Position numbers and translations under genes: made by a program | Notes under the pieces: generated by a model | What the model was told of the DNA's origin: nothing | What the model saw: only the letters and a program-made list of their open reading frames with translations | The model's database searches: none | Assembly (NCBI GenBank): GCA_900316805.1 | Contig: ONEJ01000085.1 | Coordinates: 18,644-82,643, forward strand | Length of the DNA: 64,000 nt | DNA from: an uncultured Lachnospiraceae bacterium | GTDB lineage: Bacteria > Bacillota > Clostridia > Lachnospirales > Lachnospiraceae | Reading direction: 5' to 3' | Shown: piece by piece, positions 1-64,000 of the stretch | Layout: each line of letters opens with the position of its first letter | How positions within the stretch are numbered: the stretch's first letter is position 1

Positions 1-1
1 C

Positions 2-406
2 ATCACAGGACTCTATACCGTCCTTGTGGATGGGGACGATTTCAATGAGCCCATTACCGACACTGCCCGTGGTATTCTGGACGGACATATTATGTTGGAC
101 CGGAAACTGGGACATAAGAACCATTATCCGGCCATTGACATTCTGCAGAGTATTTCCCGTGTGATGAGTTCTATCACCACGAAGGAACACAAGGCTCTGG
201 CGGGAAAACTTAAGAATGTGCTGGCTACCTACAATGAAGCGGAGGATCTGATCAACATCGGCGCATATAAGAACGGTTCCAATCCGGAGATTGACTATGC
301 GATCCGCAAAATCAGGGATGTCAACACTTTTTTGTGTCAGGGAACGGACGAAAAGTTTACTTTTGATGAAGAATTAAGACTCCTTGCAGGGGTATTTGAG
401 GATTAA
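2..406 (+). CDS. fliI: Flagellum-specific ATPase FliI, C-terminal part (partial)
   Basis: This is the last 134 codons of the flagellar type III export ATPase; the reading frame is open through the left edge of the window. FliI energises export of rod, hook and filament subunits at the base of the flagellum, together with FliH and FliJ. The first visible residues read ITGLYTVLVDGDDFNEPI, the conserved stretch after the ATPase core that contacts the neighbouring subunit. The rest is the helical C-terminal domain (EHKALAGKLKNVLATY). fliJ follows 11 bp later, the usual order. The identification is firm, but the nucleotide-binding part lies outside the window. Confidence 0.93.
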   Translation: MTGLYTVLVDGDDFNEPITDTARGILDGHIMLDRKLGHKNHYPAIDILQSISRVMSSITTKEHKALAGKLKNVLATYNEAEDLINIGAYKNGSNPEIDYAIRKIRDVNTFLCQGTDEKFTFDEELRLLAGVFED

Positions 407-417
407 GAATAAGAATT

Positions 418-858
418 ATGGCGAAGTTTGTCTATCGTATGCAGAATGTGCTTAATATCAAAATGAAGCTGGAGACCCAGGCGAAGCTGGCCTACAGCAC
501 CGCGAACCAGAAATATCTGGAGGAACAGAGAACACTTCAGGAGATGGTGGTTCGCAGGATGGGGTATGAGAAGAAGCTTAAGGAGACCATGCAGGGAATC
601 ATGGATGTCCGCCAGGTGGTCCGGGCCCGGACCGATGTGGACAATATGAAGACGCTGGTGCGCCGCCAGATGCTGAATGTCCATAAGGCGGAGAAGGAAC
701 TGGAGGATGCCAGAGAAAAGCTTAATACAGTCATGCAGGAGCGGAAGGTACAGGAAAAACTCAGGGAAAAGGCTTTTGATGAATTTAAGCAGGAGCTGGC
801 GGTTGCGGAGACAAAGGAGATTGACGAGCTGGTAAGCTTTACCTATAACAGGGAATAG
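418..858 (+). CDS. fliJ: Flagellar export chaperone FliJ
   Basis: The protein has 146 residues and is almost entirely a charged antiparallel coiled coil, as in FliJ, which sits in the FliI ring and links it to the FlhA export gate. The N-terminus (MAKFVYRMQNVLNIKMKLE) matches the FliJ pattern of a short beta start followed by helix. It lies between fliI and a MotE-like gene. The ribosome-binding site is weak, so translation is probably coupled to fliI. Low sequence conservation is normal for this family; the position in the operon carries much of the assignment. Confidence 0.85.
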   Translation: MAKFVYRMQNVLNIKMKLETQAKLAYSTANQKYLEEQRTLQEMVVRRMGYEKKLKETMQGIMDVRQVVRARTDVDNMKTLVRRQMLNVHKAEKELEDAREKLNTVMQERKVQEKLREKAFDEFKQELAVAETKEIDELVSFTYNRE

Positions 859-880
859 ATTAGTTGGATGGGAAGATAAA

Positions 881-1732
881 ATGGCAGATGAAAAAGATCT
901 TTTAGAGGCAGATGAGAAGGACATAACCGGCGGCAGAGCCGGTAAGAAGGAAAAAAAGCGGCGGAAAAAGGAAAAGACCAAGAAGGATAAGAACAGGACA
1001 GAGGATGACGAGGAGGAAAAGACCGGTGGAAAGCTGGTCCTTTTTCTGGTTACACTGCTGATTATCGCTATCTGGCTGGGGATTATCTCTATTTTGATCA
1101 AAAGTGATGTGGGAGGCTTTGGTTCCTCCGTGCTTTACCCGTTGCTTAAGGATGTTCCCTATGTGAACAAGATCCTTCCGGTTCCGGAGGGGGAAGTGCT
1201 TCTGCCGGAGGACACCCAGTATGCATTCCGCTCCCTGGATGAGGCTGTGGACCGCATCAAGGAGCTGGAGGCACAGCTGGAGGAAGCTGATACCGCAAAC
1301 CAGAAGAATAAAAAGAAAATAAAGAAGCTGCGGGAGCAGGTGGAGGAGCTTTCTACTTACAAGGAAGAGGAAGCCGCCTTTGAAAAAGAAAAACAAAAGT
1401 TTTATGAAGAGGTTGTCTTTTCGGATGAAGCGCCCGATATAAATGAATATAAGGCTTACTATGAGAGCATTGATCCGAAAAATGCAGAAGTCTTATATAA
1501 ACAGGTTGTAGAACAGACCACCTACGATGACAAGGTTGCGGATTACGTCAAAACTTATTCCCAGATGAAACCCAAGGAGGCGGCTGCCGTGTTTGATACC
1601 ATGACAGACGATCTGGGGCTGGTAGCGGATATCCTCATGAATATGGGAGCGGCCCAGCGGGCAGCAATTCTGGGAAAGATGAATGCTGAGACTGCGGCGA
1701 AGCTGACGAAGATCATGGAACCGTCAAAGTAG
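881..1732 (+). CDS. MotE/YlxF-like flagellar membrane protein with MgtE-N-like C-terminus
   Basis: A 283-residue protein with a very basic N-terminal cytoplasmic tail (Lys/Arg-rich, residues 20-40), one transmembrane helix (about residues 51-73), a long coiled coil (about 125-165) and a C-terminal helical repeat (MKPKEAAAVFDTMTDD and AAILGKMNAETAAKLTKIM). That C-terminus resembles the N domain of MgtE transporters and the FliG middle domain. This layout and the place between fliJ and fliK match the YlxF/MotE proteins of other Firmicutes. The MotE family is thought to act as a chaperone for stator or motor assembly; that role is inferred here. The first transmembrane helix suggests an anchored, periplasm-facing coiled coil. 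Confidence 0.75.
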   Translation: MADEKDLLEADEKDITGGRAGKKEKKRRKKEKTKKDKNRTEDDEEEKTGGKLVLFLVTLLIIAIWLGIISILIKSDVGGFGSSVLYPLLKDVPYVNKILPVPEGEVLLPEDTQYAFRSLDEAVDRIKELEAQLEEADTANQKNKKKIKKLREQVEELSTYKEEEAAFEKEKQKFYEEVVFSDEAPDINEYKAYYESIDPKNAEVLYKQVVEQTTYDDKVADYVKTYSQMKPKEAAAVFDTMTDDLGLVADILMNMGAAQRAAILGKMNAETAAKLTKIMEPSK

Positions 1733-1757
1733 GAAAGACAAGAAAGGAGGATATGGT

Positions 1758-3209
1758 TTGACCAGTGCAAATGTATTACAGACCCAGACGGATCCGGGGC
1801 AGATCTTAAATGCAAAAACCGCGAAAACTTCAGGAATTGCGGGAGTGAACACACAGACTCCCTTCTCTTCGTTTTTGCAGGGAACGGCATCGCAGTCGGC
1901 GGCAGGTACCGGGAATTTCGGGAATGAGCTTCCGGCAACAGGTTCTGTGAAAAATAACTCCTGTTCCAAACGGGACATCCTTCAGGCGGAGACGAAAACA
2001 GTGGCAGATAAAGTGTCAGAATCATCGGATGCTGTAGCGGAAACGAAGGAAGTTCTTGTGGATACAGTGGCAGAAAAGCTGGATGTGGATGAGAGCGAGC
2101 TTTTGGATGCTATGGAAGCCCTTGGCATGACGGCCTTTGATCTGTTGGATCCCCAGAAGCTTGCACAGCTTTATATGCAGGTTTCCGGTGAAACATCACA
2201 GGCAGAACTTCTTGTAGATTCCAGGTTTGTTGATCTGATGCAGGCTGTTTCGGGGATTGGAGAAGATCTGATGGATGCCCTTGGTGTGGCATCTGACGAG
2301 ATGGATGAGTTGATTGCTCAGATGGATTTTCTGGAAGAACCCGTGGCGGTGGAAATGTCCCTGGGACAGGAAGCAGTCGGCATAAATGAGAATCAAATAC
2401 CAAAGACGGAGGCGGCAGAAGGACAGATTGCCGGGCAGCAGGAAGAACTGAATGATGAGATCCGGCAGGGGAAGGACACTGCCGGGCAGAATGCGCAGGC
2501 ACTCCCCCAGGAGGAAACAGAGGCTTTATCCGGCGCGAATGTATCCAACGAAGAAAGTGAGTCCCGGGAAGGATCGAGGGGGCAGACGGGAGAACACACA
2601 CAGACTCCGGTTCAAAGAAGCGGGGCACGCATGACCCAGACAGAATTGACGGGGAATTCACAAGGAGCAGCTGTTTTCACAGATACCATGGAAGCACAGC
2701 TTTCGACTTCGGCACCGGCCGGGGAGCAATCCTTTTCTTCCCTGAATCCGCTGGATTTAATTGAGCAGATCGCACAGAATGTCAGGGTGAATCTGTCCCA
2801 GGAGAGTTCCTCCATGGAGATGCAGCTGAATCCGGAGAATCTTGGCAGAATTTATCTGCAGGTTTCGGCGAGGGAAGGAACGGTTCACGCGACAATCGCG
2901 GCCCAGAATGAAGCGGTCAAAGTGGCTCTGGAGGCTCAGGTGGCTGAGCTCAGGGAAAGTCTGAACCAGTCGGGAGTGAAGGTTGACGCCGTGGAGGTTA
3001 CGGTGGCATCCCATGAGTTTGAGAAGAATCTTGAGCAGAACAATAAGCGTCAGCAGGAAGAGGGGCAGCGTCAGCAGGAGCAGATTTCCCGCCGGCGTAA
3101 TCTGGATCTGACAATGATAGGGGATCTGGAGGGAGAACTTACCGAGGAGGAAGCCCTTGCGGCACAGATTATGCAGGATAACGGAAATTCCGTTGATCTG
3201 ACGGCGTAG
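1758..3209 (+). CDS. fliK: Flagellar hook-length control protein FliK
   Basis: The product (483 residues) is exported as a molecular ruler and switches the export gate from hook to filament substrates through FlhB. The N-terminal two thirds are low-complexity and rich in Gln, Glu, Ala and Ser, as expected for the ruler. The conserved C-terminal domain (about residues 340-430) has the LNPENLGRIYLQV and AQVAELRESLNQSGV signature of Flg_hook domains. Translation starts at a TTG codon at 1758, with a strong AAAGGAGG site 7 bp upstream; the nearby ATG at 1753 is out of frame. flgD follows by 12 bp. Confidence 0.9.
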   Translation: MTSANVLQTQTDPGQILNAKTAKTSGIAGVNTQTPFSSFLQGTASQSAAGTGNFGNELPATGSVKNNSCSKRDILQAETKTVADKVSESSDAVAETKEVLVDTVAEKLDVDESELLDAMEALGMTAFDLLDPQKLAQLYMQVSGETSQAELLVDSRFVDLMQAVSGIGEDLMDALGVASDEMDELIAQMDFLEEPVAVEMSLGQEAVGINENQIPKTEAAEGQIAGQQEELNDEIRQGKDTAGQNAQALPQEETEALSGANVSNEESESREGSRGQTGEHTQTPVQRSGARMTQTELTGNSQGAAVFTDTMEAQLSTSAPAGEQSFSSLNPLDLIEQIAQNVRVNLSQESSSMEMQLNPENLGRIYLQVSAREGTVHATIAAQNEAVKVALEAQVAELRESLNQSGVKVDAVEVTVASHEFEKNLEQNNKRQQEEGQRQQEQISRRRNLDLTMIGDLEGELTEEEALAAQIMQDNGNSVDLTA

Positions 3210-3221
3210 AAAGGAGTAAAA

Positions 3222-3962
3222 ATGGCATCAACAGGAAATGTTAACGGCACATCAGATGTAAACAGTATTCTGGATAAGTATGGAAAACAGCAGACTTCCG
3301 GGAGTACCCAGGCGCAGGGATCTACCCTTGGCTACGATCAGTTTCTGACACTTCTGTGTGCAGAGATGCAGTATCAGGATCCGCTGGAGCCTGCCAGCAA
3401 TACGGACTATGTAGCACAGCTTGCTACCTTTTCCCAGTTAGAGGCGACATTGTCCATGCAGCAGACACAGCAGAATACCATGGCTAATAATCTGGTGGGC
3501 CAATATGTAATTATTAAACCCACGGATCCGGATACCGGAAGAACCAGCTGTGTGGATGGCGTGGTGGATTATGTGAAATACCAGGAGGATGGAAAGGTCA
3601 TGGTCAGCGTGAAAGACGGACTTTATTCCATTGAGGATCTGGATACGGTGGCAGATAAGAAATATTATGAAGCCATCGGTATGTCCAATATCTTTGACAG
3701 TATGCTTGACCAGCTGCCGGATGTGGAGAATGTCAATTCCTCCTATGAGGAGGCCATAAAGCAGCTTCGCGAGCTGTATGACGGGCTGACCTCTTATGAG
3801 CAGGGATTTATCAGCAGAGATTCTTTGACAAAGCTGGAAAATTACGAGAGAAAGATCGCAGAGCTTACAGCGGCAGAAGAGAAAAATGAGACAGAGAATT
3901 CTACAAAAGTGACAGAAGATGAGAAAACACAGGCAGTGCCTGACACGGAGGAGACTGTATGA
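3222..3962 (+). CDS. flgD: Flagellar hook capping protein FlgD
   Basis: FlgD forms the cap under which hook subunits polymerise. The N-terminal signature FLTLLCAEMQYQDPLEP (about residues 41-57) is diagnostic. It is followed by the block SQLEATLSMQQTQQN and a beta-rich middle (VGQYVIIKPTDPDTG). Instead of a classical Ig-like end, residues 165-246 are helical and very acidic, which is common in clostridial FlgD. The start ATG has AAAGGAG upstream. Its last codons overlap the next gene by 4 bp (ATGA), indicating coupled translation. Confidence 0.9.
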   Translation: MASTGNVNGTSDVNSILDKYGKQQTSGSTQAQGSTLGYDQFLTLLCAEMQYQDPLEPASNTDYVAQLATFSQLEATLSMQQTQQNTMANNLVGQYVIIKPTDPDTGRTSCVDGVVDYVKYQEDGKVMVSVKDGLYSIEDLDTVADKKYYEAIGMSNIFDSMLDQLPDVENVNSSYEEAIKQLRELYDGLTSYEQGFISRDSLTKLENYERKIAELTAAEEKNETENSTKVTEDEKTQAVPDTEETV

Positions 3963-4363
3963 ATGGGATAGCGAAGCAGTTTTCGTCTATTGAACAGGTA
4001 ACGGATCAATATTTTCCACAGAAAAGTGTAAATAATTCCGGGAAAGCATCCGATATATGTTTTAAAGATGTTCTATTGCAGCAGCAGAACAAGGCAGATG
4101 GGATCGACAGCAACCTGAAGTTTTCCAAGCATGCAGCGGCCAGACTTTCCAGCAGAAATATCAATCTTTCCAGTGAGCAGAGCAGGAGACTCGAAAATGG
4201 TGTACAGCAGGCGAAGGAAAAGGGAATCAATGAATCCCTGGTTCTGGTGGATTCTCTTGCATTTATCGTCAATGTTCCCAATCAGACGGTGGTTACCGCA
4301 ATGGATCAGACGGAGACAAAATCAAATGTATTTACCAACATAGACGGCGCAGTGATCATGTAG
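3959..4363 (+). CDS. Small conserved flagellar operon protein (TIGR02530 type)
   Basis: A 134-residue protein with the conserved core LKFSKHAAARLSSRNINLS, the KGINESLVLVDSLAFIVNV block and an end that reads NVFTNIDGAVIM. These match the TIGR02530 flagellar operon family (sometimes called FlgO/FlgN-like or YlzI region proteins) found between flgD and flgE in Firmicutes. There is no signal peptide or membrane helix. Its biochemical role is not established. Genetic position suggests a part in hook assembly, but this is inference. It overlaps flgD by 4 bp. Confidence 0.8.
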   Translation: MNGIAKQFSSIEQVTDQYFPQKSVNNSGKASDICFKDVLLQQQNKADGIDSNLKFSKHAAARLSSRNINLSSEQSRRLENGVQQAKEKGINESLVLVDSLAFIVNVPNQTVVTAMDQTETKSNVFTNIDGAVIM

Positions 4364-4457
4364 CTGGACCTTTCAAGGAAGCTATGGTTTCGGACTGACA
4401 GATGAAACCAAAAGTGCGTACGCCCTCTATGAAATAATTATTGGAGGACAGTGTATT

Positions 4458-5894
4458 ATGATGAGATCAATGTACTCTGCTGTGTCCGGTCTTAAGACAC
4501 ATCAGACGAGAATGGATGTCATTGGTAACAATATTGCCAATGTCAACACGGAAGCTTTTAAGGCGTCAAGTGTACGCTTCAGCGAACTGATGTACCAAAC
4601 CCTTTCTTCGGCATCCGGTGGAAACGGAGCTTACGGTACCGGTGGTGTCAACGCCAAGCAGGTAGGTCTTGGTGTCAACGCCGCATCTACTACCATCAAC
4701 ATTACAGCGGCAGGTTCCTCCGAGACAACGGGCCGGGCCTTTGACCTTAAGCTTTCCGACAGTAAGACAACCAATTTCTTTATCGTAAGTGATGGAACCA
4801 GCAAGTTTTTCACCCGTGCAGGCTCCTTTTATGTAGACGGCAATGGCTACCTTTGCATGAGCTCTACCGGATATACGGTGCAGGGCTGGCAGGTGGACAA
4901 GACCACCGGAGATATCCGCAAGGATATGGTATCTCCGCTGCAGGTAATGTCCCCGGCAAACCAGAATTCCAATCCCGAGGCTACCACAAAGGCCTGTGTC
5001 AGCGGCGTTCTGGACAAGGAGGATACCAATGTTACCAGCAAGGACGGCTATGTAATGTCCCTTGGTCTCTTTGACGATCTGGGATATTCCTACAATGCCA
5101 AATTCGCAGTAAAGCCGGTGGAAAATGCTAACACTGCCAATGGTATGCAGTACCGGATCACCCTGACGGATATTCTGGATTCGGATGGAAAATCTATCCT
5201 TCCCACAGATGAGACCCAGAGGAATCAGACCCTGGCTTCTGTATGGGGGGAGAACGGCCAGAACGGCTATGTCATGACCTATGATTCCAACGAGGGACAG
5301 TTTGTTTCCATTGGAAATGCTGCTGGGGACGGCACGAAGCCTGCCAGCCAGCTTCTTAAGATGTCTGCGCTTTCCACAGGATATACCACAACGGAAAACG
5401 GTTTGAACAGACAGAGTAATTTTCGGGATATCGAGGTGGATTTCTCCCTTTCTCAGAACACCAGCAAGAAAGGAAAGTCTTCCCTTAAGATCGAGAACGG
5501 TGATGTGCGGGGGGACGGAACCGGCAAGAAGCTGGGAGCCATGATCGGTCTTTCTGTAGATCAGGAGGGTAAGATTTACGGAAGCTATGACAATGGTAAT
5601 ACGGAACTTCTGGGACAGATTGCAGTGGCACAGTTTTCCAATGCCTCAGGTCTTGAGAAGGTGGGAAATAACTGCTACCAGACGACGTTGAACTCCGGTG
5701 ATTTTGACGGCATCGGCGTGGAGGTCAATGCTGACGGCAGCACCATTAACTCCGGTGAGCTGGAAATGTCCAACGTAGATCTGTCCGGACAGTTTACGGA
5801 TATGATCGTTACTCAGAGAGGCTTCCAGGCCAATTCAAGAGTTATTACCGTGTCAGACACCCTTCTGGAGGAACTGATCAACCTGAAGAGATAA
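4458..5894 (+). CDS. flgE: Flagellar hook protein FlgE
   Basis: A 478-residue hook subunit. Its N-terminus (MRSMYSAVSGLKTHQTRMD, then VIGNNIANVNTEAFKAS) is the rod/hook family D0 helix motif. The C-terminus (LSGQFTDMIVTQRGFQANSR, then TVSDTLLEELINLKR) closes the same D0 domain. Secreted by the flagellar export gate, it forms the flexible joint between rod and filament. The 94 bp upstream hold no gene, only a 7-bp stem (4385-4391 with 4404-4410) and a TTGGAGGA ribosome site. A strong hairpin terminator follows the gene, so it ends this first transcription segment. flbD, which often follows flgE, is absent. Confidence 0.95.
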   Translation: MMRSMYSAVSGLKTHQTRMDVIGNNIANVNTEAFKASSVRFSELMYQTLSSASGGNGAYGTGGVNAKQVGLGVNAASTTINITAAGSSETTGRAFDLKLSDSKTTNFFIVSDGTSKFFTRAGSFYVDGNGYLCMSSTGYTVQGWQVDKTTGDIRKDMVSPLQVMSPANQNSNPEATTKACVSGVLDKEDTNVTSKDGYVMSLGLFDDLGYSYNAKFAVKPVENANTANGMQYRITLTDILDSDGKSILPTDETQRNQTLASVWGENGQNGYVMTYDSNEGQFVSIGNAAGDGTKPASQLLKMSALSTGYTTTENGLNRQSNFRDIEVDFSLSQNTSKKGKSSLKIENGDVRGDGTGKKLGAMIGLSVDQEGKIYGSYDNGNTELLGQIAVAQFSNASGLEKVGNNCYQTTLNSGDFDGIGVEVNADGSTINSGELEMSNVDLSGQFTDMIVTQRGFQANSRVITVSDTLLEELINLKR

Positions 5895-5931
5895 CACCGG
5901 TAACGACGGAAAATAACAGCAAATAAGGGAT

Positions 5932-5968
5932 GGGAAGTAGCAGTTTTGCTATTTCCCGTCATTTTTTT
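5932..5968 (+). terminator. Intrinsic terminator after flgE
   Basis: An 11-bp stem with one G-T pair (5932-5942 with 5947-5957, GGGAAGTAGCA/TGCTATTTCCC) closes a 4-nt loop and is followed by seven T residues at 5962-5968. It lies 37 bp behind flgE and just before a promoter, so it divides the flagellar cluster into two transcription units or attenuates read-through. Confidence 0.85.
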
Positions 5969-5990
5969 ACTTTTTTCCACAAAAAGAAAG

Positions 5991-6019
5991 TAGACAAGAA
6001 GTTAAAAGTTTAGTAAAAT
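5991..6019 (+). promoter_or_regulatory. Sigma-A-type promoter before motA
   Basis: TAGACA (5991-5996) and TAAAAT (6014-6019) are separated by 17 bp, 55 bp upstream of the motA start and directly behind the flgE terminator. No sigma-28-type TAAA-N15-GCCGATAT box was seen. Confidence 0.55.
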
Positions 6020-6074
6020 CATATAAAGGGCGTTTTATGCTCTGAGAGAAGAAAGTAGAAGGTGTAGATATCAT

Positions 6075-6869
6075 ATGGACATAGCATCTCTTGTCGGCAT
6101 TGTAGCAGGCATGGCTCTTGTAATATACGGAATTATCAATAGTGGTGGCGTTTCCGCCTTTGGAACCTTTATTGATTTTGCCTCCGTAATCATTACCATC
6201 GGGGGATCCATTACCAGTACCCTGGGCAGTTTTAAACTTAAGGATTTCCTGACGGGACTCAAATCCATATCTCTTCCCTTTAAGGAGAACACAAAGGATT
6301 CGTCAGAAATCATCAAAATCATCATTGAGCTGTCAAATGTGGGACGTAAGGAAGGTCTTCTTGCACTGGAGGAGGCTGCCAATGGTATTGAAGATGATTT
6401 CATGAAGAAGGGAATCATGCTGGTGGTTGACGGAACGGATCCGGATCTTGTCCGGGGAATTCTGGAGACGGATCTCATGTGTCTGGAGGATCGGCATAAG
6501 AATGTAATCGCATTCTGGGAGAAATGGGGCGAGATGGGTCCGGCCTGGGGTATGATCGGTACCCTGATCGGTCTTGTAAATATGTTAAATAAACTGGATG
6601 ATCCCTCTGCCATCGGACCGCAGATGGCGGTAGCGCTGATCACGACACTGTACGGTTCCCTGATCGCAAACTGGCTTTGTGCGCCAATCGCGGCCAAGCT
6701 CAAGGTCAATAACAGCTTGGAAGTGGTCAACCGGCAGATTGCTATTGAGGGACTTTTGTCTATTCAGGCAGGAGAGAATCCCCGTGTGATCGAGGAGAAG
6801 TTAAAGTCCTTCCTGTCACCGGCCTCAAGAGAGGCAATGGGAGGCGAACAGGCCGGAGGTGAGGAATAG
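6075..6869 (+). CDS. motA: Flagellar motor stator protein MotA
   Basis: A 264-residue proton-channel stator subunit that generates torque against FliG. Four membrane helices are visible: two near the N-terminus (residues 1-50) and two around 150-200. The conserved loop GPAWGMIGTLIGLVNML and the ALITTLYGSLIANWLCAPIA helix are present. The cytoplasmic loop between helices 2 and 3 holds the charged residues that touch FliG. The gene is the first of the second segment of the operon. Its stop overlaps the GTG start of motB by one base. Confidence 0.95.
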   Translation: MDIASLVGIVAGMALVIYGIINSGGVSAFGTFIDFASVIITIGGSITSTLGSFKLKDFLTGLKSISLPFKENTKDSSEIIKIIIELSNVGRKEGLLALEEAANGIEDDFMKKGIMLVVDGTDPDLVRGILETDLMCLEDRHKNVIAFWEKWGEMGPAWGMIGTLIGLVNMLNKLDDPSAIGPQMAVALITTLYGSLIANWLCAPIAAKLKVNNSLEVVNRQIAIEGLLSIQAGENPRVIEEKLKSFLSPASREAMGGEQAGGEE

Positions 6870-7690
6870 TGGCAAAGAGGAAACCAGAGGATCCGCCAAA
6901 GGGTTCGCCGGCATGGATGTCGACCTTCTCCGATCTGATGAATCTGCTGTTGTGTTTCTTCGTGCTTTTGTTCTCCATGTCTACGGTGGATGCGGATAAG
7001 CTGCAGCAGGTAGTTGCCTCCATGCAGAGCAAGATCAGTATCCTTCCGGCAGGAGGCTCCAGCATTGGAGACGGGGAGATGATTTCCGCCGGCGTGCGCC
7101 AGCTGGAATTCATGGATTCCTATTACAATGAGATGGCTAATTCAGCGGCCCAGGACAGCGATGAGCAGACCGCTGGGAAGAACTCCGTTCAGGAGGAATA
7201 CGAGAAGCAGGAGCTGTCGGAATCTGAGAAAATGGCTGAACAGATTCAAAAGGACATAGAGAAAGCCGGACTTTCCGAGCAGATTGATGTGGATTTCAGC
7301 GCAGAGTATGTACAGCTCAATCTAAACGGAGCGATTCTGTTTGACTCCGGTAAAGCAGATCTGGTGGCAGATGCGAGGCCTATTGTGGACAAGATCGGCA
7401 GGATTCTTCAGAGGTTTGAAAAACACATCATTGAGGTGGAGGGCCATACAGATAATGTCCCCATCGGCTCTAATAAGTACGAGAGCAACGAGGTGTTATC
7501 CGTGTACCGTGCGCTGGCTGTGACGAAACGGCTCAGAAAAAATACAAACCTTGATCCGAAATATATCAAGTTTGCGGGGCGTGGTGATTATGTTCCTGTG
7601 GCGGACAATTCGACGCCGGAGGGACGGGCGCGTAACCGCCGTGTTGAAATCAAAGTTTATAATTCCTATAATTCGGATGTTATAGAATAG
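6869..7690 (+). CDS. motB: Flagellar motor stator protein MotB
   Basis: A 273-residue partner of MotA. The N-terminal PAWMSTFSDLMNLLLCFFVL segment holds the membrane helix with the conserved Asp (in FSDLM) that carries the translocated proton. A linker is followed by an OmpA-like peptidoglycan-binding domain (about residues 150-265), with the motifs VEVEGHTDNVP and PEGRARNRRVEIKV. The gene starts with GTG overlapping the motA stop by one base, so the pair is made at linked levels. Length and domain order are typical. Confidence 0.95.
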   Translation: MAKRKPEDPPKGSPAWMSTFSDLMNLLLCFFVLLFSMSTVDADKLQQVVASMQSKISILPAGGSSIGDGEMISAGVRQLEFMDSYYNEMANSAAQDSDEQTAGKNSVQEEYEKQELSESEKMAEQIQKDIEKAGLSEQIDVDFSAEYVQLNLNGAILFDSGKADLVADARPIVDKIGRILQRFEKHIIEVEGHTDNVPIGSNKYESNEVLSVYRALAVTKRLRKNTNLDPKYIKFAGRGDYVPVADNSTPEGRARNRRVEIKVYNSYNSDVIE

Positions 7691-7701
7691 AGGGCAGGAA
7701 A

Positions 7702-8223
7702 ATGAAGAAAAATCTGATATCAGTGTTAATACTTGCGCTTGTCTTTGCAAATTTTGTGCTGACGGCGATTTTGATGTTTTCGGTGCTTCCGGAGACAAAA
7801 AAGGCCAACACGCTGATCGAGAAGGTGTGCTCCGCCATTGATCTGGACTTGAACAGTGGTGCAGCCAACGGAACCAGCAGTGTGCCCATCGATGAACAGG
7901 AAATCTACAAGGTTAACGGCGGGGAGAAAATCATGACCAGCCTGTCTCAGGGGAAGGATGGCAAGGCTCATTACGCGGTGCTTACGGTATCCCTTGTCCT
8001 GAACAAAAAGAGTGATAATTACAAGACTTATACGCAGGAATTTTTAACCAATCAGGATGAGACCATCAAGAATGACATTATCAAGGTGGTTGGCTCTTAT
8101 AAGTATGATGATTTTGAGACGAAGACGGAGGAAATCCGACAGACGATCCTTAGCGATATGCAGGAGCTTTTCGGCAGGGATTATGTGATCGGGGTAAATA
8201 TCTCTGAGTCTACCTCCGAATAG
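7702..8223 (+). CDS. fliL: Flagellar basal body-associated protein FliL
   Basis: A 173-residue protein with a single N-terminal membrane helix (about residues 5-27) and an extracytoplasmic domain with the FliL pattern YAVLTVSLVLNKKS, then DIIKVVGSYKYDDF. FliL surrounds the stator and helps its engagement. It lies between motB and fliM as in most Firmicutes. The low conservation of this family lowers certainty slightly, but order and topology agree. Confidence 0.88.
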   Translation: MKKNLISVLILALVFANFVLTAILMFSVLPETKKANTLIEKVCSAIDLDLNSGAANGTSSVPIDEQEIYKVNGGEKIMTSLSQGKDGKAHYAVLTVSLVLNKKSDNYKTYTQEFLTNQDETIKNDIIKVVGSYKYDDFETKTEEIRQTILSDMQELFGRDYVIGVNISESTSE

Positions 8224-8262
8224 GGATGGGAATAAGCAGTAGTTACAGGTGGTGAAGGACTG

Positions 8263-9243
8263 ATGGGTGACGTATTATCTCAAAATGAGATAGACAGTTT
8301 GCTTGCTGCGCTCAGCACAGGCGAACTTGATGTAGATGACATAAAAGATAAAAATGAACAACAGGTGAAGAATTATGATTTCGCCCGCCCTTCCAAGTTT
8401 TCCAAGGAGCATTTGAGAACTCTCGAGATTATTTTTGAACACTATGGAAGACTGCTTTCCACGAACCTTCCGGTTTATCTTCGGAAAAATGTGCAGGTGG
8501 AGGTCATGAATTCGGAAGCGGTTACCTATTCCGAGTTTTCCAATGCATTGTCGAATCCTGTACTTCTTGGTATTGTGAATTTTGCACCTCTTCAGGGCAA
8601 TATCATTATAGAGATGGCCTCCAATCTGGGATACACCATTGTAGACCGGATGCTGGGAGGAAGAGGGGACCCTATGGATAAGATCCGGGAGTTTTCGGAG
8701 ATTGAACTTCTGATTATTGAGCGGATCATGATTGTCTGTGTCAACCTTCTGAAAGAACCATGGGAAAATGTTGTGGATATCCATCCGCGGTTGGAACGCA
8801 CTGAGACCAATTCCCAATACGCGCAGATCATTTCGCCCAGTGAGATGATCGCAATCGTAACCATCAATCTGAAGATTGGGGATGTGGAGGGACTGATGAA
8901 CATCTGCCTTCCGTTCCTTACGCTGGAAGATGTGATTGATAAACTGAATACCAAGTACTGGTATTCCAATATGCAAGAGCAGGACGACAGGGACTATACG
9001 GAGGCCATTGAGTCTCTGATCCAGAGGGCTAAGCTTCCGGTGAAGGCGGTGCTTGGCAACAGCCGGATCTCCGTCAGTGATTTTGCAACGCTGCAGCGGG
9101 GGGATATCATCCGTCTGGACCGCAAGGTGGATGATGAACTGGATGTCTATGTTGGAAATATACGTAAATTTACAGCGTTGCCTGGATCTTCAGGTGACAA
9201 TTATGCGGTCAGGATTACTTCGGTGATCAGAGAGGAGCAATAA
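8263..9243 (+). CDS. fliM: Flagellar motor switch protein FliM
   Basis: A 326-residue C-ring protein. The N-terminus MGDVLSQNEIDSLLAALSTG is the conserved CheY-P binding peptide. The middle domain (about 45-225, including NPVLLGIVNFAPLQGN and MLGGRGDP) binds FliG. The C-terminal domain (about 240-326) is of the FliN/SpoA type. It is followed by fliY with a 4-bp gap. Because CheY itself is not encoded in this cluster, the peptide's partner must be encoded elsewhere. Confidence 0.95.
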   Translation: MGDVLSQNEIDSLLAALSTGELDVDDIKDKNEQQVKNYDFARPSKFSKEHLRTLEIIFEHYGRLLSTNLPVYLRKNVQVEVMNSEAVTYSEFSNALSNPVLLGIVNFAPLQGNIIIEMASNLGYTIVDRMLGGRGDPMDKIREFSEIELLIIERIMIVCVNLLKEPWENVVDIHPRLERTETNSQYAQIISPSEMIAIVTINLKIGDVEGLMNICLPFLTLEDVIDKLNTKYWYSNMQEQDDRDYTEAIESLIQRAKLPVKAVLGNSRISVSDFATLQRGDIIRLDRKVDDELDVYVGNIRKFTALPGSSGDNYAVRITSVIREEQ

Positions 9244-9247
9244 TAGT

Positions 9248-10402
9248 ATGGATGGAGTATTATCGCAGGAGGAAATCAATGCTCTGCTGAACGATCCGGG
9301 CATGGGAAGTACGGCAGTGGAAGATAATGAGCTTTCCGAAGCGGAGAAGGATGCAATCGGGGAGATTGCCAATATCAGTATGGGGACAGCTGCAACAACG
9401 CTTTTTTCGCTGGTAAACCGCAGAGTTGAAATCTCTACCCCGGTGGTATCCTATGCGACTTGGGATGATATTGTAACCCAGTATGAGAAGCCCTGTGTCT
9501 TTATCCGGATCGCCTATACGGTGGGATTGGATGGAAGCAATATCCTTGTATTAAGAGAGAATGACGTTAAAATCATCACAGATCTTATGATGGGTGGTGA
9601 CGGAACCAATACAGACGGGGAGTTAGGAGAACTTCACTTAAGTGCCATCAGTGAGGCCATGAACCAGATGATGGGATCCTCCGCCACATCCCTTTCCTCT
9701 ATGCTGAACCGTAAGATCGATATCAGCCCGCCAAAATCAGATCTGGTGGATCTGGCAGATAATGTGGATGAAACGCAGATTGATGCATTCCTTGGCGGAC
9801 GTTTTGTGAAGATTTCCTTTCGTATGGAGATTGGGGATCTGGTGGACAGTGAGATTATGCAGCTGTATCCGATCTCTTTTGCCAAGGATATGTGTGTCGG
9901 TGTGACGCAGACGATGGAAATGGATTCGCAAAGTGTTAAGGAGGAGGCTCCACCGGTTCAGCCGTCCCCGGCGTCGGCACCGCAGATGAGCCAGGCGGTG
10001 ATGGAGCAACCACAGATGGGGCAGCCGATGATGAGTCAGCCACAGATAAGTCAGCCGATGATGAGTCAGCCACAGATGAGTCAGCCGGTGAACGTCCAGC
10101 CGGCACAGTTTACCGCATTTTCCAGTGGTAATGCAGGGGGCTATCAGCCGGAAAATATTGATCTGATCATGGATGTGCCTCTGGAAGTGACGGTGGAACT
10201 GGGGCGTACCACAAAGTCTATTTCGGATATTCTGGACTTTGGTCCGGGAAAGATCATTGAGCTGAACCGTATTGCCGGAGAGCCTATTGATGTGCTTGTC
10301 AACGGCAAGTATGTGGCCAAGGGTGAGGTTGTTGTCATCGAGGAGAGCTTCGGTGTGAGAATTACAGAGATTGTCAATGCGACAAAGAAGGAACAGCAGT
10401 AG
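9248..10402 (+). CDS. fliY: Flagellar motor switch phosphatase FliY (CheC-FliN fusion)
   Basis: A 384-residue protein with three parts: an N-terminal FliM-like peptide (MDGVLSQEEINALL), a CheC-type phosphatase domain (about 30-230) and a C-terminal FliN/SpoA domain (about 304-384). Both CheC active-site helices keep the Glu and Asn residues (in AIGEIANISMG and AISEAMNQMMG), so it should dephosphorylate CheY-P at the switch. Between the domains lies a Gln/Met/Pro/Ser low-complexity linker (about 241-290) coded by a 30-bp tandem repeat. cheY, which normally follows fliY, is missing. Confidence 0.95.
   Translation: MDGVLSQEEINALLNDPGMGSTAVEDNELSEAEKDAIGEIANISMGTAATTLFSLVNRRVEISTPVVSYATWDDIVTQYEKPCVFIRIAYTVGLDGSNILVLRENDVKIITDLMMGGDGTNTDGELGELHLSAISEAMNQMMGSSATSLSSMLNRKIDISPPKSDLVDLADNVDETQIDAFLGGRFVKISFRMEIGDLVDSEIMQLYPISFAKDMCVGVTQTMEMDSQSVKEEAPPVQPSPASAPQMSQAVMEQPQMGQPMMSQPQISQPMMSQPQMSQPVNVQPAQFTAFSSGNAGGYQPENIDLIMDVPLEVTVELGRTTKSISDILDFGPGKIIELNRIAGEPIDVLVNGKYVAKGEVVVIEESFGVRITEIVNATKKEQQ
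9980..10090 (+). repeat. Tandem repeat coding for the FliY linker
   Basis: Two 30-bp units at 10022-10051 and 10052-10081 differ by one base, and degenerate versions precede them from about 9980. They encode repeated SQPMMSQPQ blocks between the two folded domains of FliY. The repeat length is a multiple of three, so copy changes would keep the frame. Confidence 0.85.
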
Positions 10403-10410
10403 GCGCAGCT

Positions 10411-10785
10411 ATGAATATATTATTGTCAGGTGCTTTGGAAAGCTTTTTGCAGCTGGTGGGAGCTTTACTTATTTTCGCCTTTGTTCTTGTTCTGGTTTAC
10501 CTTGTTACCAGATGGATGGGGGCAATCCAAAAAGGGCAGAGCTATAACAAAAATTTACATATTGTGGAGACCATCGGTGTCGGGAACAACAAGATGATCA
10601 GTATTGTTGAAGCAGGAACGCAGTATCTGGTGGTGGCCATTGGAAAAGATGAGATTCATCTTCTGGCGAAGCTTTCAAGGGAGGAACTTAAGGATTTTTC
10701 CTTTGAAGAAGAAAAAAGTCCACAGGAAAGCTTTTCGGAGGTTATAAAAAAGCTTAAGGAAAAGTTACCAAAGAAGCAGGATTAG
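10411..10785 (+). CDS. fliO: Flagellar biosynthesis protein FliO/FliZ
   Basis: A 124-residue protein with one N-terminal membrane helix (about residues 9-32, LVGALLIFAFVLVLVYLVTR) followed by a small cytoplasmic SpoA-like beta domain (HIVETIGVGNNKMISIVEAG) and a charged tail. FliO helps assemble the FliP ring of the export gate. It sits immediately before fliP, in the invariant fliOPQR order. Confidence 0.88.
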   Translation: MNILLSGALESFLQLVGALLIFAFVLVLVYLVTRWMGAIQKGQSYNKNLHIVETIGVGNNKMISIVEAGTQYLVVAIGKDEIHLLAKLSREELKDFSFEEEKSPQESFSEVIKKLKEKLPKKQD

Positions 10786-10786
10786 T

Positions 10787-11641
10787 ATGAACAGAATGAA
10801 GAGGATATACTGCAGGGCAAGTTTTATTTTTGCCTGTGTGGTTTTAATTACAACAATATTATGTATGTCAGCTCCGGCAGAAACCTATGGTGCTTCCATG
10901 GATCCGGACAGTATTACAGATCTGACACCGACGAGTACGGAAACTGCAGACTATAACGACAATACCAATGGTCTGTCCATTACCTACAACAATGATAGTG
11001 GTTCCATATCCACGCCGGTGAAGATGCTTCTGGTACTGACAGTGCTTTCGCTGGCACCGGCAATCCTGATCATGCTGACCTCTTTTACGAGAATTATCAT
11101 TGTTCTTCATTTTGTCCGAACGGCAATCGGAACACAGACGGCGCCACCAAACCAGATTTTGATTGGCTTGGCGCTGTTTTTGACGTTTTTTATTATGTGG
11201 CCCACCTTCCAGCAGATCAACAAGGATGCCATTCAGCCTTTGGATAAGGGAGAGATTACCCAGGAGGAGTTCGTGAAGGCGGCAGAGAAGCCCATCCGGG
11301 AGTTTATGATAAAGGATGCGAAGGTGCAGCTGCGGGATGTGGATCTGTTTGTCCAGATCTCCGGGGAAACCTACACGGACCGGGAGGAACTGACGGATGT
11401 GCCCTTTACCACACTGGTTCCCGCCTTTATCTTAAGCGAATTGCGTAAGGCTTTCATCATGGGCTTTTTGATCTATATTCCGTTTATTGTCATTGATATG
11501 GTAGTTTCCTCTGTGCTCATGTCCATGGGTATGATGATGCTGCCACCTACGACAATCTCCCTGCCCTTTAAGATTTTGCTGTTTATTCTGGCGGACGGAT
11601 GGAATCTGGTAATAGGTTCCCTTGTCAAAACCTTTTATTAG
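10787..11641 (+). CDS. fliP: Flagellar export gate protein FliP
   Basis: A 284-residue core subunit of the flagellar type III export gate. It has a cleavable signal peptide (about residues 1-35), a helical pair with the motif LTSFTRIIIVLHFVRTAIG, the GTQTAPPNQILIGLALFLT block, and a C-terminal FKILLFILADGWNLVIGSLV helix. All family hallmarks are present. The start is one base behind the fliO stop. Confidence 0.95.
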   Translation: MNRMKRIYCRASFIFACVVLITTILCMSAPAETYGASMDPDSITDLTPTSTETADYNDNTNGLSITYNNDSGSISTPVKMLLVLTVLSLAPAILIMLTSFTRIIIVLHFVRTAIGTQTAPPNQILIGLALFLTFFIMWPTFQQINKDAIQPLDKGEITQEEFVKAAEKPIREFMIKDAKVQLRDVDLFVQISGETYTDREELTDVPFTTLVPAFILSELRKAFIMGFLIYIPFIVIDMVVSSVLMSMGMMMLPPTTISLPFKILLFILADGWNLVIGSLVKTFY

Positions 11642-11652
11642 GAGGTGTTTTC

Positions 11653-11931
11653 ATGATTACACAGGAGGCAGTACTGGATATTGCAAGAGATGCGATTTAT
11701 ACCATCATCATTACATCGGCACCCCTCTTGATCGTGTCTCTGGTCATCGGACTGATTGTCAGTATCTTTCAGACGGTAACCTCTATTCAGGAGCAGACAC
11801 TGACCTTTGTGCCGAAGATTCTTGGTGTTTTTGTGACTTTGTTAATCTGTGGCTCCTGGATGATGAACGAGCTGATCGGGTTTATTGATAGGCTCTGGTC
11901 AGGTTTTAGCTATTATCTGAGTCTGGGATAA
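11653..11931 (+). CDS. fliQ: Flagellar export gate protein FliQ
   Basis: A 92-residue protein with two membrane helices (about 15-40 and 52-75) and the conserved IFQTVTSIQEQTLTFVPKI loop. The frame is open further upstream, but the ATG at 11653 has GGAGGTG (11641-11647) in front and gives the usual family length of about 90. It forms part of the FliPQR export pore. Confidence 0.93.
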   Translation: MITQEAVLDIARDAIYTIIITSAPLLIVSLVIGLIVSIFQTVTSIQEQTLTFVPKILGVFVTLLICGSWMMNELIGFIDRLWSGFSYYLSLG

Positions 11932-11934
11932 CTT

Positions 11935-12714
11935 ATGTTAAATTATACATTTACATTAGATAACTTTGAATACTTTTTATTGATACTGGTTCGTATTTCC
12001 TGCTTCGTTTTTTTGGCTCCCTTTCTGGGGCAGCGGGGAATTCCCAATCAGGTAAAAATCGGACTTTCGGCGCTTCTTTCCCTGCTTTTGTACAATGTGG
12101 TGGAGAGGCCCGAGCTTTCCTATGCCAGTGTAGTCGGGTATGCTGTGGTGGTGGTGAAGGAGGCAATGACCGGGCTTTTGATCGGGCTTTCTGCCAGCAT
12201 CTGCAATTCCATCGTACTGTTTGCCGGTAACATCATCGATATGGATATCGGTCTGTCTATGGCTACGGAGTTTAATGCCGACATGGGGACAGAGACCACC
12301 CTGACGGGTAATCTATACTATTATCTGGTTTTGCTGCTTCTGGTCTGTTCCAACCTGCATGCCTACCTGATTCGGGCAATCGCTGATTCTTTTACCGTCA
12401 TACCCATTGCCCATCAGAAGTTTGCCTGGGATCATCTGTTAAATTCTATGACAAGGTATGTGGGAGATTTATTTATCATTGGTTTTCGCATATTCCTGCC
12501 GTTTTTTGCCTGTATCATGATCCTTAACTGTGTGTTGGGGGTGATGGCAAAGGTGGCACCGCAGATGAATATGTTTTCTGTGGGTATGCAACTTAAGGTC
12601 ATGGTTGGATTTGTTGTTCTTTTGTTTACTGTTTATTTTCTGCCTAATATTGCAGATTTTATTTTTACTGAGATTAAGACAATGGTGAGGCTCATTGGAG
12701 AAGGTATGTACTGA
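11935..12714 (+). CDS. fliR: Flagellar export gate protein FliR
   Basis: A 259-residue, very hydrophobic export gate subunit with about six membrane helices. Recognisable blocks are FLAPFLGQRGIPNQVKIGLS near the N-terminus and MATEFNADMGTETTLTGNL in the middle. It begins 3 bp after fliQ. Its end overlaps the TTG start of flhB by 20 bp, a common coupling in Firmicutes. Confidence 0.94.
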   Translation: MLNYTFTLDNFEYFLLILVRISCFVFLAPFLGQRGIPNQVKIGLSALLSLLLYNVVERPELSYASVVGYAVVVVKEAMTGLLIGLSASICNSIVLFAGNIIDMDIGLSMATEFNADMGTETTLTGNLYYYLVLLLLVCSNLHAYLIRAIADSFTVIPIAHQKFAWDHLLNSMTRYVGDLFIIGFRIFLPFFACIMILNCVLGVMAKVAPQMNMFSVGMQLKVMVGFVVLLFTVYFLPNIADFIFTEIKTMVRLIGEGMY

Positions 12715-13843
12715 GGAATATCTGAATAGAGGCGTGCTGGCCTACAACCTTCAGTGGTTTGCGAAGGATGGCGAGGGAGGCGAGAAGACAGAACCGGCAA
12801 CCCAGAAGAAATTAACGGATGCCAGGAAAGAGGGAAAGGTTGCAAGAAGCAAAGAATTAAGCGCAGCCTTTGCTCTGATCGTTCTGTTTTTGTGTCTGAA
12901 GATTTTTGTCTCCTATGTGGGGCAGAAGTTCTTAGGAATATTTCAAATGATTTACGGAAACATGTCCGATTTTGTGAAAATAAACGAGGGCAGTCTGTCG
13001 ACAGCGGCAGTTTCCGCCCTGATCTATCAGGTGGTCATTCAGATGCTTTTGACCATGCTGCCGTTTCTGCTGTTTGGCTTTGCGGTGGCTTTTCTGGTCA
13101 GTATTGTTCAGGTGGGGTGGACCGTCTCGGCCAAGCCCATGAAGCCGGAATTATCCAAGTTTAATCCCATCAATGGTTTTAAGCGGATGTTTTCCAAGGA
13201 TTCTGTCTTTGAGCTGGTAAAATCCATCATTAAGGTGGCCATCATTATTTACATTGCCTATACGGCTATCCGGGATAATGAGAGCAAGCTGTTTGTGCTT
13301 TATGATATTTCTTTAAAGCAGGCGGTAGGTCTTGTGGGAAACCTTGTGCTTGACGTGGGCCTTAAGATCAGCCTGGTGTATCTGGTTATCGGAATTGCAG
13401 ATTTTGCATATCAGAAATTCAAATTCAAGGACGATATGAAGATGACCAAGCAGGAGGTTAAGGACGAATACAAGAACACGGAGGGAGATCCGCAGATTAA
13501 GGGGCGTCAGCGCCGGAAAATGCAGGAGGTATCCCAGAAGCGTATGATGCAGGATGTGCCGAAGGCAGATGTGGTTATCACAAACCCGACCCATTATGCC
13601 GTAGCCGTCCAATATGATGCCGAAACCAGTCCGGCCCCCATTGTCATTGCCAAGGGTGCGGATTATGTTGCCCAGAAGATCAAGGAGGTCGCAAAGGACA
13701 ACCATATCGAAATCGTGGAGAATAAGCCGCTGGCTCGAATGCTCTATGCCAACGTAGACATCGGTGCCCAGATTCCACCGGAACTTTATCAGGCAGTAGC
13801 AGAGGTTCTGGTTCTGGTTTACAAGGCTCAGAATAAGGCATAG
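12695..13843 (+). CDS. flhB: Flagellar export switch protein FlhB
   Basis: A 382-residue export gate protein. After four membrane helices comes the autocleaving cytoplasmic domain with the NPTHYAVAV motif, where cleavage between Asn and Pro sets substrate specificity with FliK. The N-terminal block LAYNLQWFAKDGEGGEKTEP matches the family. The TTG at 12695 has GGTGAGG just upstream; a GTG at 12734 would give a start more like other FlhB proteins but has a poorly spaced ribosome site, so the exact start is uncertain. Confidence 0.93.
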   Translation: MEKVCTEEYLNRGVLAYNLQWFAKDGEGGEKTEPATQKKLTDARKEGKVARSKELSAAFALIVLFLCLKIFVSYVGQKFLGIFQMIYGNMSDFVKINEGSLSTAAVSALIYQVVIQMLLTMLPFLLFGFAVAFLVSIVQVGWTVSAKPMKPELSKFNPINGFKRMFSKDSVFELVKSIIKVAIIIYIAYTAIRDNESKLFVLYDISLKQAVGLVGNLVLDVGLKISLVYLVIGIADFAYQKFKFKDDMKMTKQEVKDEYKNTEGDPQIKGRQRRKMQEVSQKRMMQDVPKADVVITNPTHYAVAVQYDAETSPAPIVIAKGADYVAQKIKEVAKDNHIEIVENKPLARMLYANVDIGAQIPPELYQAVAEVLVLVYKAQNKA

Positions 13844-13880
13844 AAATACTTGATCGAATCCAGAAAGGAGGTAGTACAGC

Positions 13881-15917
13881 ATGCTGAAAAAAGCGGATAT
13901 CGGCGTAGGATTATATTTGCTCTTCGCCATTGTATTTTTCATCGTTCCGATTCCATCCATTCTTTTGGACGTCATGCTGGCACTGAACCTCTCCATTGCA
14001 CTGATCATATTGTTCAATGTGCTGTTTGTACAGGAAGTACTGGATATGTCCTTCTTCCCGACCCTGCTTTTGTTTACAACGATTTTTCGAATTTCCTTAA
14101 ATGTATCCTCTACCCGTCTGATCCTTCTGACAGGAGATCCGGGAAATGTGGTAAGAACCTTCGGAAGCTTCGTAGGTGGCGGGGATATGGTGGTAGGAAC
14201 CATCGTATTTATTGTGCTGGTGTTGATCCAGTTTATTGTTATTAACAAAGGTTCCGAGCGTGTATCTGAGGTAACAGCACGATTCACATTGGACGCAATG
14301 CCCGGTAAACAGATGGCCATTGATGCGGACTTAAACACCGGAGCCATTAACGATGAGGAGGCAAAGCAACGCCGGGAAAAGATCCAGAAGGAATCCTCCT
14401 TCTTCGGCGCCATGGATGGTGCTACAAAGTATGTGAAGGGAGATGCCACGGCAGGTCTGATCATTACCTTCATTAACCTGATCGGTGGAACCATTATGGG
14501 AGTCATGAACCAGGGACTTGCTTTCGGGGATGCCATCAGGCAGTTTGGACTTCTGACTATCGGTGACGGTCTGGTTTCCCAGATCCCGTCCCTTCTGATT
14601 TCCCTTGCTACCGGTATCCTGATTACCAAGGGCTCCAATGAGGCAGACTTCTCCGGGATTCTGGTCAAGCAGCTCTTTGGAATCCCGAAGGTGCTCTACA
14701 TTGTAGGAATAGTGATCATTTTCCTCGGCATTGCCACTCCCTTAAACCCGGTGCTTTTTGTGGCGTTGGGTGTGGCCTTTCTCATTGCGGGAAGGAGTAT
14801 CAGCAAAGATATCGGGGAGGAATCCATCGAGGAGGAGGTTCAGCAGGCGGAGACGGAGGCAGAAGAGATCCGAAAGCCCGAGAATGTGGTCTCCCTGCTG
14901 CAGGTAGATCCCATCGAGCTGGAGTTTGGATATGGTATCATTCCCCTTGCAGATGTGAATCAGGGAGGTGACCTTCTGGATCGTGTGGTGATGATACGAA
15001 GACAGATTGCCTTGGAACTGGGAACCGTGGTTCCCATTATCCGATTACGGGACAACATCCAGCTGAATCCGAATCAGTATATCATTAAGATCAAGGGCGT
15101 GCAGATCACGGAGGGAGAGATTCTCTTTGACCACTATATGGCCATGAATCCGGGCTATGTGGAGGAGGAGATTACCGGTATTCCTACCTTTGAGCCCTCT
15201 TTCCATCTGCCGGCCATCTGGATTACGGAGGCACAGCGAGAGCGGGCAGAAAGTCTGGGTTATACGGTTGTGGATGCACCGTCCATTATTGCAACCCACC
15301 TGACGGAGGTGATCCGCAGCCATATTGCTGAGCTTCTTACCAGACAGGATGTACAGAACCTTGTAAATAATCTGAAGGAATCCAATCCTGTGCTGGTGGA
15401 TGAGCTGACGCCGAAGCTTCTGGGGCTGGGTGAAATCCAGAAGGTACTGCAGAACCTGCTGCAGGAAGGCATCTCCATCCGGGATCTTCTCACTATCTGC
15501 GAGTCGCTGGCAGATCATGCCCAGACCACAAGAGATACAGATGTGTTGACGGAGTATGTAAGGCAGAGCTTAAAGCCTGCCATCTCCGGCAAGTATTTCC
15601 CGGCCAATGAAATCACATCGGTCATTACGCTGGACCCCAAGGTGGAACAGGAGATCATGTCCTCGGTAAAGCAGACGGAGCAGGGAGCGTATCTGACCCT
15701 GGATCCTGAGAAGACAAGGGCAATCATGGATTCTGTGGGAACAGAGACCGAGAAGTTAGAAAGCCTAGGCAAGAACCCCATCATCGTTACATCCCCCATT
15801 GTGCGGATGTATTTTAAAAAACTGACAGAGGACTATTTCAAGGATTTGATTGTGGTATCCTACAATGAGGTGGAATCGGATGTGGAACTGCAGTCGGTAG
15901 GGATGGTGACAGCATAA
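13881..15917 (+). CDS. flhA: Flagellar export gate protein FlhA
   Basis: A 678-residue protein that forms the nonameric ring receiving export substrates. The N-terminal half has eight membrane helices and the FHIPEP-family stretch FPTLLLFTTIFRISLNVSST, then ARFTLDAMPGKQMAIDADLN. The C-terminal half (about 340-678) is the cytosolic docking domain. Length and motifs are typical. AAAGGAGG lies 7 bp before the ATG, and flhF starts directly at the next base after the stop. Confidence 0.96.
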   Translation: MLKKADIGVGLYLLFAIVFFIVPIPSILLDVMLALNLSIALIILFNVLFVQEVLDMSFFPTLLLFTTIFRISLNVSSTRLILLTGDPGNVVRTFGSFVGGGDMVVGTIVFIVLVLIQFIVINKGSERVSEVTARFTLDAMPGKQMAIDADLNTGAINDEEAKQRREKIQKESSFFGAMDGATKYVKGDATAGLIITFINLIGGTIMGVMNQGLAFGDAIRQFGLLTIGDGLVSQIPSLLISLATGILITKGSNEADFSGILVKQLFGIPKVLYIVGIVIIFLGIATPLNPVLFVALGVAFLIAGRSISKDIGEESIEEEVQQAETEAEEIRKPENVVSLLQVDPIELEFGYGIIPLADVNQGGDLLDRVVMIRRQIALELGTVVPIIRLRDNIQLNPNQYIIKIKGVQITEGEILFDHYMAMNPGYVEEEITGIPTFEPSFHLPAIWITEAQRERAESLGYTVVDAPSIIATHLTEVIRSHIAELLTRQDVQNLVNNLKESNPVLVDELTPKLLGLGEIQKVLQNLLQEGISIRDLLTICESLADHAQTTRDTDVLTEYVRQSLKPAISGKYFPANEITSVITLDPKVEQEIMSSVKQTEQGAYLTLDPEKTRAIMDSVGTETEKLESLGKNPIIVTSPIVRMYFKKLTEDYFKDLIVVSYNEVESDVELQSVGMVTA

Positions 15918-17195
15918 ATGACAATCAATAAATTTCAGGGAAAAACAAAGGAAGAGGCTATTGAGAAGGCGCGCAGTGAATTCGGCTCCGGGGCAGTGAT
16001 CATGAATGTAAAGGAAGTCAAGCCCAAGGGTCTGTTCCGTGCTTTCAAAAGCTCCACTTATGAGGTGACGGCTGCCATGGAGGAGCGGGAGTCTTTCGCT
16101 TCGCAGCTTCACAATATGCCCAAAAATACCGAAAAAGGCCATGGAGCCATCAATCTGGCAGCAGATGAAAAAATCGAAATTCCCAGACAGGAGAAGAAGC
16201 CGGCTCCCGCACCTTTGGTTCCTGCAGGAACCAAAAGGAATCATGTCCCGGCTGAGGAGAGTGAAAGCAAGCTGGAGCAGAGGCTGGAGGATCTGTCTGA
16301 CCGGCTGGAGAAAACGCTGGGAGCAGCTCCGAAGGAGGATAGGAAAGAGAATAGGAAAGAGAATAGGAAGGAGAAGGTCCTTCAGGAACCTTCCTCAGAG
16401 GAGTTGAATTTTGTCCGGATTCTCTATAATACCCTTGTCAAAAACGAAGTGAATGAGAAATATGTCAATCAGATTCTGGATGAAATCGAAAAATTTATGC
16501 GGCGGGGAAGCAGTGTGGATACGATTCTCTCCAACGTCTACCAGAAGCTGATCCTTCGGTTTGGTCAGCCCAGAACCATTGATCTTTCCGGGGAAAAGCC
16601 GAATGTGGTATTTTTCATTGGTCCCACGGGAGTTGGAAAGACTACAACCATTGCCAAAATTGCTTCCAAGTACAAGGTGGAATATGAGAGAAAGGTTGCT
16701 TTTATCACGGCGGACACCTACCGGATTGCGGCAACGGAGCAGCTGGCGGTATATGCCAATATTCTGGATGCACCCATGGAAATTGTGTATTCCCCTGAGG
16801 ATTTAAATGCTGCCATAGCAAAATTTGAGGATTATGATCTGGTGTTTGTGGATACTGCCGGATTTTCCCATAAAAATGAGTCCCAGAGAGGGGATATCAA
16901 GAATCTTCTGGAAGGGGGGGACTCCAAATACCGGAGGGAAACCTATCTGGTGCTGTCTGCCACCACCAAATACAGGGATCTTTTGGAAATTGTGGATATA
17001 TACCACGAGATTGCAGATTACAAGCTGATATTTACCAAACTGGATGAGACCACTGCATATGGAAACCTGCTGAATGTGAAGCTGTATTCCGGCGCAGATC
17101 TGTCCTATGCCACCAACGGGCAGAATGTACCCGATGACATTGAGGTTTTTGATACGCAAAAGATTGTAAAGCAGTTACTAGGAGGCAATTCTTAA
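15918..17195 (+). CDS. flhF: Flagellar GTPase FlhF
   Basis: A 425-residue SRP-type GTPase that sets flagellum position and number with FlhG. The N-terminal basic B domain is poorly conserved. The NG domain holds the P-loop GPTGVGKTTTIAKIA (about residue 235), the DTYRIAATEQL block and DTAG. The linker carries a threefold KE(D/N)R repeat encoded by a 12-bp tandem repeat at 16339-16374. The ATG is at the base after flhA's stop, and the gene overlaps flhG by one base. Confidence 0.95.
   Translation: MTINKFQGKTKEEAIEKARSEFGSGAVIMNVKEVKPKGLFRAFKSSTYEVTAAMEERESFASQLHNMPKNTEKGHGAINLAADEKIEIPRQEKKPAPAPLVPAGTKRNHVPAEESESKLEQRLEDLSDRLEKTLGAAPKEDRKENRKENRKEKVLQEPSSEELNFVRILYNTLVKNEVNEKYVNQILDEIEKFMRRGSSVDTILSNVYQKLILRFGQPRTIDLSGEKPNVVFFIGPTGVGKTTTIAKIASKYKVEYERKVAFITADTYRIAATEQLAVYANILDAPMEIVYSPEDLNAAIAKFEDYDLVFVDTAGFSHKNESQRGDIKNLLEGGDSKYRRETYLVLSATTKYRDLLEIVDIYHEIADYKLIFTKLDETTAYGNLLNVKLYSGADLSYATNGQNVPDDIEVFDTQKIVKQLLGGNS
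16339..16374 (+). repeat. 12-bp tandem repeat inside flhF
   Basis: Three consecutive units of ATAGGAAAGAGA (16339-16350, 16351-16362, and 16363-16374 with one change) encode the charged linker before the FlhF GTPase domain. The frame is kept for any copy number. Confidence 0.85.
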
Positions 17196-18073
17196 TGGAT
17201 CAGGCACAGCAGCTACGAAATGTGATAAAAATGCATAATGCAGGGGCAAGAAGCAGTGCGAGAGTGATTACCGTTACCAGCGGAAAGGGCGGGGTTGGGA
17301 AATCTAACCTGTCGGTCAATCTGGCGGTGCAGCTCCGACGGCAGGGAAAAAGGGTATTGATCTTTGACGCGGATTTTGGTCTTGCCAATGTGGAGGTCAT
17401 GTTCGGGGCGATTCCCCACTTTAATCTCTCGGATTTTATTTACCGGGGTAAGAGCATTCGTGAGGTGATCACACCGGGACCTATGGATATCGGTTTTATT
17501 TCCGGGGGCTCCGGAATTATGGGACTCAACAACCTGGATCGGAACCAGATTTTGTACCTTGTAAAAGCAATTGAGGAGTTGAATGATCTGGCAGATTTTA
17601 TTATTATAGATACAGGGGCAGGAATTTCGGATCAGGTGCTGGAATTTGTGCTGGCCAGTCCGGAGGTGCTTCTTGTATCCACACCGGAGCCAAGCTCCCT
17701 GACGGATTCCTATTCTCTTCTTAAGACTCTTTACCGGAATCCGGGATTTCAGGGAGAGGGAACGACGATTCATATCGTGTCCAACCGGGTGGTTTCCACC
17801 GAGGAGGGACAGGCGGTGTACGATAAGCTGAATTCCGTGGTTTCCAAGTTCCTTCACGGAAGCTTAAATTACTTGGGAATGATTCCGCAGGACGCAGCTC
17901 TGGAAAAGGCGGTGCGGCAGCAAAAGCCCGTGTCTATGATGGATCCGGGGGCGAAGTCCGCAAAGGCTTTTGAGGTGCTTACGGGGAATCTGTTGAATGG
18001 AACCCACAATCAGATCAGGCCACGCTGGGGAATCGGACAGATGTTTTCCAGTTTACTACAGGGGAGAAAGTAG
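17195..18073 (+). CDS. flhG: Flagellum site-determining ATPase FlhG (YlxH)
   Basis: A 292-residue MinD/ParA-type ATPase. The deviant Walker A (TSGKGGVGKSNLSVNLA, about residues 28-44), the DADFGLANV motif and the Walker B stretch FIIIDTGAGIS are all present. It stimulates FlhF and limits flagellar number. An N-terminal QLRN-type activator segment (MDQAQQLRNVIK) that stimulates FlhF is visible. It overlaps flhF by one base. Confidence 0.95.
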   Translation: MDQAQQLRNVIKMHNAGARSSARVITVTSGKGGVGKSNLSVNLAVQLRRQGKRVLIFDADFGLANVEVMFGAIPHFNLSDFIYRGKSIREVITPGPMDIGFISGGSGIMGLNNLDRNQILYLVKAIEELNDLADFIIIDTGAGISDQVLEFVLASPEVLLVSTPEPSSLTDSYSLLKTLYRNPGFQGEGTTIHIVSNRVVSTEEGQAVYDKLNSVVSKFLHGSLNYLGMIPQDAALEKAVRQQKPVSMMDPGAKSAKAFEVLTGNLLNGTHNQIRPRWGIGQMFSSLLQGRK

Positions 18074-18083
18074 GGAATTTTGT

Positions 18084-18824
18084 ATGAAGTTATCAAATGT
18101 ACTCCGGCCGGGAGATAAAATTGATATCAGGCTCATTCGTCAGATGAACCGGGAGGAAAATGGCGGAGATCAGGCGTTGCTCTATCAGAGCCGTGTCTGC
18201 GATCAGACCTCGGAGAATGATGTTGAGATTGCAATGCCCATCAGCGGGGGAAAGATGATTGTTTTTCCGGTAGGGACAGAGTGCCACTTTATCTTTTACA
18301 CGAAGGGGGGCATGTACCAGTGCAACGGCACGGTGCAGAAACGTTATAAAGAGGAAAATCTCTTTTTTCTTTCGGTTCGGATCACATCAGCGCCGGAGAA
18401 GTTTCAAAGAAGAGAGTTTTTCCGGATCAATTACATGATCCCTCTCCAGTATTATGAGATCACGGAGGAAATGGCAAAGCTGGAGACAAAGGAGGAAATT
18501 TACGCGGCACTTAACCAGCGTGAGGAACTGAAGGCTTATAAGGGGGTGACACAGGATATCAGCGGCGGGGGAATTCGCTTTTCCACCGAACGCATGCTTG
18601 AGAGAGGAAAGTATCTTCTTGTCACCTTTCTGCTGAAAAATGAAAGTATGGAAGAAAGACTCTTTCTTGTGAGTCAGGTGGTTGCGTCTATGGAGCATCC
18701 CACGAACCGGAATATGTATATTCAGCGTGTGAAATTTATTTTCCGTGACCTGAAGAAGCGGGAAAAGATTGTTCGATTTGTTTTTGAGGAAGAAAGAAAG
18801 CTTCGAAAGAAAGAAGTAGGGTAG
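18084..18824 (+). CDS. PilZ-domain c-di-GMP receptor (YcgR/MotI-like flagellar brake)
   Basis: The 246-residue protein has an N-terminal YcgR-type beta domain (about 1-100) and a C-terminal PilZ domain. The c-di-GMP contacts are visible: RREFFR (about residues 112-117) and the DISGGGIRF motif (about 163). Such proteins bind c-di-GMP and slow or uncouple the motor through MotA or FliG. The ATG at 18084 is chosen because it lies 10 bp after the flhG stop, whereas the frame opens earlier inside flhG. The place among motility genes supports the brake role. Confidence 0.85.
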   Translation: MKLSNVLRPGDKIDIRLIRQMNREENGGDQALLYQSRVCDQTSENDVEIAMPISGGKMIVFPVGTECHFIFYTKGGMYQCNGTVQKRYKEENLFFLSVRITSAPEKFQRREFFRINYMIPLQYYEITEEMAKLETKEEIYAALNQREELKAYKGVTQDISGGGIRFSTERMLERGKYLLVTFLLKNESMEERLFLVSQVVASMEHPTNRNMYIQRVKFIFRDLKKREKIVRFVFEEERKLRKKEVG

Positions 18825-18827
18825 AAA

Positions 18828-19886
18828 ATGAAAAAAAACATTTTAGTAGTTGATGACTCTGCACTTATGAGAAGAATCATGTGTGATATAATTAATACAG
18901 TATCTGATTATCAAGCAACGGATTACTGTAGAGATGGTCTGGAAGCCTATGAGAAGCTGAAGACAAAGAACTATGACGGAGTGGTTCTGGATATCAATAT
19001 GCCGCGCATGAATGGGCTGGAACTTCTGGAACGTCTCCGGAAGGAGCATATTCAGGCGAATGTGGTGGTGGTCAGTACCATAAACTCGGCGGATGTTACA
19101 ATTCTTGCTATAGAGCGGGGAGCCATCGATTTCATTCAGAAACCAACTAATGTCATAGAGGCTAAGGGAGAGGAGTTTAAGTCGAATCTTATCTCAGTTC
19201 TGAATGCGTTATTTGATTCCAAGGCAGGCAGAAAACCGGGAAGACCCTCAGGGAAGCCGCGGGTTACGGGAGGAAACGTAAGGGAACGAAAGAAAACCAC
19301 AGCGGGAAACAAATTGGTAGCACTTGCCTGTTCGACAGGTGGTCCCAAGGCGCTGCAGAGAGTGATTCCTTACCTGCCGAAGAATCTGGATGCACCTGTC
19401 GTGCTGGTGCAGCATATGCCGGCGGGATTCACAAAGTCCATGGCTGACAGGCTCAATGAACTCAGTACTGTCACAGTGACAGAAGCAGTGGACAGGGAGC
19501 CTGTGGAAAAAGGACATGTCTATATTGCACCGGGCGGCCGTCATATGGAGGTGGTACGGGGAACTGACGGGGTTCACCGGATCTCACTGAATGACATGCC
19601 TCCGATCGGGGGCTTAAGACCTTGTGCCAATGTCATGTATGAGTCTTTGGCCAAAGCGGGATATGATGAGATCGTCTGCGTTGTCCTGACCGGCATGGGG
19701 GGCGATGGAACCAATGGGATACGGACTCTTTCCAAAAGCAGACAGGTGCATGTGATCGCAGAGGACGAAGCGTCCTGTGTGGTATATGGTATGCCGAGAG
19801 CTGTTGCGGAAGCAGGATTGGTGGATGAGGTGGTATCTCTTGCAGACGTTGCGAAAACAATCACAAAGAATGTGGGGGTAAAATAA
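18828..19886 (+). CDS. cheB: Chemotaxis protein-glutamate methylesterase CheB
   Basis: A 352-residue response regulator with an effector esterase. The receiver (about 1-120) keeps Asp10/Asp11 and the phosphoacceptor Asp55 (in VVLDINMPRMNG). The C-terminal domain (about 160-350) has the catalytic Ser in CSTGGPKAL, the His in LVQHMPAGFT and the Asp in LTGMGGDGTNG. It removes methyl groups from chemoreceptors and may deamidate glutamines. No cheR methyltransferase lies in the window. Confidence 0.96.
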   Translation: MKKNILVVDDSALMRRIMCDIINTVSDYQATDYCRDGLEAYEKLKTKNYDGVVLDINMPRMNGLELLERLRKEHIQANVVVVSTINSADVTILAIERGAIDFIQKPTNVIEAKGEEFKSNLISVLNALFDSKAGRKPGRPSGKPRVTGGNVRERKKTTAGNKLVALACSTGGPKALQRVIPYLPKNLDAPVVLVQHMPAGFTKSMADRLNELSTVTVTEAVDREPVEKGHVYIAPGGRHMEVVRGTDGVHRISLNDMPPIGGLRPCANVMYESLAKAGYDEIVCVVLTGMGGDGTNGIRTLSKSRQVHVIAEDEASCVVYGMPRAVAEAGLVDEVVSLADVAKTITKNVGVK

Positions 19887-19887
19887 C

Positions 19888-21969
19888 ATGGATGTAAGCC
19901 AGTATCTAGAGATTTTTATCGATGAAAGCGGAGAGCATCTGCAGACATTAAGTGACTGCATTATGGTGCTTGAGAAGGAACCGGACAATAAGGACACGAT
20001 CAATGAGATTTTCCGTGCGGCTCATTCATTAAAGGGAATGGCCGGTACCATGGGATTTAAGAGAATGCAGCATCTGACCCATGATATGGAAAATGTGTTC
20101 CAGGAGGTTCGAAACGATACCATCAAGGTGGACAGCCAGATGATCGATCTTCTCTTCAAATGTCTGGATGCCATTGAAGGATATCTTGATAATATCAAAG
20201 CAAGCTCTGATGAGGGCGAAGAGGACAATGAGGTCATCATTAAGGAACTGAATAATTTCCTTGCAAAGGCAGAGGGAAAAGAACCGCAGACGGCGGAGAC
20301 ACCTAAGGAGGAATCCAAGAAAGAGGCTGCTGCCGATGACTCCGATAAACGTAAGTACAAGAAGATTGATCTGACGGACAGTGAGCGGGCCGCTGTGATG
20401 ACCGCTAAGGACAGCGGTTTACATATTTACGGAATTACCGTACTCATCCGCAATGACTGTCTTTTAAAGGCAGCTCGCGCGTTTCTTGTGTTCCGGGCAC
20501 TGGAAGAGATTGGAGAAATCCTTGTTTACCGTCCAAGCTCTCAGGATATCGAGGATGAGAAGTTCGAATTTGACTTCAGTCTTTATGTTGGATCTTTGGA
20601 ACCGCTGGATAAGGTTCTCTTTGCCGGTAAAAACGTATCGGAGATCGAGGATGCTGTGGGCGAGGAACTGACGGATTTCTCTTCGAAGGAGGAAAAGGAA
20701 GTAACGAAGCCGGCAGCCGCAGCTGCCACCAGACCGGTGGAAACGAAGCCGGAGGTAAAGAAACCGGAGGCACAGGCACCTGCCAAGAAGCCGGCAGGTG
20801 GAAAGCCGGCCACAAGCCGGACGGTCCGTGTGGATATTGAGAAGCTGGATGCCCTGATGAATCAGGTTTCTGAGCTGATCATTGCAAAGAACAGTCTGGT
20901 ATCTATCAGCTCAACCGAGGAAGGTGGATTTAATAATCAGGGCTTCCATGAGCAGATCGAATATCTGGAGCGGATTACCACAAGCCTTCATGAATCTGTC
21001 ATGAAAGTGCGAATGGTGCCAATCGAGAGCGTTGTCAATAAGTTCCCGCGAATGATTCGTGACCTCTCCAGAACCCTGAACAAGAAGATGGAACTGGTTA
21101 TGACCGGTGAGGACACTGAGCTGGATCGTACCGTTGTGGATCAGATTGGGGATCCGCTGCAGCATTTGCTCCGCAATTCCGCTGATCATGGACTTGAGGA
21201 TACGGAGGTTCGTATCCAGAGAGGAAAGCCGGAGGTAGGAAGCATTTTCTTAAATGCCTACCAGGAAGGAAACAATGTCATCATCCAGGTGGGAGATGAT
21301 GGTAATGGTATTGATACAGAGGCGGTCAAGAGTAAGGCTATCAAGAGGGGAATTGTGACCCAGGAGCAGGCTGACGCTATGTCCCAGAAGGAAATCATTG
21401 ACTTTTTGTTTATGCCAAGCTTTTCCATGGCGAACAAGATTACCGATATTTCCGGACGAGGCGTTGGACTTGACGTTGTAAAATCCAACATTGAGCAGCT
21501 GGGCGGCGACGTAGAGGTTCGCACGAAGCTGGGGGTGGGAACAACCTTTACGGTTCGGCTTCCACTGACACTTGCCATTATTCAGGCCCTGATGGTTATT
21601 GTCAGGGATGAGAAATACGCCATTGCCCTGGCATCCATTGCAAATATTGAGAGTGTTCCGGTTACGGATATCAAGTATGTGGAGGCAAAAGAGGTTATTC
21701 ATCTCAGAGGCTGTGTGATTCCGCTGATCCGTCTGGACAAGCTTCTGGACATTGAACCAAAGGAAGAGGATCCGGAAGAACTTACAGTTGTTATTGTGAA
21801 GCGCGGAGACAGTCAGGTGGGACTTGTCGTGGATGATCTTATGGGACAGCAGGAGATTGTTATCAAATCTCTTGGCAAATACATTAACGGCAACAAGCTG
21901 ATCAGCGGCGCAACCATTCTTGGAGATGGTGAGGTTGCACTGATTCTTGACGTCAATACATTGATGTAA
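19888..21969 (+). CDS. cheA: Chemotaxis histidine kinase CheA
   Basis: A 693-residue kinase with the order Hpt (phosphorylated His46 in AAHSLKGMAG), a P2-like domain (about 160-250), a Pro/Ala/Lys-rich linker (about 270-313), dimerisation helices, an ATPase domain (HLLRNSADHGLE, then VGDDGNGID and DISGRGVGLDVV) and a C-terminal CheW-like domain. It phosphorylates CheB and the unlinked CheY in response to receptors. Length and motifs are complete. Confidence 0.96.
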   Translation: MDVSQYLEIFIDESGEHLQTLSDCIMVLEKEPDNKDTINEIFRAAHSLKGMAGTMGFKRMQHLTHDMENVFQEVRNDTIKVDSQMIDLLFKCLDAIEGYLDNIKASSDEGEEDNEVIIKELNNFLAKAEGKEPQTAETPKEESKKEAAADDSDKRKYKKIDLTDSERAAVMTAKDSGLHIYGITVLIRNDCLLKAARAFLVFRALEEIGEILVYRPSSQDIEDEKFEFDFSLYVGSLEPLDKVLFAGKNVSEIEDAVGEELTDFSSKEEKEVTKPAAAAATRPVETKPEVKKPEAQAPAKKPAGGKPATSRTVRVDIEKLDALMNQVSELIIAKNSLVSISSTEEGGFNNQGFHEQIEYLERITTSLHESVMKVRMVPIESVVNKFPRMIRDLSRTLNKKMELVMTGEDTELDRTVVDQIGDPLQHLLRNSADHGLEDTEVRIQRGKPEVGSIFLNAYQEGNNVIIQVGDDGNGIDTEAVKSKAIKRGIVTQEQADAMSQKEIIDFLFMPSFSMANKITDISGRGVGLDVVKSNIEQLGGDVEVRTKLGVGTTFTVRLPLTLAIIQALMVIVRDEKYAIALASIANIESVPVTDIKYVEAKEVIHLRGCVIPLIRLDKLLDIEPKEEDPEELTVVIVKRGDSQVGLVVDDLMGQQEIVIKSLGKYINGNKLISGATILGDGEVALILDVNTLM

Positions 21970-21982
21970 TGGGGGGAAAGAT

Positions 21983-22459
21983 ATGGCATTGAATCAAATA
22001 GAGACAGTCGAAAGCAGGGATAAGAAGGTAACACAGTATATCGTTGTTCAGATCGGCAGCGAAAAGTACGGAATCGACATCAGCTATGTGGACAACATTG
22101 TCCGTATGCAGAAAATTACAAGAGTTCCCAAGGCGCAGCCTTATTTTAAGGGAATCATTAATCTGCGCGGCGAAATCGTTCCGGTAATGAGCATTCGTAA
22201 GAAGATGGGACTGGAGGAGGATGTAGAAACGGGTGCTTCCAGAATCATTATTCTTAAGATTGAGGAGAAGGGGTCTCTCGGTGTGATGGTTGATTCTGTC
22301 AACGAGGTGGTCAACCTTACAGAAGATCAGATTGAGACCAACAATATCACCTCAAGCTATGGGCGGGAGACCTTTATCAACGGAATCGGAAAGAACGGAG
22401 ATCAGTTGATTTCCCTCTTCGAAATCAATGCAATCATTGATGAGAAGGATAATGCATAA
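21983..22459 (+). CDS. cheW: Chemotaxis coupling protein CheW
   Basis: A 158-residue protein with a single CheW beta-barrel fold. Hallmarks are YGIDISYVDNIVR, the FKGIINLRGEIVPVMS block and the IDEKD end. It couples receptors to CheA. It starts 13 bp after cheA with GGGGAAAG upstream. A strong 13-bp inverted repeat separates it from cheC. Confidence 0.95.
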   Translation: MALNQIETVESRDKKVTQYIVVQIGSEKYGIDISYVDNIVRMQKITRVPKAQPYFKGIINLRGEIVPVMSIRKKMGLEEDVETGASRIIILKIEEKGSLGVMVDSVNEVVNLTEDQIETNNITSSYGRETFINGIGKNGDQLISLFEINAIIDEKDNA

Positions 22460-22469
22460 GGAATGATGG

Positions 22470-22519
22470 ATATATAGTGAGGAAGTCGTTTTGGTTACAG
22501 GTGCTGCCTCACTATATAT
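22470..22519 (+). repeat. Perfect 13-bp inverted repeat between cheW and cheC
   Basis: ATATATAGTGAGG (22470-22482) is repeated in inverse orientation at 22507-22519 around a 24-nt loop. It ends 7 bp before the GGAGGA ribosome site of cheC and has no T tract, so it is not a standard terminator. A folded transcript could set the ratio of CheC to CheW. Confidence 0.8.
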
Positions 22520-22536
22520 GGTTATTGGAGGAACGT

Positions 22537-23157
22537 ATGGAAAATTTCACACTGGACCATGTCAATGAAATGTACATGGATGTGCTGCGGGAACTGGGTA
22601 ATATCGGCGCAGGAAATGCGATGACATCCTTAGCCAGCATGATCAATGAGCAGGTAGATATGCATGTGCCTAAGGTGGAACTGATGGAGGCTTCCGAGCT
22701 TGGATCGGCAATCTGTCCGGAGGATGAGATCATTGTAGGCATTTTTCTGGAGGTGACGCATGACATATCGGGAAGCATGATGTTTCTCATGCGGATGGAT
22801 TCCGCCCATTATCTGGTGGGCCGGCTGATGGGAACTTCTTCCGGAAAGGATGATCCCTTCAGTGAAATGGAACTGTCGGCCTTAAAAGAGATTGGAAACA
22901 TCATTGCGGCATCGTATCTTTCCGCGCTTTCCAGTATGACCAATATGACCATTGCGCCATCGGTTCCGTATATTGCGGTGGATATGGCGGCAGCCATTCT
23001 GAGTGTGCCGGCTATCCAGTTTGGGCAGTATGGCAACAATGCGCTGCTGATCGAGACAGAGTTTGGGGATGAACAGATGATAAGCGGTTATTTCATTTTG
23101 ATGCCGGAGGAAAATTCCTATGGTAAAATCCTGTCCTCCCTGGGAATTACATTATAG
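22537..23157 (+). CDS. cheC: Chemotaxis CheY-P phosphatase CheC
   Basis: A 206-residue protein with the two CheC active-site helices, VLRELGNIGAGNAMTSL and ALKEIGNIIAASYLSAL, each with the catalytic Glu and Asn. It dephosphorylates CheY-P and forms a heterodimer with CheD, whose gene follows. The ATG at 22537 has GGAGGA 4 bp upstream and fits the family length; the frame is open further upstream but without a ribosome site. Confidence 0.94.
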   Translation: MENFTLDHVNEMYMDVLRELGNIGAGNAMTSLASMINEQVDMHVPKVELMEASELGSAICPEDEIIVGIFLEVTHDISGSMMFLMRMDSAHYLVGRLMGTSSGKDDPFSEMELSALKEIGNIIAASYLSALSSMTNMTIAPSVPYIAVDMAAAILSVPAIQFGQYGNNALLIETEFGDEQMISGYFILMPEENSYGKILSSLGITL

Positions 23158-23169
23158 GAGACAGAGAAG

Positions 23170-23655
23170 ATGGGAGAGATCATTAAAGTCGGTATGGCAG
23201 ACTTAAAGATCGGACGGGCTCCGGATACTCTTACAACACTCGGTCTTGGCTCCTGTATCGGATTGACTCTGTACGATCCGGCTGCGAAGATTGGGGGACT
23301 TGTCCATTATATGCTGCCTGACAGCACAAAACTAAAAAATAATACCAATATTGCCAAGTTTGGGGATACCGGAATACGGGAGTTGCTTCGTCTGGTTCTG
23401 GAGGCCGGAGCCGCGAAGCGGAAACTGGTTGCCAAAATTGCAGGGGGCGCCAGTATGTTTGAATTGAGCGGAGCATCTTCTATTGGAAGTGTGGGAGAAC
23501 GCAATGCCGAGGCTGCAAAGCAGATTCTTAAAGAACTGCAGATTCCACTGGTTGCTGAGGATACAGGACTGAATTATGGACGAACGGTGGAGCTTAACTG
23601 CTTAAATGGAGATTTTCTGATCAAATCTGTTGGCAGAGGAATCAAGGTAATATAG
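23170..23655 (+). CDS. cheD: Chemoreceptor glutamine deamidase CheD
   Basis: A 161-residue deamidase with the catalytic Cys in TLGLGSCIGLTLYD and His in GGLVHYMLP. CheD deamidates receptor glutamines and raises CheC phosphatase activity. The neighbouring cheC fits the known CheC-CheD pair. AGGAGA precedes the ATG. Confidence 0.95.
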   Translation: MGEIIKVGMADLKIGRAPDTLTTLGLGSCIGLTLYDPAAKIGGLVHYMLPDSTKLKNNTNIAKFGDTGIRELLRLVLEAGAAKRKLVAKIAGGASMFELSGASSIGSVGERNAEAAKQILKELQIPLVAEDTGLNYGRTVELNCLNGDFLIKSVGRGIKVI

Positions 23656-23664
23656 GAGAACGTA

Positions 23665-23973
23665 ATGAAGACAAAATCAGTGCCGGCGCTTATTATGCTG
23701 ACAGCCGGGTTGATTGACTGTATTGCATCTATTTATTGTCATTATACCCTTTGGCACTTTACCTGGCAGCTTCTGGTGGTGCTCATGATCTTTTATGTTC
23801 TGGGCTGCATTGTCCAGTTGATTCTGGATAAGAATTTTCCGGAGATGGAGGAGGAGAATGAGGAACAGGCAGCAAAGAATGAGGATGGAGAAGAGAGACA
23901 GGACACTGAGGGGGAACAGTCCGGTTCCCGGGAGCATTCCGGGGAGATGGATGATGGTGATGAGAACAAGTAA
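23665..23973 (+). CDS. Small membrane protein of the flagellar/chemotaxis operon
   Basis: A 102-residue protein that I cannot assign to a named family. Two membrane helices are visible (about residues 8-27 and 32-53), followed by a very acidic tail (Glu/Asp/Gly-rich, residues 58-102). It lies 9 bp after cheD and 15 bp before the sigma factor gene, with GGAGAACG upstream, so it is translated with them. A comparable small membrane gene occurs here in other Lachnospiraceae motility clusters to my knowledge, but no function is established. Confidence 0.75.
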   Translation: MKTKSVPALIMLTAGLIDCIASIYCHYTLWHFTWQLLVVLMIFYVLGCIVQLILDKNFPEMEEENEEQAAKNEDGEERQDTEGEQSGSREHSGEMDDGDENK

Positions 23974-23988
23974 CTTGGAGTGGGTTAG

Positions 23989-24753
23989 ATGAAGGCTGTT
24001 GATAAAGAAAAACTATGGGATGAATACCGGAAAAAACCGACCCAGCAGTTGCGGGAAAGGCTGATCATTGAATATTCCCAGCTTGTGCGGCTGGTAGCGG
24101 GACGGCTCAGCATGTATCTGGGCAGTAACGTGGAGTACGAGGATCTCGTCAGCTATGGTATTTTCGGTCTGATCGATGCAATAGATAAGTTTGATCTGAC
24201 CAAAAATGTGAAATTTGAAACCTACGCCAGCCTTCGAATCCGGGGATCTATTTTGGATCAGATCCGCAAAATGGACTGGATTCCAAGAACCGTGCGGAAA
24301 CGCCAGCGTCAGCTGGATGAGGCGATTAAGGCTGTAGAAATGCGAACCGGAAAAACGGCTACCGATGAGGAACTGGCAGCGGAGCTTGGACTTTCCGGGG
24401 AGGAGCTGTGTGACTGGCAGTCCCAGCTTAAGGTTACCAATGTTGTTTCACTGAATGAATTCGAGGAAAACGGGCCGGAGCCTTCCTTCGAGCCGGGAAG
24501 CAATGAACGGTTTTCGGGACCGGAGGATGTGGTGGAGGAGGCAGAGCTGAAAACCATGCTTGCCGAATCCTTGGGACTTCTGACGGAGAAGGAGAGACGG
24601 GTCATCGAATTATACTATTATGAGGATATGACCCTGAAGGAAATCAGTAAGATTCTTTCTGTGTCGGAATCAAGGGTATCACAGCTCCATACCAAGGCTC
24701 TGCTGAAAATGCGAAAGAAGATGGGACCGTACATGAATATCTTGACAGATTAG
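23989..24753 (+). CDS. fliA: Flagellar RNA polymerase sigma factor (FliA/SigD/WhiG family)
   Basis: A 254-residue sigma-28 factor. Region 2 (YSQLVRLVAGRLSMYLG, then EDLVSYGIFGLIDAIDKFD and FETYASLRIRGSILDQIRKM), region 3 and region 4 (LTEKERRVIELYYYEDMTLK, then EISKILSVSESRVSQLHTKA) are complete. It directs late flagellar and chemotaxis genes such as flagellin. The gene is called sigD in Bacillus and whiG or fliA elsewhere. Its place near the end of the long operon is the Bacillus arrangement, in which abundance depends on distance from the promoter. Confidence 0.95.
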   Translation: MKAVDKEKLWDEYRKKPTQQLRERLIIEYSQLVRLVAGRLSMYLGSNVEYEDLVSYGIFGLIDAIDKFDLTKNVKFETYASLRIRGSILDQIRKMDWIPRTVRKRQRQLDEAIKAVEMRTGKTATDEELAAELGLSGEELCDWQSQLKVTNVVSLNEFEENGPEPSFEPGSNERFSGPEDVVEEAELKTMLAESLGLLTEKERRVIELYYYEDMTLKEISKILSVSESRVSQLHTKALLKMRKKMGPYMNILTD

Positions 24754-24762
24754 GAGAGGGCT

Positions 24763-25077
24763 ATGGCAATCGGACCGATTAATTATGCAATGATACAACG
24801 AACCGGTGATGTGGAGCATATCCGGCATATGGAGGATGCCAGACCGCTGGCAAATCAGCAGAATATTCAAAATCAGGTGGATCAACGGGAGGATACCTTA
24901 AGACATCAGGTGACGGATTCTAAGGGCAGCGACCGGACTCACAACGATGCCGATGCGAAGGATGAGGGGAAGGGAAACTACAGTTCTCAGGGGAATGTGA
25001 GAAAGAAAGAAAAGAAGAAGCCGGATGCGGGACGGGTCGTCCGAAAGGAGAGCAGAGGCTTTGATATAAAGATTTGA
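24763..25077 (+). CDS. Conserved hypothetical flagellar-operon protein
   Basis: A 104-residue, highly charged hydrophilic protein with no signal or membrane helix. It starts MAIGPINYAMIQRTGDVEHIR and ends in a basic stretch (RKKEKKKPDAGRVVRKESRG) followed by FDIKI. Ordered-looking ends and a disordered, Asp/Lys/Asn-rich centre suggest that the two ends bind partners. It lies 9 bp behind the sigma factor gene with GGAGAG upstream. I do not recognise a characterised family; an adaptor or chaperone-like role in motility is only a guess. Confidence 0.75.
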   Translation: MAIGPINYAMIQRTGDVEHIRHMEDARPLANQQNIQNQVDQREDTLRHQVTDSKGSDRTHNDADAKDEGKGNYSSQGNVRKKEKKKPDAGRVVRKESRGFDIKI

Positions 25078-25086
25078 GGATAGAAT

Positions 25087-25767
25087 ATGACTGGAATAGA
25101 AATTACACTGATTCTTGTGGGTATCATTTTCATTTTTGGAAGCTTTTTTGTGGAGGAGAAACTTACCAATAAGGAGATGGAGGAAATCGCAGGACTCAGT
25201 GAAAAACAACTGAACATGATCGTGGACAGACAACTGAGGGATGCAGATACAAAGATTGAGGATGCCATCGATGAGCTGGCAGACGATACTCTTGAAATTG
25301 CAAAACGTGCGCTGGAAAAGGAATCCAATGAGAAAATCATGGCGGTGAGTGAGTATTCCAATACGGTGATAGAGACCATGAATAAGACCCATAATGAAAT
25401 TCTTTTTCTCTATGATATGTTGGAGGATAAACATAAAGAACTGACAGAGCTCGCTGCCAGTCTTCAGCAGTTTTCGGATACTATGAAGACAACGGAGCAT
25501 GAAGTGCTTCAGAATCTGGTGGATGCAGCCCGGGATATTGAGCAGAAAACCGATCCTGAGTTTCGGGCAGAGCGGAAAGAGGAATCCGTAAAAGAAGAGG
25601 ATGCGGAGCAGACAGAGGAAGATCCGGGCAACCATAATGACCGGATTCTGAAGCTTTGCAGGCAGGGAATGACGGATGTTGAAATCGCAAGGCAGCTGGG
25701 ACTTGGCTTAGGCGAGGTGCGGCTGGTGATTGGTTTATACAAAGGGGAGCAGACAGGTGAAGCTTAA
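25087..25767 (+). CDS. SwrB/YlxL-like membrane coiled-coil protein (DUF6115 type)
   Basis: A 226-residue protein with an N-terminal membrane helix (about residues 4-22), a long coiled coil (about 30-150), an acidic linker and a C-terminal helix-turn-helix-like segment (LCRQGMTDVEIARQLGLGLG). In Bacillus the gene after sigD is swrB, also a membrane-anchored coiled coil that promotes flagellar export activation. This one occupies the same place and has a similar layout, so an equivalent role is inferred. The C-terminal HTH-like end resembles DUF6115 proteins. Confidence 0.7.
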   Translation: MTGIEITLILVGIIFIFGSFFVEEKLTNKEMEEIAGLSEKQLNMIVDRQLRDADTKIEDAIDELADDTLEIAKRALEKESNEKIMAVSEYSNTVIETMNKTHNEILFLYDMLEDKHKELTELAASLQQFSDTMKTTEHEVLQNLVDAARDIEQKTDPEFRAERKEESVKEEDAEQTEEDPGNHNDRILKLCRQGMTDVEIARQLGLGLGEVRLVIGLYKGEQTGEA

Positions 25768-26332
25768 ATATTATCTCAGAGGATGCGGTGTGGGCATTCT
25801 TGTGACCGTAGTTATTTTTATGATCGCATTGAAAGCAAAGGGTGGAGTCATGACCGACAAAAAGGTCATGGAGCGGGCATCCGAGCTTGGCATGGTCATG
25901 CAGGAAGAGATGACGGAACTTCTGGAAACCCAGACCATTTCAGAAAGTCAGAATACTCCTGATACAGAAGAAAACTCAGACACCCAGAATGTTCCGGAAA
26001 GCCAGATTGTGTCAGAAACCCAGAAACCATCAGAACCTCAGGTGACACCGGACGATGGAACAGATTCTAAGCAGGATAATACAGCGGATCCCGAAGATAC
26101 TGAAGATTCCGAAAGTTCTGGGGAGAAAATCAGTATTACCGTAAAAAGCGGGGAGGTATGCAGAGATGTAGCCGGGAAGCTTTTTGATCAGGGACTGGTA
26201 GAGGATTCGGAGGAATTCCGTATCTATATGGGAGAACATGGATACGCGAAAAACCTCCGGGTTGGCAGCTTTTCTTTCAGAAAGGGCATGACCTATGAAG
26301 AAATAGCAAAAATTTTAACGAAAAAATCATAA
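25757..26332 (+). CDS. Membrane protein with short YceG/MltG-like C-terminal domain
   Basis: A 191-residue protein: an N-terminal membrane helix (about 5-27), a Gln/Thr/Ser/Glu-rich linker with repeated SETQ/SESQ-like units (about 57-120), and a C-terminal LysM-like subdomain as found at the start of MltG/YceG proteins (RDVAGKLFDQGLVEDSEEFR, then GSFSFRKGMTYEEIAKIL). The lytic transglycosylase core with its catalytic Glu is absent, so it may bind but not cut glycan. The GTG at 25757 is preferred because GGGGAG lies 7 bp upstream; it overlaps the previous gene by 11 bp. It ends the flagellar cluster. Confidence 0.7.
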   Translation: MKLKYYLRGCGVGILVTVVIFMIALKAKGGVMTDKKVMERASELGMVMQEEMTELLETQTISESQNTPDTEENSDTQNVPESQIVSETQKPSEPQVTPDDGTDSKQDNTADPEDTEDSESSGEKISITVKSGEVCRDVAGKLFDQGLVEDSEEFRIYMGEHGYAKNLRVGSFSFRKGMTYEEIAKILTKKS

Positions 26333-26339
26333 AATATTC

Positions 26340-26368
26340 TTGCAGGAAAGTCTTTGGTATGATATAAT
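26340..26368 (+). promoter_or_regulatory. Sigma-A promoter of rpsB-tsf
   Basis: TTGCAG (26340-26345) and a perfect TATAAT (26363-26368) are spaced by 17 bp. Transcription would begin near 26375, leaving a leader of about 115 nt before rpsB. Confidence 0.8.
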
Positions 26369-26394
26369 TCCAAAGGCTTTTAGTTTAATAATCA

Positions 26395-26458
26395 CATGTA
26401 CGGAGGTGGCCGGTGCCGGACATACGCTTCCCGGTGGCTCACTAATCGGAAGTACATG
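26395..26458 (+). promoter_or_regulatory. Structured 5' leader of rpsB (candidate r-protein autoregulatory element)
   Basis: A 7-bp closing stem CATGTAC/GTACATG (26395-26401 with 26452-26458) encloses a GC-rich segment. Inside it, TGCCGG can pair with CCGGTG (two wobbles) around an 11-nt loop. The element lies between the rpsB promoter and its ribosome site (GGAGG at 26476). Ribosomal protein operons often carry such leaders for feedback control by the protein; that function is inferred here from position and folding. Confidence 0.5.
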
Positions 26459-26488
26459 GAAGCAAACAACCAAATGGAGGTAAGTAAA

Positions 26489-27226
26489 ATGAGCGTAATT
26501 TCAATGAAACAGTTACTGGAGGCAGGTGTACATTTCGGACACCAGACAAGAAGATGGAATCCTAAGATGGCTCCTTACATCTACACAGAGCGTAACGGAA
26601 TCTATATCATCGACTTACAGAAGTCTGTAGGTAAGGTTGATGAGGCTTATGATGCAGTTTCTGATATCGCTGCACAGGGTGGCACCATTCTTTTCGTAGG
26701 AACCAAGAAGCAGGCACAGGATGCCATCAAGACTGAGGCAGAGCGCTGCGGAATGTACTATGTAAATGAGAGATGGTTAGGTGGAATGCTGACCAACTTC
26801 CGTACGATTCAGAGCCGTATCGAGCGTCTGAAAGAGATCGAGACTATGTCAGAGGATGGAACCTTTGATGTTCTTCCTAAGAAGGAAGTTATCGCTCTCA
26901 AGAAAGAGTGGGAGAAATTAGAGAAGAACCTTGGCGGAATCAAGGATATGAAGAGAATCCCGGATGCTATTTTCGTAGTAGATCCGAAGAAGGAGAGAAT
27001 CTGTGTACAGGAAGCACAGGCTCTTGGAATTACTCTGATCGGTATTGCAGATACCAACTGTGATCCGGATGAGTTAGATTATGTAATTCCGGGAAATGAC
27101 GATGCAATCAGAGCTGTCAAGCTGATCGTTTCCAAGATGGCTGACGCAGTTATCGAGGCAAAGCAGGGCGCTGAGGAAGCAGTAGCTGCTGAGGTTGAGA
27201 CTGTTGCTGAAGAGGCAGAGGCATAA
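26489..27226 (+). CDS. rpsB: 30S ribosomal protein S2
   Basis: A 245-residue ribosomal protein. The start [20 protein letters not shown] and the block [20 protein letters not shown] are diagnostic for bacterial S2. The ATG at 26489 has GGAGG 8 bp upstream; the frame is open further upstream but in the structured leader. Codon use is that of a highly expressed gene. The C-terminal tail is rich in Glu and Ala. It is followed by tsf, the universal rpsB-tsf pair. Confidence 0.97.
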
Positions 27227-27261
27227 GATATATCACAGTTTGAATTTGGAGGATTAAAAAA

Positions 27262-28200
27262 ATGGCAATTACAGCTGCTATGGTAAAAGAACTGCGCGAG
27301 ATGACCGGCGCAGGTATGATGGATTGTAAGAAGGCGTTAAATGAGACTAACGGTAATATGGATGAGGCTGTTGAGTTCTTAAGAAAGAACGGACAGGCTA
27401 AGGCTGAGAAGAAGGCTAACCGTATTGCAGCAGAGGGTCTTTGCTCTGTTCTTGTATCTGAGGATGGCAAGACTGCTGCAGTTGTAGAAGTAAACTCTGA
27501 GACAGACTTTGTTGCAAAGAATGACAAGTTTAAGACATTTGTAGAAGCTGTTGCAAAGCAGGCGTTAGCTACAGATGCTGCTGATATCGATGCTTTCATG
27601 GCTGAGGCATGGAACGGGGATGCATCCAAGACTGTTAACGATGCTCTGGTTGAGCAGGTTGCAGTAATCGGTGAGAATCTGAAGATTCGTCGTTTTGAGA
27701 AGGCTTCTGCAGAGAACGGCTGCGTTGTATCTTACGTGCACGGCGGTGGAAGAATCGGCGTTATCGTAGTGGCTGAGACCGAGACTGTCAATGATGCAGT
27801 GAAAGAAGCCCTGACAAATATTGCAATGCAGATTGCAGCTTTGAATCCGAAGTATGTGACTGAGGCTGAGATCAGCGATGAGTACAAGCAGCATGAGGAG
27901 GAAATCCTTCGTGCACAGATCGCCAATGATCCGAAGGAATCCCAGAAGCCGGCCAAGGTAATCGATGGCATGATCAAGGGCCGTCTGAATAAGCAGTTCA
28001 AGGAGATTTGTCTCGTAGATCAGGTATACGTTAAGGCAGAGGATGGAAAGCAGACCGTTGCCAAGTATCTTGAGCAGGTATCCAAAGAGGTTGGAACAAC
28101 AGTTTCCGTAAAGAGCTTTGTTCGTTTTGAGACCGGAGAGGGCCTTGAGAAGAAGAATGAGGATTTTGCAGCAGAAGTTGCCGCACAGATGAATGCATAA
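27262..28200 (+). CDS. tsf: Translation elongation factor Ts
   Basis: A 312-residue guanine nucleotide exchange factor for EF-Tu. The N-terminal UBA-like domain (VKELREMTGAGMMDCKKALN) and the core motif VVEVNSETDFVAKNDKF are typical, and the C-terminal dimer domain follows. A strong terminator is 30 bp downstream, so the rpsB-tsf operon ends here. GGAGG precedes the ATG. Confidence 0.97.
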   Translation: MAITAAMVKELREMTGAGMMDCKKALNETNGNMDEAVEFLRKNGQAKAEKKANRIAAEGLCSVLVSEDGKTAAVVEVNSETDFVAKNDKFKTFVEAVAKQALATDAADIDAFMAEAWNGDASKTVNDALVEQVAVIGENLKIRRFEKASAENGCVVSYVHGGGRIGVIVVAETETVNDAVKEALTNIAMQIAALNPKYVTEAEISDEYKQHEEEILRAQIANDPKESQKPAKVIDGMIKGRLNKQFKEICLVDQVYVKAEDGKQTVAKYLEQVSKEVGTTVSVKSFVRFETGEGLEKKNEDFAAEVAAQMNA

Positions 28201-28230
28201 TTTTAACCCGGGAAGATAAAGAAACCATAT

Positions 28231-28266
28231 CCCCTGCAGTGCAGCCTATGTATTGCAGGGGTTTTT
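28231..28266 (+). terminator. Intrinsic terminator after tsf
   Basis: The perfect 8-bp stem CCCCTGCA/TGCAGGGG (28231-28238 with 28254-28261) is followed by five T residues at 28262-28266. Confidence 0.9.
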
Positions 28267-28295
28267 CTCTTTTCCCTTTTGATTTCGTAAATATC

Positions 28296-28323
28296 TTTAC
28301 AAGAATCAAAAATATGTTAAAAT
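28296..28323 (+). promoter_or_regulatory. Probable promoter of the deacetylase-like gene
   Basis: TTTACA (28296-28301) and TAAAAT (28318-28323) are 16 bp apart, 32 bp upstream of the next start codon and behind the tsf terminator. Confidence 0.5.
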
Positions 28324-28354
28324 AGAAAGAGATATATCCTGACGGAGGAAAAAC

Positions 28355-29296
28355 ATGGATACAAACGAAGATCAGGAGCTTTGGCAGCAGCGCCGAAGAC
28401 GCAACCGGATTAATCGCATAAAAACCGGGATTATTCTTTCCATTATCATCTGGATGATCATATCCATGTTGTGCCTTGTGATTCTGTCCGTTCAGGTCGT
28501 ACAACTGCGTCATGAAATTGACAGAATCTCCGGGGAATCCGGTTCGGGAGATATCCGGACATTTCCAACAGAGGCACCGGATCAGGAGTCTGTGGAGACA
28601 CAGCAGGAGATGGATCGGTCAATGATTAATACAGCGGATAATCTGGCAGGCAAGTCAGATCTTCACAAGGTATATCTTACCTTTGACGGAAGCCCCAGTG
28701 CGAATACGGGAAGAATCCTAGGGATTCTTAAGAAACATGGGGTCAAGGCAACGTTTTTTGTCTCCGGTGATTCTTCACAGGAGATGCAGCCTGTGTACAG
28801 TCAGATTGTGGAAGAAGGACACACACTGGGAATGCATTCCTATTCCAACCGGTATAGTCAGGTGTATGCCTCCAGAGAAACTTTTGAGTCGGATTTTGTT
28901 CAGATTTCAGATTATATAGAGCAGCTGACCGGAGAATCAAGCCGGTTTTACCGTTTTCCGGGTGGAAGCTGCAACCAGACCAGCAATGTGCCGATGGAGG
29001 ATTTTATTCGTGTACTGAAGGCTCATGACATTACCTATTTTGATTGGAATGTCTCAGCGGGGGATGCAGGAATTGGATATACTGCAGAAGACGTCATTGA
29101 TCATGTGATGTCGGGTGTATCCCGTTACAAGACGTCAGTTGTGCTTTTGCATGACGGAGAAGATAAGTCAACAACGGTGGAGGCTCTGGGACCGCTGATT
29201 GAAGCTCTTCAGAAGATGGGAGCCGAAATTCTGCCGATTGATGATCATACAAAAGTAATTCAATATATCAATGCTGATAGTGTTGAAGAAAAATAA
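28355..29296 (+). CDS. Polysaccharide deacetylase-like membrane protein, metal site altered
   Basis: A 313-residue protein with a cytoplasmic basic start, a membrane helix (about 27-50), and an extracellular NodB-homology domain (about 100-305). The fold motifs are present: ATFFVSGDS, FPGGS, DWNVSAGDA and VVLLHDGE. Motif 1, normally TFDDGPS, reads TFDGSPS, so the metal-binding second Asp is lost. Motif 2, normally HSYSH, reads HSYSNRY, so a His ligand is lost. Peptidoglycan deacetylases need both ligands with the remaining His. It may therefore be a pseudoenzyme that binds glycan, or use a different metal site. It precedes bactofilin by 15 bp. Confidence 0.8.
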   Translation: MDTNEDQELWQQRRRRNRINRIKTGIILSIIIWMIISMLCLVILSVQVVQLRHEIDRISGESGSGDIRTFPTEAPDQESVETQQEMDRSMINTADNLAGKSDLHKVYLTFDGSPSANTGRILGILKKHGVKATFFVSGDSSQEMQPVYSQIVEEGHTLGMHSYSNRYSQVYASRETFESDFVQISDYIEQLTGESSRFYRFPGGSCNQTSNVPMEDFIRVLKAHDITYFDWNVSAGDAGIGYTAEDVIDHVMSGVSRYKTSVVLLHDGEDKSTTVEALGPLIEALQKMGAEILPIDDHTKVIQYINADSVEEK

Positions 29297-29311
29297 TATG
29301 GAGGAAGCACG

Positions 29312-30112
29312 ATGGGTTTATTTAAGGATTTTAAAGAGGATTTTTCCCAGGCAGCAAAGGAAATGATGCCGGGAACGGAAGCACCAAAGAGTAAGAGAGC
29401 AGACAGACCGGAGAAGACAGCAGAGGTTCCGGCTGCGAACACTTTCGGAGAGCAGGCAGATGCAGCATCAGAACTGTCAAAGCTGGATGGTCTTCTGAAT
29501 CAGGTAAAGCAGGAGGATGCGCCTTCCGCCAAGACACTTGAGGCAGAGCTTCCACCGATGAACCGTATGGCTGAAAAGCCAAAGAGTGCACCGGTACCAA
29601 CGATGAATGAGGAGAAGAAAACAATGGATACAACGATGAATTCGATTCACGCAGGAGCTGTAGCAGACGAGACCTCTGTGATCACCGCAGGGACGGTTTT
29701 GACCGGAGATTTAGCTTCCGATGGATCCTTTAATATTCAGGGAACCATCAATGGAAATGTTACCTGTAACGGTAAGCTGGTTGTCACAGGAAATATCAAT
29801 GGAAACAGTGCTGCTTCCGAGTTCTTTGCAGATGTTGCTAAGATCGAAGGAGAGATTGTCAGCTCCGGTACGGTAAAGATTGGTGCCGGTTCTGTGATCA
29901 TCGGTAATATTTCTGCTGCATCTGCTGTCATTGCCGGTGCAATTAAGGGAGACATTGATGTACAGGGACCGGTGGTTGTAGATACTTCCGCAGTGGTTAT
30001 GGGAAATATCAAGTCCCGTTCCGTACAGATCAACAATGGTGCCGTGATCGAGGGCTTCTGCTCCCAGTGTTATGCTGAGGTAGATGTTCAGGGGCTTTTT
30101 GACGGGAAATAA
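29312..30112 (+). CDS. Bactofilin family cytoskeletal protein
   Basis: A 266-residue protein with a disordered N-terminal half (about 1-105) and a right-handed beta-helix core of the bactofilin type (about 115-245), built from repeats such as GTVLTGDLASDGSFNIQG and GTINGNVTCNGKLVVTG. Bactofilins polymerise without nucleotide and scaffold cell-wall or motility proteins. Its place directly behind the membrane-bound deacetylase-like gene suggests that the two work together at the envelope. A GGAGG site precedes the ATG. The N-terminal tail is longer than in many bactofilins. Confidence 0.85.
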   Translation: MGLFKDFKEDFSQAAKEMMPGTEAPKSKRADRPEKTAEVPAANTFGEQADAASELSKLDGLLNQVKQEDAPSAKTLEAELPPMNRMAEKPKSAPVPTMNEEKKTMDTTMNSIHAGAVADETSVITAGTVLTGDLASDGSFNIQGTINGNVTCNGKLVVTGNINGNSAASEFFADVAKIEGEIVSSGTVKIGAGSVIIGNISAASAVIAGAIKGDIDVQGPVVVDTSAVVMGNIKSRSVQINNGAVIEGFCSQCYAEVDVQGLFDGK

Positions 30113-30133
30113 AATAACAGGAGAGGGATTAGC

Positions 30134-30829
30134 ATGAAGCGTATTTTATTGAAGCTCAGCGGTGAGGCTCTTGCCGGGGACAAGCATACCGGTTTTGATG
30201 AGCCGACAGTTACAGTGGTTGCCAATCAGGTAAAGAAGCTGGTGGATGTCGGCGTGCAGGTTGGCATTGTGATCGGTGGCGGCAATTTCTGGCGCGGACG
30301 CACCAGTGAGACCATTGACCGCACAAAGGCTGATCAGATTGGTATGCTGGCTACGGTTATGAACTGTATTTATGTTTCCGAGATTTTCCGTTCTGTAGGA
30401 ATGATGACAGCGGTGCTGACACCCTTTGAGTGCGGTTCCATGACCAAACTTTATTCCAAGGATCGTGCCAACAAGTATTTTGCACACAATATGGTAGTAT
30501 TCTTCGCAGGAGGTACGGGACATCCGTATTTCTCAACGGATACAGCTACCGTTCTTCGTGCCATCGAAATCGATGCAGAGGGGATTTATCTGGCTAAGGC
30601 AGTGGACGGGGTATATGACTGCGATCCGAAGACGCATCCTGAGGCAAAGAAATATGATGAGGTTTCTATTCAGGAGGTTATCGACAAGAAGCTTGCAGTG
30701 GTAGATCTGACCGCTTCTGTTATGTGTATGGAAAATAAAACCCCAATGTATGTATTTGGGTTGAATGAAAAGGACAGCATTGTGAATGCGGTTACAGGAG
30801 AATTCCGCGGCACAAAGGTCACTGTCTAA
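30134..30829 (+). CDS. pyrH: UMP kinase
   Basis: A 231-residue amino-acid-kinase-fold enzyme that makes UDP from UMP. The phosphate-binding LLKLSGEALAGD start, the GGGNFWRG loop and the TGHPYFSTDTATVLRAIEID block are present. It is followed by frr, the standard pyrH-frr pair. GAGAGGG lies before the ATG. Confidence 0.97.
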   Translation: MKRILLKLSGEALAGDKHTGFDEPTVTVVANQVKKLVDVGVQVGIVIGGGNFWRGRTSETIDRTKADQIGMLATVMNCIYVSEIFRSVGMMTAVLTPFECGSMTKLYSKDRANKYFAHNMVVFFAGGTGHPYFSTDTATVLRAIEIDAEGIYLAKAVDGVYDCDPKTHPEAKKYDEVSIQEVIDKKLAVVDLTASVMCMENKTPMYVFGLNEKDSIVNAVTGEFRGTKVTV

Positions 30830-30854
30830 TGTCCAAAATCAGGAGGAGAGAAAG

Positions 30855-31409
30855 ATGGATGAGAGATTAGGAGTTTTTGAAAATAAGATGGCGAAATCCC
30901 TCGCAAATCTGGAGGAGGAATACGCAGGTATCCGTGCAGGACGTGCGAATCCTCATGTATTGGATAAGCTTCGTGTTGACTATTATGGTACACCGTCTCC
31001 GATTCAGAGCGTTGCCAATGTCAGTGTTCCGGAGCCACGTATGATTCAGATTCAGCCATGGGAAGCTTCTATGGTGAAGGAAATCGAGAAGGCCATTATG
31101 TGTTCGGATCTGGGAATTAATCCTACCAACGACGGCAAAACAATTCGCCTGGTATTCCCGGAGCTTACGGAGGAACGCCGTAAGGAATTGGCCAAGGATA
31201 TCAAGAAAAAAGGCGAAAGTGCGAAGGTGGCTGTCCGCAATATCCGCAGAGATGCCATGGATCACTTTAAGAAGATAGGAAAGGCGGAGGATATTTCCGA
31301 AGACGAGATCAAGGATCTTGAGGATGGAATCCAGAAGCTGACAGATTCCTATGTTGCAAAGATCGACAAGGCTGTAGATGCCAAGTCAGAGGAGATTCTT
31401 ACTGTATAA
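30855..31409 (+). CDS. frr: Ribosome recycling factor
   Basis: A 184-residue factor that splits post-termination ribosomes with EF-G. The motif RAGRANPHVLDKLRVDYYGT and the VRNIRRDAMD block identify it. The ATG at 30855 has AGGAGGAG 6 bp upstream and gives the family length of about 185; earlier codons in the frame overlap pyrH and have no ribosome site. A terminator-like hairpin lies behind it. Confidence 0.97.
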   Translation: MDERLGVFENKMAKSLANLEEEYAGIRAGRANPHVLDKLRVDYYGTPSPIQSVANVSVPEPRMIQIQPWEASMVKEIEKAIMCSDLGINPTNDGKTIRLVFPELTEERRKELAKDIKKKGESAKVAVRNIRRDAMDHFKKIGKAEDISEDEIKDLEDGIQKLTDSYVAKIDKAVDAKSEEILTV

Positions 31410-31416
31410 TGTTTGC

Positions 31417-31450
31417 AAGGGACATTGCCACCGGCAGATGTCCCTTTTTT
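31417..31450 (+). terminator. Intrinsic terminator between frr and uppS
   Basis: AAGGGACAT (31417-31425) pairs with ATGTCCCTT (31438-31446), the inner TGCC/GGCA extends the stem, and T residues run from 31445 to 31450. uppS starts 27 bp later, so this may attenuate rather than fully stop. Confidence 0.8.
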
Positions 31451-31476
31451 GGCAGGATAAATTTTTGAGGTGTACG

Positions 31477-32184
31477 ATGAAGATTCCGAAACATGTTGCA
31501 ATTATTCTGGACGGAAACGGAAGATGGGCAAAGAGTAAGGGGATGCCCCGCAATTACGGGCATACCATTGGCGCAAAAAATGTGGAGACAGTATGTCAGG
31601 CGGCAGATGAACTGGGGATTTCCTATCTGACGCTTTATGCTTTTTCTACAGAGAACTGGAACCGTCCGGAGAGTGAAGTGGAAGCCTTATTGAAGCTTCT
31701 GGAGAGCTATCTGAAGAACTGTATTAAAACTGCAGAGAAAAACAATATGAGGGTGCGGGTCATCGGGGAAATACACCGTCTGTCGGAGAAATTCCAGACG
31801 AGGATTCGGGAATTGGAGGCGGCTTCTGCCTCAAATACCGGTCTGAACCTGACCATTGCCATTAATTACGGCAGCAGAGATGAGATGCTTCGCGCCATGC
31901 GGCGTATGATCGGGGATGTGAAGGAGGGGAAGCTTTCGGAGGATGCTATTGACGAGCAGGTGTTTTCCTCCTATCTGGATACCAGAGATCTTCCGGATCC
32001 GGATCTTCTGATTCGCACCAGTGGCGAACAGCGGCTTTCCAACTATCTGCTGTGGCAGCTGGCCTATACGGAATTTTACTTTACAGAGGTACCATGGCCC
32101 GATTTTCACAAAAAGGAATTGGAAGAGGCTATTAAGGCGTATAATAATCGTGATCGCAGGTTTGGCGGCATCACGGAGGAATAA
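31477..32184 (+). CDS. uppS: Undecaprenyl diphosphate synthase
   Basis: A 235-residue cis-prenyltransferase that makes the C55 carrier for cell-wall synthesis. The catalytic motif ILDGNGRWAK near the start, AFSTENWNRP, and the RTSGEQRLSNYLLWQ block are complete. The ATG at 31477 has TTGAGGTG upstream; an earlier start in the frame would run through the frr terminator. cdsA follows 11 bp later. Confidence 0.97.
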   Translation: MKIPKHVAIILDGNGRWAKSKGMPRNYGHTIGAKNVETVCQAADELGISYLTLYAFSTENWNRPESEVEALLKLLESYLKNCIKTAEKNNMRVRVIGEIHRLSEKFQTRIRELEAASASNTGLNLTIAINYGSRDEMLRAMRRMIGDVKEGKLSEDAIDEQVFSSYLDTRDLPDPDLLIRTSGEQRLSNYLLWQLAYTEFYFTEVPWPDFHKKELEEAIKAYNNRDRRFGGITEE

Positions 32185-32195
32185 GGAGCTTACAC

Positions 32196-32996
32196 ATGTT
32201 TAAAACAAGACTTTTGAGCGGAATCGTACTGGTCATTCTTGCGGTTCTATTGATCATATCCGGGGGATCTGTGCTGCTTTTTTCAACACTGGTAATTTCC
32301 TGTATCGGAATGTTTGAATTATACCGGGTGTTTCAGGTGGAAAAATCCCTTCTTGCAGTGATCGGCTATCTTGCGGCGGTGGTATTTTACTGTCAGCTTA
32401 AGTGGAATTTCCTGCCGGATATTCTGATGCTGTTTCTGGGATTTATGATTCTTCTTATGTTCATCTATGTGTTCAGCTATCCCAGATACAAGGCTGATCA
32501 GGTGATGGCGGTATTTTTTGGCATGTTTTATGTGGCGGTGATGCTGTCCTATGTGTATCAGATCCGGATGTTGGAAAGGGGTGTTTATCTTGCCTTTCTG
32601 GTGTTCCTCTGCTCCTGGGGCTGTGATACTTGTGCCTACTGTGTGGGAGTCTTGATCGGGAAACATAAGATGTCACCCCAATTAAGCCCAAAGAAATCTA
32701 TCGAGGGAGCCGTAGGCGGTGTCCTTGGATCGGCGCTTCTGACCTCTATGTACTGCTTTATTTTCCGGAAGCCTATGGCTTTATCCGGGTCGGATATCGG
32801 GATTTTAGCGCTGATTGCAGCTATTGCAGGACTTATCTCCATGGTGGGGGATCTGACGGCCTCTGCAATCAAGAGAAACTATGATATCAAGGATTATGGT
32901 CATTTGATCCCGGGCCATGGCGGCATTCTGGATCGTTTTGACAGCATGATCATTACCGCGCCAATCATTTATTTTCTAGCGCTTCATATGCTGTAA
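32196..32996 (+). CDS. cdsA: Phosphatidate cytidylyltransferase
   Basis: A 266-residue integral membrane enzyme that forms CDP-diacylglycerol, the branch point of phospholipid synthesis. About seven membrane helices are visible. The CTP transferase signature SAIKRNYDIKDYGHLIPGHG, then GILDRFDS, lies at the C-terminus with all metal-binding and catalytic residues. It stands in the conserved uppS-cdsA-dxr-rseP order. Confidence 0.96.
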   Translation: MFKTRLLSGIVLVILAVLLIISGGSVLLFSTLVISCIGMFELYRVFQVEKSLLAVIGYLAAVVFYCQLKWNFLPDILMLFLGFMILLMFIYVFSYPRYKADQVMAVFFGMFYVAVMLSYVYQIRMLERGVYLAFLVFLCSWGCDTCAYCVGVLIGKHKMSPQLSPKKSIEGAVGGVLGSALLTSMYCFIFRKPMALSGSDIGILALIAAIAGLISMVGDLTASAIKRNYDIKDYGHLIPGHGGILDRFDSMIITAPIIYFLALHML

Positions 32997-33072
32997 CACA
33001 GGTTACGGATCGTGAGGCTTCAAAGGCGCAGGGCGCATTTGCCGGGCCTGCTTGTAAAAATGGGAGGAAACT

Positions 33073-34215
33073 ATGAGAAAAATTGCAGTTCTGGGATCCA
33101 CAGGATCCATCGGAACCCAGACCCTGTCCGTGGTGGAAGAACATAAAGATCTTGAAGTAGCAGCCCTTGCCTGCGGTGGAAACATCAAGCTTCTGGAGGA
33201 ACAGATGCGCAAATTCCGCCCCCGGCTGGTGGCGGTATGGGAGGAAGAAAAGGCAAAGGAGCTTCGTATCCGCACCGCAGATCTGTCCATTCCGGTATGC
33301 TCCGGCATGGAAGGGTTGATTCAGGTGGCAACTCTGGAGGGTGTAGAACTTCTGGTGACGGCCATTGTGGGGATGCTTGGCATCCGTCCCACCATGGCGG
33401 CCATAGAAGCGGGGAAAACTATTGCATTAGCCAATAAGGAAACCCTGGTCGCAGCGGGGCATCTGATCATTCCTCTGGCAAAGGAGCATGGGGTGGATAT
33501 TCTTCCGGTGGACAGCGAGCATAGTGCGATTTTCCAGTCTCTGCAGGGAAATGCACATAACAGGATCGAAAGGATCCTTTTGACGGCCTCCGGCGGTCCC
33601 TTCCGAGGGAAAACCAGAAAGGAGCTGGAGCATGTCCGGCTGGAGGATGCCTTAAATCATCCCAACTGGTCCATGGGTAAGAAGGTGACCATCGATTCCT
33701 CCACCATGGTGAACAAAGGTCTGGAAGTCATGGAGGCAAAATGGCTCTTTGATGTGAAGCCGGAGCAGATCACGGTCATGGTGCATCCCCAGAGCATAGT
33801 TCATTCGGCTGTGGAATACGAGGATGGGGCGGTGATGGCGCAGCTTGGGACACCGGATATGCGTCTGCCGATTCAGTATGCCCTTTATTATCCGAACCGG
33901 CGGACCCTGTCGGGAAAGAAGCTGGATTTGTTTGAAATTGCTTCTCTAACCTTTGAAAAGCCGGATCTGGATACCTTCCCGGGGCTGGCACTGGCTTATG
34001 AGGCAATCGAGAGAGGGGGCAATGTGCCTACCATGTATAATGCGGCCAATGAGCGGGCTGTAGCGTTGTTTCTGGAGCATAAGATCCCATATCCCAAGAT
34101 TCCGGAGATCATTGCCTATGCCATGGAGCAATGTACATTTAAGAACCATCCGAATCTGGATGAAATTTTGGAAACTGAGAAAGAAGCTTATGAACGGATA
34201 GGAAGCAGGTGGTAA
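33073..34215 (+). CDS. dxr: 1-deoxy-D-xylulose 5-phosphate reductoisomerase
   Basis: A 380-residue NADPH-dependent enzyme, the first committed step of the MEP isoprenoid pathway. The Rossmann motif AVLGSTGSIGTQTL is at the N-terminus; ALANKETLVAAG and PVDSEHSAIFQSL form the substrate and metal site. The isoprenoid gene ispG lies two genes downstream, and uppS just upstream uses the products. GGGAGG precedes the ATG. Confidence 0.97.
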   Translation: MRKIAVLGSTGSIGTQTLSVVEEHKDLEVAALACGGNIKLLEEQMRKFRPRLVAVWEEEKAKELRIRTADLSIPVCSGMEGLIQVATLEGVELLVTAIVGMLGIRPTMAAIEAGKTIALANKETLVAAGHLIIPLAKEHGVDILPVDSEHSAIFQSLQGNAHNRIERILLTASGGPFRGKTRKELEHVRLEDALNHPNWSMGKKVTIDSSTMVNKGLEVMEAKWLFDVKPEQITVMVHPQSIVHSAVEYEDGAVMAQLGTPDMRLPIQYALYYPNRRTLSGKKLDLFEIASLTFEKPDLDTFPGLALAYEAIERGGNVPTMYNAANERAVALFLEHKIPYPKIPEIIAYAMEQCTFKNHPNLDEILETEKEAYERIGSRW

Positions 34216-34216
34216 T

Positions 34217-35275
34217 GTGGCTGGACGAATTTTATCTTTTGTAATTGCATTTTTAGTATTTGGTATTTTGATTTTATTTCACGAACTGGGACATTTTCTT
34301 CTGGCAAAGGCCAATGGTGTGAAGGTGAATGAATTCTGCTTTGGACTGGGACCGACCCTGTTTGGCATTCAAAAAGGGGAGACCAAATATTCTGTTAAGC
34401 TTTTTCCCTTCGGTGGAGCCTGTATGATGGAAGGAGAGGATGAGGAATCCCCGGATGAACGTGCCTTTGGCAGTAAATCTGTGTGGGCCCGGATGAGTAT
34501 TGTATTTGCGGGACCGTTTTTTAACTTTATCATGGCCTTTGTGTTTGCCTTTATTCTTATGAGCTGCATCGGCTACGATAAGCCGGTGCTGACGGGAGTG
34601 ACCGATGGTTTTCCGGCTCAGGAGGCAGGCATCATGGAAGGGGATGAAATTGTAAAGATCAATCATATGTCCATTCATTTTGCCAGGGAGATCCAGTATT
34701 ATACCACCTTTCATTCCGGGGAGACTTTGGATATTACCTATCTTCGGGACGGGGATAAATATGAAGTTACACTGACCCCTGAGCTGGATGAGGAATCCGG
34801 CAGATATCTCTACGGTATCAGTTACAGCGTGAACGTCCGTGAGAAGGGCAGCATCCTCACAAATCTGAAGAACAGTTTTTATGAACTTCGCTACTGGATC
34901 TACACGACGATACAAAGTGTTCGTATGCTGGTTACCGGGCAGGTTTCCCCCAATGAACTAATGGGTCCGGTAGGAATCGTGAAAAATGTGGGGGAAGTAT
35001 TTCAGGAATCGGCCAAACTGGACGGCTATTACTGGGCTTTCCTGAACGTGTTAAATTGGGCCATTCTTTTGGCTGCAAACCTTGGCGTCATGAATTTGCT
35101 TCCGATTCCGGCTCTGGATGGCGGGCGTCTGGTTTTTCTTATTGTGGAGGCTGTCCGCGGAAAGCGCATTGACCCGAAGAAGGAAGGCATGGTGAACCTT
35201 GTGGGGCTTTTGATTCTTTTTGCTCTTATGATTGTCGTTATGTTCAACGATATCAGGAAGATTTTCATGGGGTAA
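34217..35275 (+). CDS. rseP: Site-2 intramembrane metalloprotease RseP
   Basis: A 352-residue membrane protease. The first helix holds the zinc site FHELGHFLLAKANG (His22, Glu23, His26). A PDZ domain (about 120-200) follows, and the third zinc ligand is in NLLPIPALDGGRLV. It cleaves anti-sigma factors and remnant signal peptides inside the membrane. The start codon is GTG, one base after the dxr stop. A 30-nt palindrome lies 12 bp downstream and may serve as a terminator. Confidence 0.95.
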   Translation: MAGRILSFVIAFLVFGILILFHELGHFLLAKANGVKVNEFCFGLGPTLFGIQKGETKYSVKLFPFGGACMMEGEDEESPDERAFGSKSVWARMSIVFAGPFFNFIMAFVFAFILMSCIGYDKPVLTGVTDGFPAQEAGIMEGDEIVKINHMSIHFAREIQYYTTFHSGETLDITYLRDGDKYEVTLTPELDEESGRYLYGISYSVNVREKGSILTNLKNSFYELRYWIYTTIQSVRMLVTGQVSPNELMGPVGIVKNVGEVFQESAKLDGYYWAFLNVLNWAILLAANLGVMNLLPIPALDGGRLVFLIVEAVRGKRIDPKKEGMVNLVGLLILFALMIVVMFNDIRKIFMG

Positions 35276-35287
35276 TATTGATTCTTT

Positions 35288-35317
35288 TGTAATTGTTCAT
35301 GGTTCTGAACAGTTACA
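35288..35317 (+). repeat. 30-nt intergenic palindrome (copy 1), possible terminator
   Basis: TGTAATTGTTCA (35288-35299) pairs with TGAACAGTTACA (35306-35317) with one wobble around a 6-nt loop. A T-rich stretch follows. The 12-6-12 geometry and the GTTCA core recur at 42689, 50161 and in degenerate form near 41576. Confidence 0.75.
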
Positions 35318-35391
35318 TTCTTTTTACAGGTGGAAAAGCAAGAAAGTTCAGGAACTGTAGGAAAGGTCAAACATCAGATTGAGGAATGAGT

Positions 35392-36447
35392 ATGAATAGA
35401 AATCAGACAAAAGAAGTGAAAATTGGAGATCGTATTATCGGTGGAGGGCATCCCATCGCCATCCAGTCCATGACCAATACGAGGACGGAGGATGTGGCTG
35501 CCACAGTAGAGCAGATTCATAAGCTGACGAAGGCCGGGTGCGACATTATCCGCTGTGCAGTACCCACCATGGAAGCGGCAGAGGCACTGACAGAAATTAA
35601 AAAGCAGATTACGATTCCTTTGGTTGCGGATATTCATTTTGACTATAAGCTGGCCATTGCCGCTATCCGGCACGGTGCGGACAAGATCAGGATCAACCCG
35701 GGTAATATCGGAAGTGCAGACAGGGTGAAAGCGGTGGTGGATGCTGCAAAGGAGCGGAATATTCCCATACGTGTGGGTGTCAACAGCGGTTCACTGGAGA
35801 AAGAACTGGTGGAAAAATACCACGGCGTTACGGCTGAGGGCATTGTGGAGAGTGCTCTGGACAAGGTAAAGCTCATTGAAGATATGGGCTATGATAATCT
35901 GGTGATCAGTATCAAATCCTCGGATGTGATGATGTGCGTGAAGGCCCATGAACTTATTGCCGAAAAGACCGATCATCCGCTGCATGTGGGAATCACCGAG
36001 GCGGGAACCATTATCAGCGGAAATATCAAGTCCTCCATAGGTCTGGGGCTGATTCTAAATCAGGGAATCGGTGATACCATAAGGGTTTCCCTGACGGGAG
36101 ATCCGGTGGAAGAAATTAAGTCGGCTAAGCTGATTCTCCGTACGCTGGGACTTCGAAAGGGCGGCATCGAGGTGGTGTCCTGTCCTACCTGTGGAAGAAC
36201 CAAGATCAATTTGATTGAGCTGGCAAATCAGGTGGAAACCATGGTTTCGGAGTTTTCTCTGGATATTAAAGTGGCTGTGATGGGCTGCGTGGTCAATGGC
36301 CCGGGAGAGGCAAAGGAAGCAGATCTTGGAATCGCCGGAGGTATCGGTGAGGGTTTGATCATTAAGCATGGGGAAGTGATCCGAAAGGTGCCTGAGGAGA
36401 TGCTGCTTTCGGAGCTTCGACAGGAATTGGAGCATTGGGGGGAATAA
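35392..36447 (+). CDS. ispG: 4-hydroxy-3-methylbut-2-enyl diphosphate synthase (flavodoxin)
   Basis: A 351-residue iron-sulfur enzyme of the MEP pathway. The TIM-barrel half has IQSMTNTRTEDVAATVEQI and the cluster-binding half has SCPTCGRT and MGCVVNGPGEAKEADLG, giving the three cysteines of the 4Fe-4S site. The ATG at 35392 is favoured because GAGGA lies 6 bp upstream; an in-frame ATG two codons earlier (35386) is too close to that site. polC follows by 3 bp. Confidence 0.96.
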   Translation: MNRNQTKEVKIGDRIIGGGHPIAIQSMTNTRTEDVAATVEQIHKLTKAGCDIIRCAVPTMEAAEALTEIKKQITIPLVADIHFDYKLAIAAIRHGADKIRINPGNIGSADRVKAVVDAAKERNIPIRVGVNSGSLEKELVEKYHGVTAEGIVESALDKVKLIEDMGYDNLVISIKSSDVMMCVKAHELIAEKTDHPLHVGITEAGTIISGNIKSSIGLGLILNQGIGDTIRVSLTGDPVEEIKSAKLILRTLGLRKGGIEVVSCPTCGRTKINLIELANQVETMVSEFSLDIKVAVMGCVVNGPGEAKEADLGIAGGIGEGLIIKHGEVIRKVPEEMLLSELRQELEHWGE

Positions 36448-36450
36448 ACT

Positions 36451-39400
36451 ATGGCAAAGGCTTTTATAGAGGCTTTTCCGACCCTGCAGCTTTCAGGAGA
36501 GCTGCAGGGTCTTTTAGAAACTGCAGAAGTGACAAAGATCAGTGCGAATCGTGAGTATACACACATTCGCATTTATTTGCGTGCAAAGAGACTGATCTTC
36601 AAAAAAAAGATCTGGCAGCTGGAGAAGGAAATCGCTTCCCAGATCTTTCAGAACAAAGATATACGGGTGCGGGTAATCGAATCCTTCGAACTTTCGGAGC
36701 AGTACACGCCCCAGTCTCTGATGGAGGTTTACAGGGACAGTATCTTAGACGAACTGGAATCCTACAGTGTTCTGGAATATAATGCCCTTCGGACGGCGCA
36801 GACGGAGTTTGATTCGCCGAAGCACATGACGCTTTTGATGGAGGATACCATCATTTCCAGGGAACGGACCGAAGAAATTGTGGAGTTTCTGGAAAAGGTG
36901 GTCTGTGAGCGCTGCGGCATGGATTTTATCATTACGCCGGAACTTAAGGAGCGTAAAGAGAGCAAATACCGGAAAAACTCTGATATCCAAATCCAGCAGG
37001 AGGTAGCTGAGATTGCCAGGCGGGCAAAGGCAGCATTGCAGTCCAAGGGAGAAGAAGGCGGCATGGAGCCTGTTTCGGATTCAAAGACAGAGGAAGAAAA
37101 GGAGACCGCAAATACCGCAAAGAAAGTGGAAGAAAGTGCTCCGGCAGTTAAGACAGCAGCGGAAAGAAAAGCACCTTCCTTTGGAAAGAAGGGAGAGTTC
37201 CGACGAAAGTTTGAGCGGGACAATCCGAAGAAGTCCATGAATCCGGATGTGCTCTACGGCAGGGATTTTGAAGAGGAGCCCATTACCATCGATAAGATTG
37301 ACGGACCTATTGGCGAAGTGGTAATCCGCGGACAGATTCTGACGGTGGACACAAGAGAAATTCGCGGGGAGAAAACCATCATCATTTTTTCCATGACGGA
37401 TTTCACAGATACCATTGTGCTTAAGGTATTCACAAGAAATGAGGATGTAAAGGAACTGCTTTCGGGGATTTCTGCAGGGAAATTCATTAAGGTCAAGGGT
37501 GTGGCTACCATAGATAAGTTTGACAGTGATCTGACCATAGGTTCCATTGTCGGTATCAAAAAAACTGCGGATTTCAGAACCATGCGTATGGACAACAGCG
37601 CCGTGAAGCGTGTGGAGCTCCACTGCCATACCAAGATGAGTGATATGGACGGCGTCTCAGATGTGAAGGATATTGTAAAGCGTGCCATGAAGTGGGGGCA
37701 CAAAGCCATCGCCATCACAGATCACGGAGATGTGCAGGCCTTTCCGGATGCCAACCACACGGTAGAGGGAAACGAGGATTTTAAGGTGATCTACGGGGTG
37801 GAAGCCTATCTGGTGGATGACCTTAAGGATATTGTGACGGACAGCAGGAATCAGTCCTTAGAGGCGGATTATGTGGTGTTCGATCTGGAAACTACAGGCT
37901 TTAGTCCGGAAAACAACCGGATCATTGAGATCGGAGCAGTCAAGGTACAGGGGGGAAAAATCACGGATAAGTTTTCCACCTTTGTCAACCCGCAGGTGCC
38001 GATTCCCTTCCGGATTGAGCAGCTGACCTCCATTAACGACTCCATGGTGATCGATGCACCGCCGATTGAGCAGATTCTGCCCCAGTTCATGGAATTCTGT
38101 GAGGGCTGTGTGATGGTGGCTCACAATGCGGATTTTGACATGAGCTTTATCAAGAAAAACTGCATGAGGCAGGGGATGGAATGCCGTCCCACCATCGTGG
38201 ATACTGTTGGACTTGCCCGGATCCTTCTGCCCAATCTGAATCGTTTTAAACTGGACACGGTGGCCAAGGCGCTGGGAGTGTCTTTGGACAATCATCACAG
38301 GGCTGTGGATGATGCGGGATGTACGGCGGAAATTTTTGTGAAATTTATCGATATGCTAAAGTCCAGAGGAATTGAGACCCTGGATGAGGTCAACTGCCTG
38401 GGAAGCTCATCTGTGGAGAATGTGCAGAAGATGCCTACCTACCATGCCATTATTCTTGCCACCTGTGATCAGGGACGCACGAATCTTTACCGGCTGGTAT
38501 CCCTGGCTCATATCAAATACTACAACAGGAGACCCAGAATTCCAAAGAGTGAATTCCTGAAATACCGGGACGGACTTCTGATCGGTTCCGCCTGCGAGGC
38601 CGGAGAACTTTACCGGGCTATTTTGAATGCAAGACCCCAGGAGGAAATTGCAAGACTGGTGGAATTTTATGATTATCTGGAAATTCAGCCGCTGGGGAAC
38701 AATGCCTTTCTGGTCAGGGATGAGGATTCTGCGGTCGCCTCGGATGAGGACCTGATAGAGATCAACAAGAAGATCGTGAAGCTGGGAGAGGAATTTCACA
38801 AGCCGGTGGTGGCTACTTGCGATGTGCATTTCCTGGATCCGGAGGATGAAATTTACCGCCGTATCATCATGTGCGGACAGGGCTTTAAGGATGCGGACGA
38901 TCAGGCACCTCTTTACCTTCGTACCACGGAGGAAATGCTGAAGGAATTCGAGTATCTGGGCAGCGAAAAGGCGGAGGAAGTGGTGATCACCAACCCCAAC
39001 CGTATTGCGGATATGTGTGAGCGTATTTCTCCGGTCCGCCCGGACAAGTGTCCGCCGGTCATCGAGAATTCCGATCAGATGCTCCGGGATATCTGTTACA
39101 ATAAGGCTCACAAAATGTATGGAGATCCTTTGCCAGACATCGTGCAGGAGCGGCTGGAACGTGAATTGAATTCTATTATCAGCAATGGTTATGCCGTGAT
39201 GTATATCATCGCCCAGAAGCTGGTGTGGAAGTCCAACGAGGATGGCTATCTGGTGGGGTCCCGTGGTTCCGTAGGAAGCTCCTTTGTGGCTACCATGTCC
39301 GGAATCACGGAGGTAAATCCCCTCCACGCTCATTATCTGTGTAAGCACTGTAAGTACAGTGATTTTGATTCTGAGCTGGTGCAGTCCTACGCGGGGCGGG

Positions 39401-40962
39401 GCGGCTGCGATATGCCGGACAAAATCTGTCCCCGCTGTGGGAAACCTCTCTCAAAGGAGGGCTTTGATATCCCCTTTGAAACCTTCCTGGGATTTAAGGG
39501 AAACAAGGAGCCGGATATCGATCTGAATTTCTCCGGAGAGTACCAGAGTAAGGCCCACAAGTACACGGAGGTTATTTTCGGGGAGGGACAGACCTTCAAG
39601 GCCGGCACCATCGGTACTCTGGCAGATAAGACAGCTTTTGGATATGTGAAGAATTATTATGAGGAGCGGGGCGTACATAAGCGAAACTGCGAGATTGACC
39701 GCATCGTGCAGGGCTGTGTAGGAGTCAGACGAACCACCGGACAGCATCCGGGTGGTATCGTGGTGCTGCCTATGGGAGAACAGATTTATACCTTTACCCC
39801 CATCCAGCATCCGGCCAACGATATGACGGTGGACATTACAACCACACACTTTGATTACCACAGTATTGACCATAACCTGTTAAAGCTTGACATTCTCGGG
39901 CACGACGATCCTACCATGATCCGTATGCTGCAGGATCTCACCGGTGTGGATCCCACGCAGATTCCTTTAGATGATCCGGCAGTTATGTCCCTGTTTCAGA
40001 ATACCAGTGCGCTGGGGGTGACCCCGGAGGAACTGGAAGGCTGTCAGCTGGGGGCTCTGGGAATCCCGGAGTTCGGTACGGATTTTGCCATGGGCATGCT
40101 TATTGACACCCAGCCCAAGGAATTTTCGGATTTGATCCGTATTGCAGGACTTTCCCATGGTACGGATGTATGGCTGGGCAACGCACAGACATTGATTCAG
40201 GAGAAAAAGGCAACCATTTCCACCGCCATCTGTACCCGTGATGATATTATGATCTATCTGATCGGCATGGGGCTGGATTCGGAGGAATCCTTTAAGATCA
40301 TGGAGGCCGTCCGTAAGGGAATGGTGGCCAAGGGCAAATGTGACAAGTGGCCGGAGTGGAAGCAGGATATGATTGACCACGGGGTTCCGGACTGGTATAT
40401 CTGGTCCTGTGAGAAGATTAAGTACATGTTTCCGAAGGCTCATGCCGCCGCCTATGTAATGATGGCGTGGCGTATTGCCTACTGTAAGGTGTTTTACCCT
40501 CTTGCCTATTACGCGGCGTATTTTTCCATCCGTGCCACGGGCTTTTCCTACGAGCTTATGTGTCAGGGGAAGGATAAGCTGGAGGCCTATATGAAGGATT
40601 ACCAGCGGAGAAAGGATGAATTGTCAAAGAAGGAGCAGGATACCTACAAGGATATGCGTCTGGTACAGGAAATGTATGCCAGAGGCTTTGAGTTCCTGCC
40701 TATTGATATTTACAAGTCAAAGCCGCACCATTTCCAGATCATAGACACAAAACTGCTTCCGTCCCTCAATACCATTGAAGGCCTGGGAGACAATGCGGCG
40801 GTTGCCATTGCGGAGGCTGCAAAGGATGGGATGTTTTTGTCCAAGGATGATTTCCGGGAGCGCACCAAGGTCTCCAAAACGACCATCGAGCTGATGAGCG
40901 ACCTGGGACTTTTTGGAGATTTGCCGGATTCCAACCAGCTGTCCCTGTTTGATTTTGCCTAG
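36451..40962 (+). CDS. polC: DNA polymerase III PolC-type alpha subunit
   Basis: A 1503-residue replicative polymerase of low-GC Gram-positives. The order is an N-terminal domain, an OB fold (about 285-375), a PHP domain (from HCHTKMSDMDG, about 390) interrupted by a DEDD 3'-5' exonuclease (VVFDLETTG, about 473-640), a zinc-finger cysteine set (CKHCKY and CPRCGKP, about 965-1000), and the polymerase palm (EPDIDLNFSGEYQ, about 1020). It proofreads with its own exonuclease. Length is typical. A 478-bp palindrome begins 22 bp after the stop. Confidence 0.97.
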   Translation: MAKAFIEAFPTLQLSGELQGLLETAEVTKISANREYTHIRIYLRAKRLIFKKKIWQLEKEIASQIFQNKDIRVRVIESFELSEQYTPQSLMEVYRDSILDELESYSVLEYNALRTAQTEFDSPKHMTLLMEDTIISRERTEEIVEFLEKVVCERCGMDFIITPELKERKESKYRKNSDIQIQQEVAEIARRAKAALQSKGEEGGMEPVSDSKTEEEKETANTAKKVEESAPAVKTAAERKAPSFGKKGEFRRKFERDNPKKSMNPDVLYGRDFEEEPITIDKIDGPIGEVVIRGQILTVDTREIRGEKTIIIFSMTDFTDTIVLKVFTRNEDVKELLSGISAGKFIKVKGVATIDKFDSDLTIGSIVGIKKTADFRTMRMDNSAVKRVELHCHTKMSDMDGVSDVKDIVKRAMKWGHKAIAITDHGDVQAFPDANHTVEGNEDFKVIYGVEAYLVDDLKDIVTDSRNQSLEADYVVFDLETTGFSPENNRIIEIGAVKVQGGKITDKFSTFVNPQVPIPFRIEQLTSINDSMVIDAPPIEQILPQFMEFCEGCVMVAHNADFDMSFIKKNCMRQGMECRPTIVDTVGLARILLPNLNRFKLDTVAKALGVSLDNHHRAVDDAGCTAEIFVKFIDMLKSRGIETLDEVNCLGSSSVENVQKMPTYHAIILATCDQGRTNLYRLVSLAHIKYYNRRPRIPKSEFLKYRDGLLIGSACEAGELYRAILNARPQEEIARLVEFYDYLEIQPLGNNAFLVRDEDSAVASDEDLIEINKKIVKLGEEFHKPVVATCDVHFLDPEDEIYRRIIMCGQGFKDADDQAPLYLRTTEEMLKEFEYLGSEKAEEVVITNPNRIADMCERISPVRPDKCPPVIENSDQMLRDICYNKAHKMYGDPLPDIVQERLERELNSIISNGYAVMYIIAQKLVWKSNEDGYLVGSRGSVGSSFVATMSGITEVNPLHAHYLCKHCKYSDFDSELVQSYAGRGGCDMPDKICPRCGKPLSKEGFDIPFETFLGFKGNKEPDIDLNFSGEYQSKAHKYTEVIFGEGQTFKAGTIGTLADKTAFGYVKNYYEERGVHKRNCEIDRIVQGCVGVRRTTGQHPGGIVVLPMGEQIYTFTPIQHPANDMTVDITTTHFDYHSIDHNLLKLDILGHDDPTMIRMLQDLTGVDPTQIPLDDPAVMSLFQNTSALGVTPEELEGCQLGALGIPEFGTDFAMGMLIDTQPKEFSDLIRIAGLSHGTDVWLGNAQTLIQEKKATISTAICTRDDIMIYLIGMGLDSEESFKIMEAVRKGMVAKGKCDKWPEWKQDMIDHGVPDWYIWSCEKIKYMFPKAHAAAYVMMAWRIAYCKVFYPLAYYAAYFSIRATGFSYELMCQGKDKLEAYMKDYQRRKDELSKKEQDTYKDMRLVQEMYARGFEFLPIDIYKSKPHHFQIIDTKLLPSLNTIEGLGDNAAVAIAEAAKDGMFLSKDDFRERTKVSKTTIELMSDLGLFGDLPDSNQLSLFDFA

Positions 40963-40983
40963 ACTTTAAACTTGCTGTCAGGG

Positions 40984-41461
40984 TTTTCCCACGGCCCCGC
41001 CTGGCGTCTGGGTTCCCCGGGGATGCACCTGCAAAACTCGCGCCAAATTGCTGATTTGTCCGGTATCGGATTTCGGCTCTTTTGATGATTTATGTTCATT
41101 CGACAGCCGGACACTTCCGCGGCGGCGTCCGTCCGGGGCAGACATTCGATTTATGCCAAGCCGTGTGAGAGTTAATGCCTCTATTTACAAAAGCGGGCAA
41201 GGGAAATACACGTTCAAGCGAAGCGCGTTTGTATTTCCCTTGCCCAATAGGCTCTGTGGATAGAGACATTTACTCGTACTAGGCGAAGGCATCATGAGAG
41301 TGTCTGCCCCGGACGGACGCCGCCGCGGAAGTGTCCGGCTGGCGAATGTACACAAACTTGGAGCCGAAATCCGATACCGGACAAATCTTCGCAATTTGGC
41401 GTGAAATGTTTTGCAGGTGCATCCCCGGGGAACCCAGACGCCAGGCGGGGCCGTGGGAAAA
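40984..41461. repeat. 478-bp giant palindrome (long inverted repeat element)
   Basis: Almost the whole 648-bp gap between polC and the next gene is one imperfect palindrome. The outer 54 bp (40984-41037 and 41408-41461) are perfectly inverted. A second block (about 41039-41079 with 41361-41400) is nearly perfect. A 40-bp block (41105-41144 with 41301-41340) is perfect, and the centre is a 16-bp stem (41195-41210 with 41230-41245). Outer arms are GC-rich. Short open frames within it mirror one another because of the symmetry and are not convincing genes. It may be a non-autonomous mobile element or a strong bidirectional terminator. Confidence 0.92.
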
Positions 41462-41489
41462 TTAGAAGTTTTGTAACTATTTAAGAGTA

Positions 41490-41513
41490 GCACAAAACAC
41501 TTGCTGTTTTGTG
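41490..41513. repeat. Small hairpin beside the giant palindrome
   Basis: GCACAAAAC (41490-41498) pairs with GTTTTGTGC (41505-41513) across a 6-nt loop. It lies between the palindrome and the 3' end of the minus-strand gene and has no clear T tract. Confidence 0.5.
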
Positions 41514-41575
41514 CGTATGAACATGATGTAATAGCAATAATGCCATCGCGAAGCGATTTTAAATGCATTTTTGTT

Positions 41576-41607
41576 TCGTAACTGTGAGGGTACTGAACAG
41601 ATACGAA
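41576..41607. repeat. Degenerate 30-nt intergenic palindrome (copy 2)
   Basis: The arms CGTAACTGT and ACAGATACG (within 41576-41607) form an imperfect stem just behind the 3' end of the minus-strand DUF5050 gene. They resemble the arms of the palindromes at 35288, 42689 and 50161, but the left arm has diverged. Confidence 0.45.
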
Positions 41608-41610
41608 GTT

Positions 41611-42630
41611 TTATTGGATAACACCCGGGTGGAAGGGCGTAAGCTCCCCCGGGTTTTCGGTGGGGGTGCAGAAAACCTCCCTGGTCTTATAATCCGTAAA
41701 ATAGATATAGTAAGAGGTTACATTGATGTTGGAGTAATTTCCCCGGGCCAGTATCTGAAAGCCGGTGCCGTTGTTTTTTATCATGCAAAGGGCAGGATCA
41801 TTTTTGTCGTAGCGCTGGTAAAAGATTGTGCTGCCGTAAACATTGAAGAGGTCAATGCTGTCTCTGGAGAGAGTGATGGGATTGTCTGCCTGGATGTTGG
41901 TGTGCACCAGAGCATTGTCCTGGTCTACATCCAGATAATAGACATTGTTGTCGCTGGTGACAATGGGTTTATAGCAGTTGCAGTCATAGATTTTTGTCTT
42001 CTGGTCAGTGGTGGTGTCATATTGATAGAGAGCGCCGTCCTCCTCCGTGCCGTTGGAATAGAAGTATTGTCCCAGGGCACTGCAGGTAAAGATATAAGGG
42101 TTGTATACCTGCTGTTTGTCGGTTCCGTCGATGCCCACCTTATAGAGGGTTGTAGCCTGCTGCTTGTCATAGTGCAGGTAATAGACATAGTTGCCGATGA
42201 GGGTGGCATAGATGCAGGGATCCGGATCCAATATGGCGATATCCCCGCCGTTTCTGGAAATACGGCAGAGACTGTTATTGGCGAAGGTGAAAAAGCCGAA
42301 GCTGGCGCTGTTTCTGTCATTGTTTCGCACATAGTAGACGTAGTGGGAATCTGCGTTGATGTACATGACAGTGTCATCGCAGAGCTTCTTTAAATTCTGT
42401 CCGTCCAGATCCATGGAATAGAGACGGTAGTTGTCATCGGGATTGGCAAAGAAGACGGTTCCGCTGTTCTCGCAGAAGAGTCCGGCATTGTAGAGATTGC
42501 CGGCGGTGTTGCCGTTTACGAAGCTGTTATTGTATCGAATTCTTGTTTGAAAATGATAGAAGACGCTGCAACCGATGACTGCAATCAGCAGCAGAATGGC
42601 CAGCGCAAAGTATTTTTTTTTCATGCTCAT
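41611..42630 (-). CDS. DUF5050-type surface beta-propeller protein
   Basis: A 339-residue protein with an N-terminal membrane anchor or uncleaved signal (about residues 4-25) and an extracellular chain of repeated short blades such as VFFANPDDNYRLYSMDLDGQ and YVYYLHYDKQQATTLYKVGI. The repeated pattern of YYx and xLYKxxxDG is that of DUF5050 beta-propellers, whose function is unknown but which are often surface-exposed in Firmicutes. AAGGAG lies 4 bp before the first ATG and 10 bp before a second in-frame ATG (42624), so either start is possible. It is a single-gene unit with its own promoter, opposite to its neighbours. Confidence 0.8.
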   Translation of the reverse strand: MSMKKKYFALAILLLIAVIGCSVFYHFQTRIRYNNSFVNGNTAGNLYNAGLFCENSGTVFFANPDDNYRLYSMDLDGQNLKKLCDDTVMYINADSHYVYYVRNNDRNSASFGFFTFANNSLCRISRNGGDIAILDPDPCIYATLIGNYVYYLHYDKQQATTLYKVGIDGTDKQQVYNPYIFTCSALGQYFYSNGTEEDGALYQYDTTTDQKTKIYDCNCYKPIVTSDNNVYYLDVDQDNALVHTNIQADNPITLSRDSIDLFNVYGSTIFYQRYDKNDPALCMIKNNGTGFQILARGNYSNINVTSYYIYFTDYKTREVFCTPTENPGELTPFHPGVIQ

Positions 42631-42657
42631 GTTTCTCCTTTGTGCATATCTTATTTT

Positions 42658-42686
42658 ATTATATAGTCTGGCGGGGGGTGTTGCAA
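42658..42686 (-). promoter_or_regulatory. Sigma-A promoter of the DUF5050 gene
   Basis: On the minus strand TTGCAA (complement of 42681-42686) and a perfect TATAAT (complement of 42658-42663) are 17 bp apart. The perfect 30-nt palindrome at 42689-42718 abuts the -35 box on its upstream side. Confidence 0.75.
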
Positions 42687-42688
42687 GG

Positions 42689-42718
42689 GTTACAGTTCAC
42701 ATACTTGTGAACTGTAAC
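42689..42718. repeat. Perfect 30-nt intergenic palindrome (copy 3)
   Basis: GTTACAGTTCAC (42689-42700) and GTGAACTGTAAC (42707-42718) are exact inverse repeats around a 6-nt loop. It lies between two divergent promoters. It could be an operator or a dispersed repeat copy; compare 35288 and 50161. Confidence 0.85.
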
Positions 42719-42757
42719 GAACAACGTAACCTGTAAGGGGAAGTTCGGCTGATTCCC

Positions 42758-42787
42758 TTGATTAATTAAGCAGAAAAGTGATAATAT
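42758..42787 (+). promoter_or_regulatory. Probable promoter of the HAD phosphatase gene
   Basis: TTGATT (42758-42763) is followed after 18 bp by TAATAT (42782-42787), with an alternative GATAAT at 16 bp. The start codon is 34 bp downstream. Confidence 0.5.
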
Positions 42788-42821
42788 AAAGGCACAAGGA
42801 TATACGAAAGGAAAAGGGATT

Positions 42822-43589
42822 ATGAGTTTAAAACTTGAGAAGGCAATTCTGCCGGATACCTACGACAATTATGTGTTTGACCTGTACGGAACCCTGGTGG
42901 ATATCCACACGGATGAAGGCAATACAGAAGTCTGGGAAAAGCTTGCATTGTTTTACGGTTATTATGGGGCCTGTTATGAGCCGGATGAATTGGAAAAACA
43001 TTATGGGGAACTAGTGAGGGGAAAGGAGGCTTCCCTTAAGATGACTCTTGAAAGTGATCCCCATTATGCCCATGAATCCTCCCCGGAAATCGAGATAACT
43101 GATGTGTTTTCTTCATTGTTTGCAAAAAAGGGCGTAGAAGCGGACAGAAATCTTGCGGTACATGCCGGTCAGTTTTTCCGCGTCCTCTCCACCGAATATG
43201 TAAAGCTGTATCCGGGAACTGCCGAAATGCTTAAGGATCTGAAGGATAAGGGGAAAAAGGTATATCTTCTTTCCAATGCCCAGAGGATTTTTACTGCTTA
43301 TGAGATGAATCTGATCGAGATCTCCCAATATTTTGACGATATTTTTATCTCCTCGGATTTTCAGACGAAAAAGCCGGATCAGCGTTTTTTCCAGGCCTTA
43401 ATGGACAAGCATGATCTTAAGGCGGACAAGACCCTGTTTATCGGCAATGACAGCCGCTGCGATATTGATGGGGCAAGGCAGGTGGATTTTCACACCTTTT
43501 ATGTGAATTCCAATATTTCACCGAAGGATGACCATGCCGAAGAGGCGGATTATGTTGTAGAAGATTTTACCGAGTGGCTGACAAAGTAA
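42822..43589 (+). CDS. HAD-superfamily hydrolase (YjjG-like phosphatase)
   Basis: A 255-residue HAD enzyme with motif I in YVFDLYGTLVD (nucleophile Asp), motif II in YLLSNAQR, the conserved Lys in QTKKPDQRFF, and motif IV in LFIGNDSRCDIDGA. The cap is of the helical C1 type. Such proteins dephosphorylate small metabolites such as nucleotides. The substrate cannot be told from sequence. A bidirectional terminator separates it from the convergent next gene. Confidence 0.85.
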   Translation: MSLKLEKAILPDTYDNYVFDLYGTLVDIHTDEGNTEVWEKLALFYGYYGACYEPDELEKHYGELVRGKEASLKMTLESDPHYAHESSPEIEITDVFSSLFAKKGVEADRNLAVHAGQFFRVLSTEYVKLYPGTAEMLKDLKDKGKKVYLLSNAQRIFTAYEMNLIEISQYFDDIFISSDFQTKKPDQRFFQALMDKHDLKADKTLFIGNDSRCDIDGARQVDFHTFYVNSNISPKDDHAEEADYVVEDFTEWLTK

Positions 43590-43593
43590 ATGA

Positions 43594-43640
43594 AAATGCC
43601 TATTCCATTCAATGAAAGCAAAAGGAATAGGCATTCTTTT
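43594..43640. terminator. Bidirectional intrinsic terminator
   Basis: AATGCCTATTCC (43594-43605) and GGAATAGGCATT (43623-43634) form a perfect 12-bp stem. On the + strand it is followed by CTTTTT. On the minus strand it is followed by TTCATTT. It lies between two convergent genes. Confidence 0.85.
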
Positions 43641-44173
43641 TAACGGAACATATGATTTCCGATTCTTAATCTGCAGTTTTTCAGATATACGGAGAAGAAC
43701 AGGTAGGAGTTCATATTGGTTTCTTTTCCGTTCAGTGTCAGCGTCCGGCGTCCTTCAAGCACCTGCCGGGCAGCTTTGATGGAATCCTTATGATTCTTCT
43801 GAGTGAATTTTCCCTGATCGTAGAGCTTCAGTGTTCTGGAAAGTGCACCGGAACGGACCGGAGAAAACTGTCCTTTCTGGTAAATTACCTCGCTGATGCT
43901 GTTGGGAAATAAATCAGAATTCACGCGGTTCATCACAACGATACCTACGGCAACCTTGCCATTATAGGATTCTGCACCTGCCTCACAGAAAATGATGGCA
44001 GACATGAGACGAAGCTGGTCTTCTGTGTAAGCCGGCTCCTCGGTAAGCTGGCAATTTTTTATTTTTTGCAAAGATTGATCTTTTGTAGAAGCTTTAGCCA
44101 GAACAGGGCTGCTAAACAGTACTGTGAAGGCTAACAGAAAGGTAATCATTCTTTTATGGGTGGCTTTATTCAT
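43640..44173 (-). CDS. Secreted SleB-type cell wall hydrolase
   Basis: A 177-residue protein with a signal peptide (about residues 1-28, ending near VLAKAS) and a Hydrolase_2/SleB catalytic domain (about 50-177). The catalytic Glu is in AIIFCEAGAESYNGKVAVG, followed by VVMNRV. SleB proteins are lytic transglycosylases that open spore cortex or vegetative peptidoglycan. Without a peptidoglycan-binding domain the target is uncertain. It has its own promoter on the minus strand. Confidence 0.85.
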   Translation of the reverse strand: MNKATHKRMITFLLAFTVLFSSPVLAKASTKDQSLQKIKNCQLTEEPAYTEDQLRLMSAIIFCEAGAESYNGKVAVGIVVMNRVNSDLFPNSISEVIYQKGQFSPVRSGALSRTLKLYDQGKFTQKNHKDSIKAARQVLEGRRTLTLNGKETNMNSYLFFSVYLKNCRLRIGNHMFR

Positions 44174-44248
44174 AATATTGTAATCTCCTTATTACGATTA
44201 TGTGTCACTCTGACTAATGACGTAATTTTTTTGTAACATTTCTTAACA

Positions 44249-44276
44249 ATAATAACATAATTATGGGATTTGTCAA
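44249..44276 (-). promoter_or_regulatory. Sigma-A promoter of the SleB-type gene
   Basis: On the minus strand a perfect TTGACA (complement of 44271-44276) and TATTAT (complement of 44249-44254) are 16 bp apart. Confidence 0.65.
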
Positions 44277-44325
44277 CCCTTTTATGATTTATGCAGACAG
44301 ATGCGCGAAAGGAACAGAAGTATTT

Positions 44326-45090
44326 ATGAAGAATTATAAAATGATTGTAGCTTACGATGGAACCCGCTACCGGGGATGGCAGATCCAGAAGAATACCGAT
44401 GCCACCATCCAGGGAAAACTTTCCATGGTGCTTGGCAATCTGGCAGGTCATACGGTGGAGGTGATCGGATCCGGCAGGACGGATGCGGGGGTGCATGCTC
44501 TGGGTCAGACGGCAAATTTTCATCTGGAGGAGCATTTTACCAGGGAGGAGATTTGGGAATATCTCAATCATTACCTTCCGGAAGACATTGTTATCACAAA
44601 AATAGATGAGGTTGACAATCGGTTTCACAGCCGGTACAACGCCGTGAGCAAGACCTACAGCTACCGGATAAGGACCAGTCCTATACCGGATGTGTTTTCG
44701 AGACGGTTCTGCTATCAATATGGAAAGCCTCTGGAGGAAGAGCGGATGAAGGAGGCAGCAGGATATCTGCTGGGAACCCACGACTTTGCTTCTTTTTGCG
44801 GCAATAAGCATATGAAGAAATCGACGGTCCGTACCATATACAAAATCGAGTTTTTGAAGAAGGAGGGGGAACTTACAATCTCCTATACAGGAAACGGTTT
44901 TCTGCAGGGAATGGTAAGAATCCTTACCGGGACACTGATCGAGGTGGGAAGAGGAGACCGAACCCCGGAGAGTATGAAAACCCTGTTGGAGGCAAAGTGC
45001 AGGGAACTGGCAGGGTATACTGCGCCGCCCCAGGGACTTCGGCTGGAGCAGGTGGAATACGAAGCGGAAGCTGTGAAAGCCGGCAGCTGA
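44326..45090 (+). CDS. truA: tRNA pseudouridine(38-40) synthase TruA
   Basis: A 254-residue enzyme that modifies the tRNA anticodon arm. The start MKNYKMIVAYDGTRYRGWQ and the catalytic SGRTDAGVHALGQ motif (Asp nucleophile) are typical, and the C-terminal part with FCGNKHMKKSTVRTIYKIE follows. The ATG at 44326 gives the family length; the frame extends upstream into a divergent promoter region without family similarity. AAAGGA is 12 bp away, which is long. Confidence 0.95.
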   Translation: MKNYKMIVAYDGTRYRGWQIQKNTDATIQGKLSMVLGNLAGHTVEVIGSGRTDAGVHALGQTANFHLEEHFTREEIWEYLNHYLPEDIVITKIDEVDNRFHSRYNAVSKTYSYRIRTSPIPDVFSRRFCYQYGKPLEEERMKEAAGYLLGTHDFASFCGNKHMKKSTVRTIYKIEFLKKEGELTISYTGNGFLQGMVRILTGTLIEVGRGDRTPESMKTLLEAKCRELAGYTAPPQGLRLEQVEYEAEAVKAGS

Positions 45091-45125
45091 TGCGAAAAGA
45101 ATAGAAAAATGTCGAAATTTATTTC

Positions 45126-45154
45126 TTGACAAACGAAAAATATAGTATTAGAAC
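45126..45154 (+). promoter_or_regulatory. Probable promoter of the liv locus
   Basis: A perfect TTGACA (45126-45131) is followed after 17 bp by TAGAAC (45149-45154), a 4-of-6 match to the -10 consensus. The leader would be over 200 nt. Confidence 0.5.
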
Positions 45155-45187
45155 GTGTCTAAATTGAATCGGACAAATCATACAAAG

Positions 45188-45220
45188 GTGTACAGGCAGA
45201 GATGGTCTGTGCACTTTTTT
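45188..45220 (+). terminator. First leader terminator of the liv locus
   Basis: GTGTACAG (45188-45195) pairs with CTGTGCAC (45207-45214) with one wobble, followed by six T residues. It would stop transcription about 60 nt after initiation and so may act as an attenuator. Confidence 0.7.
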
Positions 45221-45302
45221 ATTTTCTGATCTGTCAGATTCCTTTGATGGGGCGTCAGCTTTTGATTCCTGCATCAAACATATCATAGAACTTGGAACGG
45301 AC

Positions 45303-45340
45303 AAAGGGGTTCGGCAGCGATTGCTGCTGCACCCTTTTTT
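45303..45340 (+). terminator. Second leader terminator of the liv locus
   Basis: GGGT (45307-45310) with ACCC (45331-45334), plus the inner GCAGC with GCTGC, form a hairpin followed by six T residues. Its flanks repeat features of the first leader hairpin, including the preceding CGGACAAA, so the two are related elements in tandem. Confidence 0.6.
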
Positions 45341-45376
45341 GTTCTGAGGCAGAATGAAGAAAGAGAGGAAAAATCT

Positions 45377-45887
45377 ATGAGAAAGAAAAAACTGGTAAGC
45401 ATGTTTCTGGCAGTTGGAATGGCACTCAGCATGATGGCCTGCGGCGGTGCAGCACAGGATTCCGCAGGTGAGTCTTCCCAGGCAGCAAAGGAAGACAGTG
45501 GAGCTGCGGCAGGGGATACCATTACTCTTCAATGATTTCTACTTCATTAACCACTACGCAGAGGATCTGGCAGCTACCGATGTTTCCTCTTACTTTGTAA
45601 GCTCCTACAAAGAAAAATATGGGGAAAGCCCAAACAACTTCGATGCTCTGGGCTACGATGCAGTTCTGGTATACAAGAAGGCCATCGAGGCAGCCAATGC
45701 AGTAGATGCAGCAAGCGTTCAGGCAGCCCTTTCTGACACCAGCGTGGTTTACGAAGTGGCCAGCGGTAAGTTCTCCTTCGATGAGACCGGTACTCCCATT
45801 AAGAGTGGTGTGCTGATGGGCTACAGCTATCAGGAGGGCGATACAACCATCACAAAGAAAGCAATTCAGACTCTGGAAGCACAGTAA
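45377..45887 (+). pseudogene. livJ: livJ remnant: branched-chain amino acid binding lipoprotein, deleted and frameshifted
   Basis: Codons from 45377 encode a lipoprotein signal (MRKKKLVSMFLAVGMALSMM followed by ACGG) and a Ser/Ala/Gly linker, ending at TGA 45533-45535 after GDTITLQ. From 45528, in another frame, the C-terminal part of a LivJ solute-binding protein begins (DFYFINHYAEDLAATDVSSY and GYDAVLVYKKAIEAANAVDA) and runs to the stop at 45887. A full LivJ has about 390 residues; here only about 52 plus 119 remain, so roughly 220 codons of the ligand-binding domain are lost. The product cannot work as a binding protein. AGGAAAAAT-type leader and promoter remain upstream. Confidence 0.85.
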
Positions 45888-45977
45888 ACCGTTTCCTGCC
45901 TGAGTTTGAAGAGGAGAGGTGTTTACCCCTCCTCTTCGTATCATTTTAAGTATACTATAGAAAGAGGGGACAAGCAT

Positions 45978-46099
45978 ATGGTTACCTTTATCCAGTTTTT
46001 GATCACGGGACTGCGGCTGGGCAGCGTGTATGCGCTCATTGCACTTGGTTACACCATGGTGTATGGAATCATCAAGCTGATCAATTTTGCTCATGGTGG
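45978..46099 (+). pseudogene. livH: livH 5' fragment, frameshifted
   Basis: From the ATG at 45978 (GAGGGG upstream) the product reads MVTFIQFLITGLRLGSVYAL and LGYTMVYGIIKLINFAHG, the conserved LivH N-terminus. At AHG the frame is lost: intact LivH continues with a DVLMVGGY-type sequence, and here the bases coding MVGGYTLFF continue in another frame. A short deletion between two ATGGTG-like repeats would explain it. The out-of-frame reading stops at 46238. Confidence 0.8.
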
Positions 46100-47106
46100 G
46101 CGGCTACACGCTGTTTTTCACAATCCCGCTCATGATGAAGATCGGACTGCCGGGATGGCTGGCAGTTATTCTTGCAATTATCGTCTGTTCCTGCGTAGGT
46201 ATGCTAATGGAACTTCTGGCATACCGGCCGGTGCGTAAGAAAGGCACCAACCTGACGGCGCTGATCACGGCCATTGCCATGAGCTTTGTGCTGGAAAATC
46301 TGGCCCAGGCAATACCGGCGATCGGACCGGATCCGAGGGTACCTTACACCTTGTTCAGTAAAACGGTCACCATCGGAAAGGTGTCCATCAGCAGTGCAAC
46401 CTTTATTACCATCCTTGTAGTAGTAATCGTAAGTTTTCTGGCGGCAGGAATTTTGGCAGCACTGCTGGGACTGATCGTTGGTATTCCGGCCCTCAGACTG
46501 AAGGGGGATTACCTTGCCATTATTACACTGGGCTTTGGCATGATCATCGTAAATCTGATCAACAATATTCCTTTCTGCGGACAGCAGGGACTGGGTCGGG
46601 GTGTTGCATCTTCCTCTTTGTATGCCAATGGTCTGGGACTTTCAAACGATGATAAAATGAAATACATGTGGATTGGCGTGGTGACCGTTATCATCTGTAT
46701 GATCATCATGTTTATGTTTGTCCGCTCCAAATATGGGCGCATCATAAGGGCAATTCGGGATAATGAGATTGCAGCCAGTGCCTCTGGCATCAATGTAAGC
46801 TTCTATAAGGTGCTGACCTTTGCCTTTACCAATGGATCCATCCTGAACTCGGTGTTTATCGTGGTTATGGTGGTCATCGGCGGTATGGGATCCCTCACCG
46901 GCTCCGTGGTGGCGGCTATCGGTATGTTTATTTTGAACTATATCATCAAAAATGGTGCCTGGGTCAATGCACTGCCCGGCTTCTTAAAGAGTATGTTTAC
47001 CTATCCGATGCTGGTGTACTCCATTGCATTGATTATTGTGATTATGTTCCGACCCCACGGAATTATGGGAACCAAGGAATTTGCTTTGTGTGACATTCCG
47101 AAATGA
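46087..47106 (+). CDS. LivH-LivM chimeric permease reading frame (degenerate)
   Basis: An open frame of 339 codons. The first part is LivH (MVGGYTLFFTIPLMM to about VSISSATFITILVVV), with the AYRPVRKKGTNLTALITAIA block. From SFLAAGILAALLGLIVGIPA it is LivM (ALRLKGDYLAIITLGFGMII and RAIRDNEIAASASGINVSFY). A further in-frame gap lies after KVLTFAF, where LivM proteins have about 25 more residues before VVMVVIGGMGS. The end (GTKEFALCDIPK) departs from the usual LivM tail, which can still be seen in another frame (KRARQKEA at about 47145-47172). It lacks the LivH start, so a working permease is unlikely. The fusion looks like recombination between adjacent paralogues. Confidence 0.75.
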   Translation: MLMVGGYTLFFTIPLMMKIGLPGWLAVILAIIVCSCVGMLMELLAYRPVRKKGTNLTALITAIAMSFVLENLAQAIPAIGPDPRVPYTLFSKTVTIGKVSISSATFITILVVVIVSFLAAGILAALLGLIVGIPALRLKGDYLAIITLGFGMIIVNLINNIPFCGQQGLGRGVASSSLYANGLGLSNDDKMKYMWIGVVTVIICMIIMFMFVRSKYGRIIRAIRDNEIAASASGINVSFYKVLTFAFTNGSILNSVFIVVMVVIGGMGSLTGSVVAAIGMFILNYIIKNGAWVNALPGFLKSMFTYPMLVYSIALIIVIMFRPHGIMGTKEFALCDIPK

Positions 47107-47177
47107 CCCAAAGAAATCAAGGCTTATTTTGCAGGAAAAGTGGCAAAGCGGGCACGGCAGAAGGAGGCGTAAGTACG

Positions 47178-47903
47178 ATGGATGAGAAGAAAACGCCGGT
47201 ACTGCAGACGAAGCACTTAGGGATTACCTTTGGTGGTCTTCGGGCAGTGAACGATTTTAATATGGAAATATATAAGGGCGAACTGGTAGGTCTGATCGGA
47301 CCCAACGGAGCGGGAAAAACCACCACACTGCATACGATTTCCGGTCTTTTACACGCCAGCAGCGGGGAGATTCTTATGGATGATAAAAATCTTCAGAAGG
47401 TGCCGGCCAACAAAATTATCGAATTGGGACTGGCCCAGGTGCCGGAGGGGCGTCATGTATTTGCCCAGATGACGGTGCTGGAAAATCTGTATATGGGTGC
47501 TTATATTTTAAAGGATAAAGCAAAAATCAAAGAAAATATCGAGTTGGTCTATTCCCATTTTCCAAGGCTGAAGGAACGGTCCAACCAGCTGGCGGGAACT
47601 CTTTCCGGCGGAGAACAGCAGATGCTTGCCACAGGACGGGCTCTTATGACCAATCCGAAAATTCTTCTGATGGATGAGCCTTCTATGGGACTTTCCCCGT
47701 TACTGGTTTCTGAGATCTTCTCCATTATTCAGGAACCGCACCGGGATGGGATTACGATTCTTCTGGTGGAGCAGAATGCGAAAATGGCTCTTTCCGTGGC
47801 AAATCGGGCTTACGTGCTGGAGAATGGTAAGATCTCCATGTCGGGAGATGCGAAGACCCTGCTGAGTGACAGCAGAGTGAAAAAGGCTTATCTGGGAGCC
47901 TGA
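47178..47903 (+). CDS. LivG-LivF chimeric ABC transporter ATPase
   Basis: A 241-residue ATPase with all motifs: Walker A GPNGAGKTT, Q-loop region AQVPEGRHVF, signature LSGGEQQ, Walker B ILLMDEPS. The first 48 residues are LivG-like (LGITFGGLRAVNDFNMEIYK), while everything after the Walker A (TLHTISGLLHASSGEI, VPEGRHVFAQMTVLENLYMG and LLVEQNAKMALSVANRAYVL) is LivF-like. The junction falls in the sequence shared by the two paralogues, as expected from unequal recombination that removed one gene length. The ATG at 47178 has AAGGAGG 10 bp upstream. The ATPase may be active, but its permease partners are damaged. Confidence 0.82.
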   Translation: MDEKKTPVLQTKHLGITFGGLRAVNDFNMEIYKGELVGLIGPNGAGKTTTLHTISGLLHASSGEILMDDKNLQKVPANKIIELGLAQVPEGRHVFAQMTVLENLYMGAYILKDKAKIKENIELVYSHFPRLKERSNQLAGTLSGGEQQMLATGRALMTNPKILLMDEPSMGLSPLLVSEIFSIIQEPHRDGITILLVEQNAKMALSVANRAYVLENGKISMSGDAKTLLSDSRVKKAYLGA

Positions 47904-47915
47904 AAGGAGGCTGTT

Positions 47916-48533
47916 ATGGAACACAAAGTGATTACGATTGCCCGGGAGACGGGAAGCGGCGGCTACCACGTTGCACAGAAGCTGTCGAAGCTTTTGGTAA
48001 TTCCTTGCTATGACAGGGAGCTTTTGCGCCGGGCATCGGATGTGAGCGGCATTCATGAGCGGCTGTTTGGCCTGGCAGATGAGCGGAGCGGCTGGAAGGA
48101 GATGATTACCTCCGCGAAGAAGGTTTATAATGGTGAAATCCTTCCGGCAGACAGCGATGACTATATTTCCACCAGCAACCTCTTCAGCTTCCAGGCGAAG
48201 ATCATCAAGGATCTGGCGAAGGAAGAGAGCTGTATCATTTTGGGGCGCTGCGGCAATTATCTGCTGAAGGACCAGCCGGATGTGGTGCGGGTGTTTATCC
48301 ATGCACCATTGGAGGTCAGATATAAGAATGTGGCTTCCTACTCCGAAGGCAAATCCGAGAGCGAAATCCTGCGGGAGATTCGTAAGGAGGACAAACGCCG
48401 TTCGGCCTATTATCATTATTATACCGGGGAAGAATGGCGGGATGTGTCCGGCTACGACCTGTGTCTGGACTCCTCTAAGCTGGGAGAAGATGGCTGTGCG
48501 GAAAAAATTTGCCGGCTTTTGGAACTTTTCTGA
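47916..48533 (+). CDS. Cytidylate kinase-like family protein
   Basis: A 205-residue P-loop protein (ITIARETGSGGYHVAQKLSK) of the cytidylate-kinase-like family, which is common in gut Firmicutes. A second conserved block is IILGRCGNYLL, and the C-terminal part has an Arg-rich lid (EIRKEDKRRSAYYHYYTGEE). It differs from the true Cmk in length and lid, so the substrate is unknown. It follows the liv remnant by 12 bp and shares its transcript. AAAGGAGG precedes the ATG. Confidence 0.82.
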   Translation: MEHKVITIARETGSGGYHVAQKLSKLLVIPCYDRELLRRASDVSGIHERLFGLADERSGWKEMITSAKKVYNGEILPADSDDYISTSNLFSFQAKIIKDLAKEESCIILGRCGNYLLKDQPDVVRVFIHAPLEVRYKNVASYSEGKSESEILREIRKEDKRRSAYYHYYTGEEWRDVSGYDLCLDSSKLGEDGCAEKICRLLELF

Positions 48534-48542
48534 GTAAAAATA

Positions 48543-48571
48543 TTGATTTTTCTGTAAAAGTGTTGTACAAT
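48543..48571 (+). promoter_or_regulatory. Sigma-A promoter of the citrate synthase gene
   Basis: TTGATT (48543-48548) and TACAAT (48566-48571) are spaced by 17 bp. Confidence 0.65.
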
Positions 48572-48585
48572 ACAGAAAAATGAAG

Positions 48586-48623
48586 AAACACCGATTACGA
48601 AGATGTATGCGTAATCGGTGTTT
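48586..48623 (+). promoter_or_regulatory. Hairpin in the citrate synthase leader
   Basis: AAACACCGATTACG (48586-48599) and CGTAATCGGTGTTT (48610-48623) form a perfect 14-bp stem with a 10-nt loop, followed by an interrupted T tract (TTTTGTGTTTT). It starts only about 10 nt after the likely transcription start, so it is either a terminator for upstream genes or a 5' attenuator or stabiliser. Confidence 0.6.
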
Positions 48624-48672
48624 TGTGTTTTAAAAGATGTATGTATCAGACAGGCTGAGTGAGGTAGCAGAT

Positions 48673-50082
48673 ATGGAAGAACTGATGAATGGTCTTGAAA
48701 ATGAAATTGTGAAGGAAATGCCGGATATTGATGAGATGGGAGAACTCCGCCGGGATGTGGAAACACTACATGTGGAGTTGTTAAAGAATCACCGCATTGA
48801 TCCGAGTCTTTATGAGAAATATGATGTGAAGCGGGGACTGCGGGATTCTGCCGGAAAGGGTGTACTGACCGGACTGACGGAAATCTCCGACGTCTGTGCC
48901 TATGCCATGGAGGATGGGAAGAAGGTTCCCTCCGACGGTAATCTCTATTATCAGGGCGTGAATGTAAGGGAAATTGTAAAGGGGCTGAAGGGACGAAGAT
49001 TCGGGTTTGAGGAGACCATTTATCTTCTGATGTTCGGAAAACTTCCCAATGAGAAAGAACTGGAGATGTTTCTTCATGTGATGTTCGAAATGCAGCATCT
49101 GGGCAGTCGTTTTGTCCGGGATGTGGTGATGAAGGCTTCCAACTCCAACATTATGAATGCACTGCAGCGTTGTGTGCTTACCCTTTATACCTACGATTCC
49201 AACCCGGATGACATCAGTGTACGGAATGTACTGCGCCAGTCGCTGGAGTTGATCAACAAGCTTCCGTTGATTGCAGTTTATTCCTATCGTTCCTACTGCC
49301 ATTTCCGGAAGGACGAGACCCTGATGATCCGGAATCCGAAAAGGGGATTATCCATGGCAGAAAATATCCTTCTTATGCTTCGGCCGGACGGAAAATACAC
49401 AGAGCTGGAGGTAAAGGTTCTGGACATCGCCCTGATTCTTCACGCAGAGCATGGCGGCGGCAATAACTCCACCTTTACTACCCACGTGGTAACCTCCTCC
49501 GGCACGGATACTTATTCCTCTGTGGCAGCTTCCATCGGTTCCCTGAAGGGATCGAGGCACGGCGGTGCCAACCTAAAGGTTCAGAATATGTTTAAGGATA
49601 TCAAGGAGCATGTGAAGGACTGGAGCAATCAGGAGCAAATTGCGGCGTATCTGAATAAGATATTGGATAAAGAGGCATTTGACCATTCCGGTCTGATCTA
49701 TGGAATGGGACATGCCGTCTACACTTTATCGGATCCGCGAGAGGTAATTCTTAAGGATTTTGCAAGGAAGCTGGCGGTGGAGAAGGGCATGACCGAAGAA
49801 TTTTCCCTGTATGAGACCGTGGAAAATATTGCAGGGAAGCTGATCATGGAGCGCCGTAAGGTGTTCAAAAATGTCTGTGCCAATGTGGATTTTTACAGTG
49901 GGTTTGTTTACACCATGCTGGGAATCCCGGAGGAACTCTTCACGCCAATCTTTGCCATTTCCCGTATTTCTGGCTGGTGTGCACACCGGCTGGAGGAACT
50001 TATTAACGCCAACAAGATCATTCGTCCGGCATACAAATATGTAGGCGAACACGTGGATTACAACGGAATGGACAACCGGTAA
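48673..50082 (+). CDS. gltA: Citrate synthase
   Basis: A protein of 469 residues from the ATG at 48673, which has TGAGG 8 bp upstream; an in-frame ATG at 48637 lies without a ribosome site. It makes citrate from acetyl-CoA and oxaloacetate, here probably for glutamate synthesis through a partial TCA branch. The family motifs are visible: YDVKRGLRDSAGKGVLTGLT, HAEHGGGNNSTFTTHVVTSS (catalytic His), LKGSRHGGANLKV and GMGHAVYTLSDPRE. It belongs to the longer clostridial type. It stands alone between its own promoter and a hairpin terminator. Confidence 0.94.
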   Translation: MEELMNGLENEIVKEMPDIDEMGELRRDVETLHVELLKNHRIDPSLYEKYDVKRGLRDSAGKGVLTGLTEISDVCAYAMEDGKKVPSDGNLYYQGVNVREIVKGLKGRRFGFEETIYLLMFGKLPNEKELEMFLHVMFEMQHLGSRFVRDVVMKASNSNIMNALQRCVLTLYTYDSNPDDISVRNVLRQSLELINKLPLIAVYSYRSYCHFRKDETLMIRNPKRGLSMAENILLMLRPDGKYTELEVKVLDIALILHAEHGGGNNSTFTTHVVTSSGTDTYSSVAASIGSLKGSRHGGANLKVQNMFKDIKEHVKDWSNQEQIAAYLNKILDKEAFDHSGLIYGMGHAVYTLSDPREVILKDFARKLAVEKGMTEEFSLYETVENIAGKLIMERRKVFKNVCANVDFYSGFVYTMLGIPEELFTPIFAISRISGWCAHRLEELINANKIIRPAYKYVGEHVDYNGMDNR

Positions 50083-50112
50083 ATGACTGAAATTTCAAAT
50101 ACGGATTTATGC

Positions 50113-50135
50113 ACGGCCCCCTTTTTGGGGGCCGT
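50113..50135 (+). terminator. Hairpin terminator after gltA
   Basis: ACGGCCCCC (50113-50121) and GGGGGCCGT (50127-50135) form a perfect GC-rich 9-bp stem with a T5 loop. The downstream T tract is weak (TGTGTGTC), so termination efficiency is unsure. Confidence 0.6.
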
Positions 50136-50160
50136 TGTGTGTCTCTCTGGAAATCTGAAT

Positions 50161-50190
50161 GTTACATTTCGCAGGTGTGTGAACTGTAAC
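50161..50190. repeat. 30-nt intergenic palindrome (copy 4)
   Basis: GTTACATTTCGC (50161-50172) and GTGAACTGTAAC (50179-50190) pair with one mismatch and one wobble around a 6-nt loop. The right arm is identical to that at 42707-42718. It lies 40 bp upstream of the pheA promoter. Confidence 0.75.
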
Positions 50191-50230
50191 ATCTGAATCA
50201 AATGATAAGATTCTGTTTTTTGGAGATATC

Positions 50231-50259
50231 TTGCCTTTTGGGAGGAACTGTAATAAAAT
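50231..50259 (+). promoter_or_regulatory. Probable promoter of pheA
   Basis: TTGCCT (50231-50236) and TAAAAT (50254-50259) are 17 bp apart, with the start codon 30 bp downstream. Confidence 0.55.
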
Positions 50260-50289
50260 CATTGGTATAGAAAGCCAAGGAGAATTTGT

Positions 50290-51420
50290 ATGAGAGATTT
50301 ACAGGAAATCCGCAAGGAGATCGATGAGATTGACGATCAGATCGTAGCGTTATATGAAAATCGTATGAAGCTGACTTCCGAAGTGGCAGAGTATAAGATC
50401 GACACGGGGAAGAAGATTTTTGACAAAGAGAGGGAGGAGTCCAAGCTTACCACATTAGGGCAGAAGGCCTCCTGCGATTTTACCAGGAATGGGATCCGGG
50501 AACTTTTCGAACAGATCATGGCCATGAGCCGCAAGAAGCAGTACCAGCTTCTGACGGAGCATGGGATTGTGGAAAAGCCGGAATTTCAGAATGTGGACCG
50601 GCTGGAAGTCCGAAATGCCCGGATTGTGTTTCAGGGGCTGGAGGGAGCTTACAGCCAGCAGGCCATGGAGGAGTTTTTCGGAGAAAACTGTGATAATTTT
50701 CATGTGGATACATGGAAGGATGCCATGGAGGCGATTGCAGATGGCAGGGCAGATTATGCGGTGCTTCCCATCGAAAATTCCTCTGCCGGGATTGTGTCGG
50801 AAAACTACGATCTGTTAGTGGAGTATGATAACTATATCGTGGGGGAACAGATCATTAAGATCGATCATGCCCTGTTGGGAATGCCGGGGGCGAAAGAGAG
50901 CGATATCAAGAGTGTGTATTCCCACAAGCAGTCCCTGATGCAGTGCAGTGATTTCCTGGAGGAGCACGGGGATTGGGAGAAATGCAGTCTCAGTAATAAT
51001 GCGGTGGCAGCCCGGAAAATCTGCGAGGATGGACGGTTGGATCAGGCCGCGATCGCCAGTGCCAGAAACGCTGAGATCTATGGTCTTCACGTGCTGCGGG
51101 AATCCATCCAGAATAACAAGAATAACTCTACCCGGTTTATCATTGTGACCGGTGAGCGGATTTATACCAGAGATGCGGGACGAATCAGTATCTGCTTTGA
51201 AGTAAAGCATGAGAGTGGTGCGTTGTACCATGCCCTTTCTCATTTTATTTACAATGGAATCAACATGACCAATATCCAGTCAAGACCTCTGCAGAACAGA
51301 AACTGGGAATACCGGTTTTTCGTGGATTTTGAAGGGTGCTTTGGTGATGAGGCTGTGCAGAATGCGCTGAGGGGCTTGAAAGAGGAGACAATCTCCCTCA
51401 AAATTCTGGGAACCTACTAA
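50290..51420 (+). CDS. pheA: Bifunctional chorismate mutase/prephenate dehydratase
   Basis: A 376-residue enzyme of phenylalanine synthesis. The chorismate mutase domain is residues 1-90 (RKEIDEIDDQIVALYENRMK), the prephenate dehydratase domain about 108-285 (FQGLEGAYSQQA, LPIENSSAGIV and NNKNNSTRFIIV), and an ACT domain for phenylalanine feedback is about 295-376 (with IQSRP). The fused CM-PDT layout is typical of Lachnospiraceae. No leader peptide or T-box was seen upstream. Confidence 0.95.
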   Translation: MRDLQEIRKEIDEIDDQIVALYENRMKLTSEVAEYKIDTGKKIFDKEREESKLTTLGQKASCDFTRNGIRELFEQIMAMSRKKQYQLLTEHGIVEKPEFQNVDRLEVRNARIVFQGLEGAYSQQAMEEFFGENCDNFHVDTWKDAMEAIADGRADYAVLPIENSSAGIVSENYDLLVEYDNYIVGEQIIKIDHALLGMPGAKESDIKSVYSHKQSLMQCSDFLEEHGDWEKCSLSNNAVAARKICEDGRLDQAAIASARNAEIYGLHVLRESIQNNKNNSTRFIIVTGERIYTRDAGRISICFEVKHESGALYHALSHFIYNGINMTNIQSRPLQNRNWEYRFFVDFEGCFGDEAVQNALRGLKEETISLKILGTY

Positions 51421-51449
51421 AGGAAGGAAAGTACATAGGAGGTGAGCGT

Positions 51450-53027
51450 ATGGCAGTGTATACATTTGCTGCAATATATATTGGAACCTATGATGTGAGT
51501 CTTAAAATTTTCGAGCTGAATGGCCGCAAAAAACTTCATGAAGTTGATTATATTCGTTCCAGACAGGATCTGGGATGGGATGCCTTGGGCATCGGTAGTA
51601 TCGGTTATGAGCAGGTGGAGACTCTTTGCGAGACCCTTGCCCAATTCAAACAGATCATGCAGGGGTACAAGGTGGATGACTATGAGGTTTATGCGGCGGC
51701 TGCCTTAAGAGATGCAGAAAATGAGCTGTTCGTACTGGATCAGATTTATCTGCGCACCGGTTTTCGTGTGAAAGTGGTCAGCAATTCCGAGCATCGCTTC
51801 ATCAGCTACAAATCTGTGGTGGGGCAGGAAAAATTTGAGGAAATGATAAAGACCAGTGCGGCAGTCATCGATGTGGGGGGTGCCAGCCTGCAGATTACGA
51901 TATTCAGGGAGGGAAGTCTAAAGATCACCCAGCATATCGAGGCCGGAATCATGCGGATCCGTAATCTTCTGGCAGACCGGGGACAGTCTCTGAAAATGTA
52001 CGAGACACAGATCGAGGAGTACATGAACAAGAAGCTGGAGGGCTTTCGTGCCATGTACATGACGGAGCCGGTGGATCATGTGATTCTCATCAGCGATTAC
52101 GCCACGGAACTGATCCGTCGGATGGATGAGAAAGAAGCGGGGTGTCAGGTCAAATCGGAAAAGTTTATTAAGTTTATCAATAAGCTTCAGAAAAAGACGC
52201 TGGAGGAGATTACAAGTGAACTGAATCTCTCGGATGACAGGGAACCCCTCATCATTCCGGCGCTGTGTATTTTTAAGACGCTGGTCATGAATGTGAGCCC
52301 CAAGGAAGTCTGGGTTCCGGGGGCCAATATCCTGAATGGTATTGCCTATGATTATGCCCAGAGAAAAAAGCTTCTTAACATCAGCCATGATTTTGACGGG
52401 GATGTCCTGTCGGCAGCCAAGTATCTGTCTTTGCACTACAACAGCTATTCGCCCCACATTGAGGCCCTTTCCAAGCTTTCCATCAAGATTTTCGATGCTA
52501 TGAAGAAGGTGCATGGTCTTGGTAAGCGGCAGAGACTTCTTCTGGAAACCGCCACCATTCTCCATGACTGCGGCAAGTTTGTCAGTTTTTCGGAATCCCC
52601 GGAAAATGCCTATCATATTATTATGTCATCGGAGATTATTGGTCTGACCCATCAGGAACGGGAAATTGTTGCGCTGGTGGTGTTATATAACACGCTGCCG
52701 CTGGATGATTACGAGGAGTTATCTGACCGGCTGGATCATGAGGATTATCTGTGTGTGGCCAAGTTGTCTGCCATTCTTCGGGTTGCCAATGCGTTGGATC
52801 AGAGTCACAGACAGAAGTTCAAAAATATCCGGATTGCCGTGCGGGACCGCCAGCTGGTGTTTACCGTGGAGAATCTTGAGGACATTTCCTTAGAGCAGGC
52901 GCTGTTTGAGGCAAAGACCGCATATTTTGAAAATGTTTACAGTATGAAACCGGTTCTTAAAGAAAAACGGATTTATCAGTATGAAGTGTTAGAAAAAGAG
53001 AGGAAAATCTATGGAACCAAAAATTGA
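51450..53027 (+). CDS. ppx: Exopolyphosphatase/pppGpp phosphohydrolase (Ppx/GppA) with HD domain
   Basis: A 525-residue protein with the actin-like Ppx/GppA fold (about 1-300; the phosphate-binding AVIDVGGASLQITIFREG) and a C-terminal HD-type domain (about 315-500; ILHDCGKFVS carries the His-Asp pair). It releases phosphate from polyphosphate and may act on pppGpp. The gene overlaps ppk by 17 bp, so making and breaking polyphosphate are coupled. GGAGGTGAG precedes the ATG. Confidence 0.9.
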   Translation: MAVYTFAAIYIGTYDVSLKIFELNGRKKLHEVDYIRSRQDLGWDALGIGSIGYEQVETLCETLAQFKQIMQGYKVDDYEVYAAAALRDAENELFVLDQIYLRTGFRVKVVSNSEHRFISYKSVVGQEKFEEMIKTSAAVIDVGGASLQITIFREGSLKITQHIEAGIMRIRNLLADRGQSLKMYETQIEEYMNKKLEGFRAMYMTEPVDHVILISDYATELIRRMDEKEAGCQVKSEKFIKFINKLQKKTLEEITSELNLSDDREPLIIPALCIFKTLVMNVSPKEVWVPGANILNGIAYDYAQRKKLLNISHDFDGDVLSAAKYLSLHYNSYSPHIEALSKLSIKIFDAMKKVHGLGKRQRLLLETATILHDCGKFVSFSESPENAYHIIMSSEIIGLTHQEREIVALVVLYNTLPLDDYEELSDRLDHEDYLCVAKLSAILRVANALDQSHRQKFKNIRIAVRDRQLVFTVENLEDISLEQALFEAKTAYFENVYSMKPVLKEKRIYQYEVLEKERKIYGTKN

Positions 53028-55137
53028 TTTTACGAATCCAGCCTATTATGATAACCGGGAATTAAGCTGGATCAAATTTGACAGTCGTGTGCTTTCGGAA
53101 GCAAGGGATAAAAGCATTCCGCTTCTGGAACGACTGAAATTTGTGAGTATTACCTCCTCCAATCTGGATGAATTTTATATGGTGCGGGTGGCATCTTTAT
53201 TGGATATGGTACATGCAGGCTACAAGAAACGGGACATTGCCGGCATGACCGCAGAGGAACAGCTGACGGCCATCATCCAGTCCGTCAGGGAACTGGTGAG
53301 CACCCAGTACAGTACCTATACGCGTTCCCTGGTTCCACTGCTTAACAAAGAGGGAATTTATATCATGGATGCCCACGAGGAACTGACGGAGGAACAGGGG
53401 GCTTTTGCGGACCGGTATTTTATGGAAAATGTGTATCCGGTGTTAACTCCTATGGCAGTAGATGCTTCCAGACCATTTCCGCTAATCCGCAACAAGACTT
53501 TGAATATTGCAGCTTTGCTTAAGAGTAAGCAGAACAGTGAAGAGACGGTATTTGCCACGGTTCAGGTTCCCGGTGTTCTTCCCCGGCTGGTTCGGATCCC
53601 GGGGAAGGAAAATACCACGGTGTTTATTCTTCTGGAACAGATCATTGAGCGCAACATAGGCAAGCTTTTTTCCAATTACAAAGTGCTGTGCGCCCATCCA
53701 TACCGGATCATGCGAAATGCAGATCTCACCATTGATGAGGATGAAGCTTCTGATCTGTTGAAGGAGATTGAGAACAAATTAAAGATGCGCCAGTGGGGAG
53801 AAGTGATCCGGCTGGAGATTGAGGATAAGGCGGACAAAAAGCTTTTGAAGTTTTTGAAATCGGAATTCAAGGTGGCGGATGAGGATATATTCCGAATTGC
53901 AGGACCTATCGATCTGACTTTTTTGATGAAAATATATGGAATTGAAGGGTATGACAGACTTCGTTATCCTTCCTATACGCCGCAGCCGGTGCCGGGAATT
54001 GAGCCTGGAAGTGATATTTTTGCCGCCATCCGTAAAGGAGATATTTTTTTACATCACCCGTATGAGACTTTCGATCCGGTGGTGGATTTTATCCGTCAGG
54101 CGGCCAAGGATCCGGATGTGTTAGCCATTAAGCAGACTCTGTACCGGGTCAGCGGTAATTCACCTATTATTTCCAGTCTGGCAGAGGCAGCGGAAAACGG
54201 CAAGCAGGTGTCGGTTCTTGTGGAACTTAAGGCCAGATTTGATGAGGAACACAATATTGTCTGGGCAAAGAAACTGGAACAGGCCGGCTGCCATGTCATC
54301 TATGGCCTGGTGGGGCTTAAGACCCATAGTAAAATTGCGCTGGTGGTGAGACGGGAGGAGGACGGAATCCGTCGTTACGTCCATCTGGGAACCGGAAATT
54401 ACAACGATTCCACCGCGAAGCTTTATACGGACTGTGGCATTTTCACCTGCAAGGAATCCATCGGGGAGGATGCTACGGCGGTATTCAATATGCTTTCCGG
54501 TTATTCGGAGCCTATGGCGTGGAATGAGCTGGCGTTGGCGCCTTACTGGCTGCGGGATAAGTTCCTGCATCTTATTGAGCGGGAGAAAAAACATGCAAAG
54601 GCCGGGCGGGAAGCCCGCATTGTGGCAAAGATGAACTCCCTGTGTGATTCGGGAATCATCCGGGCGCTCTACGAGGCTTCTGCGGCAGGGGTGAAAATCG
54701 ATCTCATTGTCCGGGGTATTTGCTGTCTCAAGGTGGGCATTCCGGGCGTCAGCGAGAATATCACGGTGTGCTCCATTGTGGGGAATTTCTTAGAGCACAG
54801 CCGAATTTTCTATTTCCGGAATGATGGAAATACGGAGGTTTACATGGGCAGTGCAGACTGGATGCCCAGAAATCTGGACCGCCGGGTGGAGATCGTCTTC
54901 CCGGTGTTGGAGGAAGAACTGAAGGAAAAGGCTCTTCATATTCTCCGGACGGAGCTGGCAGACAATGTGAAGGCAAGAATTATGCAGCCGGACGGAAATT
55001 ACGAGAAGGCAGACCGGAGAGGAAAAGTGGCGGTGAATTCCCAGGAGCAGTTCTGCCGTGAGGCGGTGGCAGCTGTGGCAAAGGAGGAACAGGGCATCAG
55101 CCAGCGGGTGTTTGTACCGGCAGAGCCGGTAGAGTAA
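53011..55137 (+). CDS. ppk1: Polyphosphate kinase 1
   Basis: A 708-residue enzyme that polymerises ATP gamma-phosphate into polyphosphate. The N domain (YDNRELSWIKFDSRVLSEA), the H domain, and the two catalytic PLD-like domains are complete. The phosphorylated His lies in GLKTHSKIALVVRRE, and the second His region in NFLEHSRIFYF. Downstream in another frame is the tail of an unrelated gene. Confidence 0.95.
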   Translation: MEPKIDFTNPAYYDNRELSWIKFDSRVLSEARDKSIPLLERLKFVSITSSNLDEFYMVRVASLLDMVHAGYKKRDIAGMTAEEQLTAIIQSVRELVSTQYSTYTRSLVPLLNKEGIYIMDAHEELTEEQGAFADRYFMENVYPVLTPMAVDASRPFPLIRNKTLNIAALLKSKQNSEETVFATVQVPGVLPRLVRIPGKENTTVFILLEQIIERNIGKLFSNYKVLCAHPYRIMRNADLTIDEDEASDLLKEIENKLKMRQWGEVIRLEIEDKADKKLLKFLKSEFKVADEDIFRIAGPIDLTFLMKIYGIEGYDRLRYPSYTPQPVPGIEPGSDIFAAIRKGDIFLHHPYETFDPVVDFIRQAAKDPDVLAIKQTLYRVSGNSPIISSLAEAAENGKQVSVLVELKARFDEEHNIVWAKKLEQAGCHVIYGLVGLKTHSKIALVVRREEDGIRRYVHLGTGNYNDSTAKLYTDCGIFTCKESIGEDATAVFNMLSGYSEPMAWNELALAPYWLRDKFLHLIEREKKHAKAGREARIVAKMNSLCDSGIIRALYEASAAGVKIDLIVRGICCLKVGIPGVSENITVCSIVGNFLEHSRIFYFRNDGNTEVYMGSADWMPRNLDRRVEIVFPVLEEELKEKALHILRTELADNVKARIMQPDGNYEKADRRGKVAVNSQEQFCREAVAAVAKEEQGISQRVFVPAEPVE

Positions 55138-55277
55138 AAAGACGGCAACAGAGAGATGATGTGTGCATTTCCATGAGTGCAGGTTCCGATAACGCAGGAT
55201 CGTCCGGTGGTGGTGGAAGTGCATCCTTTGGCGGAGGTGCAGGATTTTCCGGTGGAGGAGGCGGTGGCGTCCGCTGA
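55138..55277 (+). pseudogene. C-terminal remnant of a Gly-rich membrane protein (TPM-domain type)
   Basis: A short frame behind ppk reads RRQQRDDVCISMSAGSDNAG, then a Gly/Ser run ending GGAGFSGGGGGGVR and TGA (55275-55277). Such ends (SFGGGGGFSGGGG type) are typical of TPM-domain (TLP18.3/Psb32) and DUF2207 proteins. There is no start codon with a ribosome site, and the rest of the gene is missing, so this is the tail of a deleted gene. The precise parent family is inferred. Confidence 0.55.
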
Positions 55278-55311
55278 CGTATGAAATGATTTCAGAGAGA
55301 GGAAGAAAAAT

Positions 55312-56421
55312 ATGTACGATTACCTGGTGGTAGGCTCCGGCCTGTACGGAGCGGTTTTTGCCCATGAGGCAAAGGCGAAGGGAAAATCGGTTCTTGTCAT
55401 TGACAAGCGGCCAAATATTGCAGGAAATGTATTTACGGAGAAAATTGAGGGAATTAATGTCCATAAGTATGGCGCCCACATTTTCCATACAAACGACAAA
55501 AAGGTTTGGGATTACATCACAAAATTTGCGGAGTTTAACCGTTTTACCAATTCTCCTGTAGCCAATTACAAGGGCGAATTGTATTCGCTGCCTTTCAATA
55601 TGTACTCCTTCAACAAGATGTGGAATGTGGTGACGCCGGAGGAGGCAAAGGCAAAAATTGATGAGCAGAGAGCGGAGATTACCGGGGAACCCCAAAACTT
55701 AGAGGAACAGGCCATCAGCCTGGTGGGCCGGGATATCTTTGAAAAGCTGGTGAAGGGCTATACCGAGAAACAGTGGGGCAGAGACTGTAAGGAACTGCCG
55801 GCCTTTATCATCAAGCGTCTGCCGGTGAGACTGACCTTTGATAACAATTATTTTAACGCCCTCTATCAGGGAATTCCCGTGGGAGGGTATACCCAAATGG
55901 TACAGAATCTTCTGGAGGGCATCGAGGTGCGTCTGAACACGGATTATTTTTCCCACAAAGAGGAACTGGATGCCATGGCAGAAAAGGTCATCTATACGGG
56001 ACCGATCGATGCCTATTTTGATTATAAGCTGGGAACTCTGGAATACCGTTCCGTGCGCTTTGAGACGGAAGTGCTGGATATGCCGAATTTCCAGGGCAAT
56101 GCAGCGGTCAACTATACGGATCGTGAGACTCCCTGGACCCGGATCATCGAACATAAGTGGTTCGAGTTTGGCAAGGACGAAAAGGGCAATGACCTGCCGA
56201 AGACCGTTATCAGCCGTGAATTCAGTTCGGAGTGGAAGCCGGGGGACGAGCCCTATTATCCGGTAAATGACGAGAAGAATGGCGCCTTGTATCAGGAATA
56301 CAAGAAGCTGGCAGACAAAGAGGCAAAGGTAATCTTTGGCGGAAGACTGGGAGAATACAAGTATTACGACATGGATCAGGTCATTGCCGCAGCATTACAT
56401 ATGTGCAAGAAGGAACTATGA
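55312..56421 (+). CDS. glf: UDP-galactopyranose mutase
   Basis: A 369-residue flavoenzyme that converts UDP-galactopyranose to UDP-galactofuranose for cell surface glycans. The FAD-binding start YDYLVVGSGLYGAVFAHEAK, the NKYGAHIFHTN-type segment (VHKYGAHIFHTNDKKVWDYI), and the KQWGRDCKELPA block are typical. It has no other glycan genes near it in the window. GAGGAAG precedes the ATG. Confidence 0.96.
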   Translation: MYDYLVVGSGLYGAVFAHEAKAKGKSVLVIDKRPNIAGNVFTEKIEGINVHKYGAHIFHTNDKKVWDYITKFAEFNRFTNSPVANYKGELYSLPFNMYSFNKMWNVVTPEEAKAKIDEQRAEITGEPQNLEEQAISLVGRDIFEKLVKGYTEKQWGRDCKELPAFIIKRLPVRLTFDNNYFNALYQGIPVGGYTQMVQNLLEGIEVRLNTDYFSHKEELDAMAEKVIYTGPIDAYFDYKLGTLEYRSVRFETEVLDMPNFQGNAAVNYTDRETPWTRIIEHKWFEFGKDEKGNDLPKTVISREFSSEWKPGDEPYYPVNDEKNGALYQEYKKLADKEAKVIFGGRLGEYKYYDMDQVIAAALHMCKKEL

Positions 56422-56528
56422 CAGCACTTATTAGACCGATTTTATGGTAATAGAAATTTTTTCATGAACAGAAATATTTTTCTGAAAAAGGGTTCTGGAA
56501 AAAATTATGGAAAAATTTAAAATTTGTA

Positions 56529-56557
56529 TTGACATAAGCTTAGGCTTGTCATATTAT
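56529..56557 (+). promoter_or_regulatory. Sigma-A promoter of rpsT
   Basis: A perfect TTGACA (56529-56534) and TATTAT (56552-56557) are 17 bp apart, in an AT-rich stretch. Confidence 0.75.
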
Positions 56558-56642
56558 AAACTAGTGTGTTTGCGATGAGGCGTCCGTGTCTGTTTCATTG
56601 CAGAATAAGAATAAACTTTAACAGGATATGGAGGTGTACAGA

Positions 56643-56906
56643 TTGGCTAACATTAAATCTGCTAAGAAGAGAATTTTAGTTACAGCGACAAAGACTGCTA
56701 GAAATAAAGCAATCCGTTCTGAGGTTAAGACTTCTATCAAGAAGGTAGAGGCTGCCGTTGCTGCAAAGGATAAGGCTGCTGCAGAAGCTGCTCTTAAGAA
56801 TGCAACATCCGTAATCGAGGGTGCATGCTCTAAGGGTGTTTACCACAAGAACAATGCAGCTCGCAAGGTTTCCCGTTTAGCAAAATTAGTTAACGGAGTT
56901 GCTTAG
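56643..56906 (+). CDS. rpsT: 30S ribosomal protein S20
   Basis: An 87-residue, lysine- and alanine-rich protein (LANIKSAKKRILVTATKTAR, then KKVEAAVAAKDKAAAEAAL). The TTG start at 56643 is chosen because GGAGGTG lies 6 bp upstream and the length fits; an earlier in-frame start would lie in the ribosome site. E. coli rpsT also starts with UUG, where it matters for feedback control. The gene has its own promoter and terminator. Confidence 0.95.
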   Translation: MANIKSAKKRILVTATKTARNKAIRSEVKTSIKKVEAAVAAKDKAAAEAALKNATSVIEGACSKGVYHKNNAARKVSRLAKLVNGVA

Positions 56907-56932
56907 TTTTTATATCTGATATAGGATACACG

Positions 56933-56968
56933 TACCGTCGGCACCGTCATGCCGGCGGTAATTTTTTT
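56933..56968 (+). terminator. Intrinsic terminator after rpsT
   Basis: TACCGTCGGC (56933-56942) pairs with GCCGGCGGTA (56951-56960) with one wobble, followed by seven T residues at 56962-56968. Confidence 0.9.
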
Positions 56969-57298
56969 ACCTACAACCTACCAATCCAAAGAGCCGCCTG
57001 AAAGTAAAAAATTGGCAGACTTTTCCGCCCACTGCTTTGTTTGAGTATAATGATATCTGTGGCATTTCTGTCCAAGGATAGAGAATTCTGATATTTTGGG
57101 CAGAAAAAATGTGAAAAACTGGACGATTTGTCTGCCAACGATAATGAATGAAGGTGTTTTGGGCACAGAAAAATAGGAATTTAAACATCTTCAATCAATA
57201 TCGAAGATATTTCATATTTTATACACAAATCCAACATATGATTCTGTAAACTATTTCGCAACAAAAAACGAAAACATAGGATATGACATATACCCTTT
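56969..57298. other. AT-rich 330-bp gap without a convincing gene
   Basis: Between the rpsT terminator and the gpr promoter there is no gene I can support. Two short frames on the minus strand have no ribosome site and no family similarity I know. The stretch holds a 9-bp inverted repeat, TTGGCAGAC (57012-57020) with GTCTGCCAA (57130-57138), and two similar TTTTGGGCA(CA)GAAAAA strings. It might be a decayed small element. Confidence 0.5.
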
Positions 57299-57328
57299 GG
57301 AATAATAAAGAAAATGCGTGACAAAATA
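57299..57328 (+). promoter_or_regulatory. Candidate forespore (sigma-G/sigma-F-type) promoter of gpr
   Basis: GGAATA (57299-57304) and CAAAATA (57322-57328) are 17 bp apart and match the sigma-G pattern TGAATA-N17-CATACTA at 5 of 6 and 5 of 7 positions. gpr is transcribed by forespore sigma factors in Bacillus. No good sigma-A promoter was seen here. Confidence 0.4.
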
Positions 57329-57365
57329 ACTGCATGAACTTTTGGATTATGAGGAGGAAGGTATC

Positions 57366-58346
57366 ATGCAGGAGGAAAGTTACCCGATCCGCACGGATCT
57401 GGCACTGGAGTCACAGGAACGGCTGAAAAAGGACAGGGGAACCGTTAGCGGGGTTGTTTTTCTGGAGGAGCCGAAGGAGAACGGAATCGTGGTGAGCACC
57501 GTGAAAATTGAGACGGAGAATGCGGCCCACGCCATGGGAAGACCCAGGGGAAATTACGTGACCATCGAAGCACCGGAGATGATTGAGGAGGATGCTGGCT
57601 ATCACCGGGAAATATCCCTGGAGCTGGCGAAAATTCTGCGGAAAATGCTGCCCTTTGAACAGGTGGAAACGGATCTGAAAAAAGGGCTTCAGATTTCCGT
57701 ACTGGTGGTGGGCCTTGGAAACCGGGAGGTGACACCGGATGCCTTGGGTCCCCGGGTGGTGGACCAGCTGTTTATCACCAGGCATATTATGAATGAGTAC
57801 GGGAAGTATGCCTTCGAGGACGAGGAGGTCAGCAGGATCAGTGGTATTGTTCCGGGGGTGATGGCCCAGACCGGTATGGAATGTGTGGAGATTTTACGGG
57901 GTGTGGTAAAGGAGACACAGCCGGAGCTGGTGATTACGGTGGATGCCCTTGCGGCCCGCAGTGTGAAGAGGCTGGGACGAACCATCCAGCTTACGGATAC
58001 GGGGATTACGCCGGGAAGCGGCATCGGAAACCATCGTAATGCCATCAACCGGGAGAGCATCGGAGTGCCGGTAATTTCTTTGGGTGTTCCTACGGTTGTG
58101 GATGCGGCTACTATTGTGGCGGATGCCATGACAGAACTGATCACGGCCATGTCCCTCACAGATCTGCAGAAGCTGGATGAAAAGCAGAGAAGAGATCTGG
58201 CAAGGCAGCTTCTTTCCCCGCAGCTTAATGGACTTTTTGTTACACCGAAAAATATTGATGATTCTATCAGACAGCTGGGCTATCTGATCTCAGAGGCATT
58301 GAACGTTGCACTTTTGGGGAATAAGGAGGAAAGTGGCGTCATATAA
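57366..58346 (+). CDS. gpr: GPR spore endopeptidase
   Basis: A 326-residue aspartic-type protease that degrades small acid-soluble spore proteins at germination. The pro-segment motif PIRTDLALES near the N-terminus, where the zymogen is activated, is clear. Family blocks VVGLGNREVTPDALGPRVVD and TVDALAARSVKRLGRTIQL carry the catalytic Asp residues. The ATG at 57366 has GAGGAGGA upstream; an in-frame TTG (57342) lacks one. It forms a gpr-spoIIP pair with a one-base overlap. Confidence 0.95.
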   Translation: MQEESYPIRTDLALESQERLKKDRGTVSGVVFLEEPKENGIVVSTVKIETENAAHAMGRPRGNYVTIEAPEMIEEDAGYHREISLELAKILRKMLPFEQVETDLKKGLQISVLVVGLGNREVTPDALGPRVVDQLFITRHIMNEYGKYAFEDEEVSRISGIVPGVMAQTGMECVEILRGVVKETQPELVITVDALAARSVKRLGRTIQLTDTGITPGSGIGNHRNAINRESIGVPVISLGVPTVVDAATIVADAMTELITAMSLTDLQKLDEKQRRDLARQLLSPQLNGLFVTPKNIDDSIRQLGYLISEALNVALLGNKEESGVI

Positions 58347-59668
58347 TGCTTCGAGGTGGTGATGGCTTGAGGAGACGCAGATTTTTTTTCGGAATCGTGA
58401 CAGGGATGGTGTTGTCTGCAGTTTTTTTTACCTGTTGCCGGACAGCGGGCAGGGAGGAAGAAGTACCTTCGCAGAATTTTGTAGAACAGGATGAACGTAA
58501 TGGGGAGACCGAGCAGAAGAAGAATGGATGGCTGAATCAGGTGCTCGGCAGCCTTTCCCTTAAATTTTACAATGGCATACTGAATCAGTATGTTCCGGGA
58601 CTTCTGTCAGATCAGGGCGAGGGAACACCGAAGCTGTATCATGATCTGACGGCAGCTATGTATCCGGCTATTGCCTGTAAAGAGGAGCAGCTTTGGTACG
58701 ATTCCAGAGGGGAGGAGCCGGATGACTGCGAGACCCTTGCGGCAGAGGAGAACCGGGAGGCGAAAGCGATTCTGGCGGAGAATCAGAAGGCGGCCGGAGC
58801 GCTTCCTGCCCCAAGCCGGGAAAATTCGGCAACGGAAGGAACACTACCGGAGACCGAAAAGGAAACGGGCACAGACACCGCATCCAAAACTAAAAATAAG
58901 AAAAGTGTCACCATCAATCGCAAAAAGCTGGAGGATTTTGACTATCTGCGCCAGACCTTTTATCAGGTGGATAATACCACGACCATCGGCAGTGACCAGC
59001 TGAATGTGAAAAAACTGCTGGATCCGGATATGACCATTGATATGGATGTGGATGGCCCGCAGATTCTGATCTATCACACCCATTCCCAGGAGGGATACAA
59101 GGATTCCAAGGAGAAAGACCCGAAGACCTCTGTGGTGGGAGTGGGGGATTACCTGACAGAATTGTTGGAAAAGAAGGGATTCACGGTGCTTCATCACAAG
59201 GGAGAATATGATGTGGGTGATCGTGACCACGCCTATTCCAACGCGGCACCGGCCATTGAGAAAATACTGAAAAAGAATCCATCGATTCAGGTGGTTATTG
59301 ATCTTCACCGGGACGGAGTCAAAGAAAGTACACACCTTGTCACGGAACAAAATGGAAAAAAGATGGCAAAGATCATGTTTTTTAACGGGCTTTCCAGAAC
59401 CACGGCTACGGGGGATATCCCTTATCTGAAAAATCCCTACATAGCAGATAACCTTGCTTTTTCCTTTCAAATGCAGCTGGCGGCGGCAGAATATTATCCG
59501 GATCTCACAAGAAAGATTTATCTGAAGGGGTATCGTTTTAATATGCATTTTTGTCCAAAATCCATGCTGGTGGAGGTGGGAGCCCAGACCAATACCTTTC
59601 AGGAGGCAAAAAACTCTATGGAGCCTCTGGCAGACCTTCTGGAAAAGGTGTTAAAACCGGAGGAATAA
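58346..59668 (+). CDS. spoIIP: Stage II sporulation protein SpoIIP
   Basis: A 440-residue membrane-anchored peptidoglycan hydrolase that works with SpoIID and SpoIIM during engulfment. The N-terminus has a membrane helix (about 11-32), then a long variable linker; the catalytic domain (about 220-440) has PQILIYHTHSQEGY, VVIDLHRDGV and SMLVEVGAQTNTFQEA. The ATG at 58346 overlaps the gpr stop. A TTG at 58367 has a better spaced GAGGTGG and could be the true start. Confidence 0.93.
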   Translation: MLRGGDGLRRRRFFFGIVTGMVLSAVFFTCCRTAGREEEVPSQNFVEQDERNGETEQKKNGWLNQVLGSLSLKFYNGILNQYVPGLLSDQGEGTPKLYHDLTAAMYPAIACKEEQLWYDSRGEEPDDCETLAAEENREAKAILAENQKAAGALPAPSRENSATEGTLPETEKETGTDTASKTKNKKSVTINRKKLEDFDYLRQTFYQVDNTTTIGSDQLNVKKLLDPDMTIDMDVDGPQILIYHTHSQEGYKDSKEKDPKTSVVGVGDYLTELLEKKGFTVLHHKGEYDVGDRDHAYSNAAPAIEKILKKNPSIQVVIDLHRDGVKESTHLVTEQNGKKMAKIMFFNGLSRTTATGDIPYLKNPYIADNLAFSFQMQLAAAEYYPDLTRKIYLKGYRFNMHFCPKSMLVEVGAQTNTFQEAKNSMEPLADLLEKVLKPEE

Positions 59669-59680
59669 GGCGTATTTATC

Positions 59681-59710
59681 TTCTCAAAAATCCTTTTTCT
59701 GTGTTATACT
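59681..59710 (+). promoter_or_regulatory. Weak candidate promoter of udp
   Basis: TTCTCA (59681-59686) and TATACT (59705-59710) are 18 bp apart. The -10 box is good, the -35 box weak. Confidence 0.3.
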
Positions 59711-59763
59711 ATGCTTATACAATGTGACCGAAAGAATGATTTTTTATTGGGAGGGGGATTTTT

Positions 59764-60543
59764 ATGGTGGACTATACAGAAGGATCGGGGAAGCAGTATC
59801 ACACCGGTGTGGGGCCGGAGGATATCGGCAAATATGTGATCCTGCCGGGGGATCCGAAGCGGTGTCAGAAGATTGCAGCGTATTTTGAAGATCCGAAGCT
59901 GGTAGCGGACAGCCGGGAATTTACGACTTATACAGGAACACTGGAGGGGGAGAAGGTCAGCGTAACCTCCACGGGAATCGGAGGCCCTTCAGCGGCCATT
60001 GCTCTGGAGGAACTGTCCAAATGCAAAGCCCACACCTTTATCCGGGTGGGAACCTGTGGCGGCATGCAGGAAAATGTCCTGGGCGGTGATCTGGTGATTG
60101 CCACCGGTGCCGTCCGCATGGAGGGAACCAGCCGGGAATATGCACCGGTGGAATATCCGGCAGTGCCTGACTTTACGGTGACTTCTGCGCTGGTGCATGC
60201 GGCAGAGAAAGGACAGAAGCCCTATCACGTGGGCGTGGTTCAGTGCAAGGATTCTTTTTTCGGGCAGCACGAGCCGGAGGTTATGCCGGTTTCCTATGAA
60301 CTGGAGCAGAAGTGGCAGGCATGGCTTCGGATGGGATGCCTTGCCTCGGAGATGGAGTCGGCGGCATTGTTTACTGCGGGCAGCTTTCTCAGGGTTCGGG
60401 TGGGCTCCTGCTTTCTGGTGGTTGCCAATCAGGAGCGGGCCCAAAAAGGTCTGTCCAACAAACAGGTGCATGATACGTCAGCAGCCATTGAGAATGCCAT
60501 CGAGGCCCTTAGGATATTGATCCGGGAGGATAAGCATGAATAG
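59764..60543 (+). CDS. udp: Uridine phosphorylase
   Basis: A 259-residue NP-1 family enzyme that splits uridine to uracil and ribose 1-phosphate. The phosphate-binding start [20 protein letters not shown], the [11 protein letters not shown] block and the substrate motif [15 protein letters not shown] are typical. It opens a nucleoside salvage group with cdd, deoC and deoB. GGGAGGGGG lies before the ATG. Confidence 0.94.
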
Positions 60544-60970
60544 ACTTACAGAGGAAGGATTGGTGTTACTGGCCTTTGAGGCGAGGAAAAAGGCATATGC
60601 CCCCTATTCTCATTTTCAGGTAGGGGCAGCACTATTGGCGGCAGATGGACAGGTATTTCAGGGTTGTAATATCGAAAATGCAGCTTACACCCCCAGCAAC
60701 TGTGCAGAGCGGACAGCTTTTTTTAATGCGGTCAGCGAAGGGGTGCGGGATTTTACGGCCATTGCCATTGTGGGAGGAAAGAAAGGGCAGGGGGAATTGT
60801 CCTGCTGCCCGCCCTGCGGCGTGTGCCGGCAGGTGATGATGGAGTTTTGCCGGCCGGACAGTTTTCGGATCATTCTGGCAAAATCCAGGACGGAGTACAA
60901 ATCCTATACACTGGATGAACTGCTCCCTATGGGATTTGGCCCGGAGAATCTGCAAAAGAGTCCTGAATAA
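60536..60970 (+). CDS. cdd: Cytidine deaminase
   Basis: A 144-residue zinc enzyme that turns cytidine into uridine, the substrate of the preceding gene product. The catalytic [10 protein letters not shown] and PPCGVCRQ motifs give the zinc ligands and the proton-shuttling Glu. It overlaps udp by 8 bp, showing translational coupling. The restriction-modification genes that follow split it from deoC. Confidence 0.96.
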
Positions 60971-61026
60971 AGGACAACAAAATAGGCAGAATACAAATGA
61001 ATATATCATGAAATAAGAGGTAAGTT

Positions 61027-62034
61027 ATGTTTACAACAATTGAGTTATTTGCAGGCGCTGGGGGATTAGCATTGGGAGTTGAAAAAGCTGGATTTCATAC
61101 AATTGGTTTGGTGGAATGTGATAGGGATGCCTGTGATACTTTGTGTAAAAACAGACCGGAATGGAATGTAATATGTGATGATATTGCCAATATATCAGGT
61201 CAGGATTTGGAGCAGTTGTTTGGTGTGAAAAAGGGGGAACTGGATTTGCTGTCCGGAGGGGCTCCTTGTCAGGCATTCTCGTATGCGGGAAAGAGACTGG
61301 GGTTAGAGGATGCAAGGGGAACTTTATTTTACCACTATGCTGTATTTCTTGAAAAATTGCAACCGAAGATGTTTTTGTTTGAAAATGTAAGAGGTTTGTT
61401 AACCCATGATAAGGGAAAAACGTATCGTACAATTCTTGATATTTTTGAGAAAACCGGATATGTAATACAGAAGGAAGTGTTAAATGCCTGGGATTATGGG
61501 GTTGCTCAAAAAAGAGAGCGTTTAATGACTGTTGGAATTAGAAAAGACCTTGCCGGTAAGATAAAATACGAATTTCCGGAGAAACACGAATACAAACCTG
61601 TGTTGAGAGATGTATTGCAGAATGTTCCGGAAAGTATAGGGGTTCAATATGGTGAAAGCAAGAGAAAAATATTTGAGTTGGTGCCACCAGGTGGATATTG
61701 GAGAGATATTGACCCGGATATAGCAAAATCATATATGAAAAGCTGCTGGAATATGGAGGGCGGAAGAACCGGAATATTGCGGAGAATGAGTATGGACGAG
61801 CCATCTTTGACCATATTAACATCACCATCCCAGAAACAGACAGAACGTTGTCATCCATTGGCGGCAAGACCATTTACAGTCAGAGAAAATGCAAGGTGCC
61901 AGAGTTTTCCGGATGAATGGGAATTTTGTGGTAGTGTTATGTCGCAGTATAAACAGGTAGGAAATGCAGTACCGGTGAATCTGGCATATGAAGTTGCAAA
62001 AGAAATACATAAGGCATTGGAGGGGGACAAATAA
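61027..62034 (+). CDS. Type II DNA (cytosine-5-)-methyltransferase
   Basis: A 335-residue m5C methyltransferase. Motif I FAGAGGLALG binds AdoMet, motif IV GGAPCQAFSYAGKR holds the catalytic Cys, motif VI is FENVRG, motif VIII AQKRERL, and motif X QVGNAVPVNL. The variable target-recognition region lies at about residues 190-280. With the downstream endonuclease it forms a type II system; the Eco47II/Sau96I relatives suggest a GGNCC or GGWCC target. The gene is more AT-rich than its neighbours, which implies horizontal transfer. GAGGTAAG precedes the ATG. Confidence 0.93.
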   Translation: MFTTIELFAGAGGLALGVEKAGFHTIGLVECDRDACDTLCKNRPEWNVICDDIANISGQDLEQLFGVKKGELDLLSGGAPCQAFSYAGKRLGLEDARGTLFYHYAVFLEKLQPKMFLFENVRGLLTHDKGKTYRTILDIFEKTGYVIQKEVLNAWDYGVAQKRERLMTVGIRKDLAGKIKYEFPEKHEYKPVLRDVLQNVPESIGVQYGESKRKIFELVPPGGYWRDIDPDIAKSYMKSCWNMEGGRTGILRRMSMDEPSLTILTSPSQKQTERCHPLAARPFTVRENARCQSFPDEWEFCGSVMSQYKQVGNAVPVNLAYEVAKEIHKALEGDK

Positions 62035-62924
62035 TGGAATGGAATCTGAAATTCATTTCAGAAGAAGATTTTACGGAACATGTTAGAGCTACCATTGAAA
62101 AGTATGGTGAGAAGCTTGAATCATTTGATATTAAGCGTTTTAACAAGAACATTATTGATCCTATAAAACTGATTTTTGATAAAACAGTATATCGTTCAAC
62201 CTGGGATGAGATTGTAAGCAATGAAATCTTCAGACAAAGAGATAAGGCAAATAACAATGATATCGGATATTTTCACCAAAGAATATTTCAGTATATTACA
62301 AACTGTCATGTACCTGAAAACGGAAAAGAGGGCGGCTGGGATGTGATATACAAAAATGCAGATGGTGTGACATTACCGGATGGCGACGTGGTCCATAATG
62401 TATATGTGGAGATGAAAAATAAGCATAATACCATGAATTCTGCATCAGCAGGTAAGACATACATAAAAATGCAGAATCAGTTGCTGAAGGATGATGATTG
62501 TGCATGCTTTCTTGTGGAAGCAATAGCTCAAAGGTCACAGAATGTCAAGTGGGAAACAACGGTTGATAAGAATAAAGTATCTCACAGACGAATAAGAAGG
62601 GTTAGTCTGGATCAGTTTTATGCGTTGGTAACAGGGGAAGAAGATGCATTTTATCAGATGTGTATGGTATTACCGGAAGTTATTGAAAAGGTTGTAAATC
62701 GTGGAGAAGGCATAAATGTTCCGGAAGATACCGTTTTGGATGAACTGAAAAACATTGCTGCTAGGACAGGAGAAGAATCAGAACAGTTATCTATGGCAAT
62801 GGCTGTATATATGCTTGGATTTCATACTTATCATGGATTCAGGGATTATTTAATGGATGAAGATGTATCAGATGAAGCTATGATAAAAAGACTGTATGAA
62901 TATGCGAAAATATGGAATCATTAG
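62034..62924 (+). CDS. Eco47II/Sau96I-family type II restriction endonuclease
   Basis: A 296-residue endonuclease. The sequence ISEEDFTEHVRATIEKYGEK, then NIIDPIKLIFD and NNDIGYFHQRIFQYI, and the block YVEMKNKHNTMNSASAGKTY match the Eco47II family as I recall it. The PD-(D/E)xK site is likely formed by Asp in GGWDVIYKN and the ExK in VEMKNK. It overlaps the methyltransferase by one base, so both are co-translated. AT-rich composition agrees with recent acquisition. The exact recognition site is an inference. Confidence 0.88.
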   Translation: MEWNLKFISEEDFTEHVRATIEKYGEKLESFDIKRFNKNIIDPIKLIFDKTVYRSTWDEIVSNEIFRQRDKANNNDIGYFHQRIFQYITNCHVPENGKEGGWDVIYKNADGVTLPDGDVVHNVYVEMKNKHNTMNSASAGKTYIKMQNQLLKDDDCACFLVEAIAQRSQNVKWETTVDKNKVSHRRIRRVSLDQFYALVTGEEDAFYQMCMVLPEVIEKVVNRGEGINVPEDTVLDELKNIAARTGEESEQLSMAMAVYMLGFHTYHGFRDYLMDEDVSDEAMIKRLYEYAKIWNH

Positions 62925-62971
62925 TATTTGTTATTATGATAGGAACGTCATAGGGATAAAAGGAGAGAAAC

Positions 62972-63628
62972 ATGGAATCAGATAAAAAGAAACTGCTGGG
63001 AATGGTGGATCACACGCTGCTTCTGCAGACTGCCACCTGGAAGGAAATAAAAGCATTGTGCGATGATGCCATTCAATACGGCACCGCATCGGTGTGCATT
63101 CCTCCCTGCTATGTGAAGCTGGCGAAGGAATATGTGGGAGAGAGGATGAAGATCTGTACTGTCATTGGATTTCCTAACGGCAATGTCACCACTGCGGTGA
63201 AGGTTTTTGAAACAGAGGATGCATTGCAAAATGGTGCGGACGAAATCGACATGGTCATCAATATCGGTATGCTGAAGGCTGGAAATGATGCCTATGTGTT
63301 GGAAGAAATCAGGCAGATCAAGCAGGCCTGCGGTGACCATATCCTGAAAGTGATTATTGAGACATGTCTGTTGACAGAGGAAGAAAAAATCAAAATGTGT
63401 GAGCTTGTGACTAAGTCCGGGGCAGATTACATCAAGACTTCCACCGGTTTCTCCACCGCTGGAGCTGCATTTGCGGACGTGGAGCTTTTCGCAAAGCATG
63501 TAGGCTCCAATGTGAAGATTAAGGCAGCCGGAGGAATCTCCTCCATCGAAGACGCGAATAAATTCATAGAGCTGGGAGCCAGCCGTCTTGGCACCAGCCG
63601 CATAGTGAAATGTATGAAACACTCGTAG
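62972..63628 (+). CDS. deoC: Deoxyribose-phosphate aldolase
   Basis: A 218-residue class I aldolase that splits deoxyribose 5-phosphate. The Schiff-base Lys lies in [13 protein letters not shown], with the second Lys in [12 protein letters not shown] and the Asp in [12 protein letters not shown]. The last codons (VKCMKHS) run into the first copy of a 14-bp direct repeat and a hairpin that contains the stop codon, so the C-terminus may have been changed by an insertion. AAAGGAGAG precedes the ATG. Confidence 0.95.
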
Positions 63629-63704
63629 AGTGTTTCATATGCAGCGTCCGCCCATTCGCCGAAGGCGAATTCTGCATGGGCGGATGTTCCTGAAATGTAT
63701 GAAA
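63606..63704. repeat. Small hairpin-rich insert flanked by 14-bp direct repeats
   Basis: TGAAATGTATGAAA occurs at 63606-63619 and again at 63691-63704. Between them are two hairpins: a 12-bp perfect stem (63613-63624 with 63628-63639) that spans the deoC stop codon, and a nested one (63645-63655 with 63676-63686, one wobble, and inner ATTCGCC/GGCGAAT at 63654-63670). No T tract follows. This is the form of a MITE-like insertion with target duplication. Confidence 0.75.
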
Positions 63705-63717
63705 TGGGAGGATAGAT

Positions 63718-64000
63718 ATGGAGAGACCATTTGACAGAATATTTGTAATCGTACTGGATTCCCTTGGCATCGGTGCCATGCCGGATGCCGCCAGATTTGG
63801 AGACGAGGGCGCGGACACGCTGGGGCATATCGATCAGGTGGTAGAGCATCTGGACATTCCCAACCTGACCAAACTGGGACTTGCCAATTTAAAGCCCCTT
63901 ACCCATGCAGCAGCAGTGGAAAAGCCGCTGGGGCGTTTCATGGCTATGCGTGAGGCCAGCAACGGCAAGGACACCATGACCGGCCACTGGGAAATGATGG
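63718..64000 (+). CDS. deoB: Phosphopentomutase, N-terminal part (partial)
   Basis: The frame opens at the ATG at 63718 (GGGAGGA upstream) and runs off the window. The sequence [18 protein letters not shown] carries the metal-binding Asp, and [14 protein letters not shown] holds the catalytic Thr. These mark DeoB, which interconverts ribose 1- and 5-phosphate (and the deoxy forms), feeding deoC. It is the expected partner of udp, cdd and deoC. Confidence 0.95.

Follow-up and report, generated by a model that had tools for sequence, protein, structure and literature searches.

The liv remnants and their neighbours

We analysed a 64,000-nucleotide stretch of DNA (hereafter, the window) from an uncultured Lachnospiraceae bacterium, whose genome is available as a 2.25-Mb draft in 103 contigs with an estimated completeness of 82.3%. 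Positions 45377-47903 (2,527 bp) hold the remnants of livJ, livH, livM, livG and livF in the standard gene order. An earlier note on this DNA had described a shortened liv locus here, with five genes in 2.5 kb instead of the normal ~4.6-5 kb, and alignment to intact loci together with tblastn searches bore out both its coordinates and its anatomy. Measured from the start of livJ to the end of livF, five intact loci span 4,846-5,210 bp (L143, 4,880; L024, 5,210; L023, 4,846; L025, 4,864; and L027, 4,860 bp). The liv identity of the remnants is not due to chance, as the L024 proteins matched the window with E-values of 6e-51 (3' part of LivJ), 3e-62 (both parts of LivH), 3e-118 (LivF) and 4e-134 (LivM). 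The remnants and flanking features are listed below; G018 denotes the nearest relative found.

44263..45090, plus strand: truA, the intact upstream neighbour; scores above the TIGR00071 cut-off, protein 80% identical to that of G018
45184..45218, plus strand: terminator-like stem-loop 3' of truA, from a pattern scan only
45377..45529, plus strand: 5' remnant of livJ; weak gapped alignment to L143 LivJ residues 2-53, tblastn matches of 41-43% to L023 and L027
45525..45887, plus strand: 3' remnant of livJ, out of frame with the 5' remnant and encoding the C-terminal part of the binding protein; identical to L143 LivJ 296-415 at 79 of 120 residues
45978..46097, plus strand: livH residues 1-40; 40 of 40 identical to L024 LivH
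46090..46431, plus strand: livH residues 43-156; identities of 86/114 with L143 and 78/114 with L024
46420..46818, plus strand: livM residues 105-237; 105 of 133 identical to L024 LivM
46819..47103, plus strand: livM from residue 264 to a TGA codon, by alignment to intact LivM
47178..47305, plus strand: livG from residue 1 to about residue 43-45, up to Walker A, by alignment
47306..47903, plus strand: remainder of livF, from residue ~40 onwards; 172 of 214 residues identical to L143 LivF over 47259-47900
47916..48533, plus strand: intact cytidylate-kinase-like gene; matches PF13189 positions 1-176 of 176
48637..50082, plus strand: intact downstream neighbour, named here as a citrate synthase gene from our reading; shares 90% identity with its G018 counterpart across residues 7-481 of 481

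The livJ 5' remnant reads as a signal peptide with a lipobox-like stretch, followed by what would be the start of the mature protein. The retained part of LivF is ~80% identical to L143 and 76% identical to L024. The kinase gene also lies 3' of livF in L143 and in several other intact liv loci.

Terminator-like stem-loops were found seven times in the region by pattern scan, compared with 3.1 expected in shuffled sequence. One of them, at 45312-45330, stands directly 5' of the livJ remnant and is possibly an attenuator, as judged from the pattern match only. The promoter scan returned no site 5' of livJ and three sites in the whole region, against 4.7 expected, and Rfam gave no match at gathering scores over 40900-50300.

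Five deletions and a premature stop

Deletion sizes were taken against L143 (in genome G205), the nearest intact locus found, and three to four of the deletions were also measured against L024.

45525..45529, plus strand: first deletion, in livJ; 731 bp against L143, frame changed; left end unplaceable on L024
~46090..46098, plus strand: second deletion, in livH; 14 bp against both L143 and L024, frame changed
~46417..46433, plus strand: third deletion, joining livH residue 156 to livM residue 105/106; 746 bp, in-frame fusion
46816..46822, plus strand: fourth deletion, livM residues 238-263; 78 bp against both L143 and L024, in frame
47290..47311 (best breakpoints), plus strand: fifth deletion, joining livG to livF; 770 bp against L143, in frame

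Against L143 the deletions sum to 2,339 bp, and adding this to the 2,527 bp retained gives 4,866 bp, compared with 4,880 bp in L143 itself. The fifth deletion measures 916 bp against L024, in which the gene spacing differs. The fourth removes 26 residues that, by hydropathy, include a hydrophobic segment. In addition to the deletions, a TGA at 47104-47106 truncates the LivM tail at a position occupied by Y in L143 and by W in L024. The frame 3' of this stop still resembles the LivM tail, which differs in the more distant L023, L025 and L027. Much of this had been anticipated by the earlier note, which had called livJ an out-of-frame stub and had livH frameshifted and then running into livM, and livG running into livF. 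We found the 5' and 3' parts of livJ in different frames, with ~242 residues missing relative to L143, a 14-bp deletion in livH followed by the in-frame fusion, and an in-frame livG/livF fusion at Walker A. The list of lesions in that note was nevertheless incomplete, lacking the in-frame 78-bp livM deletion and the LivM stop.

Alignment of the junctions to intact loci had been proposed as a search for microhomology. Within 60 bases in L143 and L024, the exact runs common to the two ends of each deletion were 2 bp for the first (L143 only), 4-5 bp for the second, 2-4 bp for the third, 5 bp for the fourth and 9-10 bp for the fifth. The exact ancestral bases at the junctions cannot be fixed from this comparison because identity to even the closest intact DNA reaches only ~64-70% across the joined matches; at the second deletion, the reconstructed ancestral bases suggest a short direct repeat.

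Transport capacity and origin of the operon

The same alignment to intact liv loci, which had also been proposed, resolved all five deletions against L143. Both L143 and L024 (from the Lachnospiraceae MAG MI.9_6) are livJHMGF importer operons of the LIV-I/HAAT type, and share with the window the gene order, the retained sequence and the trailing kinase gene. The window locus differs from them in its length (2,527 bp versus 4,880 and 5,210 bp), its five deletions and TGA, and its incomplete importer. To place this form among relatives, we compared at least 80 LivF loci from genome contigs and judged the 64 with at least 5.2 kb upstream; the 16 shorter ones, and short same-genus loci, lie outside this count. 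All five genes were present at 75% coverage or more in 59 of the 64. The other five had full-length livH, livM, livG and livF, with livJ unmatched in four and 64% covered in one (L032). Among the matches listed, none of the 64 judged loci had a collapsed form like that of the window. The livJ gene of L032 (L032:3859-5083) seems to consist of two overlapping open reading frames, reflecting a frameshift or a sequence error in an otherwise intact locus.

No single frame encodes a full-length binding protein with a signal peptide, and PF13458 covers only positions 241-336 of 343 in the livJ remnant, compared with 1-336 in L024 LivJ. Neither permease is full-length for BPD_transp_2 (PF02653): the first livH frame matches at positions 2-36 and the fused frame at 51-185 of 269, compared with 2-269 in LivH and 7-266 in LivM of intact L024. 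Instead of two ATPases there is a single LivG/LivF chimera, which has no complete partner at the locus. With a binding protein that lacks its middle, both permeases damaged and one chimeric ATPase left, we consider that these products almost certainly do not form a working importer and infer that transport has been lost. The earlier note had offered two outcomes, a dying transport locus or a minimal form with one permease and one ATPase. The five deletions, the TGA and the intact relatives support the first. The second would require a fused permease and a fused ATPase to work as an importer, and two long frames of 339 and 266 aa do remain, the latter with a complete ABC_tran profile (2-136 of 137). 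However, this form would have no full-length binding protein, a permease cut down to part of its profile with a hydrophobic segment gone at the fourth deletion, and no counterpart in the 64 loci, and we give it next to no probability.

Elsewhere in the 82.3%-complete source genome we found no second Peripla_BP_6 gene, the livJ remnant being the only place that matched. Because the genome is incomplete to this extent, another intact liv operon may sit in the missing part. The other PF02653 places, on contigs C11, C94 and C91, were considered as a second liv operon and rejected, as they adjoin binding proteins or ATPases that we read as being of different types. A BrnQ-type carrier (PF05525) gave no match in the source genome. 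IlvD (PF00920) is present, so part of valine and isoleucine synthesis is encoded, a weak hint as to why import could be lost.

In G018, the interval from truA to the citrate synthase gene contains no liv or kinase gene; a 323-aa open reading frame, lipoprotein-like by our reading, stands there instead. In a LivF tree of 116 rows, in which the bootstrap had not settled, the window LivF pairs with that of G205, from another genus of the same family (100/98), and both fall inside a starred clade of 31 rows that holds no same-genus rows. Of the 19 same-genus rows in the tree, 15 group apart in another starred clade (16 rows; 99/92), and the other four lie elsewhere. On the strength of this tree position and the absence of liv genes from the corresponding site in G018, we favour acquisition of the operon from outside the genus, which probably accounts for its presence better than an old second copy that was lost in relatives. 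In GC content the remnants (0.484) resemble the window (0.475) and not the L143 locus (0.395). Composition therefore does not mark the operon as foreign, and if it was acquired, either the acquisition is not brand new or the donor had a similar GC content.

Several other features of the surrounding DNA were observed. A 7.6-kb block (~42630-50230), comprising genes for a HAD hydrolase, a cell-wall hydrolase and truA, the liv remnants, and the kinase and citrate synthase genes, lies between a DUF5050 gene (41611-42630) and a pheA-type gene (50290). In both G018 and a further genome, G005, the DUF5050 gene is at most ~150 bp from the pheA-type gene; on another G018 contig, truA is found together with the hydrolase and citrate synthase genes. 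A palindromic repeat of ~480 bp (~40984-41461), 3' of polC, aligns with its reverse complement over 497 columns with an 81% match. It occurs at 62 places in the source genome (counting itself and both strands), on many contigs and at some contig ends, many of the copies being partial. The repeat has many places in G018 and, among the matches listed, only short edge matches in G005; Rfam yielded nothing for it at gathering scores. Two restriction-modification genes at 61027-62924, for a C-5 cytosine methylase (PF00145) and an Eco47II-type restriction endonuclease (PF09553), lie between cdd- and deoC-type genes, which are adjacent in G018, where the compared stretches contain no homologue of the methylase or endonuclease. 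Finally, a ~50-bp repeat at ~63639-63690 recurs several times in G018 and matches once in G005.

Mechanism, timing and meaning of the probable decay

To gauge the time since loss, we counted differences at positions that are invariant among the other five loci, treating each intact locus alike. The window differs at 11 of 368 such positions, and the intact loci at 15 of 372, 13 of 370, 12 of 369, 11 of 368 and 17 of 374. Thus, the retained codons carry no excess of substitutions relative to the five intact loci. With no baseline subtracted, the 95% bound on neutral substitutions is ~51 among 2,154 retained bases (2.4%); a baseline of 7 or 11 lowers it to 32 or 20. For most pairs dS was saturated or not computable, and dN/dS gives no date of loss. 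Relaxed selection is not visible in the substitutions, which counts against a reading of decay; only recency reconciles this with five deletions, and the lack of an excess suggests that the loss is recent, although five deletions seem many for so short a time.

The earlier note had attributed the collapse to recombination between adjacent paralogues, a mechanism that stands for the livG/livF junction at most. There, the two genes meet at homologous positions in Walker A, and in the relatives 37-41 of 60 bases match between the two ends. By contrast, the other fusion passes from LivH residue 156 to LivM 105-108, whereas a profile alignment with five rows per family places the homologous position at about LivM 197, so that the livH/livM junction is ~90 residues out of register. 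The first, second and fourth deletions cannot stem from paralogue recombination because each lies inside a single gene. With the register mismatch and the single-gene deletions, this candidate is out as a general mechanism for four of the five junctions, and we regard it as highly improbable that unequal recombination between neighbours caused the collapse. Given the short end runs, the non-homologous LivH/LivM join and the single-gene deletions, four of the five are best classed as illegitimate deletions, and the fifth may be of either kind. It is also very unlikely, in our view, that a single multi-step replication accident produced the deletions, or most of them, simultaneously. In such an accident, up to five forward template skips along the operon would leave five collinear deletions with little shared end sequence and no point-mutation decay between them. 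Indeed, the remnants are collinear on one strand and their ~718 retained codons show no substitution excess, but a nonsense substitution is present too, and nothing supports simultaneity of the deletions. Moreover, five deletions to one stop is not extreme beside a survey of Salmonella pseudogenes, in which short deletions (141) and premature stops (131) are about as common as each other among 346 single-lesion cases (PMC2916853).

All the damage seen lies within the liv locus, which bears on whether the junctions are real. Homologues of 25 of the 29 window genes tested were found in the compared G018 stretches, each with at most seven gapped residues; the DUF5050 homologue is split by a G018 contig end, and the four genes with no match in these stretches are the HAD, kinase and two restriction-modification genes. 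Positions 1-19900 form one match of 19,915 bp in G018, in a comparison that covers the window outside 19900-26000. An assembly or library artefact would place an intact operon in the real genome and derive the junctions from chimeric reads or a mis-joined consensus. Such an origin would suit a draft in 103 contigs, the substitutions without a signal of decay, and five junctions crowded into one short stretch with none in the compared neighbours. The same crowding would call for five independent errors in 2.5 kb, which is unlikely given that the 25 compared genes show no such error, and the TGA is present in addition to the deletions. The usual k-mer word lengths are longer than runs of 2-10 bp. 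As the junction repeats are too short for the usual k-mer collapse, with runs of 9-10 bp at livG/livF and no more than 2-5 bp at any of the other four, a collapsed assembly of repeated sequence, which the earlier note had also raised, is improbable, and we consider an artefact of any of these kinds rather unlikely.

We therefore consider it likely that the locus is a probably acquired livJHMGF operon that recently became non-functional and is eroding by independent deletions with little or no end repeats. Under this reading, livJHMGF and its trailing kinase gene, of a lineage found in other genera, would have arrived at their present site downstream of truA and upstream of the citrate synthase gene. 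Function would have been lost recently, with separate deletions of 731, 14, 746, 78 and 770 bp and a nonsense substitution near the end of livM. Slippage or an end-joining type of mechanism may have produced the deletions, and the livG/livF deletion alone may have used paralogue homology.

Beside two published accounts, the locus shows both similarities and differences. Like young Salmonella pseudogenes (PMC2916853), the locus combines deletions with a premature stop, whole neighbours and little or no accelerated divergence. In that survey, however, a single inactivating mutation is the rule (346 of 378 pseudogenes), and losses of more than 20% of the length are few, whereas the window has one five-gene operon with six lesions and about half its length gone (PMC2916853). 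The endosymbiont Xiphinematobacter likewise keeps part of the liv set and has lost the rest: livF and livH are reported as present, livG, livM, livJ and livK as absent, and the passages considered describe no in-place remnants (PMC4607532).

The locus appears to be a case of ordinary, deletion-rich gene loss in progress. These results correct the proposed mechanism, as four of the five deletions would not stem from paralogue recombination; if the five deletions were in fact one event, the locus would offer a valuable example of bacterial multi-step deletion. Annotation pipelines could call the two long fused frames working LivM and LivF, and a pseudogene flag would serve better. The locus offers a clear snapshot of a probably acquired transport operon that is dying while its neighbours remain whole.
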